From Artemia franciscana (lineage: Eukaryota; Arthropoda; Branchiopoda; Anostraca; Artemiidae), in NCBI RefSeq assembly GCF_032884065.1, contig NC_088868.1:8814963-8878962 (forward strand): a stretch of 64,000 nt of DNA. Direction: 5' to 3'. Shown one piece after another: positions 1-64,000 of this stretch (position 1 is the first letter of the stretch; every line of letters begins with the position of its first letter). The notes beneath the pieces are model-generated. The model had not been told where the DNA came from. It saw nothing but the letters and a program-made list of their open reading frames with translations, and searched no databases. Position numbers and translations under genes: made by a program.

Positions 1-414
1 TCGTTTTAGGGGGTCCAAGTACACGCCAACAAAGAGATATATAGAAAACTCTACGTGGGGGCATAGAAACAAGAAAATGGTGTCGTATTTAGTTAGAAAC
101 AAGAAAATTGTGCTAGTGCCCCTTAAAACAAGGTATTGGTACACCTTGTGGCGAGTTACCCCCTGAAAAGCTGATAGTATATGTGCGCCATGCGGGGACA
201 TCTAGAGACTCCGTGAAAACGTGTCGAGAATGACCAAAGGCTTTCTATTATTAGTTCAGTATTGAACAAATCAGAAACTATATCAAGCTGATCGGGAAAG
301 ACCAAAGGCTTTTTACTACTAATAAAGACGGTATTAAATGGGGAAATCTCACGTAACAATGTTCTTCTTTTAGGACGATTACATTACCGCTGTTTTTGTG
401 CCAATTGTATGATT

Positions 415-575
415 TAATAATTACTTATGAGATATTTGATAAGTGTTATATACCAGACGAACAGCTCGGCTTTACGAAAGAGTAGGTCCCAACCATGCTC
501 ACCATTTAGTGGCTAATTTACTTCTATATGCTCATGAAAATAAGGTGTACTCTGACCGCTTATAAGCGTGGATTT
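415..575 (+). pseudogene. non-LTR reverse transcriptase fragment, frameshifted
   Basis: Two adjoining frames read like the finger region of a LINE reverse transcriptase. The first frame gives CYIPDEQLGFTKE and then meets a stop; the second resumes as VGPNHAHHLVANLLLYAHEN. The pattern LGFTKG followed by a conserved HAH-type helix is usual for CR1/Jockey-type enzymes just before catalytic motif A. Only about 50 codons remain, with one frame change near 480 and no neighbouring motifs, so this is a truncated, dead scrap. Family assignment is by motif memory only. Confidence 0.5.
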
Positions 576-624
576 TACACTTCCGTCATCAAAGTGACAC
601 CTGCTACGTATAAAAAGCAAAATG

Positions 625-728
625 CATTAATAAAGTAAATATAAGCAAAGCAAAATAATAAATATAAGCAAAGCAATATAAGCAAAGCAAAGCAAAAAAA
701 AAGCAAAATAAAGCAAAAAGCATTAAGA
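625..728. repeat. AAGCA-rich simple repeat
   Basis: A run of imperfect AAGCA/ATAAGCA units, with no coding content. It lies just upstream of the gap. Confidence 0.7.
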
Positions 729-821
729 TCGCTGTTCCGCCTTGTACGGTGTAACTTACTGCTTCAATTCCAGTAAAAATAGGTATTATGCATGGTGCCG
801 TTACTTCTTCGCCTCTATTTA

Positions 822-921
822 NNNNNNNNNNNNNNNNNNNNNNNNNNNNNNNNNNNNNNNNNNNNNNNNNNNNNNNNNNNNNNNNNNNNNNNNNNNNNNN
901 NNNNNNNNNNNNNNNNNNNNN
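822..921. other. assembly gap (100 N)
   Basis: Exactly one hundred undetermined bases. The satellite that starts at its right edge probably broke the assembly, so the true gap length is unknown. Confidence 0.99.
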
Positions 922-1945
<1,024 letters not shown>

Positions 1946-2007
1946 GGTAAATAGTTTCCCATCTTTTTACAATCCTATTTTCACCAATGACACTTTAAAG
2001 TTAGGAT

Positions 2008-2146
2008 GTAAGAGTATGGTAAGAAAATTAAGATTTAACAGGCTTTTTCAGCATGGAGAATTTTCGAGGCAACATCTTTTCTGGGCGTTGGCAGATGATA
2101 TTCGTGCTAAGAGGCTGGTATCTCAGCTTTTCAATTTCAAAACTTG
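2008..2146 (+). other. exon-like open stretch, unrecognised
   Basis: After the satellite the frame stays open through SMVRKLRFNRLFQHGEF and WALADDIRAKRLVSQ, ending at a stop near 2145. The residue composition is protein-like, unlike the low-complexity frame before it. I do not recognise the family. The last 45 bases are the start of the 725-bp tandem duplication. It may be an exon of a host gene or part of a mobile element; no start codon or clear splice acceptor was found. Confidence 0.25.
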
Positions 2147-2821
2147 ATACTCAATTAGTCAAGTTTTTGTTCAGGCTACGTAAGGCCAAAATCCCAAAAT
2201 CTTACACTCAATAAATATTCTGATTCTCTATAAACCTGATTTTGAAAATGTGTGACATCTACAAATCCTTTGGACCATTTATTTGAATGTTGTTCAGTAG
2301 ATTATGTAACAATGCAGAAAGTTTTAGACAATTTACTTTGGAAGCATAACACAAAACATGGGAAAAGTCATAAAATTGCAGCTATCCATTTCTTTCTAAA
2401 ATGGATAGTTGTAAGATGGTATAAAATTATGTTTACAACTCATGGTGTTAAATAAACGAATAACTTCTTTTTCTGTGTTATTTGAAAAAAACGATATATA
2501 AGACTAAGCAGTTATTCAGAAGCCATGAAGGATTTTTTTTTTGGTTCTTACATTGTTTTTTCTCAACCCAATTTTTCATGATATTCCTCTTTTTCATAAC
2601 TTTAAAAACTGAAAATTCAAATGTTGTTCTTATTATAAACTAGGAAGCTTACGAGTTTAAAACTAATAATAAAACTTACAGTATCTAATGTAAACTGCCC
2701 TTAAGAAAGTGAATTTTTTTTTTAATTTTATTTACACTTTCCTTTTTAAGTAATGAAATCTTCTGTTCCTTAATACTACTCTTAAAATAATCTTTCTATA
2801 TTTCTTTCTAGAAAATTTGAG
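2098..2821 (+). repeat. 725-bp tandem duplication, copy 1
   Basis: This segment repeats immediately downstream (2823-3546) with roughly a dozen substitutions and a few single-base indels, about 98% identity by eye. It starts inside an open frame at ATATTCGTGCTAAGAGG and ends after TTTCTTTCTAG-AAAATTTGAG, which looks like a splice acceptor plus ten exonic bases. It contains the 67-codon ORF described separately. Confidence 0.9.
2246..2455 (+). CDS. exon-like ORF, unrecognised (copy 1)
   Basis: A 67-residue open frame contains HLFECCSVDYVTMQKVLD, LLWKHNTKHGKSHKIAA and FFLKWIVVRWYKIMF, and ends HGVK-stop. The stop overlaps an AATAAA hexamer. Composition (amphipathic helices, a WI-x-x-RW motif) suggests a real protein segment, but there is no in-frame ATG near the 5' end, so it would have to be an exon or a truncated gene. 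I do not recognise the family. The duplicate at 2972-3181 keeps the frame open and differs in three residues near its end. Confidence 0.35.
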   Translation, partial: KCVTSTNPLDHLFECCSVDYVTMQKVLDNLLWKHNTKHGKSHKIAAIHFFLKWIVVRWYKIMFTTHGVK

Positions 2822-2822
2822 A

Positions 2823-3546
2823 ATATTCGTGCTAAGAGGCTGGTGTCTCAGCTTTTCAATTTCAAAACTTGATACTCAATTAGTCAAGTTTTTGTTCAGG
2901 CTACGTAAGACCAAAATCACAAAATCTTACACAACAATAAATATTCTGATTCTCTATAAACCTGATTTTGAAAATGTGTGACATCTACAAATCCTTTGGA
3001 CCATTTATTTGAATGTTGTTCAGTAGATTATGTAACAATGCAGAAAGTTTTAGACAATTTACTTTGGAAGCATAACACAAAACATGGGAAAAGTCATAAA
3101 ATTGCAGCTATCCATTTCTTTCTAAAATGGATAGTTGTAAGATGGTATAAAATTATGTTTAAAATTCATGGTTTTAAATAAACGAATAACTACTTTTTCT
3201 GTGTTATTTGAAAAAAACGATATATAAGACTAAGCAGTTATTCAGAAGCCACGAAGGATTTTTTTTTTGGTTCTTACATTGTTTTTTCTCAACCCAATTT
3301 TTCATGATATTCCTCTTTTTCATAACTTTAAAAACTGAAAATTCAAATGTTGTTCTTATTATAAACTAGGAAGCTTACGAGTTTAAAACTAATAATAAAA
3401 CTTACAGTATCTAATGTAAACTGCCCTTAAGAAAGTGAATTTTTTTTTAATTTTATTTATACTTTCCTTTTTAAGTAATGAAATCTTCTGTTCCTTAATA
3501 CTACTCTTAAAATAATCTTTCTATATTTCTTTCTAGAAAATTTGAG
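2823..3546 (+). repeat. 725-bp tandem duplication, copy 2
   Basis: Direct second copy of 2098-2821, in the same orientation with no spacer. Differences are scattered, with three clustered at the end of the ORF. Distances between matching landmarks are 725-726 bp. Confidence 0.9.
2972..3181 (+). CDS. exon-like ORF, unrecognised (copy 2)
   Basis: Same 67-residue frame as at 2246-2455, still open. It differs only at the end, where FTTHGVK becomes FKIHGFK. That the frame survives while the surrounding DNA has diverged slightly fits either weak constraint or a recent duplication. Function unknown. Confidence 0.35.
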   Translation, partial: KCVTSTNPLDHLFECCSVDYVTMQKVLDNLLWKHNTKHGKSHKIAAIHFFLKWIVVRWYKIMFKIHGFK

Positions 3547-3701
3547 GAAAGTATGACAACTAGGATAACTGAAGAAGCCATTATCCTTCGTAAATTCAAT
3601 GATCTTTTGTATCAGGCCTGTAGTGTCTCTCAACGCAAAATTGACATTAAGAAAATATTAATCATAGGAAAGGCAACGCTGTCAGAGCCATTCACAAACA
3701 G
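3536..3701 (+). CDS. possible internal exon, unrecognised
   Basis: The stretch is bounded by an acceptor-like TTTCTTTCTAG and a donor-like ACAG|GTATAA. Between them the frame is open for about 55 codons, including EESMTTRITEEAIILRKFN, QACSVSQRKIDIKKIL and LSEPFTNR. The reading frame stays open about 24 codons past the donor. The same acceptor is present, truncated after ten bases, at the end of duplication copy 1. I cannot name the protein. It could belong to the same gene as the preceding ORFs. Confidence 0.35.
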
Positions 3702-5510
3702 GTATAAAACCATTTTTTTAGATTACGTCAAATTTTTTGTAGGTCTAGCATTTTCCTACTCAACTACATGAAACTCCAGCAAAAACGATGCTAGTTCATT
3801 ACATTATTGCTCTTACCATACTAGTGACTCTATGAATCTGGAAAACGACTCGTATTAGTTTGATCATTTATATCTAGAGCTCTTGATTGCTTAAATTAAA
3901 GTTTGAAAATCTGTATTTATTTTTAGGCATCAGTAGGTTACTTTTTAATGCAAAAATCACAACTGAAGTAAAATATCTAAATACTGCTGGTGGAAATTTC
4001 TATTTTAACCGAACTTAAATCACAAGAATAACGGGGATCAGAATTACCCTAAAAGCTTGCAATTGTAACCACTCAAATCTTCCGTTTTGGTTCAAGGCTG
4101 ATTTTGAGCTCTTGGCTAATGGCCATGCTACCGTTGCTACTAATATAAAATTACCAAGATCCATTTTATGAAGTGGCTATCACTGTTACTACGATTAAAT
4201 GGTTTTTTAGCTTCATGTGATGTTGATTAGAACCATTAGTGTAAATTTTTAGCACCAATTCCTTCAAGAGAAGGTAGTCAAAGAGCACAGACAAAAACGT
4301 TATTAGATGTAAATTTGCTTTTGTTATTCAGAAAGTGACTAAAATTTGAGTCACATAGGTGAGGAATACAATTCTGGCAAAAATAAGCTTGGAAGACAAG
4401 TCAACTTTTTTATTAAGTGGCTATTCTATGGTTTACAATAAAGCTTAAGTTATAATTAGGAGAAAAATTCAAATAATTTAAATACAAATTTCCATAATGA
4501 TAGTACAAATTTATTTCCGACAGAGTTTGCTTTGGGCATATAAGTTAGAAAAGGGCCAAAAGATTTAAAAATTACCTGAACAATATAATGAACTCATAAA
4601 TTCTGAAATTTCAGGATGTCTAGATTCTAAGCCTCATCCTGCCTGTGCGGGTTATCGTTCCTCAATGAAATTTAAGATTTTAAAATTTATGGAAACATTT
4701 CAAAACAAATTCTTTGGATTGAAATTGTTCCTAATGAAAAAATGTTTTCTGTCCATGTTAAAATTACTTCAGGACTTCTCCAAATGGGCAAGTTATCTCA
4801 AAAGTTTACCTTACAAGATATAATGTGGTCTACATAATAAAAACAACAACATAATTAGTAATCTAAACATAATAGTAATATGTTCATAATTAACCAATGT
4901 CAAAGTCATTTGAATGATGTGCAATATTTAAAGATTATATGTGTTTAGGGAGTGGAAATTGTTTCTATAGTAAAAGTGCATATGACATATGGATTTTTTC
5001 CAGATTGCATATTCTCTAGAAAGACATTGAATACTACGGGGAAAGTCAAGGAATATGGTGTTGTAGGAGTTGTGAGGCTAAGAAAGTGGGTTTTAAAATT
5101 GGCATAACATGTTATCATGTTACCTTTCAGCCTTCAACTTTTACCCTTTCTTCTGTTACATGGCTAAAATTTTATTTGCCTTGTCCCCTCCCGAAACTAT
5201 TCCTAAAAGTTTCAACTTGATACCCACACCGTCCCCAACATATGAAAAATGCACTATATCTACAACTCGGAAATGCTTAATGCCGTTGAATACACCTCGC
5301 TGTTCAACTTTGCAGATGTTACAAGTCCCACGGGAACAATAGTGAGTCAGGAAGAAAAAGATTTAACCATTTCCCCTGCCCTAGGACAAAATTAGGATGA
5401 AATGAGTCAAACTCCCCTCCTTTTTTAACAGTGTTTTTGAGTATTTTATTCAGAGCCCAGGCCGTTCTCACGATATTACAGATATACAATAATAATGATA
5501 TTGATCTGTC
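3702..5510. other. AT-rich non-coding stretch
   Basis: No open frame with protein-like content, no element ends and no simple repeat beyond short T and A runs. Confidence 0.5.
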
Positions 5511-5592
5511 ATTAGCTCCGCTAAGGACTGTCACTTAGCTCCGCTAAAGACTGTCACTTAGCTCCGCTAAGGACTGTTACTTAGCTCCGCTT
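5511..5592 (+). repeat. 23-bp tandem repeat, ~3.5 units
   Basis: The unit TTAGCTCCGCTAAGGACTGT plus CAC recurs at a strict 23-bp spacing (5512, 5535, 5558, 5581), with one or two substitutions per unit. Each unit contains a small AGC-TCCG-CT inverted motif. Confidence 0.9.
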
Positions 5593-6900
5593 TAAAAATA
5601 CCCAAAAGCAAAATACTCCTATTTTATCACCAATCATTCATCAGCATTACATTCCAGACAAAATGTACACAAACCATATTGACACCTTGTTTGCAAATAG
5701 TCTCTTTCGATTCAAAATTATCTTTGCATCTCTAAAAGTGACTGCGCAATGTATGTCATGATAAGAAAAATATACCCTTTCCCAATTGTTTAAGCTGACA
5801 TGGCAATCCCTGAAAGATTCAATTTAGTGCCTTAAGATGTTCCTGATATATTGCAGAAAGTCAATTTTGACAAGCATTCAATTCATTATCCACTTCAATG
5901 GTCTCAGAAAATGTTAAATTGATACCTTCACTGGCTTCTATGGCACTGATTACGTCTTTTTGGACAGCCTTGATGTAATTAGAGTCGTTCAATTTAGTGC
6001 AATATTCCTCGATACACTCCTTTTAAGTTTCAACTTAATATTCTTAACTGTTCTTAGGCTGTTTGCATGTAAGTCCCTTTGACAACATGGGTGCACAGAG
6101 TTTCTATTCATTTATTTTGACATCCCCCTAAACATTCTCTGAAAACTTCAATTGGAAGCTTTTGCCTATTAAATGAATATTTTACACGACCTCTCCTTTT
6201 CTTCTGCAAAACTCAAATTTAAAAATATTTTGATTAATATTATTACTGTTCTTTTTCTTGTCACCCCCTGCATGGATCTTTTTATTCCTGGGAGTATATC
6301 TATTCATCATTTTGACTAATTTAAAAAAAATCAATATTTTAAATTTCATAAGATCTTTTCAGGTTCATGCTGATTAAAATTCTAAAGAACTATCAACTTT
6401 ACACATACCCATGAACAAATTACGACCCTGAAAAGCTTTATCTTGTGTTTGAACAAGGTTTCCAGAGTGACAAAGGGAAGAAGTGACCTTGAAAATAACT
6501 ATGCCGTAAAATAAAGCATATGTAAAAGCCCTTTTCAGATGTTTCAAACTACCTTCTGTAAAAATTAGAAACCTTACGTCTTTTTCAAAAGGAATTTCAT
6601 GGATGTATGTTTGTTTGTTTGTCTTCATAGGTTATTGTATAGAGCCAGTAGTTTGGGAATATTAGGAAAGGTCTCATTTGAACTGAAGTTAAGCTTTTCT
6701 ATAATTTTTTTCCAACAAAATAAAATTTCCACCCAAAAAGGGACGAACCGCTATTTATTGAAAATTCTGAGACTACCAATCAATTTTAGAGTTATTGGAA
6801 TACTACCTATTGAGCTTCCCAGTTAGAGGCAGGAATACGGTGTGATGGCAAATTACTTTCTAAAGAGTCACGTAGTATACATAGAATAAACGGTCAATGT
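5593..6900. other. non-coding stretch, nothing recognised
   Basis: AT-rich single-copy-looking DNA. Short open frames here have no protein-like pattern. Confidence 0.45.
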
Positions 6901-8109
6901 CAACTTGACTTAGTTGACTTACTTGACTTAATGCTCCTGCTGAAATACTTCGGACGTCGAGAGTGATGTTACACGGTGCCTACATTTGGACCGGTCTCTT
7001 GCAAGGATGTGGATACCCTCCTGAAAATTTGCCATGACTAAGAAGGCGCCTGTCGTGTCCTTCCATCTGGTTGGAGGACGACCTCTTGGGCGTCTCCCGC
7101 CGTGCAGCACGGGATCAAAGTCAAAAATCGTTCGTGCGAGAGTTTCAGGGGGCATGCAAAGGAGATGTCCGAACCACTGTAGTGTTCGTTGGGCGAGTTG
7201 GACTGAGAAGGACATTAGAACAGTTAACGCCAAGAGATTCTCGTTGCTAACAAAATCGTGCCAGCGTAGTCCTTCAATGCAGCGAAGATGTTTTGTTTGG
7301 GCTATATTTACGGTGCTAAGCACAGACTGAGTGGCTGGCCAGGTTTCGGCTCCGTAAAGAAGCACAGATCCCACCGAAGCATTGTATATGCGCAACTTGG
7401 TCCTACGGATGATAGAAGGTCTCCTCAAAAGGGCACTTAGTCTTCCCACTACTGCTGTGGCTTTGGCAATTCGGTGCATTAGATCTTTTAGGATTAATCC
7501 GCCATTTGAGAGGATAGTGCCAAGGTATGTAAATTCCTCAACAATCTCAGCTGGTTTGTCACCAACCATTAGGACTGGCGGGGGACGCGGCGAGTTACGG
7601 GGTTCAACAAAAATCAGTTTTGTCTTCTGCCGCTTAATCGACAGCCCTATCTTTAAGGCTTCATCAGCAAGGATCTGTAGGGCTTCTGTGAGCTTCGACG
7701 GTGAATCGGACACAAGAGCAAGATCATCGGCATAATTAGCGTCTGAAAGTACTCTGTTACCGTAATGCAACCCAAACTGGAAGTGGTTTATGGTCCGAGT
7801 AATAATGTAGTCGATGAAACAATTAAATAGCTCTGGGGCAGCAGCACAGCCCTGACGGACTCCAGTATTGATATCAAAAGATGAGCTGTGTCTGCCATTG
7901 ACTTGCACCCAGCTCTCAGTCCCTTCTTGGAGCCGCTCGAAAAGGTTGCAGTACTTCGCTGGTAGTTCCGTTGTTTTCAGTATGAGCCAGAGTGATTGCC
8001 GGTCGACAGAATCGAAAGTAGTCTTGAAACCCACAAAGGCAACAAATTCTTTTTGTTGAAATTCTCGAGTCTTATCGAATGTATTTTTCTTCTTCGGTAT
8101 GCTAGACAT
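6901..8109 (-). mobile_element. 5'-truncated RTE-like non-LTR retrotransposon
   Basis: The element runs on the minus strand and keeps the reverse-transcriptase domain, the C-terminal tail and a 3' end. Its 3' end (6901-6932) is a short tandem run of AAGTC/TTGACT units, as expected for RTE-type elements, which end in simple repeats rather than long poly(A). The endonuclease and the start of the RT domain are missing, so the copy was truncated on insertion. No target-site duplication was identified. Confidence 0.75.
6928..8109 (-). CDS. LINE reverse transcriptase ORF, catalytic Asp lost
   Basis: One uninterrupted 393-codon frame. It starts in motif A (FVGFKTTFDSVDR, about residues 26-38), then RT motif B (TGVRQGCAAAPELFN), the catalytic box NYADDLALVSD, the thumb (FTYLGTILSNGG) and the C-terminal region (LLYGAETWPA, then RTLQWFGHLLCM, then GRRPRGRPPTRW). 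In this family motif A normally reads FVDFKKAFDSV; here the first metal-binding Asp is Gly (codon 8029-8031) and the Ala is Thr, so polymerase activity should be gone although the frame is open. The ATG at 8107-8109 is probably fortuitous because the element is 5'-truncated. RTE-like is my best assignment. Confidence 0.75.
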   Translation of the reverse strand: MSSIPKKKNTFDKTREFQQKEFVAFVGFKTTFDSVDRQSLWLILKTTELPAKYCNLFERLQEGTESWVQVNGRHSSSFDINTGVRQGCAAAPELFNCFIDYIITRTINHFQFGLHYGNRVLSDANYADDLALVSDSPSKLTEALQILADEALKIGLSIKRQKTKLIFVEPRNSPRPPPVLMVGDKPAEIVEEFTYLGTILSNGGLILKDLMHRIAKATAVVGRLSALLRRPSIIRRTKLRIYNASVGSVLLYGAETWPATQSVLSTVNIAQTKHLRCIEGLRWHDFVSNENLLALTVLMSFSVQLAQRTLQWFGHLLCMPPETLARTIFDFDPVLHGGRRPRGRPPTRWKDTTGAFLVMANFQEGIHILARDRSKCRHRVTSLSTSEVFQQEH

Positions 8110-8149
8110 AAGTAATTAGTGCTATGCACAAGAATAAAACTGCTTTGCT

Positions 8150-8530
8150 TAAGATAGAAAATGATAGCAGAAGCTGGTTTTGTATTAGACCGGAAGCTAA
8201 GCAGGGTTGTGTTCTATCCACATTCATGTGGATCGTTTTGAATGATTTTGTAATAAGGAGCACCGAAAAGGAAATAAGAGAACACGAAATCTAATGAGAA
8301 AGAATAACTTTCTTTGACTTAGATTATGCTGATAATTTAAGCATCCTTGATGGAAGTATGAGAAAAATGAATGAACTTTAATTAAAATTGATGTTAAGAA
8401 GACTCAGTCGTCATGATTTTGGATCATTAAAATGAAAACGTGACATTTATTAACGAAAAGAATGATCAAGTGGACAGCTCCAATTACCTTGATAGTATTA
8501 ATAGGAAAAACAGTGGGAGCAGTTAAAAGT
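8150..8530 (+). pseudogene. degenerate LINE reverse transcriptase fragment
   Basis: Plus-strand remnant of the same family as the minus-strand LINE at 26821-29180. Recognisable pieces are SWFCIRPEAKQGCVLST (motif B), LDYADNLSILDGSMRKMNE (catalytic box with YADN instead of YADD) and a decayed KTKSL region. Several stops and frame changes. It abuts the unrelated minus-strand LINE with about 40 bp between them. Confidence 0.65.
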
Positions 8531-10165
8531 CGACATTAGAATAGCCAAGACTTAGGTTTTACAGTCGAAAAAAATTTGTAATAAGAGGCGGATAAAACTA
8601 TGATCCTAGAATATAATACTGGAATATACACTGATGGTGGAAGTTGAATAGGGTTCTGATGCATAAACAATCCGAACATTGAAAGAAGATTTGCTAGATA
8701 TTTTTGGATGCCTGGGAGAAAAACTGTGCAACTTCTAACCACTTAGTTCCTCCAAACCTTTACTTGGTAGCTTGGTAGCTGAAGTTGAATGAAGACCTAT
8801 TCAATCCAAACCTTCTTCCTTGAACCACTTATCAATTTTTTTGGTTAGTTAGTACCAAGGCTCATTCTTCATTCCATTTTTCCATGCGACGAAAACCAGA
8901 TGTGGTTAAATTATGCTTTCTTCAAGTTTTTACCTGATTTCCCGGTCTTCGCTCGTTTCTGAAGACATTCTTGTTTTTCACCTCTAATAATTTTAAATTA
9001 TGCCAATGAGAAACTCCTGTTTTAAATGTGGTTCGTATTTATTTTCATTGTTGAAAATTAAGAGGCTAGTTTAGCTTGTCACTCTTGCCGTCTGATATCG
9101 TCTCTTATAGCAGAATCTCCATTCCTCACTTCTCTAAAATAAAATTTTGAGAAGGGGGAAATTCTAGTGAATTGGCTACAAATTCCTGATTGATGAAAAC
9201 CAATGCCAGTTTGATTCTTATCTTTTTCTTTAATTTTCCGTTATGTTGTTTGAGTGGTGGTCTTCGTTTCATTATGCCTAGGGCAGAATTTCATTTGATT
9301 AGATAAAAACAATCATATTCTACTAAGATCATGGAATTTTCTTCTTCAAAACCTCAAATCTCCTTCGAATGGCTAGACAATCAAGTGCCCTTTTTTTTAC
9401 AGTAGAGACATGTTAGCAAATCCTGAGAGCAGCTGATGAGAGCAGCAGTAGAGACATTTGTCAGAGGTAGAAGTTGAGAAGACTAATAGAGATTTTAAAT
9501 GGAATTTCTAATATTTTTTGTTGTTAAGAGTTGACCAGTATTGTGCATGGGTTGCCATTTCTTTACAGTCGAAGTATTGCGGTCCACGTTGCTTGTAATT
9601 AGACTATATCCCATTTCTTTTTATAAAGTTACCTATTTTATATTTTTTTATTGACACACTAAAGACTATTGAGTCTTGATTCAGAGTTCAAAGTGTGAAA
9701 ATATATATTTGATACTGCTTGGACATTAATTCAGTAAATTTAATTGTGAAGAGAAAAAAATCGCTATAGCGATTAGAGTGACGTATACTCCTTACTGACA
9801 TAAATATTAATGATATTGCACGGAGCAAAATCATTAGCAAGAAATTAGACACTTCATTTAGCCATCAAGTAGTAAGTATAATTAGGAATTCCGATATTTA
9901 AAGGCAATCACGCTGCGATAGAGGTGGAGAGAGAAAGGTAAGCAGAAGGGGGGTGAGTGAGTTGGTAGCAAGAGCTGTGATACCCGCCGGGCGTGCTGCT
10001 TAAATTATGGGGACAAGGAAACCACTTCTCAACACTTCCCTTACTTTTCTATTCATTATAACGTATCCAGTGAAGCATTGGCCAGGTGAAATTGTTTCCC
10101 AAGATAATAGAAAAAGCGGATAATCACGTGTGAATAATTCCCAAGCTGATTTTACATCACCCTGG
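8531..10165. other. non-coding stretch, nothing recognised
   Basis: No coding, RNA or repeat signal that I can support. Confidence 0.45.
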
Positions 10166-10790
10166 TGCTATTCAGTGAACCAAAAATTTTACTAAACACT
10201 AATAAGATAGATATAGGAATGTAACTAGAAGGGTCATTCTTTGGTCCATATTTGAAAAGTATCATAACACGACCAGACTTTAAAGCAATTTGGAAGCCAC
10301 CATTTTCAAAAGATATTTTGACGAATTTCGTAAGAGCACCAACGATGACAGGAAGAATGAACTTGAAAACCTTAATAGGAATCAGGTGTGGGCCAGAAGA
10401 TGAACAACCCTTCAAACTGCTACCGATTCTGGCTATTTCAACTTCATATATAGGCTCAAAAGCCATTTATTTAAGAGAAGGTTCAAGATAAGACCTAAAA
10501 TCATATAGAGTTGAAGAAGGACTTACAGAAAAGGCTGTAGTTTTCTTGATAGTAGCAAAGTGAGAAGTAAGAGCGCCTTGCACTTTCAGGTCACCGTCTT
10601 CTATTTTACCATCAATTAAAACACTTTAAGGGGCAGAAGGAGACAAGATGATGGCCTGATGACAGAATTGATTAGTAGCCATGTTTTCTTCATGTCTTTT
10701 CAGCACGCAGACATTTTATTACGGTGAAATGACGATTTTGCCCTCCGGCAAAGGAAATTATAAACTCCACTATAAGATTTAAAAAATGTA
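10166..10790 (-). pseudogene. Jockey/CR1-like LINE ORF2, N-terminal RT part
   Basis: Read on the minus strand, this gives the stretch before and at the start of the RT domain: AKSSFHRNKMSAC, KDMKKTWLLINSVI, then (10466 downward, one open frame of about 100 codons) SSLKGCSSSGPHLIPIKVF, FENGGFQIALKSGRVMILF and KNDPSSYIPISILLVFSKIF. The order matches Jockey/CR1-type ORF2, where a KSSGPDGIP block precedes the PISLLPVFSKIFEK block. Homology stops abruptly at about 10166, before motifs A-C, so the 3' half is deleted. Several stops interrupt the upstream part. Confidence 0.7.
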
Positions 10791-10987
10791 AAGTTGATAA
10801 TCCCGCGAAGAGGGCTTAGAGGACCTGAAAGCCTTCCACGGGTTATTTTTTCCTCCAACTCGGAGTCCAAGAGTCATCCACGGATTTCAAAGGGTTGTTC
10901 TCTTCAATCCCATATTCAAACGGGATGCCTAACAATTATCCTATATAATTTCTTTCAAAGAGCCTTAAAAGGAATTAAAAAATGAAT

Positions 10988-12130
10988 CTATACTATATTT
11001 ATTTTCAAAAATGCCCAACAAATTATCTGCCAAGCACGATCTAAGAAGATCCAACTCCTGATTATTAAACTTTGAAGACGAAAAGCCAGCTCCCCGGTGC
11101 CTCCTAAGTAAGGAATCAGAAATGTCATAAACGGTAATTCAGGTAAATCGTCTGAGATACTACTCATCATTATAGAATTTTTCGCCTACGTTAACAATGA
11201 AAAAGCAATATCAAGCAAAGAAGCAGTACCATCTTGAAAGATTGTCTTTATCTTTTGGATAATCACCAGCACATCTTGCAAGTTTGGGAGGATTCTTACA
11301 CAATTTCGCCATCTGACCGAATTGTTGACAACTATAACATTGCATAGGCAGAAACTTGAACTCGATAATAAGTAGGTGATCGTTTCCAACCAATAAACTT
11401 TGACGTTAGGCTTGTTCAAGATATGCCTTTTCAGCAAATTCGAGCCAAAAGGAGCGCATTCTACCTAGCTGCTTAGCTTCAGAAAAGTTTTTTACCAACA
11501 GAGAGAGATCATCAGATTTACTGTTTTCAGGGGTCGGGCTAAAGAATCCAAATATGATGGGCTTTTCACTAGGCATTCGAAGATTGATCATGATCGTTGA
11601 GAGAGTTTGCTACTGACTGAACAGCATCTTTATCAGACAAAATAAGCTGCTAAGCATACTTACAGGACTTTAATGAAGTAACATGACCACTGCCATTGCC
11701 ACAGATTTTACTAAGAAATTTTATTTTTTTTTTATACGGGATCATGAAGTTCTTTGGGTGGAGTCTTCAAGACTACTGCAAAGGTCGGAACCAACGTTAA
11801 CCCAGAGAATTTTAAAACAATTTAAACAATCACTCTTTAGGCATAACTCTTTGACTTTTCGTGTATATGAAGTAGTTATTTTACCAGGAACTATAGGCAC
11901 CACATTAGGTTCAAAATGGTAGGATGGGGTAGATCCACTTTACTTTCATCAAAGGGATCAAGACATATTATCATATTTCCAACATTACCAATGATCTTTT
12001 ATCTATTTGCAGCACGTGCAAAAACAGTCTACAATTTCTTGGAATCAATTATTAAATCAATGCTAAAAAATTCACAAGGAGTTTCTGCAACATCAATAGA
12101 AGGAATTCCCGCCTTTCTTGCTGTTTAAAT
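10988..12130 (-). pseudogene. LINE ORF1 remnant with zinc knuckle
   Basis: The minus strand has broken frames ending in a gag-like zinc knuckle: CYSCQQFGQMAKLC, then KNPPKLARCAGDYPKDKD (about 11340-11240). This is the CX2CX4HX4C pattern of LINE ORF1 proteins with the His replaced by Met, and a second partial knuckle follows. Upstream pieces (MINLRMPSEKPIIFGFF near 11590, ECAPFGSNL near 11440) fit an ORF1 body. It lies directly 5' of the ORF2 remnant at 10166-10790 on the same strand, so both are probably one element. ORF1 proteins bind the element RNA; this one cannot be made intact. Confidence 0.55.
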
Positions 12131-12419
12131 TAACTGGATATTACTGCGAAAAAAGGCTTATAGCAGAGCTTTGAAATATTTTACAATTTTTGAGATAAAA
12201 AGAGCCTAGTGACTAAAAAAACAGTCAAAAAATTTCCAATTTAAGCCACATGTATGCTCTTGTAACTCCGATTCAATACAATATTGACATTTTCTGTAAA
12301 GAGTAAAAATGAGTGTATCTATGCTATGAATAATTAACACATCTATGATTGGTATTTTATTTGTAATTTCAATTTCTAAGGTGAACTGTAAATTTCTATC
12401 ATATCTATTAGGGTGATCT

Positions 12420-14110
12420 AAATAAAACCTGCAGAACCAGTTATGGAGATTGACAACGAAGTGTTTTTGATCAAAGAAAGACCCATTCTCTCGTGGTGTG
12501 GTTTGGGGAAACGTAAGCTTCAGTGCTCACTTATTAACGAGGAGCTACGAGAAAGACTAAATCAATCCTTCTGATCGTTGGGATTTGAGCAGAAACTCAA
12601 GTGGCTTAAGCCGTACATCCCAGCCAGCAAGCCAAAGCGAAGGCGAGTCTAAATTGAAGAAAATTCTTCCATCAGAAAGAATAAATCTACAATGTTTTAC
12701 TTCTCAGTTGATTCTGAACTGAAGCAGGTCTGCAAAAAAAAATGTTTTATGCAATCCTGTGCTACCCCCCGAAATCCAACAAGATCATCCAGCATGTTCT
12801 TCGCAAGTACGCAGAAGATCCTCTCAAACTCTAAGGAATGGTTGAAAAATGAGGAAAGGTGGCGAGAGAGCATGCAAAGATTTATATGGAGAAGCACGAA
12901 GAATGCTGGTTAGACGACACATTGTGACATTAGAGCCTTTTATGACACAATATAGGCACGAGCACTGTCCTAAAATGAAATGTCTCTCAAGAAAAATTAA
13001 CATTAATTTCCTAGTAAAGGATTTTAAAGAACAAAATCCCGGAGTGGAGATTGGACTGAATATGTATCGAGAAGAACTGAAGAAATAATATGTCTCTTTG
13101 AAAATACCTTCAATTGATGATTGTGATACCTACTCACACCTATCAGCCCAAATCAGTGCCGGATCAGCCTCTGAAATTGAGGTAACAAAGCTGGAAAAGT
13201 ATCAAGAGAAGTAAAAACAGTGAGGAACCTTTACGCTACTGACGCATATCGTGTATGGAAAAACACCGAAAGGGTTTACAGCTTCGACTTGCAGAAGATC
13301 CTTCTTCTGCCCGCGATGCTGTCTTCAAAATACCCTTTTTTCCTCAGTCGTCTCTTGACCTTCAACGAGACCTTTGAAATAGCTGGGGCAAGGAGCCCGA
13401 CTTGTCCCTCATATTGTGTGACATGGCACGAGGAAATTTCTGGAAGGAATGCGAATGATATTGCAAGTGCTCTTCACAAATTCATTGAAGTTCAGGCTGC
13501 TCTTTGAGTGAAAGACATCATACTCTACTGTGACAACTGTACCGCCCAAAACAAAATTGGACACTATACACTGCTTTGGTTCAGATTGTCAACGCCTTAG
13601 AAAGCATAACCAACCGAATTGGTCTTCGTTACTTGACAAAAGGCTGAAGTCACATGAGTGCGGACACAGTCGATGCCAACATCGAGTAAAAGATTCGTCG
13701 CACCAAAGCCGCATGCTCTTTCCAGAGCTTAAACGGTCTTATTTTCCAACCCCGGGGGAAAAAGGAAATCCTGAAAACTTACTTTGGAGATTCAGATTGT
13801 TCAAGTCAGGAAGAAACACGAAAAAAATACCATGTAATTTTGCTGATATTGTGCAGCTGGCTTTTGTCAGAGGCAAACAAACCATGTCCGTGAAAACTGA
13901 CTTGAACGAACCTCCTCAAGAATGGGATTTCCTACGGCGAAGGTTCGATGGTAAACATTTCCCCTCGATGATGTCAAAGCCAAAAGGGGTAGAGAGTGAA
14001 ACACTTGCCATCATACTTGAGAAGCTAGTTCCCTTTATGGAAAATAGAGTCAACCACTATTTTTGCCAAATATACCAGCGTCAACAGGTAGTGAAGAATT
14101 GTTGGGGTCA
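12420..14110 (+). pseudogene. broken DDE-like transposase gene, family not named
   Basis: Three frames in succession give a coherent protein-like series. A basic N-terminal part comes first (SLLTNE-like region, then KEWLKNEERWRES near 12835). Then RRHIVTLEPFMTQYRHEHCP and GLNMYREELKK (12905-13088), DTYSHLSAQISAGS, VYSFDLQKILLLP (13280), WHEEISGRNANDIAS, LYCDNCTAQNK (13525), SADTVDANIE (13660) and a C-terminal NFADIVQLAFVRGKQTM. I associate the YSFDLQ, DNC-AQNK and HMSAD...IE blocks with a repeat-borne RNase-H-fold transposase family of invertebrates; the Asp residues could be catalytic, which is inference. At least three frameshifts and several in-frame stops. No terminal inverted repeats were found. 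Confidence 0.5.
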
Positions 14111-16906
14111 ATCAACTAGTGTGTACTTTCTTTATTTTTTTTTATCTTTTTTACCTGAAATAAATACATTGTCCATCAATTAGCTCTTCCGTGACTTGGT
14201 GTATATCCAGCGTTGCCATACTTCGCGTGAACAGACGTACATCAAATTGATCATATAAGCAAAAGACTTATGCCCAACTGACCAGAAAACTAAACAGATG
14301 TATATCCAATTCTCCTTTATTCAGAAGGGCGTATGTTTTTCAAGTTTCTAGTGAAAGAAACGTAAAGACCAAACGGACAACTTCTCAAGTTCGGAAATAC
14401 TTGAAAAGCCACCTATCGACTTCTGCAATATAAAAACCCCGACTTAACTTTAAAAGCCTTTACTACAGGCTCATTTGGTCTCCAGAGAAGTGAAGTTTCT
14501 GGAATTTTTGAACCCAATTTTCTCAAAACGTGGTTTTGTGTATACGTCTCTTTGTCAGAGAACGGCTGAAATGAACGGCAAAAGATAAAAATATTTGAAA
14601 AAAGAGTATGATTCCTTATTTAATTACCTTCGATCTGAGCTATAGCTGAAGAATTTTGGAGTATCTTGTAATTTTTTATTGATTTTAAGATAGTTTTTTG
14701 CAGTTTTGATGGATTCTTAGGGAATTTGAAGAAATGTGGATGTCGCACCCATTTGTAGACTATATAACGCAGATTTTGATTTTCAGCGTGGTTGATTACA
14801 TTAGATTGCACACTCAAAGCTTCTGCTGCTTGTTGATCACATCAATCCTTAAATATCAACATGTCTCTCGTATGGCTCCCTGACTAGAAAGGGATCACTA
14901 GGGAATATATTCTCTCTAAGAGTCTGGTAAATAATCTTATATCTTCTCAAACATAATTCTCTATTCATTAGTGTCTCTTGAACCTGGCACTACATATTTT
15001 CAAAACCACAGCATTTTCCTAGTCTATTTAAGGCTTTGATAGCTCCTATATGGGCCCCTGCAAAAACACTTGAAAGCATGAAATGGATATAAGTATTAAC
15101 TAGTTTTTATTCTGTTTGTTTTTTTTTGGTAAAATGATCTTAAATTGACGTCTCTATTTTCTTTTGTCGGAGTCATCCATTGAATATAATGAGACATCTA
15201 CCGGAAACAAATGGAGATCCCCTAACCCTTGAACTAAAAAAGGACTCCCTTCCTTTCCCAAAGTTGAGGTAACTAGTTCTGAGCTCTACCCGAAATATCA
15301 AGTCTTGAAAATTCTTCGGTAGTCTGAAATTCACCTTCTTGGCGCCTAGATCCCATTGTGGAGGACCTATCCCAATTTGTGCCAGCAATTCCCCAATGAG
15401 TGCTAAACGCAGCAGATTCCACTCCTAGAGCCTGTCTCAAGCAGGACTACGCTTCACTCCCCAACAAAGCTATCCAGCCTTCATGGCCAAACGTTTTTGG
15501 ACCGATCATACTAAGACTGTCCTCGTCCAGTTTGTGATGGGTAGACCCGCAGGTCTGACGTCTATGCCTGATAGGTCCATTCTCCATCATAGACGCAAGA
15601 TCCCCCTTAGTAGCCTAAGTACTGAGTTCATCCCCATCCCATGCTCTTTAGTCCCGGGAACGCTTACACCAGCTAAAATTGACACATATCCCTTAAAGAG
15701 CCTAGCCAACTTAGTGTGACCTTACTGTTTATCCACACACTCTTGAAGCTTTTACCTTTACCAAAAACACTTTGGGGAACATTTAAGCTTAAGTGGGTAT
15801 TCTCCATTTTTATTATTTCATTTACTGCTACTCCACTCTCTGGACCTTTTGTTTGGAATTTTTCATTTCATCTTTACTTATACAGAAAAATCAATCGGGA
15901 TTTTATTTCCTAATAGTGCTAATTGCTCCACTTTATACCAGTGAAGATTAATAGACCAGTTTTGCTGAATAGGGTTAGCTTCTGCTCCCAAAATACCTAG
16001 CGTACCAGCACTAAAAAAAACCCTTAAGCTACAGACGAAAATGTCACCGCCAGGCCAGATTGAAACCACCAGAAAGGTGAACGTAAAATTTCTTGGAAGA
16101 GAAAGAGGGCTAAATTTGAACAAAATTAATAAATTAATTTATCCTCCCCCACTTAAACGGGGGTTGTGACGAACTTCAGTGCCGATGTCACCAATTATAA
16201 AGTTGCCCCCCTTCTAGGGCCAGAGAATGAGTCTGGTTGTTGCCTTAAGTAGACTTTGGGTGACTTGCAGTACTTAATTCTCTTCCTTAACGTATCGATA
16301 TGAATCTACAAAATTATTTACCCAAAGCTCATAGGGGAACAATAAATTAATTTGGTAGCGTAATTGACTGAGGCAATTTAGTTCTATTGTACTAAAAATT
16401 CGATGACAACTTGACGTCATTGTAAAATTTGATAAGAGTAAAAAGAAGAGAAAATAATGTATTCCGTGTCATTGAATATTTGTCTCCCAATGCTTCTTGT
16501 CTGAATTAATTAGTGTGGTATTGTGTGCGCTGCAATTCAAAGTGAGCTAATAACTTGGCGTAACCTCAATTAATTAGACACAGGTTTATTAGTTAGATTT
16601 ATTAGAATAATGTATTAACCAATTATTTTTCTTAGCAAGAACAAATGTTCCTTGAACCTTGGGTAAACTTCAACTTCAACAAGGAAGACTTTTGACTGAA
16701 TTTCCTAAGACTATGGAAGGAAATTTAAATGCCTAACCTGACTAGTAATTTTTCCCTCTCCCCTAACCTCTCTGTATTGACATACAGGCTAGCTTAGTTG
16801 TATTTACATTAGAGATAGGATTGGGAAGGTAAGAGAATACGCTCTAAGGTGACAGACCTATCCTCAGGATTCAAAATCTATCGTATAGACGCGAGAGAAC
16901 TAATGA
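14111..16906. other. non-coding stretch, nothing firm
   Basis: The 15170-15920 part is less AT-rich and has short frames on both strands that resemble no family I know. No LTR pair, tRNA or simple repeat found. Confidence 0.4.
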
Positions 16907-17429
16907 GATGAACAAAACTAAAGTCAAGAAGAATCCAACTTCTGGGTGGATATTTATTGCAAACACTGAGCTGTAGGTCGAAGAAACGATAAGCTGGAAA
17001 GGGGGCAAGCTTCTTGTAGCTGCTATTCTTGTTTTTAGCTACCCTACGTTAACACCCGATTTTTCTAAGCTAATTTTCTCTCCTTCATAATTAGCAGTAG
17101 TATTAGGAAAAGGACAAACCTTAAGATTAATCCATCCTTAGATTGAGCTATCCTTCAATAATGCCGGTTTTAGGTTGAACCGACCTCAACTAGTTAGAAG
17201 GGATAGAGGAAAATAAGAAAACCCGCAACTAATCAATGTAAAACCTAACAAAGACTTTGAGTTATTTAAACGATAATCGCAACCTTCTGTTGTAATCAGA
17301 ATTGACTTTAATGAAATATCTTAATGAAACTGAATAAATCCAAAGGCTACTTTAAATTATCCGAGAGACTCAATGCTCTAATAAACCAAATGGGTAAGTC
17401 TCCCAAAAAGGGAAGATACAGCTCTGACT
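16907..17429. repeat. 523-bp duplicated segment, copy A
   Basis: Begins GATGAACAAAACTAAAGTCA and ends AGATACAGCTCTGACT. The whole segment recurs 4710 bp downstream at 21617-22139; I compared the lines and found no mismatch. It has no ORF, terminal inverted repeat or tail, and this copy is not flanked by a direct repeat, so it looks like the donor. Confidence 0.93.
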
Positions 17430-18540
17430 AGAGTTAGGGCCAGAAAGGGAACGAAAAGAAGTTAATTGACGACTGAAGTCAAAACAGAAAGAGGATATCT
17501 CGACATAAGCAAAGTGGTGAAAAGGTTGTATTTATTATTTTAATTTTACATTTAAATAAATTTATACAAGGCAGGTGGTTACCATTACTAGTTACAGAAA
17601 GGTTACTTGCCAAAGTCCCTATTCTTTCTCCTCCGATCTCCACACAAGACAGCCCCATTCTCCCCTCGATTTCGATGTTCTCTCTTTTTAGCTTTTAATT
17701 GTGATATGTTCAGAAACCAGTTTTGGGCCTTCCCTAGAGATTGGCTAAGATAAATTTTATAAAAGAAATTGTAAATAAGTGTTTTTTTCCTGTATTTTTG
17801 GGTCTTGCTTCTAAGAACTTGTAATGTCGTATCATCCTATGATTGTCAATTTAGTAATTTACGAAACTAGTCTGAAGTTGGTCTTCAACTATTTATTATG
17901 GTTCAAATGTTTCAATAGTTGCTATTCTCCAAAATAAGGAGATGTCAAAACATTATACGATTTGAAAATCTGTTAAGGCCGATATTAAAACTGAAGGTAT
18001 TTTCCAGTTAAGCTGATTTGAAATAGCCTGTTTATATTTGATTCATTAGACAAAAGGGGATTTCAACCTTTACCCAAAAATTGAGTTACAAAAAAGAAGT
18101 TAATTTATTAAGCATAATAGTAAAGTACTCTTACACTTTAATAAATAGAGGTACTAAAAAAAAAGAAGAAAAACATGACAATAATGTCACTGTTTGTTAA
18201 GAAAATCAGTGTGTTTGAATTGTAAAGCTTCTCTGTAGACAATTAAACACCCAAACATCCGTGTGGGATCACAATATGTTGAAACAGCTTTATTCCGCCC
18301 AAAAATTGTTATAGTTTTCATTGATTTTCCTATATATTATTCTACAACGTTAGTTACTAAGTCCTATAAAGGTCAATATCTTACGAGCAAAATCAATATT
18401 TTGTTTTATAGTTACTTTACATGTGACACGGTTTACAGTACCTAAAATAAAATCTAGCAGCAAGAAAAAGCATAAATAAATCTGGAGTGATAAATCTGGA
18501 GCGATCTAAATAGAAAAGTAATTTTAACCTTTATTGAGGT
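17430..18540. other. AT-rich non-coding stretch
   Basis: No supported feature. Confidence 0.45.
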
Positions 18541-18778
18541 TTTTTGTGGGGATTGGAGTGGTTTCCTCCTGGATGAAGGGGTGGGGTCTTGTAAGGATGG
18601 TTTTGTTATTAGGGGCCATGGTTGTATCGAAGAGTGGAGGGGGAGCCATAGTGTGTATTTATTTTTGAGGTGATAAGGGACTCAGCATGCATTTTTTGCA
18701 TAGAGATGAGAGATGATGTATGTTGTGGCTGTTACATTTTTTTTTAATAAACCCGAATGAACTGAACTGAACTGAACT
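18541..18778 (+). mobile_element. 3' end of a non-LTR retrotransposon, (TGAAC)4 tail
   Basis: A G-rich, T-rich stretch ends in AATAAACCCGAA followed by four TGAAC units (18758-18777). A polyadenylation-like hexamer followed by a short pentamer repeat is the typical 3' end of CR1/RTE-like LINEs. No RT sequence remains, so this is a heavily 5'-truncated copy or an isolated 3' UTR. The 5' boundary is approximate. Confidence 0.55.
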
Positions 18779-20129
18779 AAAATACTTAGTTGAATCAGTA
18801 TTACATAGCCACAGCAATACAATAAATAAATTTCCTTTTTAATAAACTATAATGTATCTACAAATTTCCTAAGTTTCATGCCTCAAAACGATCATTTTTG
18901 CCTAAAATTGTAAATATGTGTTAGATATATAAAAATAATACATACTTTTACTTGCACGCACTCTAGTATGTGACTATTTACCTAAAAGCTAAAATTATGC
19001 AAAAGCTTTCTTACATAAGATTTATGCTATATTTTCTGTATCGTTTTTCTTTTTCAGGTCTAACTTACTTTGCAACCATTTCTTCATGTACTGGTATGCA
19101 GCACCTGGAAGAAGGATTCGCCAGCATTCAGAAGCAAAAAGGATTTTTCAGATAGAGAATTTCTCAGTGAAATAAAAGTAGTTAACTCTGATTGTTTTTC
19201 TCACATCTGAATTGTTAATTTTTTCTTAATGTCTTAGAAAAAAATACACTTGTAGAATAATAGTGCTATTAAAAATTTTCTTTAAAAGTACTTTTAGAAC
19301 AAAAGGCTTTATTTGTTCTATACGATAAAAATTCTCGTTGAAAAGATGTGAGAGATGATTGATAAAGATAAGACTGGCAACTAAAAACTTGCTACAATCG
19401 AAAACACTAGAGAGTTATCAGATCACTTGCCCTCTTTGTAAAAGTACAGTTTGTCTTCCTTTTCATTTTTAATATTGCACATTAATTTCACAAGAAAGTA
19501 AATTAAGAAAATGTGAATTAAGAAAGAAATAACTTGTTATCGAATAAGCTCCCTTCAAAGTTCTTACATCAACTCCTTCCATACCAAGTGGCCTAAGTAA
19601 AATTAAATATTGAAGACAAATCACTGTCTAAATAGGCAGTAAAATTGCACTGTCTGTGATTACTCTCATTAAAAACAAGCTTTTTGTATCTAAACATCAC
19701 AAATATTTGTCCTTAATATCAATATACACCATCATAGCAGATACGGCAACACAAATGTTTATAAACTCCCAATAAAGCCAATGTGAGTGAGGAGATCGCT
19801 GTCTGTCAAGTAAAAATGAAAAACTAGCACCAGTGACACAGCCAGAATTCTGTTTTGGTTGTTTTTCCATCAATTAGGAACACAGAGATTTAGCCATCAA
19901 AACCAAACAGACTATATACAAATCAGAAATATACATGTACCGTTTCACATCCTAGACATCCGTAGCCGTTCGTGTCCAGTGATTCTACAACACCAGAGAA
20001 ATAAGTCACGTAAAAAGGACTTAGAGTAAAATATCAGTCAGATGTTTCGCTTTACCGTAAGTAATTGCTGATGGTACAGAGCGATAAGTCTTCAGTATAT
20101 TGCTAATGCTTTTACTATGTTGTCTCCAG
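18779..20129. other. mostly non-coding, with one possible terminal exon
   Basis: Apart from the candidate at 19046-19156 nothing is supported here. Confidence 0.4.
19046..19156 (+). other. possible 3'-terminal exon
   Basis: A good acceptor (TTTTTCTTTTTCAG) is followed by an open frame reading LTYFATISSCTGMQHLEE and FASIQKQKGFFR-stop, then AATAAA 17 bp beyond the stop. An alternative frame (MYWYAAPGRRIRQHSE) is open for a similar length, so the frame is uncertain. No upstream exon is visible nearby. Confidence 0.25.
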
Positions 20130-20183
20130 AGGTGCAAAAAGTAGAAGGAGTTTTCATAGAAACTGCGAGAGCACTTTCGACAG
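20130..20183 (+). other. possible 54-bp internal exon
   Basis: Flanked by TTGTCTCCAG and CAG|GTAATT. The length is a multiple of three and two frames are open, one reading VQKVEGVFIETARALST. Splice-site quality is fair. No adjacent exon found. Confidence 0.22.
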
Positions 20184-20429
20184 GTAATTAACAGTTCTTT
20201 TTCCTGTTTTAACAGTCAAACTGATCAAATGCAACCAAACCCTCTTTTTTACCTTCCTTTTCTAACCGGCCCCCCTTAACCTACAAAATATTTGGTCATA
20301 ACTTTTATATAGTCTTTTTGTTTTTTAAAAGTCAATAAATATGTCTCTGAGAATGACATGACCCTTACAGACACTTGGGTAAGGGGAAAAAATGTAATTG
20401 TTAGTCGCTAAAATATATGTTTTTAAATA

Positions 20430-21375
20430 GAAAATGGATCTTGTGCGACATCTCAGGAATGGCTAAGTGTGCAAAAATTGAATCATTTAGGGAATACTGA
20501 GGGCGATGTTGATATGAATCAGAATACACTCTGTCTATCCAGCTTGTTATAAAATCACAAATGCAACATTTTAAGAACGGCTAAAGGTTTTAAGATGACA
20601 TTTTCAAGAAATGTCAAGGGTGATGTAGAACTAAGTCAAAAGACACTATGCACATCTACATTGTCAAAAAGTTTGAATTTCCAAAACATTAGGAACTGCT
20701 TAGGTTGTTAAGTTGACAACCACTAAGACACTTTCAGTGAATACTGAGGTGGGTTTAAAATAAATAGAGCTAAAGCCTCAGAAACGGTTTTATGCATAAA
20801 GCAGATATTTTCAAGGAATGCTGAGGGAGAAGTTTCTCCAGTTCAACTTACATTATTTGTATTCAGGTTGTCAAAATAGTGGGTCTGCAATTTCTCTTGA
20901 TTGGTTAAGGATATTAATTTGAAATTTTCACGAGATTTTTAACCTACAAACATTACGTGCCTCCAAGTTGTTAAAATCTACACTTTTGCTGAAACTTATC
21001 AATGTATTAAGATTGAAATTTCAGGGGATATAGAGAAGGTTGTTAAACTAAAACAAAAAGAAACTTTTGTCCAGGCTCTCAAAGAACGTAACCAAAATAT
21101 CTTAGAAACTGCTTTGAGTATTAAGTTAAAGGTTTATAGGCAGCACTTGAGGTAATGCTGAACTAAGTGAAAAGACATTATACGGTGCCAGACTATTAAA
21201 AGAGGCTTATAGAATATTTTAAAAACGGCTAGGGTCGTGATGTTGAAACTTTCTGGGAACTGTATACGGGAAGTTGAACAAAATCAAATATCACCTTGTT
21301 TACCGGAGTATAAATAGGTCGGATGTCTTAAGAGTGGTTATTGGTGTTAAGTTGAATGATAGCACCAAGTCGCCG
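20430..21375 (+). repeat. highly diverged ~117-bp tandem satellite
   Basis: A degenerate unit with the landmarks 'AGGAACGGCTAAGGTTGTTA', 'TTGAAACTTTCAGGGAATGC' and 'TCAAAAGACACTATGCAC' recurs at about 20453, 20573, 20691, 20780, 20900, 21105, 21222 and 21330. Spacings are mostly 105-120 bp. Units differ from one another by 25% or more. A further unit-like piece lies at 22645-22760, beyond the inserted material, so the array was originally longer. Confidence 0.65.
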
Positions 21376-21553
21376 AAGGTCAACCCAGGTAAACGAGCTC
21401 CTCCTACATCCTAATCTGTTCGAGGCCTCCCTTCCAAGAGGCTCCTAGGTTCCTCAAAATGCTCTTTCACGACATCCTCTGACCCTATTTAGAGAAAATT
21501 GATTTTTTTAATTGGTCCCAGACGATTGGCCAACAAGGAAAATCTTTCAAAAT

Positions 21554-21618
21554 CTTTCACTCTACATCTGCAGAATTTGTCCTAGTAATTTCATCCTTTT
21601 CTTCAATACAGCCATAGA
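21554..21618 (+). repeat. 65-bp direct repeat, left flank
   Basis: Starts CTTTCACTCTACATCTGCAG and ends TTCAATACAGCCATAGA. Repeated at 22138-22202 with no mismatch seen. The two copies bracket the second copy of the 523-bp segment, so they behave like a long target-site duplication. Confidence 0.93.
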
Positions 21619-22139
21619 TGAACAAAACTAAAGTCAAGAAGAATCCAACTTCTGGGTGGATATTTATTGCAAACACTGAGCTGTAGGTCGAAGAAACGAT
21701 AAGCTGGAAAGGGGGCAAGCTTCTTGTAGCTGCTATTCTTGTTTTTAGCTACCCTACGTTAACACCCGATTTTTCTAAGCTAATTTTCTCTCCTTCATAA
21801 TTAGCAGTAGTATTAGGAAAAGGACAAACCTTAAGATTAATCCATCCTTAGATTGAGCTATCCTTCAATAATGCCGGTTTTAGGTTGAACCGACCTCAAC
21901 TAGTTAGAAGGGATAGAGGAAAATAAGAAAACCCGCAACTAATCAATGTAAAACCTAACAAAGACTTTGAGTTATTTAAACGATAATCGCAACCTTCTGT
22001 TGTAATCAGAATTGACTTTAATGAAATATCTTAATGAAACTGAATAAATCCAAAGGCTACTTTAAATTATCCGAGAGACTCAATGCTCTAATAAACCAAA
22101 TGGGTAAGTCTCCCAAAAAGGGAAGATACAGCTCTGACT
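21617..22139. repeat. 523-bp duplicated segment, copy B (inserted)
   Basis: Identical to 16907-17429 in the same orientation. Two bases at each edge are shared with the flanking 65-bp repeat (GA on the left, CT on the right), which looks like junction microhomology. There is no ORF, inverted terminus or tail. Confidence 0.93.
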
Positions 22140-22202
22140 TTCACTCTACATCTGCAGAATTTGTCCTAGTAATTTCATCCTTTTCTTCAATACAGCCATA
22201 GA
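22138..22202 (+). repeat. 65-bp direct repeat, right flank
   Basis: Second copy of 21554-21618. It continues into unrelated sequence (AAGCAAGAATAAGCC). Confidence 0.93.
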
Positions 22203-22254
22203 AAGCAAGAATAAGCCAAAACATCGTAAAGTGCAGTGTTTGAAAGATCGTGAG

Positions 22255-22640
22255 TCATTCATTTACCTAAATAATCCATATGCAGCTGTTGCGTAAAATA
22301 TTTAGTAAATCTTCCTCTGTTTTCCAGACTGCGTATACTTCAAAATCATGGTTGACCACTGTTTTTCTTTATTCCTTTACTGTATTCTCCAGAAGTATGT
22401 GCTTTGGCTATTCTACTTTTAAAATCTTCAGTGCTCCCAATGGGTTTACTAGCAATACTATTTAAGTAAATGAAGCTTTCCACATGATATATCTTCTCAT
22501 TACAAAACATCACCTCTTCACCTTCATTTATTCATAGTCTTAACGTCTGAGTCTTCTTAAAGTAAATTTTAAAACCTACTCTTGCACCATAAGTTTTCAA
22601 AATCTCTAGAAATTTATTGATTTTGATAAAAAAATTTATC
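22255..22640 (-). pseudogene. degenerate LINE RT C-terminal fragment
   Basis: The minus strand reads INKFLEILKTYGARVGFKI, then KKTQTLRL, then EEVMFCNEKIYHVESFIYL and SIASKPIGSTEDFKSRIAKA. These match, block by block, the region after the YADD box of the LINE at 26821-29180. Two or more stops and a frame change. It sits within the old satellite array, next to the 523-bp insertion. Confidence 0.65.
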
Positions 22641-22879
22641 TAGGTTGCTGGTGAAGATATTGAGTTGAAACTTTAATTGAATGCCAAAGGGAATGTTGAA
22701 AGAATTCAGAGACCCTTTGCTAATCTAGGTTGTTAATAAGATGTATCTTTAATATCTTCCGGATGGTGACTGATTTTAATCTCTGATTTTCAGAGAAACT
22801 TGTAAGGGAAAATTAGACTTTTTGAAAAGACATTTTTAGATGGTTTCAAGACGTTGTACAAGTTTATGGAGCACCCTTT

Positions 22880-23090
22880 CCAAGAGAGTATCTACAATAG
22901 GATAATAGGAATCCTTTGTCCAATGGACCAGGGTTCAATTCCTGGTGTCGCCTGTTACTTGGTTCAGGATGATGGTCAGTGGTGTGACTCCTTAAGCTCA
23001 CATGGGGTCAACCCAGCTCAATATGGGTACCCGGAGAAATCTTGGGAAAGTAAACAGAAACAGGAAGGATGCACGAAATCAAAAGATGGC
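22880..23090 (+). mobile_element. tRNA-derived SINE, copy 1
   Basis: Contains a pol III B-box match (GGTTCAATTCC at about 22933) followed by CTGGTGTCGCCTGTTACTTG and GGTGTGACTCCTTAAGCTCA. The same body, with about 20-25% differences, is present on the other strand at 26480-26715, so this is a family and not a tRNA gene. The A box is decayed. Ends are approximate. Confidence 0.6.
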
Positions 23091-24330
23091 TGGCCCCCAT
23101 CTTACAAAAAACTCTTAATACGCCCCAGAACTTCTAATTTCCGATTAAGCAAGTCCTATCCCTTTAAGTTTCTGGAAAAAAAAGTGTTCTATAGTGTTCT
23201 GCCGGTTTAACACTAGCAAAAACGTGGTATTACTCAGCGAAATTTCTTGAATATAATCACTATCATAAGAAAATGGTGTAGTTGAAGGTTTACATCAAGG
23301 TGGTATTCAGAAGTGGAAAAGGTAGGGGGGTTGGTGGCTATAATTTTTTATTGAAAATATTGAATTTTTGAGTTGAAAGCAGGGATCCCAAAAGTTAATT
23401 TTTTTTTTCAATTTAAAATACAGACGGATTTAAATCGCACTACCTGGCATAAGAGCCTTGAAATGAAAATTAGAACCACTGGTTCGGACCTAAGAAAGTC
23501 TAAGGCCGTATCACCTACCATTTTTGTATATCATTTTTTACTCTTAGAAAGACCAATAGAATTTCTAACTTCCAATTGAAGTAGTTCATTTAAGAATTTC
23601 AATTGTATTGCTGTTTATTATAAAGTGCGGCTGGATGTGGTGTTCCTTATATGCCATTTTGAAAACATGCATGCACATTTCGTTTAATTGTCCTTTCTTT
23701 TAATTCCCCGTAAATTTTTACTAATAGTTTCACACTAATAGCCTTAGCGTCAATAGTTACAGTAAAGTAGCAGCACTATTAATCATGTACACGTAGTCCC
23801 TCCTGTTTTCTTCGAAATCTGCTACAGGTAACCTCGAAAGGTCTAACTTAATAATGTAAGCCCTTGTTGATATATAGCTGTGTCGCCCTTTTGACGATAT
23901 ACATGACCATAGCTAATTTTGATTTAGTTTAACATCGGCCTACATATTCCTTGGAAGCTTTACTTGAATGCCCCTAGCTTACATAATAGCAAGCTAAGCA
24001 CCTTTAGTTTCTTTAATATCCCCTTCAAAACACGCTAAAAGATTCAAGTTGTTACCATAAACCGTTCTTAAGGAATTGCTTATAAGGCTTCTTTACCACC
24101 TGTATGGCCATAGCGTGTTTCGATTTAATCTTTACAGTTTCAATACTCCCAAGTTTTTGCCTTAACCTTTAACTGGTTGGGTGTTTTTTTCTTTTTTTTT
24201 TATCTAACTCTGGGGTAAATATTTACATCATAACTAAAAATGCTTGTAAATAAAAATTATTTCAGATAGGAACTTGTAATTTATCTTCAACCACATAAAT
24301 CAAATAACGTATGTTTAACATTAAAATGAA
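23091..24330. other. AT-rich non-coding stretch
   Basis: Short open frames only, none with recognisable motifs. Confidence 0.45.
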
Positions 24331-25360
24331 TCATCTAGATACATTCTGGGCAAATTTCGTTAAGGTGGTCCTTGTAGCACCACTTTTGCAGATGCTAAGG
24401 ACCCTAGTCCCCTTCCGGTCATCTGAACGAGGACAGAGACTGTAGTGCTGACTTTTGATGCCACAATGTGGGAGTTCAGCGTCTGAAATAACTGTAGGCT
24501 CTATTTCAACAATATTTAACACTAACATTTGAAGGTCTAGAGGAAGGGAGTTGATGTCTGCTCTTACCATCAAATGAGGCTTTGTAAGGGATAGTCCTAA
24601 CTGTGTGGGGATTTTTGTGTGATTACACCTTTGTTTCTTTTTATGTCGGCAAGTTCTCCTATTTACGCCAGCAATATCAATCATTACAAAGAAGATTGTA
24701 TGTAGCTAGCGCAGACAGTGACGGCTAGTAGAGCAATAGGGACATTTTTATCTAAACTGTCAACACTGGATTTATTTTAGCCCTAAAACTTGTATATCTC
24801 CGGCTTCCCTGAGTTTGCATCCTAATGTGTTTTTTTGTGCGTTAAAGAGTTGAACGGTAATGTTTTCCTCTTGTTCGGCACATTTGATACAATAGTCTTC
24901 TTCTGAGCAAAGCTAAAGATTGAGGAGCCAGGCTCACGATCCCTTTATGGAAGAAATGCTGCTGGGAGCTCGCAGTTCTTATTCCTGAGATTTCCAATGT
25001 AGATAATATTCTGTCTGTTCAGCTCATCAACCAACTCAATCGAGGATTTCCTGTTGTCGGCAGTTATTTTCTGTTTGTGTCCAAGACCGGCGCATCCAGA
25101 GTGAAAGTGTTACGGGTATTAATGAACAGCAACTGTGTACCTTCCATCTCAGTGGTTTCGCCACAATATATAAAGGCATTGGATTTGTAGTAGGTGGAGG
25201 CTTCCGTTAGACACTCTATTTTCAGTCCGTACTCGGATGGATTCCAAGGGATGTTCTTTCTGAACACACATCGACCCCTGGAGGGAACGAGCGTTTTTCC
25301 GATTGTCAAATACTCAAACGAGGTGAATTTCTTTCTATATTCTTTAATCAAAGCACTTCC
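24331..25360 (-). pseudogene. piggyBac-family transposase remnant
   Basis: The minus strand gives the second half of a piggyBac/PGBD transposase. First come FEYLTIGKTLVPSRGRCVF and IPWNPSEYGLKIECL (25325-25200), then SSIELVDELNRQNI and GNLRNKNCELPAAFLP (25045-24960), an SVDSLDKN block (24750), NRRTCRHKKK and DINSLPLDLQML (24660-24520), and a C-terminal Cys-rich part with CPRSDDRKGTR and ICKSG (24430-24390). In active enzymes the first block reads LTIDEQL and its Asp is catalytic; here it is Gly (25298-25300). The N-terminal part is missing beyond about 25360. At least three frame changes or stops. No TTAA-flanked inverted ends were seen. Confidence 0.8.
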
Positions 25361-26479
25361 TAGAAAACTAAGACTTCATAAAAAACTAAAGAAAACCAAA
25401 AGTAAGGAATGATCATGAGCAGCAGAATTATTTTTTTTTAAACAGAAAATTTTAGTATACAATAAAGGGGTGTCTTCACCCCAAAGCAACTGTATTACAG
25501 GCATAAGCCAAAAACACTCCTGCGACTGTAACTAAATAGTAGATTAATATGTAATCCCATCCCCGACACCAAAGCAAAAATAATGTTCGCATTTATCAGA
25601 AGTCTCAAGGGTAATTAGAAAACTTTTTAGTTAGCAATACCCTTTTTAAAGCTCCAGGGAGATTATTCCTCCCCCCCCCCCCCAATTTACACATAGATCC
25701 ACCAGTGCTCCTGTGAAACAGCTGATATGCAATAATATTACACTTTATATAGTTTTATTCAGTCTCAAATGAATCTGTCTAGGTAAATGACTCTTTTAAA
25801 TAAATTTCTTGATTACTTATTTACTTTCAATTGACTGTTTGCATCCTTATAAGCAAATATGCCATCATAAGGTATTCCAGCCCCCTAAGATTGGTAAGTT
25901 AAATATATAATGTATCGATAATTTTTAATCGATTTGAGGTCTCAGAATTTATAATCAGGCATTCGTGCCCCTTTTGTTTTGCACTAAATCTTTGTTATGC
26001 GTGAAAAACAGAAAATGTAATTTCAGGCAAGGTTTCCAGTCTTGCTACTTCTACAAGGTTAAGGCAGCCCTTTGCATATGCTGTTGTCCTTAGATTTGGA
26101 TATTATGCCCAACTGCTTTTGTCCTGAAATAGAGGATTTTCCCGCGATGGTGTTCTGTGTCAAAATTCAATTTAAACCACGACTGAGAGAAGTTCAGTTA
26201 CTCAGGGGACGTATGCAAACACCGATGGTCCCTGCTGAGTGATGGTCCTTTCCACCCTTATTTACGACCATAAGCAATTTTTCCAAAGTGTCTTTTATGA
26301 ACTTCCAGGGACACGGTTTCTTCTCAGCCCGTGCCTCCCATGGAGGTATCCTGTATATTTGTAGGGTGCTCCCCATTACCGCCCCGGGGATTCACTGAGT
26401 TGGCTGGGAGAATCTCTTACAGAGCAGACTTTAAAAAAATTACCTGCTGACCAATGGTTTGCGTTGAGCAGGTACTTAT
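25361..26479. other. non-coding stretch with a C13 homopolymer
   Basis: Contains a run of C near 25671-25683 and a moderately GC-rich part at 26150-26400 that may be a longer SINE body or an unrecognised repeat. No coding signal I can support. Confidence 0.4.
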
Positions 26480-26715
26480 CTCCTGATACAATGCCTTCGG
26501 TCGGGAGTGTAATGCGTTGTTGGGCACAAATGTGATTCTTCTGGTGATTTCCTCGAGATTTTTCCTGCTAAGCATTTTAAGCTCGGTTAGCTCCGGTCAA
26601 GCTTACAGAGTCACACCATTGACCCCGTTCCTAACCAAATAACCAGCGACACCAGGACTCAAACTCCTGTCCTCAGGATTCCATGTCATAGATAGTCAAT
26701 ATACTATAACAAGCC
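26480..26715 (-). mobile_element. tRNA-derived SINE, copy 2
   Basis: Reverse complement carries TTTGAGTCCTGGTGTCGC (B-box region), TTATTTGGTTAGGAACGGGG and TCAATGGTGTGACTCTGTAA, alignable with the plus-strand copy at 22880-23090. The homology may continue toward 26150. Confidence 0.6.
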
Positions 26716-26803
26716 TAAATATACTATGTCAAGCTCTAATCTTCTGTAGATCCTAAATTTTATATCTCAATCCTCAATCTACTATATCAAGCCCAAATTT
26801 ACT

Positions 26804-26825
26804 AACTACTACTACTACTACTACA
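26804..26825. repeat. (ACT)n microsatellite, LINE 3' tail
   Basis: Seven imperfect ACT units directly at the 3' end of the minus-strand LINE. On that strand it reads (AGT)n and serves as the simple-repeat tail of an RTE-type element. Confidence 0.85.
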
Positions 26826-27732
26826 AATAACTCACTGCAGCACCAAGCCCCCTGAGGCCAACACAGCTACGCAAGCTCCTCCTCCAACCTAATCTATTTA
26901 AAGCCTCCCTCTTTACACCCTCCCAGGAATTTCCCATTTCCTTTAAATCTTTATTTATGACATCCTCCCAACCCAGAAAAGGACGACCTGCTTTCCGTGT
27001 AGCCCCAGACGGTTGGCCAAAAAGGACAATCTTCGGTAATCTGACATGCTTCATCAGTAGAACGTGGTCTAGCCATCTCAACCTTTCTTTCATTATAACC
27101 CCAGAAAGCGGGATACACTTTTCGTACAACCTACTGTTTGACATACGGTCAGTCAGCCGGGTACCCAGAACAATCCGTAGGCAATTTCTCTGGAAAACAT
27201 CTAGTAAATTTTCCTCTGCTTTTCGGAGTGCCCATGCTTCAGAGCCATATTTGACCACTGTCATCACTGTAGCTTCCAATACTCTAATCTTGGTTTGTAG
27301 ACTTATCTTTCTATTCTTCCAAACTTTTTTTAACTGTGAAAAAACACCCTGGGAATTATCTATTCTACTTTTAACATCTTCACTACTCCCACCATCTTTA
27401 CTAATAATACTACCAAGGTATCTGAAGCTCCCAACCTGATCAACCTTTTCGTTACCTAATGTCACCTGTTCATCTTCACTTATTCCTAGCCGTAGTGACT
27501 TAGTCTTCTTAACATTAATTTTCAAGCCTATTTTAGCACCCTGAACTCTTAAAACCTCTAAAAATTCATTCATTTTGCTCACACTTTCATCTAATATGCT
27601 TAAGTCATCAGCATAATCTAAGTCCAGGAGCGTTCTTCCTCCCATTTGATTCCATGGTCTCAAATTGCCTTTCCTGTCCTCCTTAAGACGAAGTCCATCA
27701 AAAAGATGCATATAACGGGGGATAGAACACAA
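26821..27732 (-). pseudogene. LINE RT catalytic box and C-terminal domain
   Basis: A 303-codon frame. Real homology starts around the GGRTLLDLDYADDLSILDES box and runs through KIGLKINVKKTKSLRLGIS, FRYLGSIISKDGGSSEDVK, TVVKYGSEAWALRKAEE, FQRNCLRIVLGTRLTDRMS, RLRWLDHVLLMK and GRPFLGWEDVINKDLKEM to a stop near the (ACT)n tail. The first 20 or so residues are out of frame relative to the upstream RT part, so the ATG is not meaningful. Confidence 0.8.
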
Positions 27733-28214
27733 CCCTGTTTAACTCCTGATCTAATACAAAACCAGTTGCTAACCTCATTTCCTACCTTAACGGCAGCAGT
27801 CTCGTACATAGCGCAAATCACTTTAATGTATTTTTCAGGTAAACCATATAACGACAAGACCTTTGTTAACGCTTTTCTATAAACAGAATCGAAAGCTTGC
27901 TCATAATCGATAAAACTGAGGACCAAAGGTGTTTGACAACGAAGGGACTTCTCAATTATCAACCTAAGAGTGAAAACATGGTCGACACATCCTCTACCTT
28001 TTCTAAAACCGCATTGTTCATCCCTTAAAACTTTGCCTACAGCATGTCTCAGTCTAAAAAGTATCATATTACTCAGTAATTTGCTACCTACAGAGACCAG
28101 ACTAATGCCTCGATAATTACGCCACTCACTCTTGTCACCTTTCTTATACAATGGTTTAATTAAGGTTTTCATAAAATCATTGGGTACTTCCCCTTTTTCA
28201 AAAATCATGTTCAT
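27660..28214 (-). pseudogene. LINE RT domain, palm with intact motif A
   Basis: An open stretch of 184 codons carrying KPLYKKGDKSEWRNYRGISL, EQCGFRKGRGCVDHVFTLR, motif A SFIDYEQAFDSVYRKAL (metal-binding Asp kept), and motif B RSGVKQGCVLSPVICIFLMD. The frame shifts near 27660-27730, just before the YADD box. Upstream, the block NNKAPGADS (about 28300) is in another frame, so the N-terminal RT part is frameshifted as well. Confidence 0.8.
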
Positions 28215-28443
28215 AATCTTCAGTAGCTTATTCCTAAACTCAGAGCAACCATATTTAAGAAACTTTTAATCATACTATCAGCACCTGGGGCCTTATTATT
28301 TTTTATCCTTTTAGTACTATCGCTAATTTTTCCTCACTAAACAAATCTTCCTTCACATCCAAGGTATTGCAAACTTTTTCATTTTCATCTATATCTTTTC
28401 CTGCAACTGTATCTCGGTTTAGCACATTCTCAAAATGTTCCAC

Positions 28444-28848
28444 TCATCTTTCTTTAACTTTTTCCTTATCACTAATTGTGGCCCCATTTTTATCTTTAAC
28501 TGGGACTAGTCCGGATTTGCTACTCCCGTTCAATTTATTAACATGCCAGTATAATATTTTACTATTATGCCGTCTAGCGACATCTTTCAGATCCTCAGCA
28601 ATTTTATCCATCGCCTCCACTTCACATCTCCTTAGTTTATATTTTAATACTTTCTCCACTTTCTTTACATTCCTTTTGTTTTTATACGACCTATCACTCA
28701 GATAATTCTTATACAAACCCCCTCTACTCTCTATTAAACCTAAAGCTTTGCCACTAATATTCCTAGTTGCAGTCTTAGCACTCTTCCCTAGGACACCATC
28801 AGCAACTTCACAAATTGTTTTTCTGAAATTATTCCATCCATCTTCCAC
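28444..28848 (-). pseudogene. LINE ORF2 linker region
   Basis: A 134-codon open stretch with WNNFRKTICEVADGVLGKS, IESRGGLYKNYLSDRSY and KILYWHVNKLNGSSKSGL. It ends VKDKNGATISDKEKVKER-stop, where the stop replaces the Trp of an ERW-x-EHFE motif; the EHFE part continues after the stop. This is the usual inter-domain segment between endonuclease and RT. Confidence 0.75.
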
Positions 28849-28860
28849 ATTGTTAAATTT

Positions 28861-29166
28861 TTAACTCTCAAGTTTAGTACTCAACTGTTCCTGGAATTTT
28901 TTTCTCAAATTTTTATCCTGAAGTCTACCAACATCATAACTTTCCGGGAGGTAGTTACGTTTCCGAAATTTCAGCTTTAAATTAACCTTAGACACTACTA
29001 GATAGTGATCTTTACTTTTAACATCAATAACGGCACTCCTATACACCCTAGTATCTTGTATTGATCCTACTAGTCTTCTGTTTACAATAACACAATCAAT
29101 AAGGTTTGCTGTCTTACCATCACGTGAATACCATGTCAACTTATGGGCCATTTTGTGACCAAACAC
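28861..29166 (-). pseudogene. LINE endonuclease C-terminus
   Basis: A 101-codon open stretch with KLTWYSRDGKTANLIDCVIV, RLVGSIQDTRVYRSAVIDV, SKDHYLVVSKVNLKLKFRK. The IDxVIV and S-x-DH blocks are the end of the APE-type endonuclease; the His-containing DH motif is retained. The first catalytic residues are lost with the 5' truncation. It ends at a stop before the linker. Confidence 0.75.
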
Positions 29167-29344
29167 CGTATTGGTGATAACTAGGTTGTTATACCTACAA
29201 AATATTTAAAAAAAGAAAAAATCTTTAATCCATCTATCCTTAGGATAATTATATAAAATATATAAGCAAGATACCTTTTCCTTGAATTGTAAATGGAAGG
29301 AAGGCAAAGAAAATCAGATATTCAAAATACTAAATAATTAAGTA

Positions 29345-30190
29345 TCTATATATATAAAAATAAGTTGTATGTGTGTTATGTCTTTTACACTATGTCTGTT
29401 AAGCCAGATTATATCTTCTATATATATTTAAAAATAAGTTGTATGTATTTTTGTGTTGAGGGTTTGCATATGACGTCTGACAAATAAAGAAGAAAATGAA
29501 AACAAACTAAAATGTAAAAACTGGGAATTGCATAAATATTTCGAAATATTTTGACAATAGATTAAAGTAATTCGAAAACCTTAAAACAGATACTTAAAAC
29601 TTTGAGGTTTATTATAAATTGTTGAGCTTTAGCAAGCTTGACACGTGAAGATTTTTCCACCTGTCAATGTTGTAGAATGTTACCAAAAAGCAAAACCAGG
29701 CTTGTGGTTCAAAGAGAAAGGGCCAGATTAGGAATGTGCAATTTACGTCAACGAAGGCGTGTCGAGGAACTACCAGAAACGCGAAACCAGACTTGCTGCT
29801 GAAGGAGAAAGTAAAAAAAGAAGGCGTGTCGAGGAATCACAAGAGCAATGTGAAAACAGGCTTGCGGGTTCAAGAGATAATGCCAGATTAGGAATATGCA
29901 ATTTACGTCAGCGAAGGCGTGTCGAGAAACTACCAGAGCAACGCGAAAACAGACTTGCTGCTAAAAGCAAATGCCCTTCATTTGTTGAACATATGCAAAC
30001 TGTCGCTTTATAGATTGCAGAGCATACGTGAATTGCGTCATTTTGTTTTTCCTCACTTAAGACTGTTTTAATTGAAAGTTATATCTTACTTTATAAAAAA
30101 GCAAGTCTCCGCGAAAGCCCTTCAATCTTAAACCTGAAAATAATGACATAAATTTAGTTACTTGAATAAAATATTTCTTTGGAAAATTTC
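29345..30190 (+). mobile_element. Helitron A, 5' portion
   Basis: Begins at an A|TC junction with TCTATATATATAAAAATAAG TTG, a 5' end shared with the other Helitron copies here. A second partial copy of this end follows near 29411. Downstream is the start of a Helitron-type ORF. The element appears to be broken by Helitron B at about 30190, and I do not see its own 3' end. Confidence 0.6.
29677..30013 (+). pseudogene. Helitron ORF N-terminal repeat region
   Basis: From an ATG at 29677 the frame reads MLPKSKTRLVVQRERARLG and NLRQRRRVEELPE, then shifts by a base near 29775 and continues RRRVEESQEQCENRLAGS and NLRQRRRVEKLPEQRENRLA to a stop at 30013. The repeated basic RRRVEE-x-PEQ-x-ENRLA unit is typical of the region in front of the Helitron_like_N and Rep domains. 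At DNA level the repeat spacing is about 160 bp (29741 and 29901). The Rep (HUH) and helicase domains are absent here. Confidence 0.65.
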
Positions 30191-30194
30191 TTGA

Positions 30195-30987
30195 GCTTTG
30201 TTGATGGTGAGTGCTAATGGAACATTCCCTGTGTCCCCGTCGTCATTTATATATCCCCCTGTGCCCCCGTTATCCCCGTTGTAGTTGTGTCCCTGTGTCC
30301 CGTTCGCCGTTTATATTCCCTGAATCCTTATCTTTGTGTGTCCCGGTCGTCATTTATATCTCCCGGTCGTTATTTGTGTCCCAGTGTCCCAGTCTGTAAT
30401 TTCTCTTTGAGTGTCCCGGTCGTCATTTATATTCCCTGTGTCCCGGTTTTTAGTTTTTTTTCTCCTTTATTTTTCAGTTTTTTCCTTTTTTAGTTTTTTT
30501 TCTTTTTCAGTTTTTAGTTTTTAAGTTTTTTATTACTTTTTAGTTTTTTTTCTATTTAGTTTTTTTTTTAGTTTTTACCTTTCTTTTGTGTTTTTTTGTT
30601 TTTTTCTTTTAAGTTTTTTTGTAGTTTTTACATTTTTTAATTTTTTTTTAGTTTTTATTCTTTTTTAGTTTTTAGTTTTTTACCTTTTTTTAGTTTTTTA
30701 GCTTTTTTAGTTTTTTTAGTATTTACTTTTTAGTTCTTTTTTGTAGTTTTTACCTTTTTTAGTTTGTTTCTTCTTTTGTATTAATGCTAAAGCCAAGGTT
30801 CGAACCTGGAACCTCTCGGACCTAGAGCCTGGAACAAAACGCTTTACCAACTCAGCTAATTCGGCTTGAATACATTCGTTTTTGAATTGGTATTTGATGA
30901 AATAATTCAGACGTCATATAATGATGTCACTCGAAAGACAGACAGGGAGACAGACAGAAAGACAGACAACTTATTTTTATATATAGA
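30195..30987 (-). mobile_element. Helitron B (minus strand), 5' end at 30987
   Basis: On the minus strand it starts A|TCTATATATAAAAATAAG at 30987 and runs left through GTC-rich repeats, a tRNA-like block, T-rich filler, a minisatellite and a short helicase piece (about 30195-30230, reading ALTINKAQ). It breaks off there. It forms the left arm of a large palindrome with Helitron C. Confidence 0.6.
30791..30867 (-). other. tRNA-like sequence with A and B boxes, copy 1
   Basis: The minus strand reads AGCCGAATTAGCTGAGTTGG (A box TAGCTGAGTTGG) and ends in GGTTCGAACC, a perfect B box, within a plausible T-arm. The spacing suggests a tRNA with a long variable arm, but the acceptor stem is not clean. 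It lies inside Helitron B. Confidence 0.5.
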
Positions 30988-31091
30988 TAGATAAGTTGTC
31001 AGTCTGTCTGTCTGTCTGTCGAGTAACGCCACTGTCCGCACATGACGTCTGAATTATTTCATTAAATACCAATTCAAAAACGAATGTAATC

Positions 31092-31167
31092 AAGCCGAAG
31101 TAGCTAAGTTGGTAGAGCGTTAAGTTTCAGGTTCTAGGTCCGAGAGGTTCCAGGTTCGAACCTTGAA
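31092..31167 (+). other. tRNA-like sequence with A and B boxes, copy 2
   Basis: AGCCGAAGTAGCTAAGTTGG followed 40 bp later by GGTTCGAACC. Mirror-image partner of the copy at 30791-30867. Confidence 0.5.
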
Positions 31168-31423
31168 TACAAAAGAAGAAAATAAACTAAAAAAGGTAAA
31201 AACTACAAAAAAAAACAAAAAAGAAAATACTAAAAAAATTAAAAAAGCTAAGAAACTAAAAAAAACTAAAAAAAGGTAAACAACTAAAAACTAAAAAAGA
31301 AAAAACTGAAAAAAACTAAAAAAGGTAAAAACTACAAAAAAAAAACTAAAAAGAAAAAAACAGAAAAAGAAAACTAAAAAAAAAGGTAACTAAAAAAGGT
31401 AACTAAAAAAGGTAAATGTATTC

Positions 31424-31500
31424 AAGCCGAAGTAGCTGAGTTGGTAATGCATTATGTTTCCGGTTCTAGGTCCGAGAGGTTCCAGGTTCGAACCTTGGCT
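31424..31500 (+). other. tRNA-like sequence with A and B boxes, copy 3
   Basis: AGCCGAAGTAGCTGAGTTGG and GGTTCGAACC. It is followed by CTTTAGCATT as in copy 1, so the Helitron C arm carries a tandem duplication of this block (spacing 332 bp). Confidence 0.5.
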
Positions 31501-31744
31501 TTAGCATTTATACAAAACAAGAAAAATAACTAAAAGAGGTAAAAATTACAAAAAAAAACTAAAAAGAAAATACTAAAAAACTAAAAAAACTTAAAAAAGG
31601 GTACAAAACTAAAAAAAGGAAAAACTGCAAAAAAAAATAAAAAGAAAAAAAGTAAAAACTAATAAAAAACTAAAAAACTAAAAAGAAAAAAACTATAACT
31701 AATAAAATAACTAAAAAAACTAAAAACTGAAAAAGAAAAAAAAC

Positions 31745-32052
31745 TAAAAAAAGGGACACTCAAAGAGAAAGTGACCGGGACACGGAATGTTCGATTATCA
31801 ATCACCATCAACAAAGCACCGGGACACAAATGACGACCAGAACACAGGGAATATAAATGACGACCGGGATACTCAAAGAGAAATTACATACCAGAACACC
31901 GGGACAAAAATGACGACCGGGACACAAATGACGACCGGGACACAGGGAATATAAAGGACGACCGGGACACAGGGACACAACTAAAACGGGGACGCCGGTG
32001 GGCACAGGGAGATATATAAATGACGACGGGGACACAGGGAATGTTCGATTAG
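31745..32052 (+). repeat. GACGACCGGGACACAGGGAA minisatellite in Helitron C
   Basis: Units built from AATGACGACCGGGACACA and GGGAATATA are repeated in variable 12-40 bp combinations. Mirror-image versions lie at 30225-30450 (Helitron B) and 33530-33720 (Helitron D). The last unit runs straight into the helicase frame, where it encodes NDDGDTGN. Confidence 0.8.
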
Positions 32053-32239
32053 CAATCACCATCAACAAAGCTCAAGGGCAATCATTAGAATAATGAGGTA
32101 TAGATCTGAATACAGATTGTTTTTCCCATGGACAATTATATGTTGCATGTTCAAGAGTCGGTAAACCTGAAAATCTATTTATATGCACAGACAATGGGAC
32201 AGCCAAGAATGTTGTATATTCGCAAGTTTTACGTAGTTA

Positions 32240-32240
<1 letters not shown>
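32020..32240 (+). pseudogene. Helitron helicase C-terminus (Helitron C)
   Basis: In one frame: [25 protein letters not shown], two adjacent stops, then [20 protein letters not shown] and [14 protein letters not shown], ending VLRS-stop at 32240. INKAQGQS and [12 protein letters not shown] are the last two conserved motifs of PIF1-type Helitron helicases. Only the two stops (TAATGA, about 32090-32095) interrupt an otherwise well-preserved tail. Confidence 0.85.

Positions 32241-32242
<2 letters not shown>

Positions 32243-32322
<80 letters not shown>
32243..32322. repeat. (TA)n microsatellite
   Basis: About 40 TA units directly after the helicase stop codon, at the same relative place as the longer run in Helitron D. 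Confidence 0.95.
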
Positions 32323-32324
<2 letters not shown>

Positions 32325-32483
32325 ATATTCACAGGTGGGACACCTGTGACTATATATCTAACTACAATGTATCTAAAATGTATCTATGTATCTAACTACA
32401 ATGGCGCATAACAAATATGTCGTGTAACGACTTACGCGCACGGGGGGCTTGGTGGGGGTGTAATGTGCCCCCACCAACTAGGA

Positions 32484-32518
32484 GTTGGGGTGGCGCGAAG
32501 CGCCACCCCAACAGCTAG
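32484..32518 (+). other. Helitron 3' terminus: 13-bp hairpin plus CTAG
   Basis: GTTGGGGTGGCGC (32484-32496), loop GAA, GCGCCACCCCAAC (32500-32512), then AG and CTAG (32515-32518) followed by T. This is a perfect match to the expected Helitron end structure. Confidence 0.85.
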
Positions 32519-32852
32519 TAGTGAATAAAATTTGAAAAAGCAATTTTATTCAATTGAAAGAAAATAGCAACACTAAAACCCACCAAAAAATCCTTAGGTT
32601 CTAAGAATTAATTTATTTTTTTTTGATTATATTTTTATTTGAATTACTCATCGATAAAAAAAATATATTCGTCATTATAGAACAATAGTCTTTGCTTTGT
32701 TAAAACTTCGGAGAATCCCAAACATACAATCCAAAATCTCTATACCGGCTTAAAATATAGTACTTGTAACTATGCAAAATATTCTGTTTATTGATCAGAG
32801 AATTGTAAAAATACTTCTGATTTTTGATGTAAAACTAGCTTTTATGTAAAAA
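32519..32852. other. AT-rich DNA between two Helitron 3' ends
   Basis: 334 bp with no coding or repeat signal, apart from a second CTAG-containing partial duplication (ATGTAAAACTAGCT) beside the right element. Confidence 0.5.
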
Positions 32853-32887
32853 CTAGCTGTTGGTGTGGCGCTTCGCGCACCCCCCAA
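32853..32887 (-). other. Helitron 3' terminus on the minus strand
   Basis: The minus strand reads GGGGGTGCGCGAAGCGCCAC, then ACCAACAG and CTAG. The stem is imperfect compared with the plus-strand partner at 32484-32512. The next base is T. Confidence 0.75.
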
Positions 32888-32972
32888 GCCCCCCCACGCG
32901 CGTAATTCGTTACGCGCTATATTAGTTACGCGCCAGTGTAGTTGTGTCCCTGTGTCCCACCTCTGAAAACAG

Positions 32973-33327
<355 letters not shown>

Positions 33328-33328
33328 T

Positions 33329-33560
33329 TTAACTACGTAAAACTTCCAAATATACAATATTCTTCGCTTTCCCATTGTCTGTGCATATAAATAGATTGTC
33401 AGGTTTACCGACTCTTGAACATGCAACATATAATTGTCCATGGGAAAACAATCCTTATTCAGATCTATACTGCATTTTTCTAATGATTTCCCTTGGGCTT
33501 TGTTGATGGTAATTGCTATTCGAATATTCCCTGTTTCCCCGTCGTCATTTATATATACCC
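33329..33560 (-). pseudogene. Helitron helicase C-terminus (Helitron D)
   Basis: The minus strand reads [37 protein letters not shown], after which a one-base deletion in CCCATGG shifts the [12 protein letters not shown] block into another frame. It ends at the TAA at 33331-33329. Apart from the frameshift the tail is well preserved and, unlike Helitron C, it has no double stop. Confidence 0.8.
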
Positions 33561-33691
33561 AATGTGCCCTTCCGGCGTCCCCGTTGTAGTTACGTCCCTG
33601 TTTCCCGGTGGTCATTTATATTCCCTGTGTCCCGGTCATCATTTGTGTCCCGGTGTCTCGGTCTATAGTTTCTCTTTGAGGGTCCCAGTCG

Positions 33692-34330
33692 TCATTTATA
33701 TCCCTGTGTCCCGCTTTTCATTTGTGTGTTGTAACTTTGTTCACGATACCATTCTACACATGTAGAAATAGAAACAGTACGATTAGATAAAGGCATTCCC
33801 AAATGCTTGGGAAATTTGTTTGCAATAGATAAGCAAAAATCTTCAATCATAACTAAAGTGCAGTTATAAATTTCTGTTGTAAAGTCCATGGTCATATTTG
33901 ACCTTTTTAGTCGTATTCGGTGAAGTACATTCTCGGCCATTTGCGATTTGTATTTATAACATAACTCTGTAGGAGGTGAAGGAGAGCAACTTTTGAGGGA
34001 AGACACGGGCCGTAATGTCATGTCTATGAATCGGCGATTGTCCAGGATGTAAGAGCTGTTGTATCTAATTCCAAGATGGATTATATGCAAATTTAATAAA
34101 TGACGAATCATTAATCTATAGGCATAATTTATCAATGTGCTGCATTTCTTATCCATTTCTTTGTTAGTGGCTGGATTTATTAATTTAATAATAAAGTGAT
34201 AGCCGTCGGCTCCACCTCAAAAAATGATAGGATATTGTAGGGCATCGTAGCATCGATGAGTTTAAGCAATTCTTGTCAACTGAATGTTTTGCCTATAAAG
34301 GATATTATTTCGAGGTAAGAACTGATCACC
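33692..34330 (-). pseudogene. Helitron_like_N and inter-domain segment (Helitron D)
   Basis: The minus strand reads a YDALQYPIIF-stop-GGADGYH block (about 34255-34200, stop in place of Trp), KLINPATNKEMDKKCS, YAYRLMIR, then (one 154-codon frame) NLHIIHLGIRYNSSYI, MAENVLHRIRLKRSNMTMDF and MIEDFCLSIANKFPKHLGMP. YDALQYPI and YAYRLMIR are hallmarks of the Helitron-like N domain; the IEDxCL-IAN block normally lies before helicase motif I. The Rep domain that should lie between them is missing, so this is an internal deletion. Confidence 0.75.
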
Positions 34331-34406
34331 AACCATAACGATTGCCACTCCGTTGATAGTTGCGTATCAGTAGGCATCAATTCGATTGCTGTTTTGAATA
34401 GAAACA

Positions 34407-34769
34407 CTAAATTATTATTTTTGTGGAAAAGATGTTGCAACTGGGAACGATAGTACTTTCAACGTCGTTTTTTTTATCATCGGTCTCACTTTCAAGTTGT
34501 TTGGTTTGTTTTACCTTGGCTTGTCTTTCTTCAATATGAAATACATGTCGCCGAACCTTCTGGTTCACTAAAATCTGGTAGGCATTGATGACCTTATCCA
34601 AGTCAAAATCCCAAACTCAATCGTCATGGCTATAATTTTCAGTTTTGATACGTTTTGACTCTCGCTGTCCAGGTTGATTTTTATCTAAGTGCACGGTGTT
34701 GCGTTCCTTAGCCGCAAGCCTTTTGGCATTAACTCTTTGAGCAGCTTCCTCGGCTGTTTCTTTTGCCAT
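34407..34769 (-). pseudogene. Helitron ORF N-terminus (Helitron D)
   Basis: From an ATG at 34769: MAKETAEEAAQRVNAKRLAA, KERNTVHLDKNQPGQRESKR, then a stop near 34620, then DLDKVINAYQILVNQKVRR and HVFHIEERQAKVKQTK. The basic, Gln/Glu-rich composition fits the leader region of Helitron proteins. A 72-bp tandem duplication upstream (34735-34868) repeats the start region. Confidence 0.55.
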
Positions 34770-34868
34770 TGTAGGATTTATACTAAAATTTCTCTTTGAA
34801 TTAACTATTTGAGCAGCTTCCTCGGCTGTTTTCTTCTGTCATTTTAAAATCTATACTAAAAATTTCTT
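34735..34868 (-). repeat. 72-bp tandem duplication around the Helitron D start codon
   Basis: The block with CTTTGAGCAGCTTCCTCGGC and the ATG region occurs twice, 72 bp apart, with small differences. The upstream copy has a one-base change that breaks its frame. Confidence 0.7.
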
Positions 34869-34896
34869 TTTGAAACGTCTTCTTATATACTTACAA

Positions 34897-35006
34897 TGAC
34901 GTCATATACAAAGCCTTTGACGTCACGTACAAAGCCTTTGAAGTCATATACAAACATACAAAATACATACATGACGTCACAATGCTCAGTCCTTATAATG
35001 ACGTCA
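34897..35006. promoter_or_regulatory. cluster of four TGACGTCA (CRE) palindromes
   Basis: Perfect TGACGTCA at 34897-34904, 34918-34925, 34972-34979 and 34999-35006, plus a TGGCGTCA at about 35018. They lie between the Helitron D 5' end and its ORF start, where a promoter would be. TGACGTCA is the consensus site for CREB/ATF factors; a regulatory role is inferred. Confidence 0.5.
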
Positions 35007-35129
35007 GTGGACAAACATGGCGTCAGTCGACAAACAACTTATTTTTTATATATAGACCAGAACAGTAGAATATGAATTGAGTTCGTCAACATCTGAATTA
35101 AAACTGCCTTTGAATCAAAATTGCCTGGA

Positions 35130-35706
35130 TGGACTGTGACGAAAAAGATCAGGAGTATCGGTATTTGAAGAAAACTCAAGACAGATAGTCTGAGTGAGAG
35201 GCAACGCTGGTACAACTCTTTTTCAGAATAGTAAAAATATTATGTCATTTAAGTTCTAGATAGACAGTATATCATCCAACCACTTTAAAGCAGAACTAAG
35301 GTATAAACCCATGGAAAAGGTTAATTCGAATAATTTATGAGCTCTCTGAACCATTTGAAGGCAATTGGAGACCCACAATAAAAATTTTTCAAAGATTATT
35401 CCCGATTATTCCCTGCATTATTACGAAAATAAATGGTTTGGACAAAAATCAACTTTACAAACTGTGATGAAAAAGTTGAGAGACATAGCAAATTGGAGAA
35501 ATATCCAAGACAGATAGTGTGAGTAAGAGGCAAAGCTGAAATAAGCCTTTTTCAGAATTGTATAAAAAACACGCAATTTCATTTGTTGATAGATAGTCTA
35601 TCATCCATTCCTTTTAAGGGCAGAACTAAGGTATACAAGCCTAGAATGAGGGTATTTCTGATAGTTTATTGGTGTTTTGAGCCAATTAAAGGCAGTTGGA
35701 GACCCA
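35130..35706 (+). repeat. ~330-bp tandem repeat, two diverged copies
   Basis: Landmarks ACTGTGACGAAAAAG (35133 and 35461), AGACAGATAGTCTGAGT, GGCAGAACTAAGGTATA and TTGGAGACCCA (35365 and 35696) recur with a 328-331 bp offset. Identity is perhaps 75%. Confidence 0.75.
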
Positions 35707-36204
35707 ATTGAAGTCCATATTTGAAGACAATGAAAAAAATTTTGAAGATTTATGACGGACCATGGATCTTAGAAATTACCTAAGAAACTTCAAAACAACA
35801 TTATGATACGGAACTTTAATATGAATAATTATTGTTAGCAGTGTTTTGATAAACAATTTATATATGAACAGAAAAGATTATTATCGGGAATATTTTATTC
35901 ATTAAAACAATAATAAAAAAGCCGTTGACTTAAAAACGTTCATAATTTACTTTTGTTGTTTTTTTTTAAAAGCCGGTTGCATAAAAAGGTTTATATCATA
36001 ATGTTGTTATCAAAGTCCTTTACCTACTTTTTCAGGTACAAAATGTGTAAGGAAGCTCACTCAAGATGGTGTAGGCCTATGGACAATACATTTTAAGGTA
36101 TTAAGAGATACGGGGTGCCGCACGGATAGGTATTGATAGAAGATTTTTTCTCAATAAGATCGTTTCAAAATTTGCCATCTGAAAGACTGTTGCCAAAATA
36201 TTAG

Positions 36205-36465
36205 TCCGATTACGGCAATATTAATAGAGTTTTAGAAGCCACAGTAATGATAGTTTTCAAGTATGATTCTGAAGCGCTGCTGCTCTAAAAAATGGGGGAA
36301 GATTTGATAGATGTTTTACAAAGAAAATTAGCACGGGTTTTTTGGATACCCGATAGATGACCGTATCAAAAACAGTAAGCTGTACGATAAATTATGTCCA
36401 ATCCAGCTTTCAAGGGCTACATTGAGACAAGGATTGAAAAAGCAAGGAAATTTTCAATGAACGAA
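36205..36465 (+). pseudogene. degenerate LINE RT C-terminal fragment
   Basis: Reads NRVLEATVMIVFKYDSEALL, then DLIDVFQRKLARVF, and in shifted frames DTR-stop-MTVSK and a CPIQLSRATL-like block. These match the C-terminal region of the LINE at 26821-29180. Several stops. Confidence 0.65.
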
Positions 36466-36768
36466 GAGTGACAATCTGTCAAAGATGTCCTTGTCGGCTA
36501 ATCGCATAAAGCTAGAAACAAGCTCATCCCTGAATGGGATGGGGAAATCTTACAAAGAAAAATTGAAGGAAGATAAGAAATTCTTGAAAGAGTGTAAGGA
36601 TAGATTAGTAGCACTAGTTTACTATTTAACACCCGTCCTTTTGTCAATTTTGATCCACATTTTTCCATATTTCACTCCTTAGCATACTTTACTCAAATTT
36701 GCGCGGACCTCTTTTGTTCTTTCCATAATTCTATTAAAAATGCTGCACTATATTATTTTTAAACCTTT

Positions 36769-37102
36769 TTATTCCACATTTCCCTTATTCAAAATCCTAT
36801 CTTTATTACTTTTAATGCACTTTTTACAGAAAGATTGACTTTCATCCAGAAGTACCACAAGGAATCGAACTAGCCGGTCAGCTGAGCGGGAATTGGATCC
36901 CTTAGATTTATGAGGCTCTGTCACTGTAAGGCAGCTTTTGCCTATATGGGAGAATATGAGAAGAAACGATTTTCTTACATTCAAAGCTATTAAATTTGCA
37001 TCAAACCAACGATATATGTTTTCTGTCATCAATTGTAGCTTGAGGATAAGGGATGAATCGTCTGGTGATGCACCCCAGGGTGCTGTCGTTGGCGAATGCA
37101 AA
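36769..37102 (-). pseudogene. LINE RT thumb region
   Basis: Homology is to the part ASPDDSSLILKLQLMTENIY, RWFDANLIALNVRKSFLLIF, then VTEPHKSKGSNSR and LVRFLVVLLDESQSFCKK. This is the helix-rich region following the catalytic box in Jockey/CR1 enzymes. The longer open frame upstream of about 37100 is out of register with the RT and not homologous. Confidence 0.65.
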
Positions 37103-37150
37103 GAGTTCTTCATGTTGACCAGGCGTATCCAAGGCTCCAACCACAGTATC

Positions 37151-37684
37151 TCATTTCTGGCACAAATGACAACATAAATTAGATCGTAGGCTGCTAAATA
37201 GTCGATAGAGGTCGTTGACATATATGAGGAAAAGGGATGGCCCAAGAACTGAACCTTGAGGCACTCTATACTCAGGTGAAACATGCTCATCAGAAGCTTC
37301 AACTGGAATGGATCGGCCAGTTAGGAATGAAGGAAACCAGGAAAGAGCTTCTCCATGAACACCTTGATGCGACCACTTACCAATAAGTATCTCGTGTGCA
37401 AGGCAGTCAAAGGCTTTCTTCATATTAAGGAATATTGCCGCAGGGATAAGGCCGAAGTCCAAAGACTGTCGTACGAAATAAAGAAGCATATTACATGTTT
37501 GTTCTGTTGAGTACTTCTCTCGAAAACCAATCTGGTGCCGATGAAAAAACTTCTTCATTTCCAGGAAACTCAGCTGACGCTTTAGGATAGCCTTTTCAAA
37601 TATTTTAAGAAAAACAAACAGAAGAGATATAGGCCAATAGTTCCTCGGGTTCTCCCGATAACCTCCTTTAAATAGTGTTATCAT
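37151..37684 (-). pseudogene. LINE RT palm domain, catalytic Asp changed to Asn
   Basis: A 177-codon frame with ENPRNYWPISLLFVFLKIFE, HRHQIGFREKYSTEQTCNML, motif A AAIFLNMKKAFDCLAHEIL, and motif B YRVPQGSVLGPSLFLIYVND. Motif A should read FLDIKKAFD; the first Asp is Asn (codon 37424-37426). The frame ends at a stop just before the expected catalytic FADD box, which in the next frames is also altered. Confidence 0.75.
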
Positions 37685-38401
37685 TTATGCCAACCTGAGA
37701 CGCTGAGGGAATATTCCCTGCTTGAATGACTGGTTAACCAAGTGGCACAGTGGTGTAATAGTTGAGGGAAGTATCTGACTAATTAATTTGGCAGGAATTT
37801 GGTCGAATCGAGATGAAGAATTTTTTAATGACGAAATTATTATTATCAGTTTCTGATCCATAACTGACTCAAGAACCATCGACTATACACAGGAAGGACC
37901 GAGGAACTGCTTCCAAGATCTAGAACTTGAAGAAGGAACCACACATAACGCCGTTGTTTTTCCAACCTCAGCAAAAAATTTAGCCATCTGATGTCGCACT
38001 TGGTCCTCATCCAAGAAAACCTGATTCTGAACAGTAAGTGATTTAGGGAGCTTTCGAGGAATTGCCAATGGTTGCATACCTTCCTTAATTACATACCAAG
38101 TTTTCTTTATATTTTTGATGAAATCCGCAAGCCTTCGGGAAAAATATGTAATTTTAGCTTTTCGAATCAGAGTTTTAAGCATCTTCCGGTATAGCTTAAA
38201 AGCATCTCATTTAGCATCACTTGGTCTGTTCCTATACTCTTTCCAAAGGTTTTGTTTCCTCTTTATTGACTTCAGTATTCCAGCTGTAGTCCATGGGGCT
38301 ATGGGTGTTAATTTCTTAGAAAGACTTGGTTGGGGTGTTCGGCAATGGTGGGTAAATTTCTCCTTTACTGTTAAGGTGTGGCTTGTGATAACAGGAAACA
38401 A
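37685..38401 (-). pseudogene. LINE ORF2 segments before the RT palm
   Basis: Three short open stretches separated by stops: 38401-38207 (LTPIAPWTTAGILKSIKRK), 38182-37883 (FIKNIKKTWYVIKEGMQ and VRHQMAKFFAEVGKT), 37879-37685 (SSLKNSSSRFDQIPAKLIS and LCHLVNQSFKQGIFP). The order and spacing fit one ancestral ORF. Confidence 0.65.
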
Positions 38402-38489
38402 TGGATTTAAAGCATATTCGTATCAAGATTATATCTGAGAAGGCTATTGGAACGATGAAGTCAGAGCGCAGCCAATTTTAACAAAATCA

Positions 38490-39120
38490 TTGGAAATAAG
38501 CAGAAGGCTCATTCAAAAGATGTTTTAACTTCTATGTCCTTTTTAAACAATAAGGAAATATGTAATTAAAGATAAAGCATATTGAAATCGATTAAATGTT
38601 TCGCTTAAACTAAGGATCCTTGCAAAAGCTGAATAAGCTTATCTAAATTCCAAGGAGGGGCTGCTCGCAAAAACCCAAATCAATTGATTTTAAGAAAATT
38701 TTTATAATGAAAATATCTGCAAATTCTGTAAGAAAAGTAGGGGAAGGCTCATTTAAGAAATGTTATTAATTATACATCCTTTGTAAACAATAAGGAAATA
38801 TCAAATTAAAGACAAAACATGTTGCAATATATCAAATGTTTTGCTAAAGTTAAGGAGCTATGTTTAAAACTTAAGAGCCAAATATAAAATGCAAGGAGGA
38901 GTTGCTTGAGACAACACGAATCAATGAATTTAATGTACAGTTTGATCATAAGAGATATTTGAGAAGGCCTTATAAATTATAGTGGAAAGCTCATTTAAGA
39001 AACTTTTAAATTCTATATAATTTTTAAATAATGAGGAAATATAAACTAAAGACGAAACAAATGGCAATAGATAAAATGTTTTACCGAAGCTAAAGATGGA
39101 TGTTTAGAGCCATTAGGTTT
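38490..39120 (+). repeat. ~240-bp tandem repeat, 2.7 diverged copies
   Basis: GGCTCATT-x-AAGA-x-TGTT (38507, 38747, 38989), AACAATAAGGAAATAT and AAATGTTTTGC-x-AA recur with 240 and 242 bp offsets. Identity about 70-75%. Confidence 0.75.
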
Positions 39121-41785
39121 CAAAATTAAAGAAAATATTTATTCAACGTTTCAATCCGTAGCTTTGCTCAAAACACGGTGAAAATACTATGATTTAACAT
39201 TAACATGTGTTTCAAATATATGATAATACTAGCTTCTAAACCATCATTTAACAAACAGATGCACTTAACAAATCAAAAATCCATAGCACCGGGGTACCTG
39301 CGTGTTTTCGAGGGGAACAGATTGGAAACACAAGATCAATAGTTTAATTGATCAAAATACTGCGCAGGAGATCCTCTGTGCAGTGAAACAGCTTTTCGCT
39401 TAGTGTCTATTTCCCGATTCAAAATATTATGAATAATTTGCTGGTCAAGTTGGGTAAGGCTCTGGTCTGGTCATTGGGAAAATCTCATTCGTCTGCTATA
39501 GCGGACGAAAATTTTTAGATTATAAAGATTCCCCGAGAAAGCAATCTTAAAGAAAATGTCTCGAAGAAAAAAAGAAATAAACATCTTGAAGCAAATGAAG
39601 CATTTCTTAGGGTATTATGTAACATACGACGTATGAGTTTTCTTCAATCATAACCGAGGGGCTCTGAAGAAACAAGTCACGAGAGATAAAACCGTCCTCA
39701 ATAAAACTACCAAGTCAAGCAAAGTTACATCATCCACATTATAGGTAAACACTCCCTATTATGTAGGCTTCCCCGCTTGACTAGCAAACCTTAAGATCTA
39801 ACAAGTCATGCAATTTAAATTAACAGGGGATCTTTACCCTTTCATAACAAACAAGTGTACCAAACTATTGCTTAAGTCCCAGATGCGCGTAAAAACGTCT
39901 CAAGAAGGTAGTAGCTCTAATAGCATACCCACTACCTGTCTTCCCGGATCCAAAAAGCACTCAATACTTCCGTATGCAAATATTTTTCAGTGCTTGAAAT
40001 AAGCTTCTCGTTACAATTTCTTCTCGTTACAATACATGGCCCTTGTGTCTTAGGATTGATTTTCTTAGGACCCTGATGTACTATTTTGGTGTAAACATCT
40101 AGAATTGATGATATTGCATTACCCCTCCTATATAAAATAGTTTCTTTTCGTTTTAAGTCTAAATGTTGCTTTTCACTTTTAGTAGAAAATTTGTTTTTGT
40201 ATTTATTAAGTTGCTAGAGTTGTATTTATTTTATATCTTGTAAACATCAATTCTAAGATTATAACTTGATGAAAAGTTTTTAATTTCAAATCATGCCGAG
40301 ATATTCAACTAAGGAGAAAATAGCTTCTCCCTCGTGAAAATTCCTTCTGCAGGAATAATGTTTCCACAAAAAGTTCACCCTAGATTGAATCCCTCTTTTC
40401 CTTTTGAAATTTTTCCAGGAATATTTCCTCTTCGCTCAAAATTTCCCTTTGACAATTTCCTCAAGAAAATTTTCTTTATTTTCATATAGATTTAAGTTTA
40501 TTTCTTATCGTTTTACAAATAATCCTAGGCATCAACACTGCCTTCTTGAAAAGATATTTCAAGCCTCCTCCCGGGGCTTCATTACTATTCCAACTATTCT
40601 AAAATTTTTATCGGATGCTTTGGGGGTAAAAATACATGGGGGGAAGGGGGGGTCTAGCTGCTCTGCAATATATTTGCCACTTTAAAAGTACACGATAACT
40701 TTTGATTTACAATTAAATGAACTTTGTTTCAATCTTCTTGGACGACTTGTTTGATATAATAACCTCCAGGAAATACAAAAGGCATACGAGTACAAAAACA
40801 AATAAATAAACAAACTTTCGTTATCTATTTTTTGACAAAATGCAAAATTGCACATTTTGAACATATGACCTTGATACTTACAGAGCAGGGTTTTCTGATA
40901 TTATGAATCTGATGGTTTTATTAGGATTAATTGTTTTTAATGGGTTTTTTCCTCCTTTTTTGCAAAACTGGCTAATCATTTAAGGGATAATATTTGCCAT
41001 ACAACTCTTAATGGTAACATTTAGGGTTGATGCATAAGATTAAACTTGATAAATTTATTTTCTTTAAAAAGGAATAGACATTAAAATATATAGTGAATCA
41101 ATTGTTATCAAGACTGAGAGTTTCTGGTTAATGTGTTTCTCAGAGTTTCGTTTACTATTGAGCCGTACTGCTCCTTATATACTGTTTGACAAACAAAAAT
41201 AAATAAAGTATTATTTTGCTTTTTAGACTATGTTAATTTAAAAGAAATTAATAATAAAACTTTTTCCATAAAGTATATTTGAAAAAAAAATGCAAAGTTG
41301 CATATTAATAGAAAAACGAGCACAAACAAGTCAGATAATCTTCCAGACTTGACGCTACCAAAAAACCCCATATTAAATAAATAAAAACCAAAACAAACAG
41401 AGATTACAACAAATAACTGAGTTAAACTTAAAGCAAGCAGAAAATCTTTGAGTCTTTGCGATACTTGACATGCAGGATGGAAAATCGAGTACTGAAATTT
41501 GCTTAATTTTGAAGAACCCCTGATTGTTGAATTATGCTTTAGAGGATGCTGTCATATAGTGTTGGGGTTTGCTCTTAAGCCATTTTTTACCTAATAGAGT
41601 CTTTTTCACACATATGTAATCTTTTGACATTTTCATGCCAAAATATTCGTTTACACTAGAATCAATCACTTACACTTAGTGAAAAATTACCAATTAGTGC
41701 TTCTTCTCTTGACTCTTGGCATTTGAGGCCACCATACAATATCTTTCTGGCCCATAAAACACAAAAAATGCAATTTCGGTTAAAA
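39121..41785. other. AT-rich non-coding stretch
   Basis: Nothing supported. Short open frames lack motifs. Confidence 0.45.
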
Positions 41786-41789
41786 AAAA

Positions 41790-42705
41790 TAGAGAAGAGA
41801 AAACATGAAAAAAGCTTTTAAAGTGTAAAATATAAGCAAAAAGAACCATGAATTAAAGATAGGTGGGGAACCCACACACCAATTCTAAAGGGGAGGCTTG
41901 TTATTAGAGGTAAACTTAAATCAACTTAAGATACTTTTGAGGGCTTTTATTAATAATTGTTCGTTTCTTTGGGCACAGACTGTAAGTTCTCCGTTTGACA
42001 AGTGCAAATGTGAATAATATTTCCTCTTCGTATTTCACATAATTTTGGTAGAGGTAAATTTAAGCCACTTTAATATATTTTTGAGGATATTTAATGAAAA
42101 TTCCTCGCTTCTTTGAATGAGCGTCAGATTTTACTCCCCCTCCGTAAAAAAGTTCTTTTAACACCTCCCAGCTTAAATTTAAGCTCTAGAGAATGTTAGC
42201 CAAAGCAATTCATGCCACTTTTGAAATATATAGCTGGTCAGTAAAACATAGAAAGAGCGATGGAACTCCAATCAGGGAAGAAACAAAACATGAAAAAAAG
42301 CTTACAAAGGATAAAATATAAGCAAAAGGAACGAAGAATTAAAGACCGGCGGGGATCCTACAAACCAATTCCAGAGGGCAGGTGGTTACTAGAGGTAAAT
42401 TTAAACCTTATTAAGATAATTTTGACGACATTTAATGAAAATCCATCGTTTCTTTGAGCCAAGACTATACTTTCCCGTTGACAAGGGCACACTTGAATAA
42501 TATTTTCTCTTCAAGTTTCATATAATCTCGTTAGAGGTAAATTTAAGTCACATTAAGAAAATTTTGAGGGAATTAAATGAAAATACTTCGTTTCATTTAC
42601 TGAGTGTTAGATTTCACTCCTCTTCGGTCACAAAATTTCTTTCAACACATCCCAGATTAACATTAAGCTCTAGAAAATATTAGTCCAAACAATTCACGCC
42701 ACTCT
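41790..42705 (+). repeat. 485-bp tandem repeat with internal ~143-bp subrepeats
   Basis: AACATGAAAAAA-GCTT, AAAATATAAGCAAAA, AGAGGTAAA-TTAA, and CAATTCA-GCCACT blocks recur at an offset of 485 bp (41803 and 42288). Within each unit the AGAGGTAAA...TTAATGAAAAT...CGTTTCTTTGA block occurs twice, about 143 bp apart, giving a two-level repeat. Identity about 80%. Confidence 0.75.
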
Positions 42706-43050
42706 ACTACACTATTACTAACTCTTGAGCATTCTCTGAAACCCCAACACCATCATTCAAAAATATTTTCCAGACATATTCTCATTAACAATCTTGCGTT
42801 AAACCCAGGGTCTTATGTTTTTGCAAACCAGCCCTTTTTGATACAATATTGCCATACTGCCACTAGGTCACGCTAGGACTGGCCATCTGAAACCTTCTGG
42901 CTTACACTCATCAATCCTGAGGCATTTCAGGTTTATTCCTGTTAAAAAATTTACATTGAATCCAAGTAAGCCACTCTCAATGAGATACACCATGCAACTT
43001 CACGTCACTGTACCACACTATGACTGTTCTTCTGTTACCCTCGGGTCGGA
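42706..43050. other. short unique stretch before the satellite
   Basis: No feature seen. Confidence 0.4.
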
Positions 43051-43913
43051 CAAAAGCACAGTCAGACATAAAGGCAAGGTGAGAGAGATATACACGCACA
43101 GAGGGAAAAACAAACTTACCCTCACAGACACACAAACAAACACAAATAACCACAAATACACACACACAGACACACTCATACAAACACAAACAAACACACA
43201 AACACACATACACACACCAACATAAGCAAACAAATACAGACACACACACAGACACACACACATACTTGCACACACAAACACACACACACACACACACACA
43301 CCCATGCACACACATATACTAACACCCACACAAACACATACAATCACACACACGCACACACACACATACATACACAAAAATACATACAAACACACACCAC
43401 ACCCAATCACACACACACATGTGCAAGCACGAACACACGCATATACATACAGAAACGCACAAACGCACAAATACGAATACACAAAGACAAACACTACCAC
43501 AAAAAGTCAGGCACAAAGCCACAAACAGAGTCAAGCAAAAAGGCATTGGGAAGGGACGAAAACACGCAGAGAAAAGGATAAAAAAACAAATATCAATAAA
43601 TACACAAATAACCACACAAAGCCAGACACACAGGAAAACACACAGTCAGACACAAAGGCACAGGTGAGTGAAATAATTACACAAAGTTAAGAAGACTTAC
43701 ACCCAAACGCACACGTAGACACACAATCACACAAAGTCAGATAGACAGACAAAAACACAACCAGACACAAATCCATTTGAGAGATAGAAACATGCAACAG
43801 GACAAACAAACAATCACACACATAAACACATACACAAATAGAAACACAACCACAACCATACAAGTTAAAACACAAAGGAACACACACATAGTCAGGCACA
43901 AAAGCAAAGGGAG
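43050..43913 (-). repeat. ~100-bp satellite, left array part 1 (CA/GA strand)
   Basis: Very CA-rich; the reverse complement shows the same phrases as the right array (GTGTCTGACTGTG, TTTTGTGTG, CTCTCACC). Units are more degenerate and partly replaced by (CA)n near 43260-43310. Open frames here are low-complexity artefacts. Confidence 0.8.
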
Positions 43914-43925
43914 GATTGACAATAC
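43914..43925. repeat. 12-bp target-site duplication, left
   Basis: GATTGACAATAC; the identical 12-mer lies at 44464-44475 on the other side of the inserted LINE. Confidence 0.8.
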
Positions 43926-44463
43926 CTTACCTTAGACCTTAGTTCCTGCAGAGCCATCGGTGGAACATAGGGCGTCGAAAAAGCCTCTCGATTCGTTTCG
44001 CAGTGGTGCTGCAGCGATGACGTCTTCCCATTCAGGTATTAGTGAGGTGCCGGCCGTTCTCAGTTCTCGGTCATATGTTCGTCTCAATGTAGTTTTTGGG
44101 TGGCCTCTCTTTCTTCTACCGTCTGGCGTCCATTCATAAGTTGTTCGAGGAAGGCGGCTCTCTTCTATACGAAGAACGTGTCCCAGGTATGTCTATCGCC
44201 TTCTTTTCAGCAGCTCAGTGACTGGAGGTTGACCTGTTTTTCTTCGTATTTCTGCAAGTGTAATTTTTTGTTGCCAGCTTTTATTCAACATTCTTCTGAG
44301 GCTCATATTTTTAAATTCAAGGATCCTTTTTTCAAGCTGGGTGTTTATTTTCTAACATTCACTTGCGTAAAGGAAGATTGAGAGTACATTGCTGTTGAAG
44401 AGTCGAAGCTTCAGTCGCATTGAATATTTATTACTTCTCCAAATAGGCTTCAATTTATTGAAT
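43926..44463 (-). mobile_element. RTE-like LINE insertion, 538 bp, 5'-truncated
   Basis: The minus strand reads the C-terminal end of a non-LTR RT: NKLKPIWRSNKYSMRLKLR, LFNSNVLSIFLYASEC, then FKNMSLRRMLNKSW, QQKITLAEIRRKTGQPPV, TYLGHVLRIEESR and TPDGRRKRGHPKTTLRRTYD. After the ORF the 3' end is a short TAAGG/TCTAAGG repeat. It is bounded by a perfect 12-bp duplication and lies inside the satellite, so it inserted after the array formed. A few frame breaks only, so it is relatively young. Confidence 0.85.
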
Positions 44464-44475
44464 GATTGACAATAC
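44464..44475. repeat. 12-bp target-site duplication, right
   Basis: GATTGACAATAC, partner of 43914-43925. Confidence 0.8.
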
Positions 44476-45985
44476 GCAAAGAGGAAAAAATAACACATAA
44501 ACATATGCCAAGAGAAATTCAGAAACACAGGCAAAATCAGTCTGACACAGAGGCATGGAGAGCGACAAAAAGAAGAGAGAAAAAAACAGACACACACAAA
44601 TACAACTACAAAAAGTCAAACACACAGGAACAAAAACCAAATCACACAAAAAGGCATTGATAAAGACACAGACACAGACAGAGGACAACACACAGAGGAA
44701 AAACACAAGCACACACACGAACATAGACAACCACACAAATATAAACGAACAAGCACACACACACATACAAACACAGTCAAACATACAGGTACATGGGGAA
44801 AAACAGAGGGAAACATACACAAACACAACAACCACACATAGTCAGACACACTGGCATACACGCAAACACACTCTAACACATAGGCACGGAGAGAGAGAGA
44901 CAAAAAAGCATAAGGCAAATGAAGACAAAAGGCAAAAGATGAAAAACACACAAAAACCACAAAGACATAAACTCAAATAAACAAAGAATGGCACAGAGAC
45001 AGGCACAAAGACGCTCAATCATACAAGCAAGGTGAGAAAGAGACAAAAAAAAACACACAAAAACACACAAGTCCGACACATAAAGACAGGCACAGAGACA
45101 GGTTATCAGACACTGACTCACACAGGAACGTTGGAAGAGGAAACTCAGTCACAAAGACACGTTGGGAGAGAGACAAAAAAAATACAAAATCCTAAAGTCA
45201 AACAAACAAAGACAGCCAATGAGACAAGCAAAGTGACGCTCAGTCACAAAGGAACGGTGAGAGAGAGAGAGAAACATTTACAAAAAAACACAAAGTTAGA
45301 CACAAGAAGACACAAAGACAGGCAGAGAGACACGCTCAGTCACAAAGGTATTTTGGAGAGAGACAAAAAATTACCACAAAAATAGAAATTCAGACACACA
45401 ACCATACTAAGACAGGCATAGAGACATGTAAATCGACGGTTGGTCAAATAGGCACGATGGTAGAGGGACACAAAGGGCACACAAAAACATAAGTTCAGAC
45501 ACATAAACACACAAAGACAAGCAAAGAGACACGTAAACAGACACTCAGTTAAACAAGCATAGTTTGAGAGAGACCAAAATAAACACACACAGACAAACAC
45601 AGAGAGACAGACAAACAGACGCTCATACAAACAGCCAAGGCGTGAGAGAGACAAAAAAACACACGCACAAACACAAAATCAGACAAACAAAGACAGGAAC
45701 AGGGATATGATAAAGAAGCTAAGTCACAGAGGCTCATTGGAAGAGAGACAAAAAAAAACATACAAAATCACAAAATGAAATAAACAAAGACAGGTTAGAC
45801 ATGTCATTACCAGCACAGTGACATGATAACAGACATTCTGTCACACTGACACGGTGAGAGAAAGAAAAAAACATGAAGCCAGACTCAAAGACAGGCACAG
45901 AGACATGGACACAGACACTCAGTCACACAAGCACATTGTGAGAGACACAAAAAATAAACACTAAACCAAAAAGTCAGACACACAA
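44476..45985 (-). repeat. ~100-bp satellite, left array part 2 (CA/GA strand)
   Basis: Units such as AGACACTCAGTCACACAAGC, GGTGAGAGAGAGACAAAAAA, ACACAAAGTCAGACAC and AAAGACAGGCACAGAGACA recur about every 95-110 bp. This is the exact reverse complement of the unit in the right array. The array ends at about 45985. Confidence 0.85.
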
Positions 45986-45989
45986 ACAA

Positions 45990-46484
45990 ACAAGCTTTCA
46001 TATAATTTTGAAAAAATTTCAGATGAGCGTAATTGGTCAAAACCCATTGAAACCCTCCTCAGCGCCCTTCTTCTGAATCCGTATGGTGAATAGACTCAAA
46101 AGTCTCTGGGTAAAATGGAGGTGATGCCTGGACAATCTTGGCGAGGTGTTTGTTGAGGTCATTGGCAGTTTTAATACCAGGCTCATTAAGCTGGAAATCA
46201 ATATTATTAATTTGCTTGCTGGAAAGTTTTTTAACTCAATCATACCACTTCTTGGGAATATAATTAAAGATATATTTCATAGTATTTTTCTGCTCTTCGA
46301 ATACGTTTTTTATCATTTTACGCATCTTGGCTTTTAGAGATTCCTTAATGTAGGTTATATCATTTAAACACTTTTGAATTTTCTTCAGGAAAATATTTTC
46401 CATAATTATCAGATAACTTCCTTTGAAAAATTTGAACTTCAGAATTGACATTGGGAGTAGCTAGGACCTCAAACCAGCACTCTT
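45990..46484 (-). pseudogene. LINE ORF2 linker fragment between inverted satellites
   Basis: The minus strand gives, in two or three frames, CWFEVLATPNVNSEVQIFQR, KLSDNYGKYFPEENSK, LKAKMRKMIKNVFEEQKNT, IFNYIPKKWYD, and SKQINNIDFQLNEPGIKTA, then VQASPPFYPETFE. The pattern resembles the endonuclease-to-RT linker of Jockey/I-type LINEs. Both ends stop exactly where the satellite begins. Confidence 0.45.
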
Positions 46485-46486
46485 CA

Positions 46487-46551
<65 letters not shown>

Positions 46552-48740
46552 TTCTCTCTCTCTGCACCTGTCCGTCTGTGCCCCTTTTTGCTTGTGCCTG
46601 TGTCTTTCCTTGTGTTTTTCTATGTTTTGGTCAATATCTCTCTCTCCTTGCATGTGTGTCTGAGCGTCTGTTTGTCTGTCTCTCTGTCTGTCTGTGTCTA
46701 TCTGTGTGTTTTTTTGTCTCCCTTCCACTATGCTTGTTTGAACGAGTGTCTGTTTACATGTCTCATTGCTTGTCATTTTGTGTTTTTGTGTCTGACTATG
46801 TTTTTGTGCGTGTTTTTTGTCTCTCTCTCACCGTGTGTGTTTGACTGAGCGTCTACTTAAATGTCTCTGTGCCTGTATTTGGGTGTTTGTGTGTCTGACT
46901 TTGTGTTTTTGTCTGTTTTTTGTTTCTCTTCCATAGTTCCTGTGTGACACGTCAGTTTGCATGTCTCTGTGCCTGTCCTTGTGTGTTTTTGTGTCTGACT
47001 TTGTGTTTTTATGTGTAATTTTTGACTCTCCCTCCCTGTGCCTTTGTGACAGACCATCTGTTGGCATGTTTCTGTGGCTGTTTTTGCATATTTTTGCGTC
47101 TTACTTTGTGTGGGTTGTTTTGTCTCTTTTCCACCGTGTCTGTGTGACTGAGCGTCACTTTGTTTTTTGTTTGTGTGTTTTTTATCTCTCTACCAACGTT
47201 CCCGTGTCTCTGAAGGTCGGCTGCACATCTCTGTTCTTGTACTTGTGTTTTTTGTGTCTGATATTGTGATTTTATGTGGTCTTTTTGTGTGTGCTAAATT
47301 GTCTGTACGTGTGTCTCTTTTCCTATCTTTGTGTCTTTGTTTATCTGACTTTTTTTGTGTGTTATTTGTCTATCTTCCACCGTTTCTGTATGAATCAGGG
47401 TCTGTTTGCATGTCTCTGTGCCTGTTTTTATGTGTCTGACCTTTTGTTTGTGTCTGTGAATTAGTGTTTTTGTGCATGTATTTTTGTCTCTCTCTCATCA
47501 TTCCCGTGTGACTCAGTGTCTCTTTAACTGTCTCTGTGCCTGTCTTTGTGTGTTTAAATTTGTGTTTTTCTTTGTGTTTTTTTTATCCTTCCTTCCGTGC
47601 CTTTGTGACTTAACTTATGTTTTTACGTCTCCATGCCTGTCTTTGCGTGTCCGACATTTCGTTTTGTGTGAATTTTTTGCCTCTCTTCTACTGTCGCGGT
47701 GTTCATGAGTGTCTGTTTAATTGTCTCTGTTTCCATGTTTGTGTTTTTGAATGTCTTACTTCAAGTTTTTGTGTGTGTTTTTTTGTCACTCTCCCAACGT
47801 TCCTGTTTGACTTAGTGTCTTTACTCTACTGGTTTGCCTAAGTGTTCTTTTGCATGTTTTTGAGCCTTTCTTTGTGTGTTTTTGTGTCTAATTTTCTGCT
47901 CTTGTGTGGTTTTGGTCACTCTCCCACTTTGCTGTTGCGACCAAGCGTCAGTTAGCATTTCTATGTGCCTTTTTTCGTTTGCTGGTATATCTTACTTTTT
48001 GTTTTCATGTGTTTTTTCGTCTCTCCCTAAGTGCCTGTATGACTTTTCGTATGTTTGCATATCTCCGTGCCTGTCTTTGTGATTTTGTGTGTCTTACTTT
48101 GTATTTTTGTGTTTCTTTTTTCTTTTCCCCCTGTGTCTGTTCTGACTGAGCGTCTGTTTTCATGTCTCTATGCCTGTCTTTGTGTGTCTTAATTTCTGTT
48201 TTGCGTGTGATTTTCATCTCTCTCCCACCGTCCATGTGGGACTGAGATTTTGTTTACATGTCTCTTTGCCCGTCTTCGGTGTTTGTGTGTCTAACTTTAG
48301 TTTTTTTTTGTGTGCTTCTTGTCTCTCTCACACCACGCCTGTGTAGCTGAGGGTCTGTTTCCATGTCTGGAAGTAAGACACAACAAAGTGTGTCTTACTT
48401 TGCTGGTATTTGCGTGTTTTTGTCTTTTTATAGCCTTCCCTGTGTGACTAAATGCCTGTTTGAATGTCTTTGTATGTGTATTTGTGCTTTTGTGTATCCA
48501 GCCTTCTGTTTTCGTGTTTCTCGCTGTTTCTCGTTTTTGTTTTTTGGTTTTTATATCACTAAATGTCTGTTTACATGTCTCAGTACTTGTGTTTTTGTGT
48601 TTGTTTGCCTGACTTTGTGCTTTTGTGTGTGTTTCGGTTTCCCTCCTACTATGCCTGTGTGACTGAGTGTCTGTTTGCATGTTTCTGTACCAGTCCTTGT
48701 TTTTTTGTGTGTCTGACTTTTTCTTTTGTCATGTCATCAT
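46485..48740 (+). repeat. ~100-bp satellite, right array (TG/TC strand)
   Basis: Starts with a (TC)n tract (46487-46562) and continues as about 21 units. A rough consensus is ATGTCTCTGTGCCTGTCTTT, GTGTGTTTTTGTGTCTGACT, TTGTGTTTTTGTGTG, TTTTTTGTCTCTCTCCCACC, GTGCCTGTGTGACTGAGTGT, CTGTTTGC. Anchors at 46961, 47066, 47410, 47528, 47625 and 47721 give spacings of about 95-118 bp. Units diverge by 15-30%. Long frames (LSLSLCVFV-like) are artefacts of composition. Confidence 0.88.
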
Positions 48741-49266
48741 GCCAGTAGTGACAGCATCAAGACTTTGAGCAGACCCATAGCCACTACTCCTTTGTTTCTT
48801 TAATGATTTAATATAAAAAGCGATGTCCTCAAGACGCATATTCAGGTTACGTAGTAGGGAATGTTTTCTAAGATATGCAGTTGTCTGTTAGGTCATAATA
48901 AATGTTTCTTATGTGACACAGGCGTCTTTTACGTGATTGGAGTTGTGGATGACATAATCTTGCGCAACATCTTGGATCTTATGATTTCTTTTGTATTATT
49001 TCTGAATCGTAAGGATAAACATCTACTTCTTTTTTTTTAGTGAAGATGTAATGATCCAAGAAAACATGTAATCGTGATAACACTGGAGTAGCATTGAGTG
49101 CTGACCAGGAGAAATATTTGAACTATAAATATTGAATGGCGAACTTATATGCAATGTGTGCGTGCATTGTCATGACAGGAAGAAGTTAAATTTCTTTGGA
49201 GTACTGAAAAAATTCAAGTGATATAGAACTGGACATGCGAGAGTAGCAATTCCAGAGAAGTTAGTA
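48741..49266. other. non-coding stretch after the satellite
   Basis: Nothing supported. Confidence 0.4.
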
Positions 49267-49551
49267 CTGAACGAGAACACAAACATAAGCTTTTTAAATG
49301 ATGGTAAAGACCAACTTCTTGCTGATGGTAATACATTACCCGTTGATAGATTCTATTACCATCCTCCTACTATTAAAATTCAGAGAAAGTTAAAAGGAAG
49401 ACAAATATACCCCTGCAACATCATACAAAATATCTTGTCAAGGTGCCAAAACTGTCTGAGACTTATTTGTCTTGGCACCAAGACATTTAGTCAATTTATT
49501 GATATATTATTCGAAAAAAAAATTATACTGCGTATCTGGTTAAAGATTACC
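49267..49551 (+). other. open stretch, possible decayed gene, unrecognised
   Basis: One frame open for about 90 codons reads NTNISFLNDGKDQLLADGN, TLPVDRFYYHPPTIKIQRK and IIQNILSRCQNCLRLICLG. Composition is protein-like, but I recognise no family. It is the first of several such stretches up to 51.4 kb on the same strand. Confidence 0.25.
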
Positions 49552-50104
49552 TAGAGTTTCAGTTACTCCTCCTATTTTACTAGTAACCCAATAAGCGATC
49601 AATATAAGTGACAAGTTATAGAAAAGAACATTCATTTTTTTTTATCGCAAGTCATTTTCTTCTTCTAAGTGAGACTGTCAACATTGAAAAAATGTTCTAA
49701 ACATGTCCATTGTGTTTGTATACATTAAGCAGCTGATCACTCTGTGAGATTTGTACCATCGGTGATAACTATAATGAAAATATTTGATTATAAAATCCAT
49801 GTAAATTGCATAGAAGACAGGCCGTGCAAATTAAAGACTGTAATTCCTGTCTTGAAGAGATTTATGACTCTTATGCAAGAGGTTTCCTGTGTTTCTATTG
49901 TCACTATGATAATTGTGCACAATGGGAAAATATTTACCGTGGCATGATTGAAATAACCCTAACGTGATTACAGTTCATTTCTAAGAGACTGGTATTGTCG
50001 TCAATTTATATTGTTTTGGGAAGAAGAACCTGGTCTAAACTTCAATAGGAGGAATAATAAAAGGGGTCTTGTCTTACGACATCGCTGTGAAGATAGTGGC
50101 TAAT

Positions 50105-50395
50105 ATGGTTGTAAACTTACTGTTTTTTTTGGCTGTTACAGAAAGTGATTCTTCATATGAAAATTTTGAGTACGACATTTCTTCAAATAAGCAAACTGAC
50201 GCACGTAAATTCTATAATATAAATCAAATCAGTATCATTGACTTTACAATTAGATATAATACAAATTTAATTACATTATATGGTAAAAAATTTGACCCTG
50301 ACTTTGCATGCCAAGACGAATACAAGTTGAATCCTGTCGAGCTATCGCCACTTATACTTAACAATGTTTACCTATACGTGGACAGAGAAATCTAA
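50105..50395 (+). CDS. 96-aa ORF with hydrophobic N-terminus, unrecognised
   Basis: Starts at ATG 50105 with MVVNLLFFLAVTES, which looks like a signal peptide or membrane anchor, followed by an acidic, Asn-rich region and TNLITLYGKKFDPDFACQDE, YKLNPVELSPLILNN, ending YLYVDREI. The in-frame stretch extends upstream to 50069 without another ATG. The frame is clean for its length in AT-rich DNA. I cannot assign a family. It could be an exon, a small secreted protein or a piece of a decayed gene with the neighbours at 49267 and 50926. Confidence 0.3.
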   Translation: MVVNLLFFLAVTESDSSYENFEYDISSNKQTDARKFYNINQISIIDFTIRYNTNLITLYGKKFDPDFACQDEYKLNPVELSPLILNNVYLYVDREI

Positions 50396-50829
50396 GGGAC
50401 AAAGAGTCTTGTGCATACAACTCTAATTAATAAAGACACTCAAAAATATTTCTAAGGCATTTCGCTCTTAGGGCACTGAAATTTATACTGTACAGGTAGA
50501 AAACAGTATTTTCAACTAGACAGTCGTTCAACCAAAGATTGCCACCATAAAAGCTAAGAAATTCAATTTAAGTGTTTCCAAGACATCAAAAATGGAATAT
50601 GATTGTGCATGAAAACCAAAGTCTTTGGCTGATAAATTTTGAACTCACTTCAAATTTTGAATTATAGATTTTCTACTTTGCTCATGAAAGTTTCGGTAAG
50701 AAAGCATACGGTAGGAAAAGAGGGTCGAAAAATTCAACATTCTTCGCTGTTTGAAAGATGCTTAACCAATGTATTGACTTTACAATTGATGGGATACTAT
50801 TAACAATGACAAGGGTATCGTTAACACTT

Positions 50830-51420
50830 TGAGCATGCTAGAGGAAATCAGAGGGTATATAATAGGATTTGTATCTAGACATGTAGGGATCCAAATCGAT
50901 TACAGTGATTATTTGATTTACGTTCGTGGTACCAAGTCTAATAGAATACTACCATCAGAAGCAATTTCCCAATAGGTTTGAAATCGATTTAGTGAAGTTA
51001 TTTCTACACTTTACTACAATGGTTTGGCAAAGTAAAGGTCTAAACTTTTTTGTACCCCTTCTGTCAAAAGTCATATTTGTCTGTGTACCAAAACAATTCC
51101 AATACAACGATACCATTGGTTTTTGCAAACATTTATTTGGTTATACCATTTTCAGAAAACTGTGAATCCCAATCTCGGGATTGCATTGTTAATTCATATA
51201 AGGTCCTGTAGGATCTATCAAAGGTTAAAGTATAGAGTGGAATTCCATTTACCTTACATACAAGAGATGAAATTACAAACAAACGTTTCAAATTTATGTT
51301 GAGAATTTGTCCATGATCCAAAGGAACTGGCAATTTTGACAAATATTACAGGAATTTTCTAAAGAATTTGACCATATATGAATGATGAATTGGTTTAGGT
51401 ACGTGTACCCGTAGCAACAT
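50830..51420 (+). other. broken open stretches, possible decayed gene
   Basis: Three frames alternate with protein-like content: GFVSRHVGIQIDYSDYLIYV (50860-50925), NRFEIDLVKLFLHFTTMVW and VPLLSKVIFVCVPKQFQY (50950-51110), then LGIALLIHIRSCRIYQRLK and EFVHDPKELAILTNITGIF with in-frame stops (51165-51365). If real, the coding sequence has lost its frame several times. No family recognised. Confidence 0.22.
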
Positions 51421-51844
51421 GTCGTTGATTCATGATTGTATGAGGGACCAGCAGTTGGATATTATTTCCCTTACCTTTTAATTTCTCAATTGCCAAAGTG
51501 ACAAAACTCATAACTTGTTGTTTTCGTACATTAATTATTGCCAAGATGAGAAAAAATTTTTCATCAGGTGTAGTGGCAAAAACTTTTCGAAAAATAAAAT
51601 TGGACGAAGAAAGCTATAGCTTTCTATCAATCTTAACATTGTGAGGTAATCATTTAGTTTAATTAAATGTCTCGTGATTTATTTTCTCAATAAAGTGTAA
51701 GTCTTTAATTGTTGCCTCTCAAAGTTTATTCCTAGTCTCAGTGTTTATTTTATATTTATATCCAATTGCCAAACCTTTCAATAGCTTATAGGACATTGGA
51801 GTCATCTACATAGATTGTAAATGACTTGCATAATTTGAAAGACC
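51421..51844. other. AT-rich non-coding stretch
   Basis: No feature supported. Confidence 0.4.
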
Positions 51845-52360
51845 GTTGCTCAAAATATTGGAGGGCACCTAGGCCCACTCCCAAGCACATTTTTTCCCTG
51901 AATTTACCGGATTAAAATTTTGAGATAGCCATTCTGTTCACCTTAGTCGAAAACTTAATAACTATGCCTTTGGGAACGACTGAATCCCTCACAGTCCCGG
52001 GGGGAAGGGCTGCAATTTACAAACTTTGTAACTTAAAACGTTCAGAAATTTAATAAAAATCAAGTTTTTTTAGCTGCAAGTAAGGAGCGACATTAAAACT
52101 TAAAAAGAACAGAAATTATTGTGCATGTGAAAGGCGTTGTCCCCTCCTCAACGCCTCGCTCGTTACGCTAAAGTTTTTTTATTGATTTAAAAATTGTAGT
52201 TGTGACAAAGAGTCAAACTTTAGCGTAAAGAGTGGGGCGTTGAGGAGGCGACAACCCTTTCATATACAGAAAAATTTCTGCTCGTTTTATGTTTTATTGT
52301 CGCTCCTTTCTTGCAGTTAAAAACTTGTTTTTTATTTAATCTATATAAAGAGGCGTGCTA
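51845..52360 (+). mobile_element. composite fold-back repeat, copy 1 (internally deleted)
   Basis: Begins around GGAGGGCACCTAGGCCCACT and TTGAGATAGCCATTCTGTTC. It continues with GGGGAAGGGCTGCAATTTAC, then jumps to an inverted repeat: AGCTGCAAGTAAGGAGCGAC ... CCTCAACGCC...ACGCTAAAG (52067-52175) faces CTTTAGCGTAAAGAG...GTTGAGGAGG...GTCGCTCCTTTCTTGCAG (52210-52318). The stem arms are about 110 bp. Other copies are at 55195, 60625 and 62090. No ORF; it looks like a non-autonomous fold-back or SINE-like family. Confidence 0.65.
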
Positions 52361-53149
52361 CGTAGTGAGTACTAGGGCTAGGCGGCTGGTAAGTGAAAAA
52401 ATATTTGTATATATTCTAACAAGGGATTAAATTCTAACAATTCAAAAACCTTAAAAATGAAAAACCAAACGTTTGAACCTTATTAGAAATTGGTCTTAGA
52501 AATTAAAGTTACTTTACCATAAATATCTTTGAAAAGACTGCAATTTGAAAAGACAGCAAATTATTAAAATCTTTTTAAGATGCTTAAATTATTAAAATGT
52601 GACTTTTGACAGAGCCGGGGACAAAAGTTACTTATTATAGTTTTTTTTGTCTAACAATAGTTTCGGACAATACTTCCAGTCCTAACTTCGTGAACTATAA
52701 TATCATTCTATCGTTTATATGTTTTAATACCAGGTTTTATTTATTGACCATCTAGCACCTGCGAAGGATTCTTATTCGAATGGATTCTAACCCTAGTAGG
52801 CAAAGTCAGGTCTTACAGACGACAATGCTAATCATTTTCTCCATTTCGTAAGACTGGGTTAAATTCAGAGGCTGTTATCTCGTGGATCGTTCGAAAATAT
52901 TATTTCAAACCTCAGAAATGGATATGAGGACGTCCCTTACAAATTCTTAAATACATGGCCATAGGATCAAAAAAAAACAAATCAGCAGTTTTTTTAGTTT
53001 TTTTGGTTTAGAAGAGAAATCAAGTTTAACTTTAACAAGATTTTAAGAGAACGATTGCTTTCGCATTAATAAATTTATGTTCAAGAGGAAAAGATTTTGT
53101 TCTTTACTAGAACTTTTTTTATTGTATTTTCGGGTAATTCTAATTTTCT
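52361..53149. other. AT-rich non-coding stretch
   Basis: No feature supported. Confidence 0.4.
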
Positions 53150-53223
53150 TTTATTTCTAGAAATGCAAAATGTCTCTTATATCTGCAATATAGGGTTCTA
53201 GAAAGCAACTGATTTAGTAGAGT

Positions 53224-53390
53224 GATGCCAAGAAGAATCAGAAGACTTCTGACAAAGGAGGATATCCTCGCTTCTCTAAATGTTGAAGATGAAGATTAAG
53301 TTTGATGATAGAGACACATGTGACAGAAAAGATGGACCTCTAGCTTCCCTAAAAGACATCTTGACTGCTTCATCTCAAACTGCAAAGTAA
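53224..53390 (+). other. two short overlapping ORFs, uncertain
   Basis: An ATG frame reads MPRRIRRLLTKEDILASLNV, EDED-stop, overlapping a second, MKIKFDDRDTCDRKDGP, LASLKDILTASSQTAK-stop (53289-53390). An acceptor-like TTTTATTTCTAG lies at 53160. The first ORF loosely resembles the N-terminus of some transposases, which is weak. Either could be chance. Confidence 0.18.
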
Positions 53391-53741
53391 AGTAATCACT
53401 AGGTGACCAATTTACATTTGTTGAAATTTTGCTTACATTTAGGATGGTGTAAACTTAAGATGTATTTTCTTTTCAAGGCAAACAAGTATGAAATCAAGAT
53501 ACAATGCTTAGCCAACACAAAAATATTTTATCTAAAAAACACCACTGTGTACACTAGAAAATGAAATACCTACGGTTCAAGTCCAGAATGCTTCAATTCT
53601 CAATCATATGGGGAACTACCTATCATGAACTACCATACAGGATTTTTTAACTTGGAATTTTTTTTTAACTGAAAAATTTTTCTAATTTTTCTTACCATAT
53701 GTTAAATTGATTTTTTATCTTTTATGAACATGGTTTAAGAT

Positions 53742-54108
53742 CTTTTTTTTATGCGGCCAACCCACGTTAGTCTTTGGCTGGTCATCGACAGTAGTTGGTT
53801 TATTGTACGTTTTCGACAAATATTATTTTTGCACTGGAAGGATGAATATTTACGTCTTATTTTAAAATGTGAAGATAAAATATTTCAAGAAAGTCTGCTA
53901 ACATTATTTGCGAACTATCATGGCTCTTTTTGATTACTTGATCAACAGAAGGAATCAAACTGAAGATCAAGAAATGTTTCATAAAGCTCTGGATTATTTT
54001 GCCTCCAATAATCAAACTTTGTGGTTATATTGCAGATTAAGTCTTCTACGTAAGAAAATTCATTTTCAATATGATATTTGCAATTTGTTGTTCAAGCAAT
54101 TACAGGTG
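53742..54108 (+). CDS. possible exon with one frameshift, unrecognised
   Basis: A first frame gives MRPTHVSLWLVIDSSW, FRQILFLHWKDEYLRLILK, CEDKIFQESLLTLFANYHGS and then a stop. The next frame resumes at once with FDYLINRRNQTEDQEMFHKA, LDYFASNNQTLWLYCRLSL and ICNLLFKQLQ, ending at a strong donor CAG|GTGAGT (54108/54109). The break falls in a run of five T (about 53928-53932); one base fewer would join the frames. The protein looks helical and Leu-rich. Family unknown. It is the best candidate for a host exon in the right half of the window. Confidence 0.4.
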
Positions 54109-54111
54109 AGT

Positions 54112-55194
54112 CACACTTTCTTCCTTTTTTGAGGATTTTATACAGTTCTTGCAAGTTGAAAGCCTTCTAGGTTATGCTGTAACTATTTTTTTTGCTTCTG
54201 CTAACCAGCCATCCGACTAGGGATCTTTTGTTCTTTGGTCCAGTGAAGAGCTTCGGCAAAGAATGTTCGGAACACTCAGATTTATTGAAATGAAACTATT
54301 ACCTTACGAGGAAAACTTGTTATATCAAAGTTGCTATTATAGTTATTGCTACTTAACTAGCACCCTGTTACGATGTGTTTAATTATTAGTTCATATGTTC
54401 ACAAATTTTGCATCTGTTAGTAACAAAACCTCTTTGTCTCAAATGCTTTGTGGCTTATTCCCCCGGTTAACGAGCTGTTTTTCTTATTTTGCATAAAATA
54501 GTTTTTTCCTAAGAACAAATTTTGATGAGCACCCCTAGGCAGTCCACAAAGCTTGGCACTACGTGGTAGTCTGTATCCTTAATCTATGTTCTAGATATTA
54601 TAGCAACAATTGAAGAAGGAGCTGAACATATAATCTAATCATTTACCGGAAGATGCATGTAAGCATAAATCTAGCATGGAAAAAGCCAGTAAGAGCCCGA
54701 TAAAAGAAAATCTGTAGCAAAATATACTTATACGTTTCAAGGCACCTTGCACCTTGCAAAACAGGTAATTTGATCCTTTTCGCCAAGTGACTGATTCCTA
54801 AGAGTTTTGAGCCAATCAAACAGTTTGTGGTAAGAAGCAACCCAGTTCAATAGTAACCGCAACTCTAAAAATACGAATTTTGATTCCAATATATACATCA
54901 AAAGAATGAGATTTTATGCTGATTTTAAACATATAAGTTTCATCAAGGTTAAACTTACCCATCAAAAGTTATAAACCTGTGGAAGTTTGCCTTATTTTCC
55001 AAAAAAGGGGGAAACACCCTCTAGAAATCATAGAATCTTAATGAAAATCATACAATCAGGTTCAAAGCATCAGAGAACCTTACTGTAGAGGTTTTAAGAA
55101 GCTATCTACAAAAATGGGTAATTTTGTAGTTTTTGCCAAAAGAAAGATCACGGAAAAGTGTTTAAATTTTTTTTTATTTTTTTTTACTCATGAG
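54112..55194. other. AT-rich non-coding stretch
   Basis: Would be intronic if the exon at 53742-54108 is real. Nothing else supported. Confidence 0.4.
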
Positions 55195-55380
55195 TGATCG
55201 TATCGTCCCAATGGTCGTAGACTGTATTGAGACGGCTCATTAAGTCCTTGTGCCGATTTTGTGTGACCAAAGAAACCGGAGGGCAACTAGGCTCCCTCCC
55301 ACGCTCATTTTTTCCCATAGTCCGCAGATTAAAATTTTGATATAGCCATTTTGATCAGCAAAATAAAGTGATCGATGGAA
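55195..55380 (+). mobile_element. composite fold-back repeat, copy 2 (5' part only)
   Basis: Contains GAGGGCAACTAGGCTCCCTC, CACGCTCATTTTTTCCCATA and AAAATTTTGATATAGCCATT, the leading block of the repeat at 51845 and 60625. The inverted-repeat part is absent. Confidence 0.6.
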
Positions 55381-58300
55381 GCCATTTCACTCTTTTTTTG
55401 AGCAGGACTAATGCTCTATTGTAGAGTAAAATGTCCCTTAGATTACTAAAAAGGCTTTTAAAGGGCCTTAGGGAAGGATCTAAGACTTTAATGCAATGTC
55501 ATTGAAAGTAACAGGGACACTGGAATAATTAGTATTTGAATTATGCGTCGAGAAACGATCGAGAAAAAAGTAAGTTTCTTTTGTGAGACTGAAAAAAAAA
55601 CAAAACAGTTTCTTATGCTATAGACTCCCATGGAAGATATAAACCATCAATAGTAGAGTGGAACGAAAAATCAGAACCTCAATGGACAAAAATTTTGAAA
55701 TTGATTCGTCTGCAACATATATGGAAGGACTCAAGGTAATAAGTTAGGGGGCAAAGTACTTTGGGGCTAAATGCTAGGGAGCAAACTCATTTTAAATTGA
55801 AAATAAATTGTGTATCCAGGTAATCAAATTAACTTTTATTCTTTTGGCTGCAGGGGGCCTGTCATCCCTTGAAGCTTAATTAATGAATCATTTAAATAGT
55901 AAGAGAATTTTTTTCACGCGATGGTGGATTGGTAATTAATAAAGCAGAGAAATATTTTGGGAGCTAAAAGAGTTGTTGAAAATGGTTGGGAGATGCTATT
56001 CTTAAAGTGCTTTTCTTAAAAAAGCCATAGAACTTTCATTTTTCTGTTCAATGATGCCCTATATAAGTTTTACGTCTGCTTCTTCAATATATGACCGGGA
56101 GAGAATATTTTTAATGCGTAAAACTCGGCCTCTTTCTAATTTGATGCCAGTGTGTTGAATGTTTTAGCTTCTGTTTCTGTTTTATGACATTATTTCAAAG
56201 TTAAAGAATTAAACTTCCTTTTTTATTATCTTATTCAACCCATTTTACTTTTTTAGCCTTGAAAAAGGATCATTTTTGAATTACTAATGCAATTAATAGT
56301 GGTTTTATTTCCATAGATTTTTTTTATTTTAGTAATATTTTGTTGAATATTTTTTTTTAGCTTTATGTTTGATTTTAAAGATTCAAAAAGAAAGTTGAAA
56401 AACAAGTGAGTTGAGTCATCTACTTTGACTAGGTTGTATTTGCCAGATTTATCAAGTTTTAGTGCAAATAAACAAAATTGCAGAGAAATATGTATTACTT
56501 GACTCCTGCGAAAGTTAAACGATCGCCAACTAGAGTAAGTTTTTAGAAAATATTTTTTTTTTAGTTACTCATGAGAAAAGACTTTACCGCATTATTTTCC
56601 ACTACTTAGAAAACTTGAAACTTAAATCTAACTTGAAACTGACACCTAGAGAAAAATTTGGCGCTAATCTCCTTTAGGGTCATATACAAGGATCAGAAAT
56701 CTGGTTGTGGTCCAAGATTGCAATATTAGCTCTTACAATGTACCAAAAATTTTATCTTTAACTTGTTGTGCCAATGTTTCCTTTTAGAGATTTTTTCGAA
56801 GGATCTATAATAAGGTAATCATTTAAAGAAATATGCTTTCTGCTTTTATTTTGTTAGCTGTATGCTTCGTAAAAAAATAAATAAAAGAATTACTCTGTGT
56901 TCATGTGCAAAGTGTACTATAAATAGTTTGTAGCAATTAAATTTCCCATTAAAGCTATCGAAAGCGCTTGAAAATGGCTATAGAGCCCAAGTTTTTTAAT
57001 GATAACAGGTTTTTAATGATAGCTGATAAAAATTAGTTTCATAGCAATTACATTTTTGTTAATTGTTAACGCTTTGCCTCTTTTCCGACTTCATTCCTAG
57101 GAATCTAAATAAACCCAAGAAAAAACTGATATGAAAGTGAAGCAAATTGTTTTTGTCAAATCTTATAAAGTGTCAGGAACTGCAATTACAGAAGTTTTGA
57201 TGAGGTAAATTTTTTAATTTTGCAAACTGACTGAGATTCATATTCTTGTTAAAAATCAAATCGTTCTGTTTTTATTGGGAACCTATGACAGGTTATTACG
57301 TTAAGCCTTTTTTACAAAAATATTCTTAATAGGAGCCATTTCCTATGTCCAAGCTTATCTATATCTCAAAATTAAGGCAGCTATCTTTAGTCATTCATAG
57401 TTGTGAAAACAGAAAAAATGATAAACTTGTAAATGAAATCCTTATAAAACCTACAAAGTTTTAGTAGCCTTATGTCGTCGTTCCTATTTACAAAGTGGAA
57501 ATCATGTCTTATATTTTATTATATTATTATAGAAATACTCGTCACAAGCTTGTCTGACAAAAACCAAGGAAGGAACTGGTGCTGTGAGTGGACGTTGAAG
57601 AAATAAACAAAATATCAGTGAACTTAATTGTGACTAATAGTTAATTTTCCTGCAGTTTCTTAGTTATGAGTTTTACTGGACTGTTTAAGCTTTCCTAAGT
57701 ATTTTAATTATTTTTGACGATCTTCTAATTGAGGTATAATATTTGGGGGCATTAATGTACAATGAAAAAAGGGTAATAAACTTGAGAAAGATTTTGCAGG
57801 GCATAGACGCTTATTAACGAGACGGCATCAACAAAATATCAGAAAAATATGGGGACCAAAATGACCAAGGCCTGCTGAAAGTCTACATTGAAATCGTCCT
57901 AAAGGTTTTTTTATTTTATTTTTATTATTATTTCTATGTTTTGGTTCTGAGCTGGCTCTTGCACTTTATCTAGATTGAACAAAAAGTTACTAATCCCTTA
58001 CTGACACTACTTGGACGAAGAAATCTTCTTGACGCAACATAAATTTCCGTGATTTCAAATGAAAACATGAATTTATATGTAATTTACAACATTTAAAGTT
58101 ATATAGTTAAAAGACGACTATCGCATTCACAATTTAAGTATCAGGCTCAAATAGTTTCAAATAGTTTTCTAAAAAGTTTCAGAAGCGTATCTCCCATTTT
58201 GAGGAAATATAATATGAATTGCTAGGGAATCCATATGTTTTGTAAGGGATAATAACTAGAATTACAGAAACTAGAAGTCATAATGAACAGATAATTTTCT

Positions 58301-58404
58301 GAGACGTGCTTAGGTTAGGAAAGTACTAATTATACGATTCTATCTGGTCATTTATTCCTTAGAAAAATATACTTGATTAAGGCACCCTGGGCCACTAACT
58401 TCTC
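55381..58404. other. AT-rich non-coding stretch
   Basis: Only homopolymer runs and scattered short frames; no element or gene recognised in these 3 kb. Confidence 0.45.
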
Positions 58405-58640
58405 AAAAGAATTTTTTAAGCCGTGATAAAATTAGACAAACAACAGAAAAAAATGGATAAATGATGAACAATTTTGAAATTTGGAAGATATATTTTGCAA
58501 AAATAGATGGACTGAACATTTAAAGAGCTTTTTAAGCCGTGATTAAATGAGAGAAATAATAGAAAAAAAGTGATTAAACGTTCAATAATTTTGAAATTAA
58601 GAAGATATATTTTGTAAAAAGAAGTTAAAGACGCTGTAAC
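58405..58640 (+). repeat. 117-bp tandem duplication, two copies
   Basis: TTTTTTAAGCCGTGAT occurs with 117-bp spacing (CCGTGAT at 58421 and 58538), and AATTTTGAAATT...GAAGATATATTTTG follows each time. Identity about 80%. Confidence 0.8.
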
Positions 58641-60624
58641 AATTTGTTTTAATAATAACGCCTTATGTGCTGATGGTTCAGTAAATAAGTGTTCGAAATA
58701 AGGTGGCTGAATAGCCAGACAAAAATAATCAATGCTATGAAAATCATTTTTTTAAGAAAGGAAGAACCTAGTCATCTTAAGGAATAATCGATTAAACCCT
58801 TTCTTACCAGAAAGGTGAAAAGAAAATCTCAACAACTATAGTAATTCAAGAGATACCTAAGACTCTATAGATAAAGTTTCAAAAGTATATTAGGATTATT
58901 TTAAGAATTGGAGACAATTTTACGACGAGATTTTTACACTTAGATAAATAATTGAAAAGTAGGGTGTCATATAGAATCCTTTATTTTTCGTTTTTCCACA
59001 TTTTGAGCAGCCATTTGACAAAAATGATAACAAATCTTTGGCAAATGTCTTATCCTCTTTTAACCTACCAGATAAGTAAATCGAAGAGGATTCATTCAAC
59101 GTAGATGGTAATTAGTTGTTCTGAAGGTATGATGTCAGGATAAAAGTAAGTACTTTTAAATTGGTAGTTATGTAGTGATGTGTCCCATCCATGTTTTAGT
59201 TAATTATTTGATAAATTTTGCCCAAAAATAAGTCTAAGGCTATGGGAGAAAAGGATATCAAATGAGAACACATCACTGTTATGGACTTCCATATGGAGAT
59301 AACATTAAAACAATCAAAATAAGTAATCAAATTTATTTTGGGGCAAAATTCAATAAAGTTAATGTTTATTAAATAAATTTTATGAATGGTACGTGTAATT
59401 TACCTTTGAATGCCTGGCAGATGATTGGCATGTGAGATCCAGCCTGATCGACAAAAAAGTGTGTAGCCATTTGTCAGCGTGTTAAAAATAAAACATACTT
59501 CTATTTTTCTTCAAAATAATTTTTGCTATGAATAAAATTTTACTGCTTATATTTTCCGTAAATTTGCCTTTCATAAAAAAACATTTTGTGACTGTTTTGA
59601 TGTAAAAAGCTGATACATCCATTTTCTCCTTTTTGATATGGCCTTTCTCCCAATCTACAAGCATGCAAGTGCTTTGGCCGTGAAAACCTATGCCCGAGTT
59701 TAGACTTCAAAAGTCGATTAAATCAATTTTTCTCTGATATTTTTGACTTCATTATAATAGTCTTGGAGCTTAGTCTATAGGGTTTGTAGTGTCTCCTGAA
59801 ATAATACAGGGATTCATATACTCTGTTTTTCAAAGGTTGTTGTCTGCTATTTGTTTTTAGTATGGCTTTTCTTACCCAAAGATCTCTTATGTGTGAAGTT
59901 GGATTACTATTTTCTAACGAAGTAAATTAAAAATTCTTTAGAAATAGGCAAAGAGTAGCTCCCTGATGCAATTGCTCCAGCTAATATTGATAAACCCCCG
60001 CCATAACAACTTATCTATTAAGTATCATAACACCAAGCCCTGTCCCCATCCCCTTTTCCACATTTTGCTGCTCTTCATATCAATCACGGTGGGATAACGG
60101 TGGTTAATTTTGGAACAAATTAGATGGATTAATTTGATCTTAGACCTTCAGACGGAAGCAAACTGCAACATTTAAGCCTAACATGTGGACAAATCAAGCA
60201 TTCGATAAATATATAAGTATAGACCTTTTCTGATGTTATTACAAAATTGACTTCCCCCTCCAAAACAGATAAAATCTATATTTCAAAATATGATTCTTGC
60301 ACAAAAACGAAAACAAGAAAATAAATCGGCGAGGGAATCTGCCAAGCCGTCCTCACTTCTCAACAAAAAAAGAAAATGGAAAACATCTAACCTTATGAAG
60401 TGAACTCTACAAGAAGAGAAAAGACACTTGAGTGTCTATTTACAAGGAACTACACTCGAATTTCGTTTTCGAGTTTCGTTGTACAAGAAAAAAAAAAAAT
60501 GTGACTGTGTTTTCTTTTCTTACATTGTCCACTAACCTTTGCTTTCTAAGCACAGACGACGATTTGCCAAAGGTCCTTGTCGAAATATCTGCATTCTTTG
60601 ATTTTCATATTTGAACCGATTGAA
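58641..60624. other. AT-rich non-coding stretch
   Basis: No supported feature. Confidence 0.45.
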
Positions 60625-61290
60625 CCGAAAATAGAAGGTAACAAGAACGCCCCCCACACTCATTTTTCCCCCAATGTCAGCGGATCCAAAAATTTTGATA
60701 GTAATTTTGTTCAGTATAGCCAAAAATCTAATAACTATGTTTTCGCGGACGACTTAATCCCCCAAATCCCTAGAGAAGGGCTGCAAGTTATCAACTTTGG
60801 CCATTGTTACATATGCTATTGTTTATTGGTAAGCATACTGACTTTTCCAGGATGTATTTTTTCTGGTGGTGGGGTAATCTAAGGGAGGATGTTACAAGAG
60901 AGTATCTTTCAATGGAGGAATTTATCACGGAGGAAGAGAATTTTCATGAAGGGGCTGCAGAATTTTTCAGTGTGATTGAAAAAAATCAATGAGAATTTAA
61001 ATAAGAATACAAGATTCTTTTAACTGAAAGTAAAGAGCAGCAATAACACTTGATACGAACAATAATAATTACGTATATGAGGGGGTTTACCCCTCCTCAA
61101 TTCCTCTCTCTTTATGCTAAAGTATTTTTAATAGTTTCATAAGAGCAATCTATTCTAATTAAACGATCTTTGTGATTCTGGGGTCATTCTTAAACAATTG
61201 AGCGAAATTCGAACTTTAGGGTAAGGAGCCGGGTATTAACGAGGGACAAAACCCCCTCATAAACGTTATAGCTATATAGAGCTATATAAA
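60625..61290 (+). mobile_element. composite fold-back repeat, copy 3 (longest)
   Basis: Has the leading block (CCCCACACTCATTTTTCCCC, AAAAATTTTGATAGTAATTT), GAAGGGCTGCAAGTTATCAA, a middle block (TCTTTCAATGGAGGAATTTA, GAAGAGAATTTTCATGAAGG) and the decayed inverted-repeat part (CCTCCTCAATTCCTC ... AACTTTAGGGTAAGGAGCC). The short open frames over the middle block are probably incidental. Terminal boundaries are not defined. Confidence 0.65.
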
Positions 61291-61499
61291 TAATACGTAT
61301 ATAGAACTATTATAGAAGTTCTCAATATAAAGTTAATTTGTAAGCTACGTACGTTTATTACAAATAAAACATTCATGAATAAAATTAAAAGTTCTGGTGC
61401 CCTTCTTAAGTAACAAAAAAAATAGAGAGCAAGTGTTTCCCCTCTTACGACCCTTTATCTCAAAATCATCCAATGTACAGAAGAACCAAACGAAGCAAA

Positions 61500-62075
61500 T
61501 ATTTTGAGAGAACATCTTTCTTCTTCAGCGAAAGAAAATAATATAATCAAGGAAAATCCTGAAGAAAAAGCAAAAACGCAGAAACTCAACAAAACCAATG
61601 AAAAAAAAACAAAAAATTAAAAGATAGATTAAGTTCAATTTAAAAACTTAAAGTATAAGAATTAAAATCAAACACTGAATATCCATAAAGTGATTAACTC
61701 TGCAGTCTCCACGATTCGCACAAAATCTGAAGAAATTCTGAAGTTGCCATCGGTGGATACTAGTGAACTAGCGAACCACTGACTGATATTAACGAATTGT
61801 TCGTTAGTATCTGTCTATGGCATTTCAGGAATTCTTTGTATTTTGTGCAAATCACGAATATTTGCAAATGACTCATTTTATGGTTGTTAAGTGTTTGATC
61901 TTAATTCTTATAAATTTTGTCTTTTATTGAATTTTATTTATCTTTTAATTTTTGGCTGTTTTTTCATTGGTTTTACCGACTCTACGCGTTTGTCTTTTTG
62001 GTTTGTTTCTTCGACATTTTCCTCGATTGTATTATTTTGTTCGTGCTGAAAATGAGAGATAGCTCTTCTCTCAAA
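61500..62075. repeat. imperfect palindrome, ~270-bp arms
   Basis: Left-arm phrases (TTCTTCAGCGAAAGAAAATA, AAAACCAATGAAAAAAAAAC, AAGAATTAAAATCAAACACT, GAAGTTGCCATCGGTGGATA) recur as reverse complements on the right (61805-62075). The centre is near 61797. Arms are about 75-80% identical. It lies between two direct copies of the composite repeat, so it may be a separate fold-back element. Confidence 0.7.
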
Positions 62076-62089
62076 TTCACTTTGTGTGA

Positions 62090-62400
62090 TTTTTTTTCAG
62101 TATTTCAATTGCGTTTTAAAAAAAACATTTTTGATCCTTTTCTTTCTTTATATTACCTCGTTCTTGATGCTAAAGTTTTATTAGAACTTTCAAAATAGCT
62201 ATTTATTCTAATTAAGCGGCCTTTTTGATTTCGGGTTCATTCTAAAAGGATTGGAACAATAATAGAACTTTAGCGTAAAAAGCGAGGTATTGACAAGCGG
62301 GCAAACCCCGTAATATACGTAATAGTCTTTATTCGTTTTCATTTTTAATGTGGCTCATTACTTTTAGTTGAAAAAACATTTTTTATTTGATAGTCTCTAA
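62090..62400 (+). mobile_element. composite fold-back repeat, copy 4 (3' part)
   Basis: Carries GATGCTAAAGTTTTATTAGA, TATTCTAATTAAGCGGCCTT and AACTTTAGCGTAAAAAGCGA, in the same orientation as the 3' part of copy 3. It ends with ATTACTTTTAGTTGAAAAAA. Confidence 0.6.
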
Positions 62401-64000
62401 ATATGAAGTCTATGGTATATATACTTAATTTATACGTTTAATTTATATTTTGAACTGTTTTCGCAGCTTTGAACAATTATTTGACATTTTTTGTACATGT
62501 TTTTGAAACAAATTTTAATCTTAATACTACCTATTGTTAAGCTAATTTTTTATGACATCGATTTAACATAAGTGACGCGTATAATACTTCTTGCTGATAG
62601 ATTTTTTGGCATGAAGGTTTTAAGTCGTGGTTCATTTCGTCTGTAGGCTTGCAGGAAGTGGTAGCATCTGAAAAGTACGTTTATATCTTCCTCAAAATTA
62701 CATACAAACATGTTTTATGTTTGTTTCTTGCATAGTGCTCATAATACTAGGGTAGGGTTTCAACCAGTTCCACTGGTTGAAAAGGCTTCCATAGCTTGAC
62801 AGAAATCCTCGCCATCCGGCTTTAAAGCTTTATTTTTGCTTGAAATGTGTCCCTGCCAGTGTCTTATTGCAAAAAGAATTTATATTTCCTGTTCTTCCGG
62901 GTTTCTTGATAGAAAATCTTCTAGTATGCTACTACAGTCTTTTAAAAAGAGAAATGTTAGTCAGAATTTTGAGGTGCAATACCTAAAGTATCAATCTTGC
63001 TAACATTTCATACAAGGTGTGCAAAAAAATTAGAAATTCATGACTCACTCTTAGGGTAAGCTTTTTGTATGGGCCATAATTTACAAAAATGATACATTTG
63101 CACTACAACTACCAAACGTCCTTGCTCCACTGTTGAATTTTTTCTACAGTGGAACAATCGTTCAACTAGCAAATTGAACGATTGTTTCCTGCTTATCAGG
63201 ATTCTTATTAAACAAATGGGTCTCTATGCTTACCGATGATTTGACTGCTTCGAGACAAAAATTCATGTGGAAGGACTCGCAATTTGAGAATCAGGCCCTT
63301 ATTAAATCTTTCTTGTGTTTTTCCTTGAGCCTTAACTGCATTTGATGGGCACTCGAGTTCACTTGATCTGTTTAGAGTATCAAATGATGATTTTTGATCT
63401 TTAAAGGCTTGTTAATTGTGACTCATTTTCTTTTCATATCGTCTGAAGCTACTTAATAATTGGAAAATGGACATAGAGCTCTTTTAATATCTTGTAGTTT
63501 TAACTGCTCAATTGGTAATAATTAAACTAGGTTCAGTAAAATATCCACTTGATTTAGAATACGACCATAAAAACTAATTTGGGAACAACTACTTGAAGTT
63601 CTTAGGGTTTCAGCTCCAACCCTTCTCTCAATTTTTCTAGTATGTATTTAAGCCATGCTAAATAGTTTTCTACGGTCCTTGTTAATAGATTGTCTAAGCA
63701 GCTCAAAGTGTCTGTTATCTTTTTAATTCTGTAAAATGACATTTTTCTTATACATCTTTGTCTTATAGGGCTAGATTCATGAGTCTAATGAAACAGTTAG
63801 TACTAAACGATAACCAAAAAGGCAGACTTTCAAAAGAAAACGTTCTACCATTATCCAGTTTTACTGTTACATTGTGGTTGGTTCCATGATCTTAAGGTAT
63901 TTGCGAATATCCAGCCCTCAATAAAAAACTAGGTATAATTATGAACCTTGTAATAAGTCCAAAGTTGGTTCTACTTGGAGCAATTTCATGACATCTTTTG
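62401..64000. other. AT-rich non-coding stretch
   Basis: Apart from the hairpin at 63153-63186 nothing is supported. Confidence 0.45.
63153..63186. other. perfect 13-bp hairpin
   Basis: AACAATCGTTCAA, an 8-nt loop, and TTGAACGATTGTT. A smaller 8-bp stem (TCCACTGT/ACAGTGGA) lies just upstream at 63125-63152. No U-tract or known RNA context. Confidence 0.5.

Follow-up and report, generated by a model that had tools for sequence, protein, structure and literature searches.

Small tandem duplications at breaks with 3′ overhangs are the subject of papers reportedly by Schimmel et al. In the experiments described in parts of PMC5730883 (2017) and PMC8355091 (2021), opposed nicks leaving 3′ overhangs of 43 to 46 nt gave small tandem duplications of the overhang. 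Passages of Pace et al. 2009 (PMC2671141) describe repair-mediated duplications (RDs), 824 of them proximal in the human genome, in which a transposable element is interrupted by sequence from a nearby donor (<5 kb); the proximal inserts average 162 bp and reach 619 bp at most. Sixty-eight breakpoints were inspected in that work, and the target duplications are given as 4 to 21 nt, a descriptive range rather than a class criterion. A target duplication is reported there for 6 of 39 proximal cases (MH+TSD in three, MH+TSD+filler in two, and filler+deletion+TSD in one). A review, PMC7407515, notes in a legend that 3′ overhangs made by nickases are often repaired with large templated insertions; it also presents the rice insertions of Vaughn and Bennetzen 2014 as patch-mediated break repair at synchronous asymmetrical nicks. 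Where PMC3296678 treats intron gain by break repair, the frequency of direct repeats around gained introns is said not to exceed that in a random set.

Here we describe an insertion in a 64,000-nucleotide stretch of the Artemia franciscana genome (NC_088868.1, positions 8,814,963 to 8,878,962; "the window"), which is probably a germline repair scar, left when a break with staggered ends of about 65 nt was repaired by templated insertion from a donor about 4.7 kb away. Self-comparison of the window gave a 524-bp match between donor and copy, with zero mismatches, on the same strand and maximal in extent; the pair is the longest exact repeat in the window among those listed. One unit of a perfect 65-bp direct repeat stands on each side of the copy, and unit, donor, and unit together account for all 649 bases of 21554-22202, with three and two bases counted twice (Table 1). 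Donor and copy are on the same chromosome and are not in tandem, their starts being 4,710 bp apart with 4,186 bp in between. Comparison of the donor flanks revealed no target duplication comparable to 65 bp: the best direct repeat bridging the donor is 4 bp, and the longest direct match between its flanks (10 bp) lies away from the donor ends.

Table 1. Features of the insertion, its source, and its target (window coordinates).
Feature	Position	Strand	Evidence
Donor (template) segment, by alignment an internal stretch of an older dispersed repeat	16906..17429	+	Exact match to 21616-22139; C216 relative spans 16039-18341
Copy of the donor, 524 bp long (519 bp when the repeat-shared bases are assigned to the repeats)	21616..22139	+	Exact match
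65-bp target duplication, left unit	21554..21618	+	Exact repeat
65-bp target duplication, right unit	22138..22202	+	Exact repeat
AGA common to target and donor, left junction	21616..21618	+	Junction comparison
CT common to donor and target, right junction	22138..22139	+	Junction comparison
Decayed LINE fragment (by homology), interrupted by the insertion; homologous to the RVT element at ~26.8-29.2 kb and oriented like it	21361..22629	-	Flank homology

Both junctions are clean, with no filler, since no base of 21554-22202 is left over. Target and donor share three bases at the left junction and two at the right. Sums of five or more arose in 4.3% of 20,000 random junction pairs drawn from window positions 16000-23000, so this microhomology is weak as evidence of break repair and suggestive only. 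An earlier note on this DNA had described a perfect 523-bp copy (16907-17429 at 21617-22139) of a segment 4.7 kb away, two bases of microhomology at each junction, a perfect 65-bp duplication around the insert, a donor with no such flank, and an insert with neither tail nor inverted ends. The identity, distance, duplication, bare donor, and featureless ends all held; the match, however, is 524 bp long and starts at 16906 and 21616, and the left junction shares three bases rather than two, the figure for the right junction being correct.

The ends of the copy bear on the reading that LINE machinery retrotransposed the segment and left a long target-site duplication, or that the segment is itself a non-autonomous transposon. 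Direct repeats do flank the insert, and the segment belongs to a dispersed family. Against this, neither end of the copy carries an A/T run of 5 or more, such runs being internal only (at 21742, 21770, and 22115), and the longest exact inverted match in the outer 40 bases is 5, a length reached by 380 of 500 random stretches. The donor, as noted, has no target duplication of its own. The figures given in PMC2671141 also speak against retrotransposition: poly-A/T tails accompany 0 of 39 insertions from proximal (<5 kb) donors versus 17 of 29 from donors on other chromosomes.

Whether the segment has ends that recur elsewhere was examined in the whole genome (1.27 Gb, 6,468 contigs). A search with the segment itself gave at least 37 matches. 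Among those listed, one other match of the inserted sequence is 100% identical, the best diverged full-length relative is 81% identical, and shorter pieces reach 92% over 98 bp. Many of the matches ended at or near the right edge of the segment, which suggested a mobile element with fixed ends. This candidate was rejected with a wider query of 1,523 bases centred on 16906-17429, where matches continued past the edge; for those matches the edge had been the end of the query. The best 40 of 75 candidates were scored, so the counts that follow are lower bounds. The list held 57 matches including the query itself, and some copies appear in it as several matches. Among the other 56 listed, 35 overlap the segment (the copy included); 12 run past its left end, and 20 past its right end, for 20 bp or more, and 4 run past both. 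One relative, on C216, aligns without interruption through 16039-18341 at 82% identity. The copy at 21616 is the only one of the 56 listed matches with both segment ends. Two alignments do stop near one edge (query 130-499, 71%, and 640-1031, 70%), each without the other edge, and the second extends to 200-1031 under looser local alignment. A genuine boundary is present inside the same repeat at about query position 131, where nine alignment starts and four ends pile up at 126-138.

Because relatives run through the ends of 16906-17429 and only the copy, among the matches listed, has both, these alignments identify 16906-17429 as the source; what was copied is an arbitrary stretch from the interior of an older, dispersed repeat. 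The search for other copies with fixed ends, which the earlier note had proposed as a check, thus found dispersed relatives and, among the matches listed, a single sequence with both ends. With no second listed match ending at both 16906 and 17429, we regard transposition of the segment, by LINE machinery or as an element in its own right, as very improbable.

The sequence into which the segment was inserted is also repetitive. On either side of the copy, 21361-21618 and 22138-22629 are members of an abundant and much decayed family (best 40 of 430 and best 40 of 1,787 first-look candidates, respectively), which also matches an element at ~26.8-29.2 kb in the window. Within that element, the frame at 27660-28214 matches RVT_1 (reverse transcriptase) with 79.9 bits; the frame at 26821-27732 scores 25.2 bits, below the family cut-off of 29.6. 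By homology, then, the target is a LINE fragment, because its family matches an element whose frames match RVT_1. Elsewhere in the window, at 6928-8109 on the minus strand, a frame of 393 codons matches RVT_1 with 68.8 bits; it exceeds in length the retroelement frames near 27 kb and lies in a region rich in G+C (48.8% over 7001-8000).

The abundance of the target family allowed an empty-site test, in which the flanks were joined with one 65-bp unit (685 bases) and aligned with relatives; read-through was scored when a single alignment began 10 or more bases ahead of the unit and continued for 20 or more beyond the junction. By this measure, 12 of the 18 distinct relatives cross the joined site with a single unit (7/11 in a first set, whose 13 subjects included two duplicates of others, and 5/7 in a second, judged from the alignment table). 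L040 aligns over 2-684 of the 685 bases. For L046, also among the 12, the match is broken into two alignments sharing 28 query bases that start shortly before the unit and extend into it; the crossing is made by the second. The six that do not cross fall short on one side: L015, L016, and L017 end 18 bases past the junction, L041 starts three bases before the unit, and L042 and the C10:47351000 stretch cover the right side only. Every empty-site alignment tabulated contains at most 19 gap positions, so no tabulated relative holds the insert or a second unit. In alignments to the occupied site, the first and second units matched identical positions in 7 of 8 relatives; in the exception, L013, the second unit had no match. 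From relatives that cross the site with just one unit, it follows that the ancestral site had a single 65-bp unit and that the second unit and the insert are derived.

We also considered a segmental duplication holding both donor and target. A 29-kb stretch of C216 matches 14887-18341 and 18780-19660 at 81 to 87% and stops short of the target, so it offers no empty target, and this candidate was set aside.

Donor and copy, together with the two 65-bp units, show 0 differences in 589 compared bases (524 + 65), which places a 95% upper bound of 0.51% on their divergence. With the rate assumed to lie between 1 and 5 x 10^-9 per site per year, this bound translates into a maximum age of about 2.5 to 0.5 million years. 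The next full-length copy of the segment, among the matches listed, has diverged by 19%, and beside that figure the description "very recent" in the earlier note is apt, if read as less than about 0.5% divergence. The insertion could nonetheless be carried by more than one individual.

A match of 589 bp without a difference could also be produced in assembly, if the insert and second unit are absent from the organism or if the identity stems from consensus collapse, and the window does contain a 100-N join (822-921). This is the sole N run in the window, though, and its distance to the donor is about 16 kb, and to the copy 20 kb, so that no gap is near the event. The stretch between them, 18800-21553, was matched once at 100%, the next best match being 87% over part of it, and no second haplotype was seen with this query (best 40 of 574 candidates). 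A 65-bp duplication around a displaced 524-bp copy, with overlaps of 3 and 2 bp, is moreover in our judgement an unusual assembly product. An artefact is therefore unlikely, as it would need an odd error, and we give it little weight.

The earlier note had preferred templated insertion to transposition, a preference borne out by donor ends that are not element ends, an empty site with a single unit, and a copy with no tail and no inverted ends above chance. In the sequence of events that we favor, a double-strand break with complementary single-strand ends of about 65 nt, made for example by two opposed nicks, would have formed inside the decayed LINE. One 3′ end (...AGA) would have paired with three bases of the donor, about 4.7 kb distant, and been extended from there by about 520 nt, so that whatever sequence lay in its path was copied. 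The new strand would then have been released and joined to the other end via CT, and fill-in of both 65-nt ends would have duplicated the target. We infer the staggered break, the priming end, and the enzymes at work.

Several observations sit less easily with this scheme. In addition to the weakness of the 3- and 2-bp microhomology, the 65-bp duplication exceeds the 4 to 21 nt given for the class in PMC2671141, and opposed-nick duplications, as described in the parts of PMC5730883 and PMC8355091 cited above, form by fill-in and end joining, with no 520-nt ectopic insert between the units. The 65-bp unit has no stable predicted fold (MFE 0), so nothing in the unit points to a cause of breakage. 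Replication template switching (FoSTeS/MMBIR or serial slippage) accounts for the product equally well. Here a nascent strand ending in AGA would jump back about 4.7 kb, copy about 520 nt, and return via CT to a point 65 bp behind its exit, so that 65 bp are duplicated. The donor is suitably placed for this, being nearby, on the same chromosome and in the same orientation, with short microhomology at both junctions; templated insertions, a 3-bp microhomology, and duplication at an insertion site are interpreted under this model in the cases that PMC5120786 presents. Two switches would be needed, however, one of them a 65-bp backward return, and the sequence gives no preference for fork switching over break repair. 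We consider template switching possible, if rather unlikely. Sequence alone cannot separate it from a staggered break, and a widely staggered break is accordingly put as plausible, because a backward template switch gives the same product.

Sibling events were sought in 138,002 bases, comprising the window and five further stretches, as pairs of 40 to 6000 bp with at least 92% identity after low-complexity filtering; the sample is too small for a rate. Besides 21554-22202, no displaced copy with a long bridging direct repeat was found in these 138,002 bases, which counts to some degree against repair of staggered breaks as the explanation. The remaining pairs shown in the scan comprised two tandem duplications with adjacent units (~725 bp in the window and 345 bp on C216), the 65-bp units themselves, and pairs of 52 to 53 bp near 31.8 and 33.6 kb, one with a 15-bp bridging repeat. 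The tandem duplication in the window consists of 2098-2821 and 2823-3546, at 98.3% identity. It is improbable, in our estimation, that the genome harbors a recurring route in which overhangs of at least 60 nt take up hundreds of bases copied from nearby, each time with a long target duplication and a transposon-like look.

Other repeats in the window include a region at 30190-32076 whose inverted arms are nested (complementarity of 96%, 84%, 89%, and 93% at corresponding depths) and in which a T-rich half is followed by an A-rich half; judged by this arrangement, it looks like a foldback element of about 1.9 kb. Another foldback structure may be present at ~43000-49000, where an A-rich part precedes a T-rich part (AT skew up to +0.63, then to -0.65) and partial inverted matches of 71 to 84% are found (25 of 29 pairs shown); the region forms a large mirrored pair of degenerate CACA/TGTG-type arrays. 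At 5506-5591, a 23-bp unit is repeated in 3.8 copies at 93%, its consensus containing the perfect inverted core CTTAGC/GCTAAG. Comparison of the window with phages gave no match, and a scan for bacterial promoters gave nothing, the bacterial model being inapplicable to this genome.

The insertion is a fine example of a process already described. Its value lies in being a clean, undecayed case: paralogues from a single genome suffice to read the donor, the empty target, and both junctions. A target duplication of this length also serves as a warning that direct repeats around an insert are not proof of transposition. Should such events turn out to be common, the lengths of their duplications would tell of the geometry of germline breaks in nature.

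Comparison with the published systems does not show that a long target duplication combined with an ectopic insert is absent from print. The rice insertions, as the review PMC7407515 describes them, are alike in that insertions of 10 to 1000 bp are accompanied by tandem or partly tandem duplications and short ectopic donors. The insertions attributed to FoSTeS/MMBIR in the cases given in PMC5120786 share microhomology, templated insertion, and a duplication at the insertion site with the present locus, but those cases are human, much larger, and often multi-junction. The small tandem duplications of PMC5730883 and PMC8355091 likewise comprise a direct repeat of tens of base pairs explained by overhangs; in the parts of those papers that describe them the units are in tandem, whereas about 520 nt of ectopic sequence separates the units here. 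With the RDs, as Pace et al. (PMC2671141) set them out in the passages concerned, the likeness extends to the interruption of a transposable element whose relatives show the empty site, a donor on the same chromosome that is less than 5 kb and more than 50 bp away (here 4,186 bp between), an insert below the 619-bp proximal maximum, microhomology, and absence of poly-A. The locus differs from them in the length of its target duplication (65 bp versus 4 to 21 nt) and in its insert, which is long when set against the 162 bp that their proximal inserts average; all genomes named in those passages are vertebrate. Because donor distance, insert size, microhomology, and absence of a tail match, we conclude that the event fits the RD class of PMC2671141, with an unusually long target duplication.
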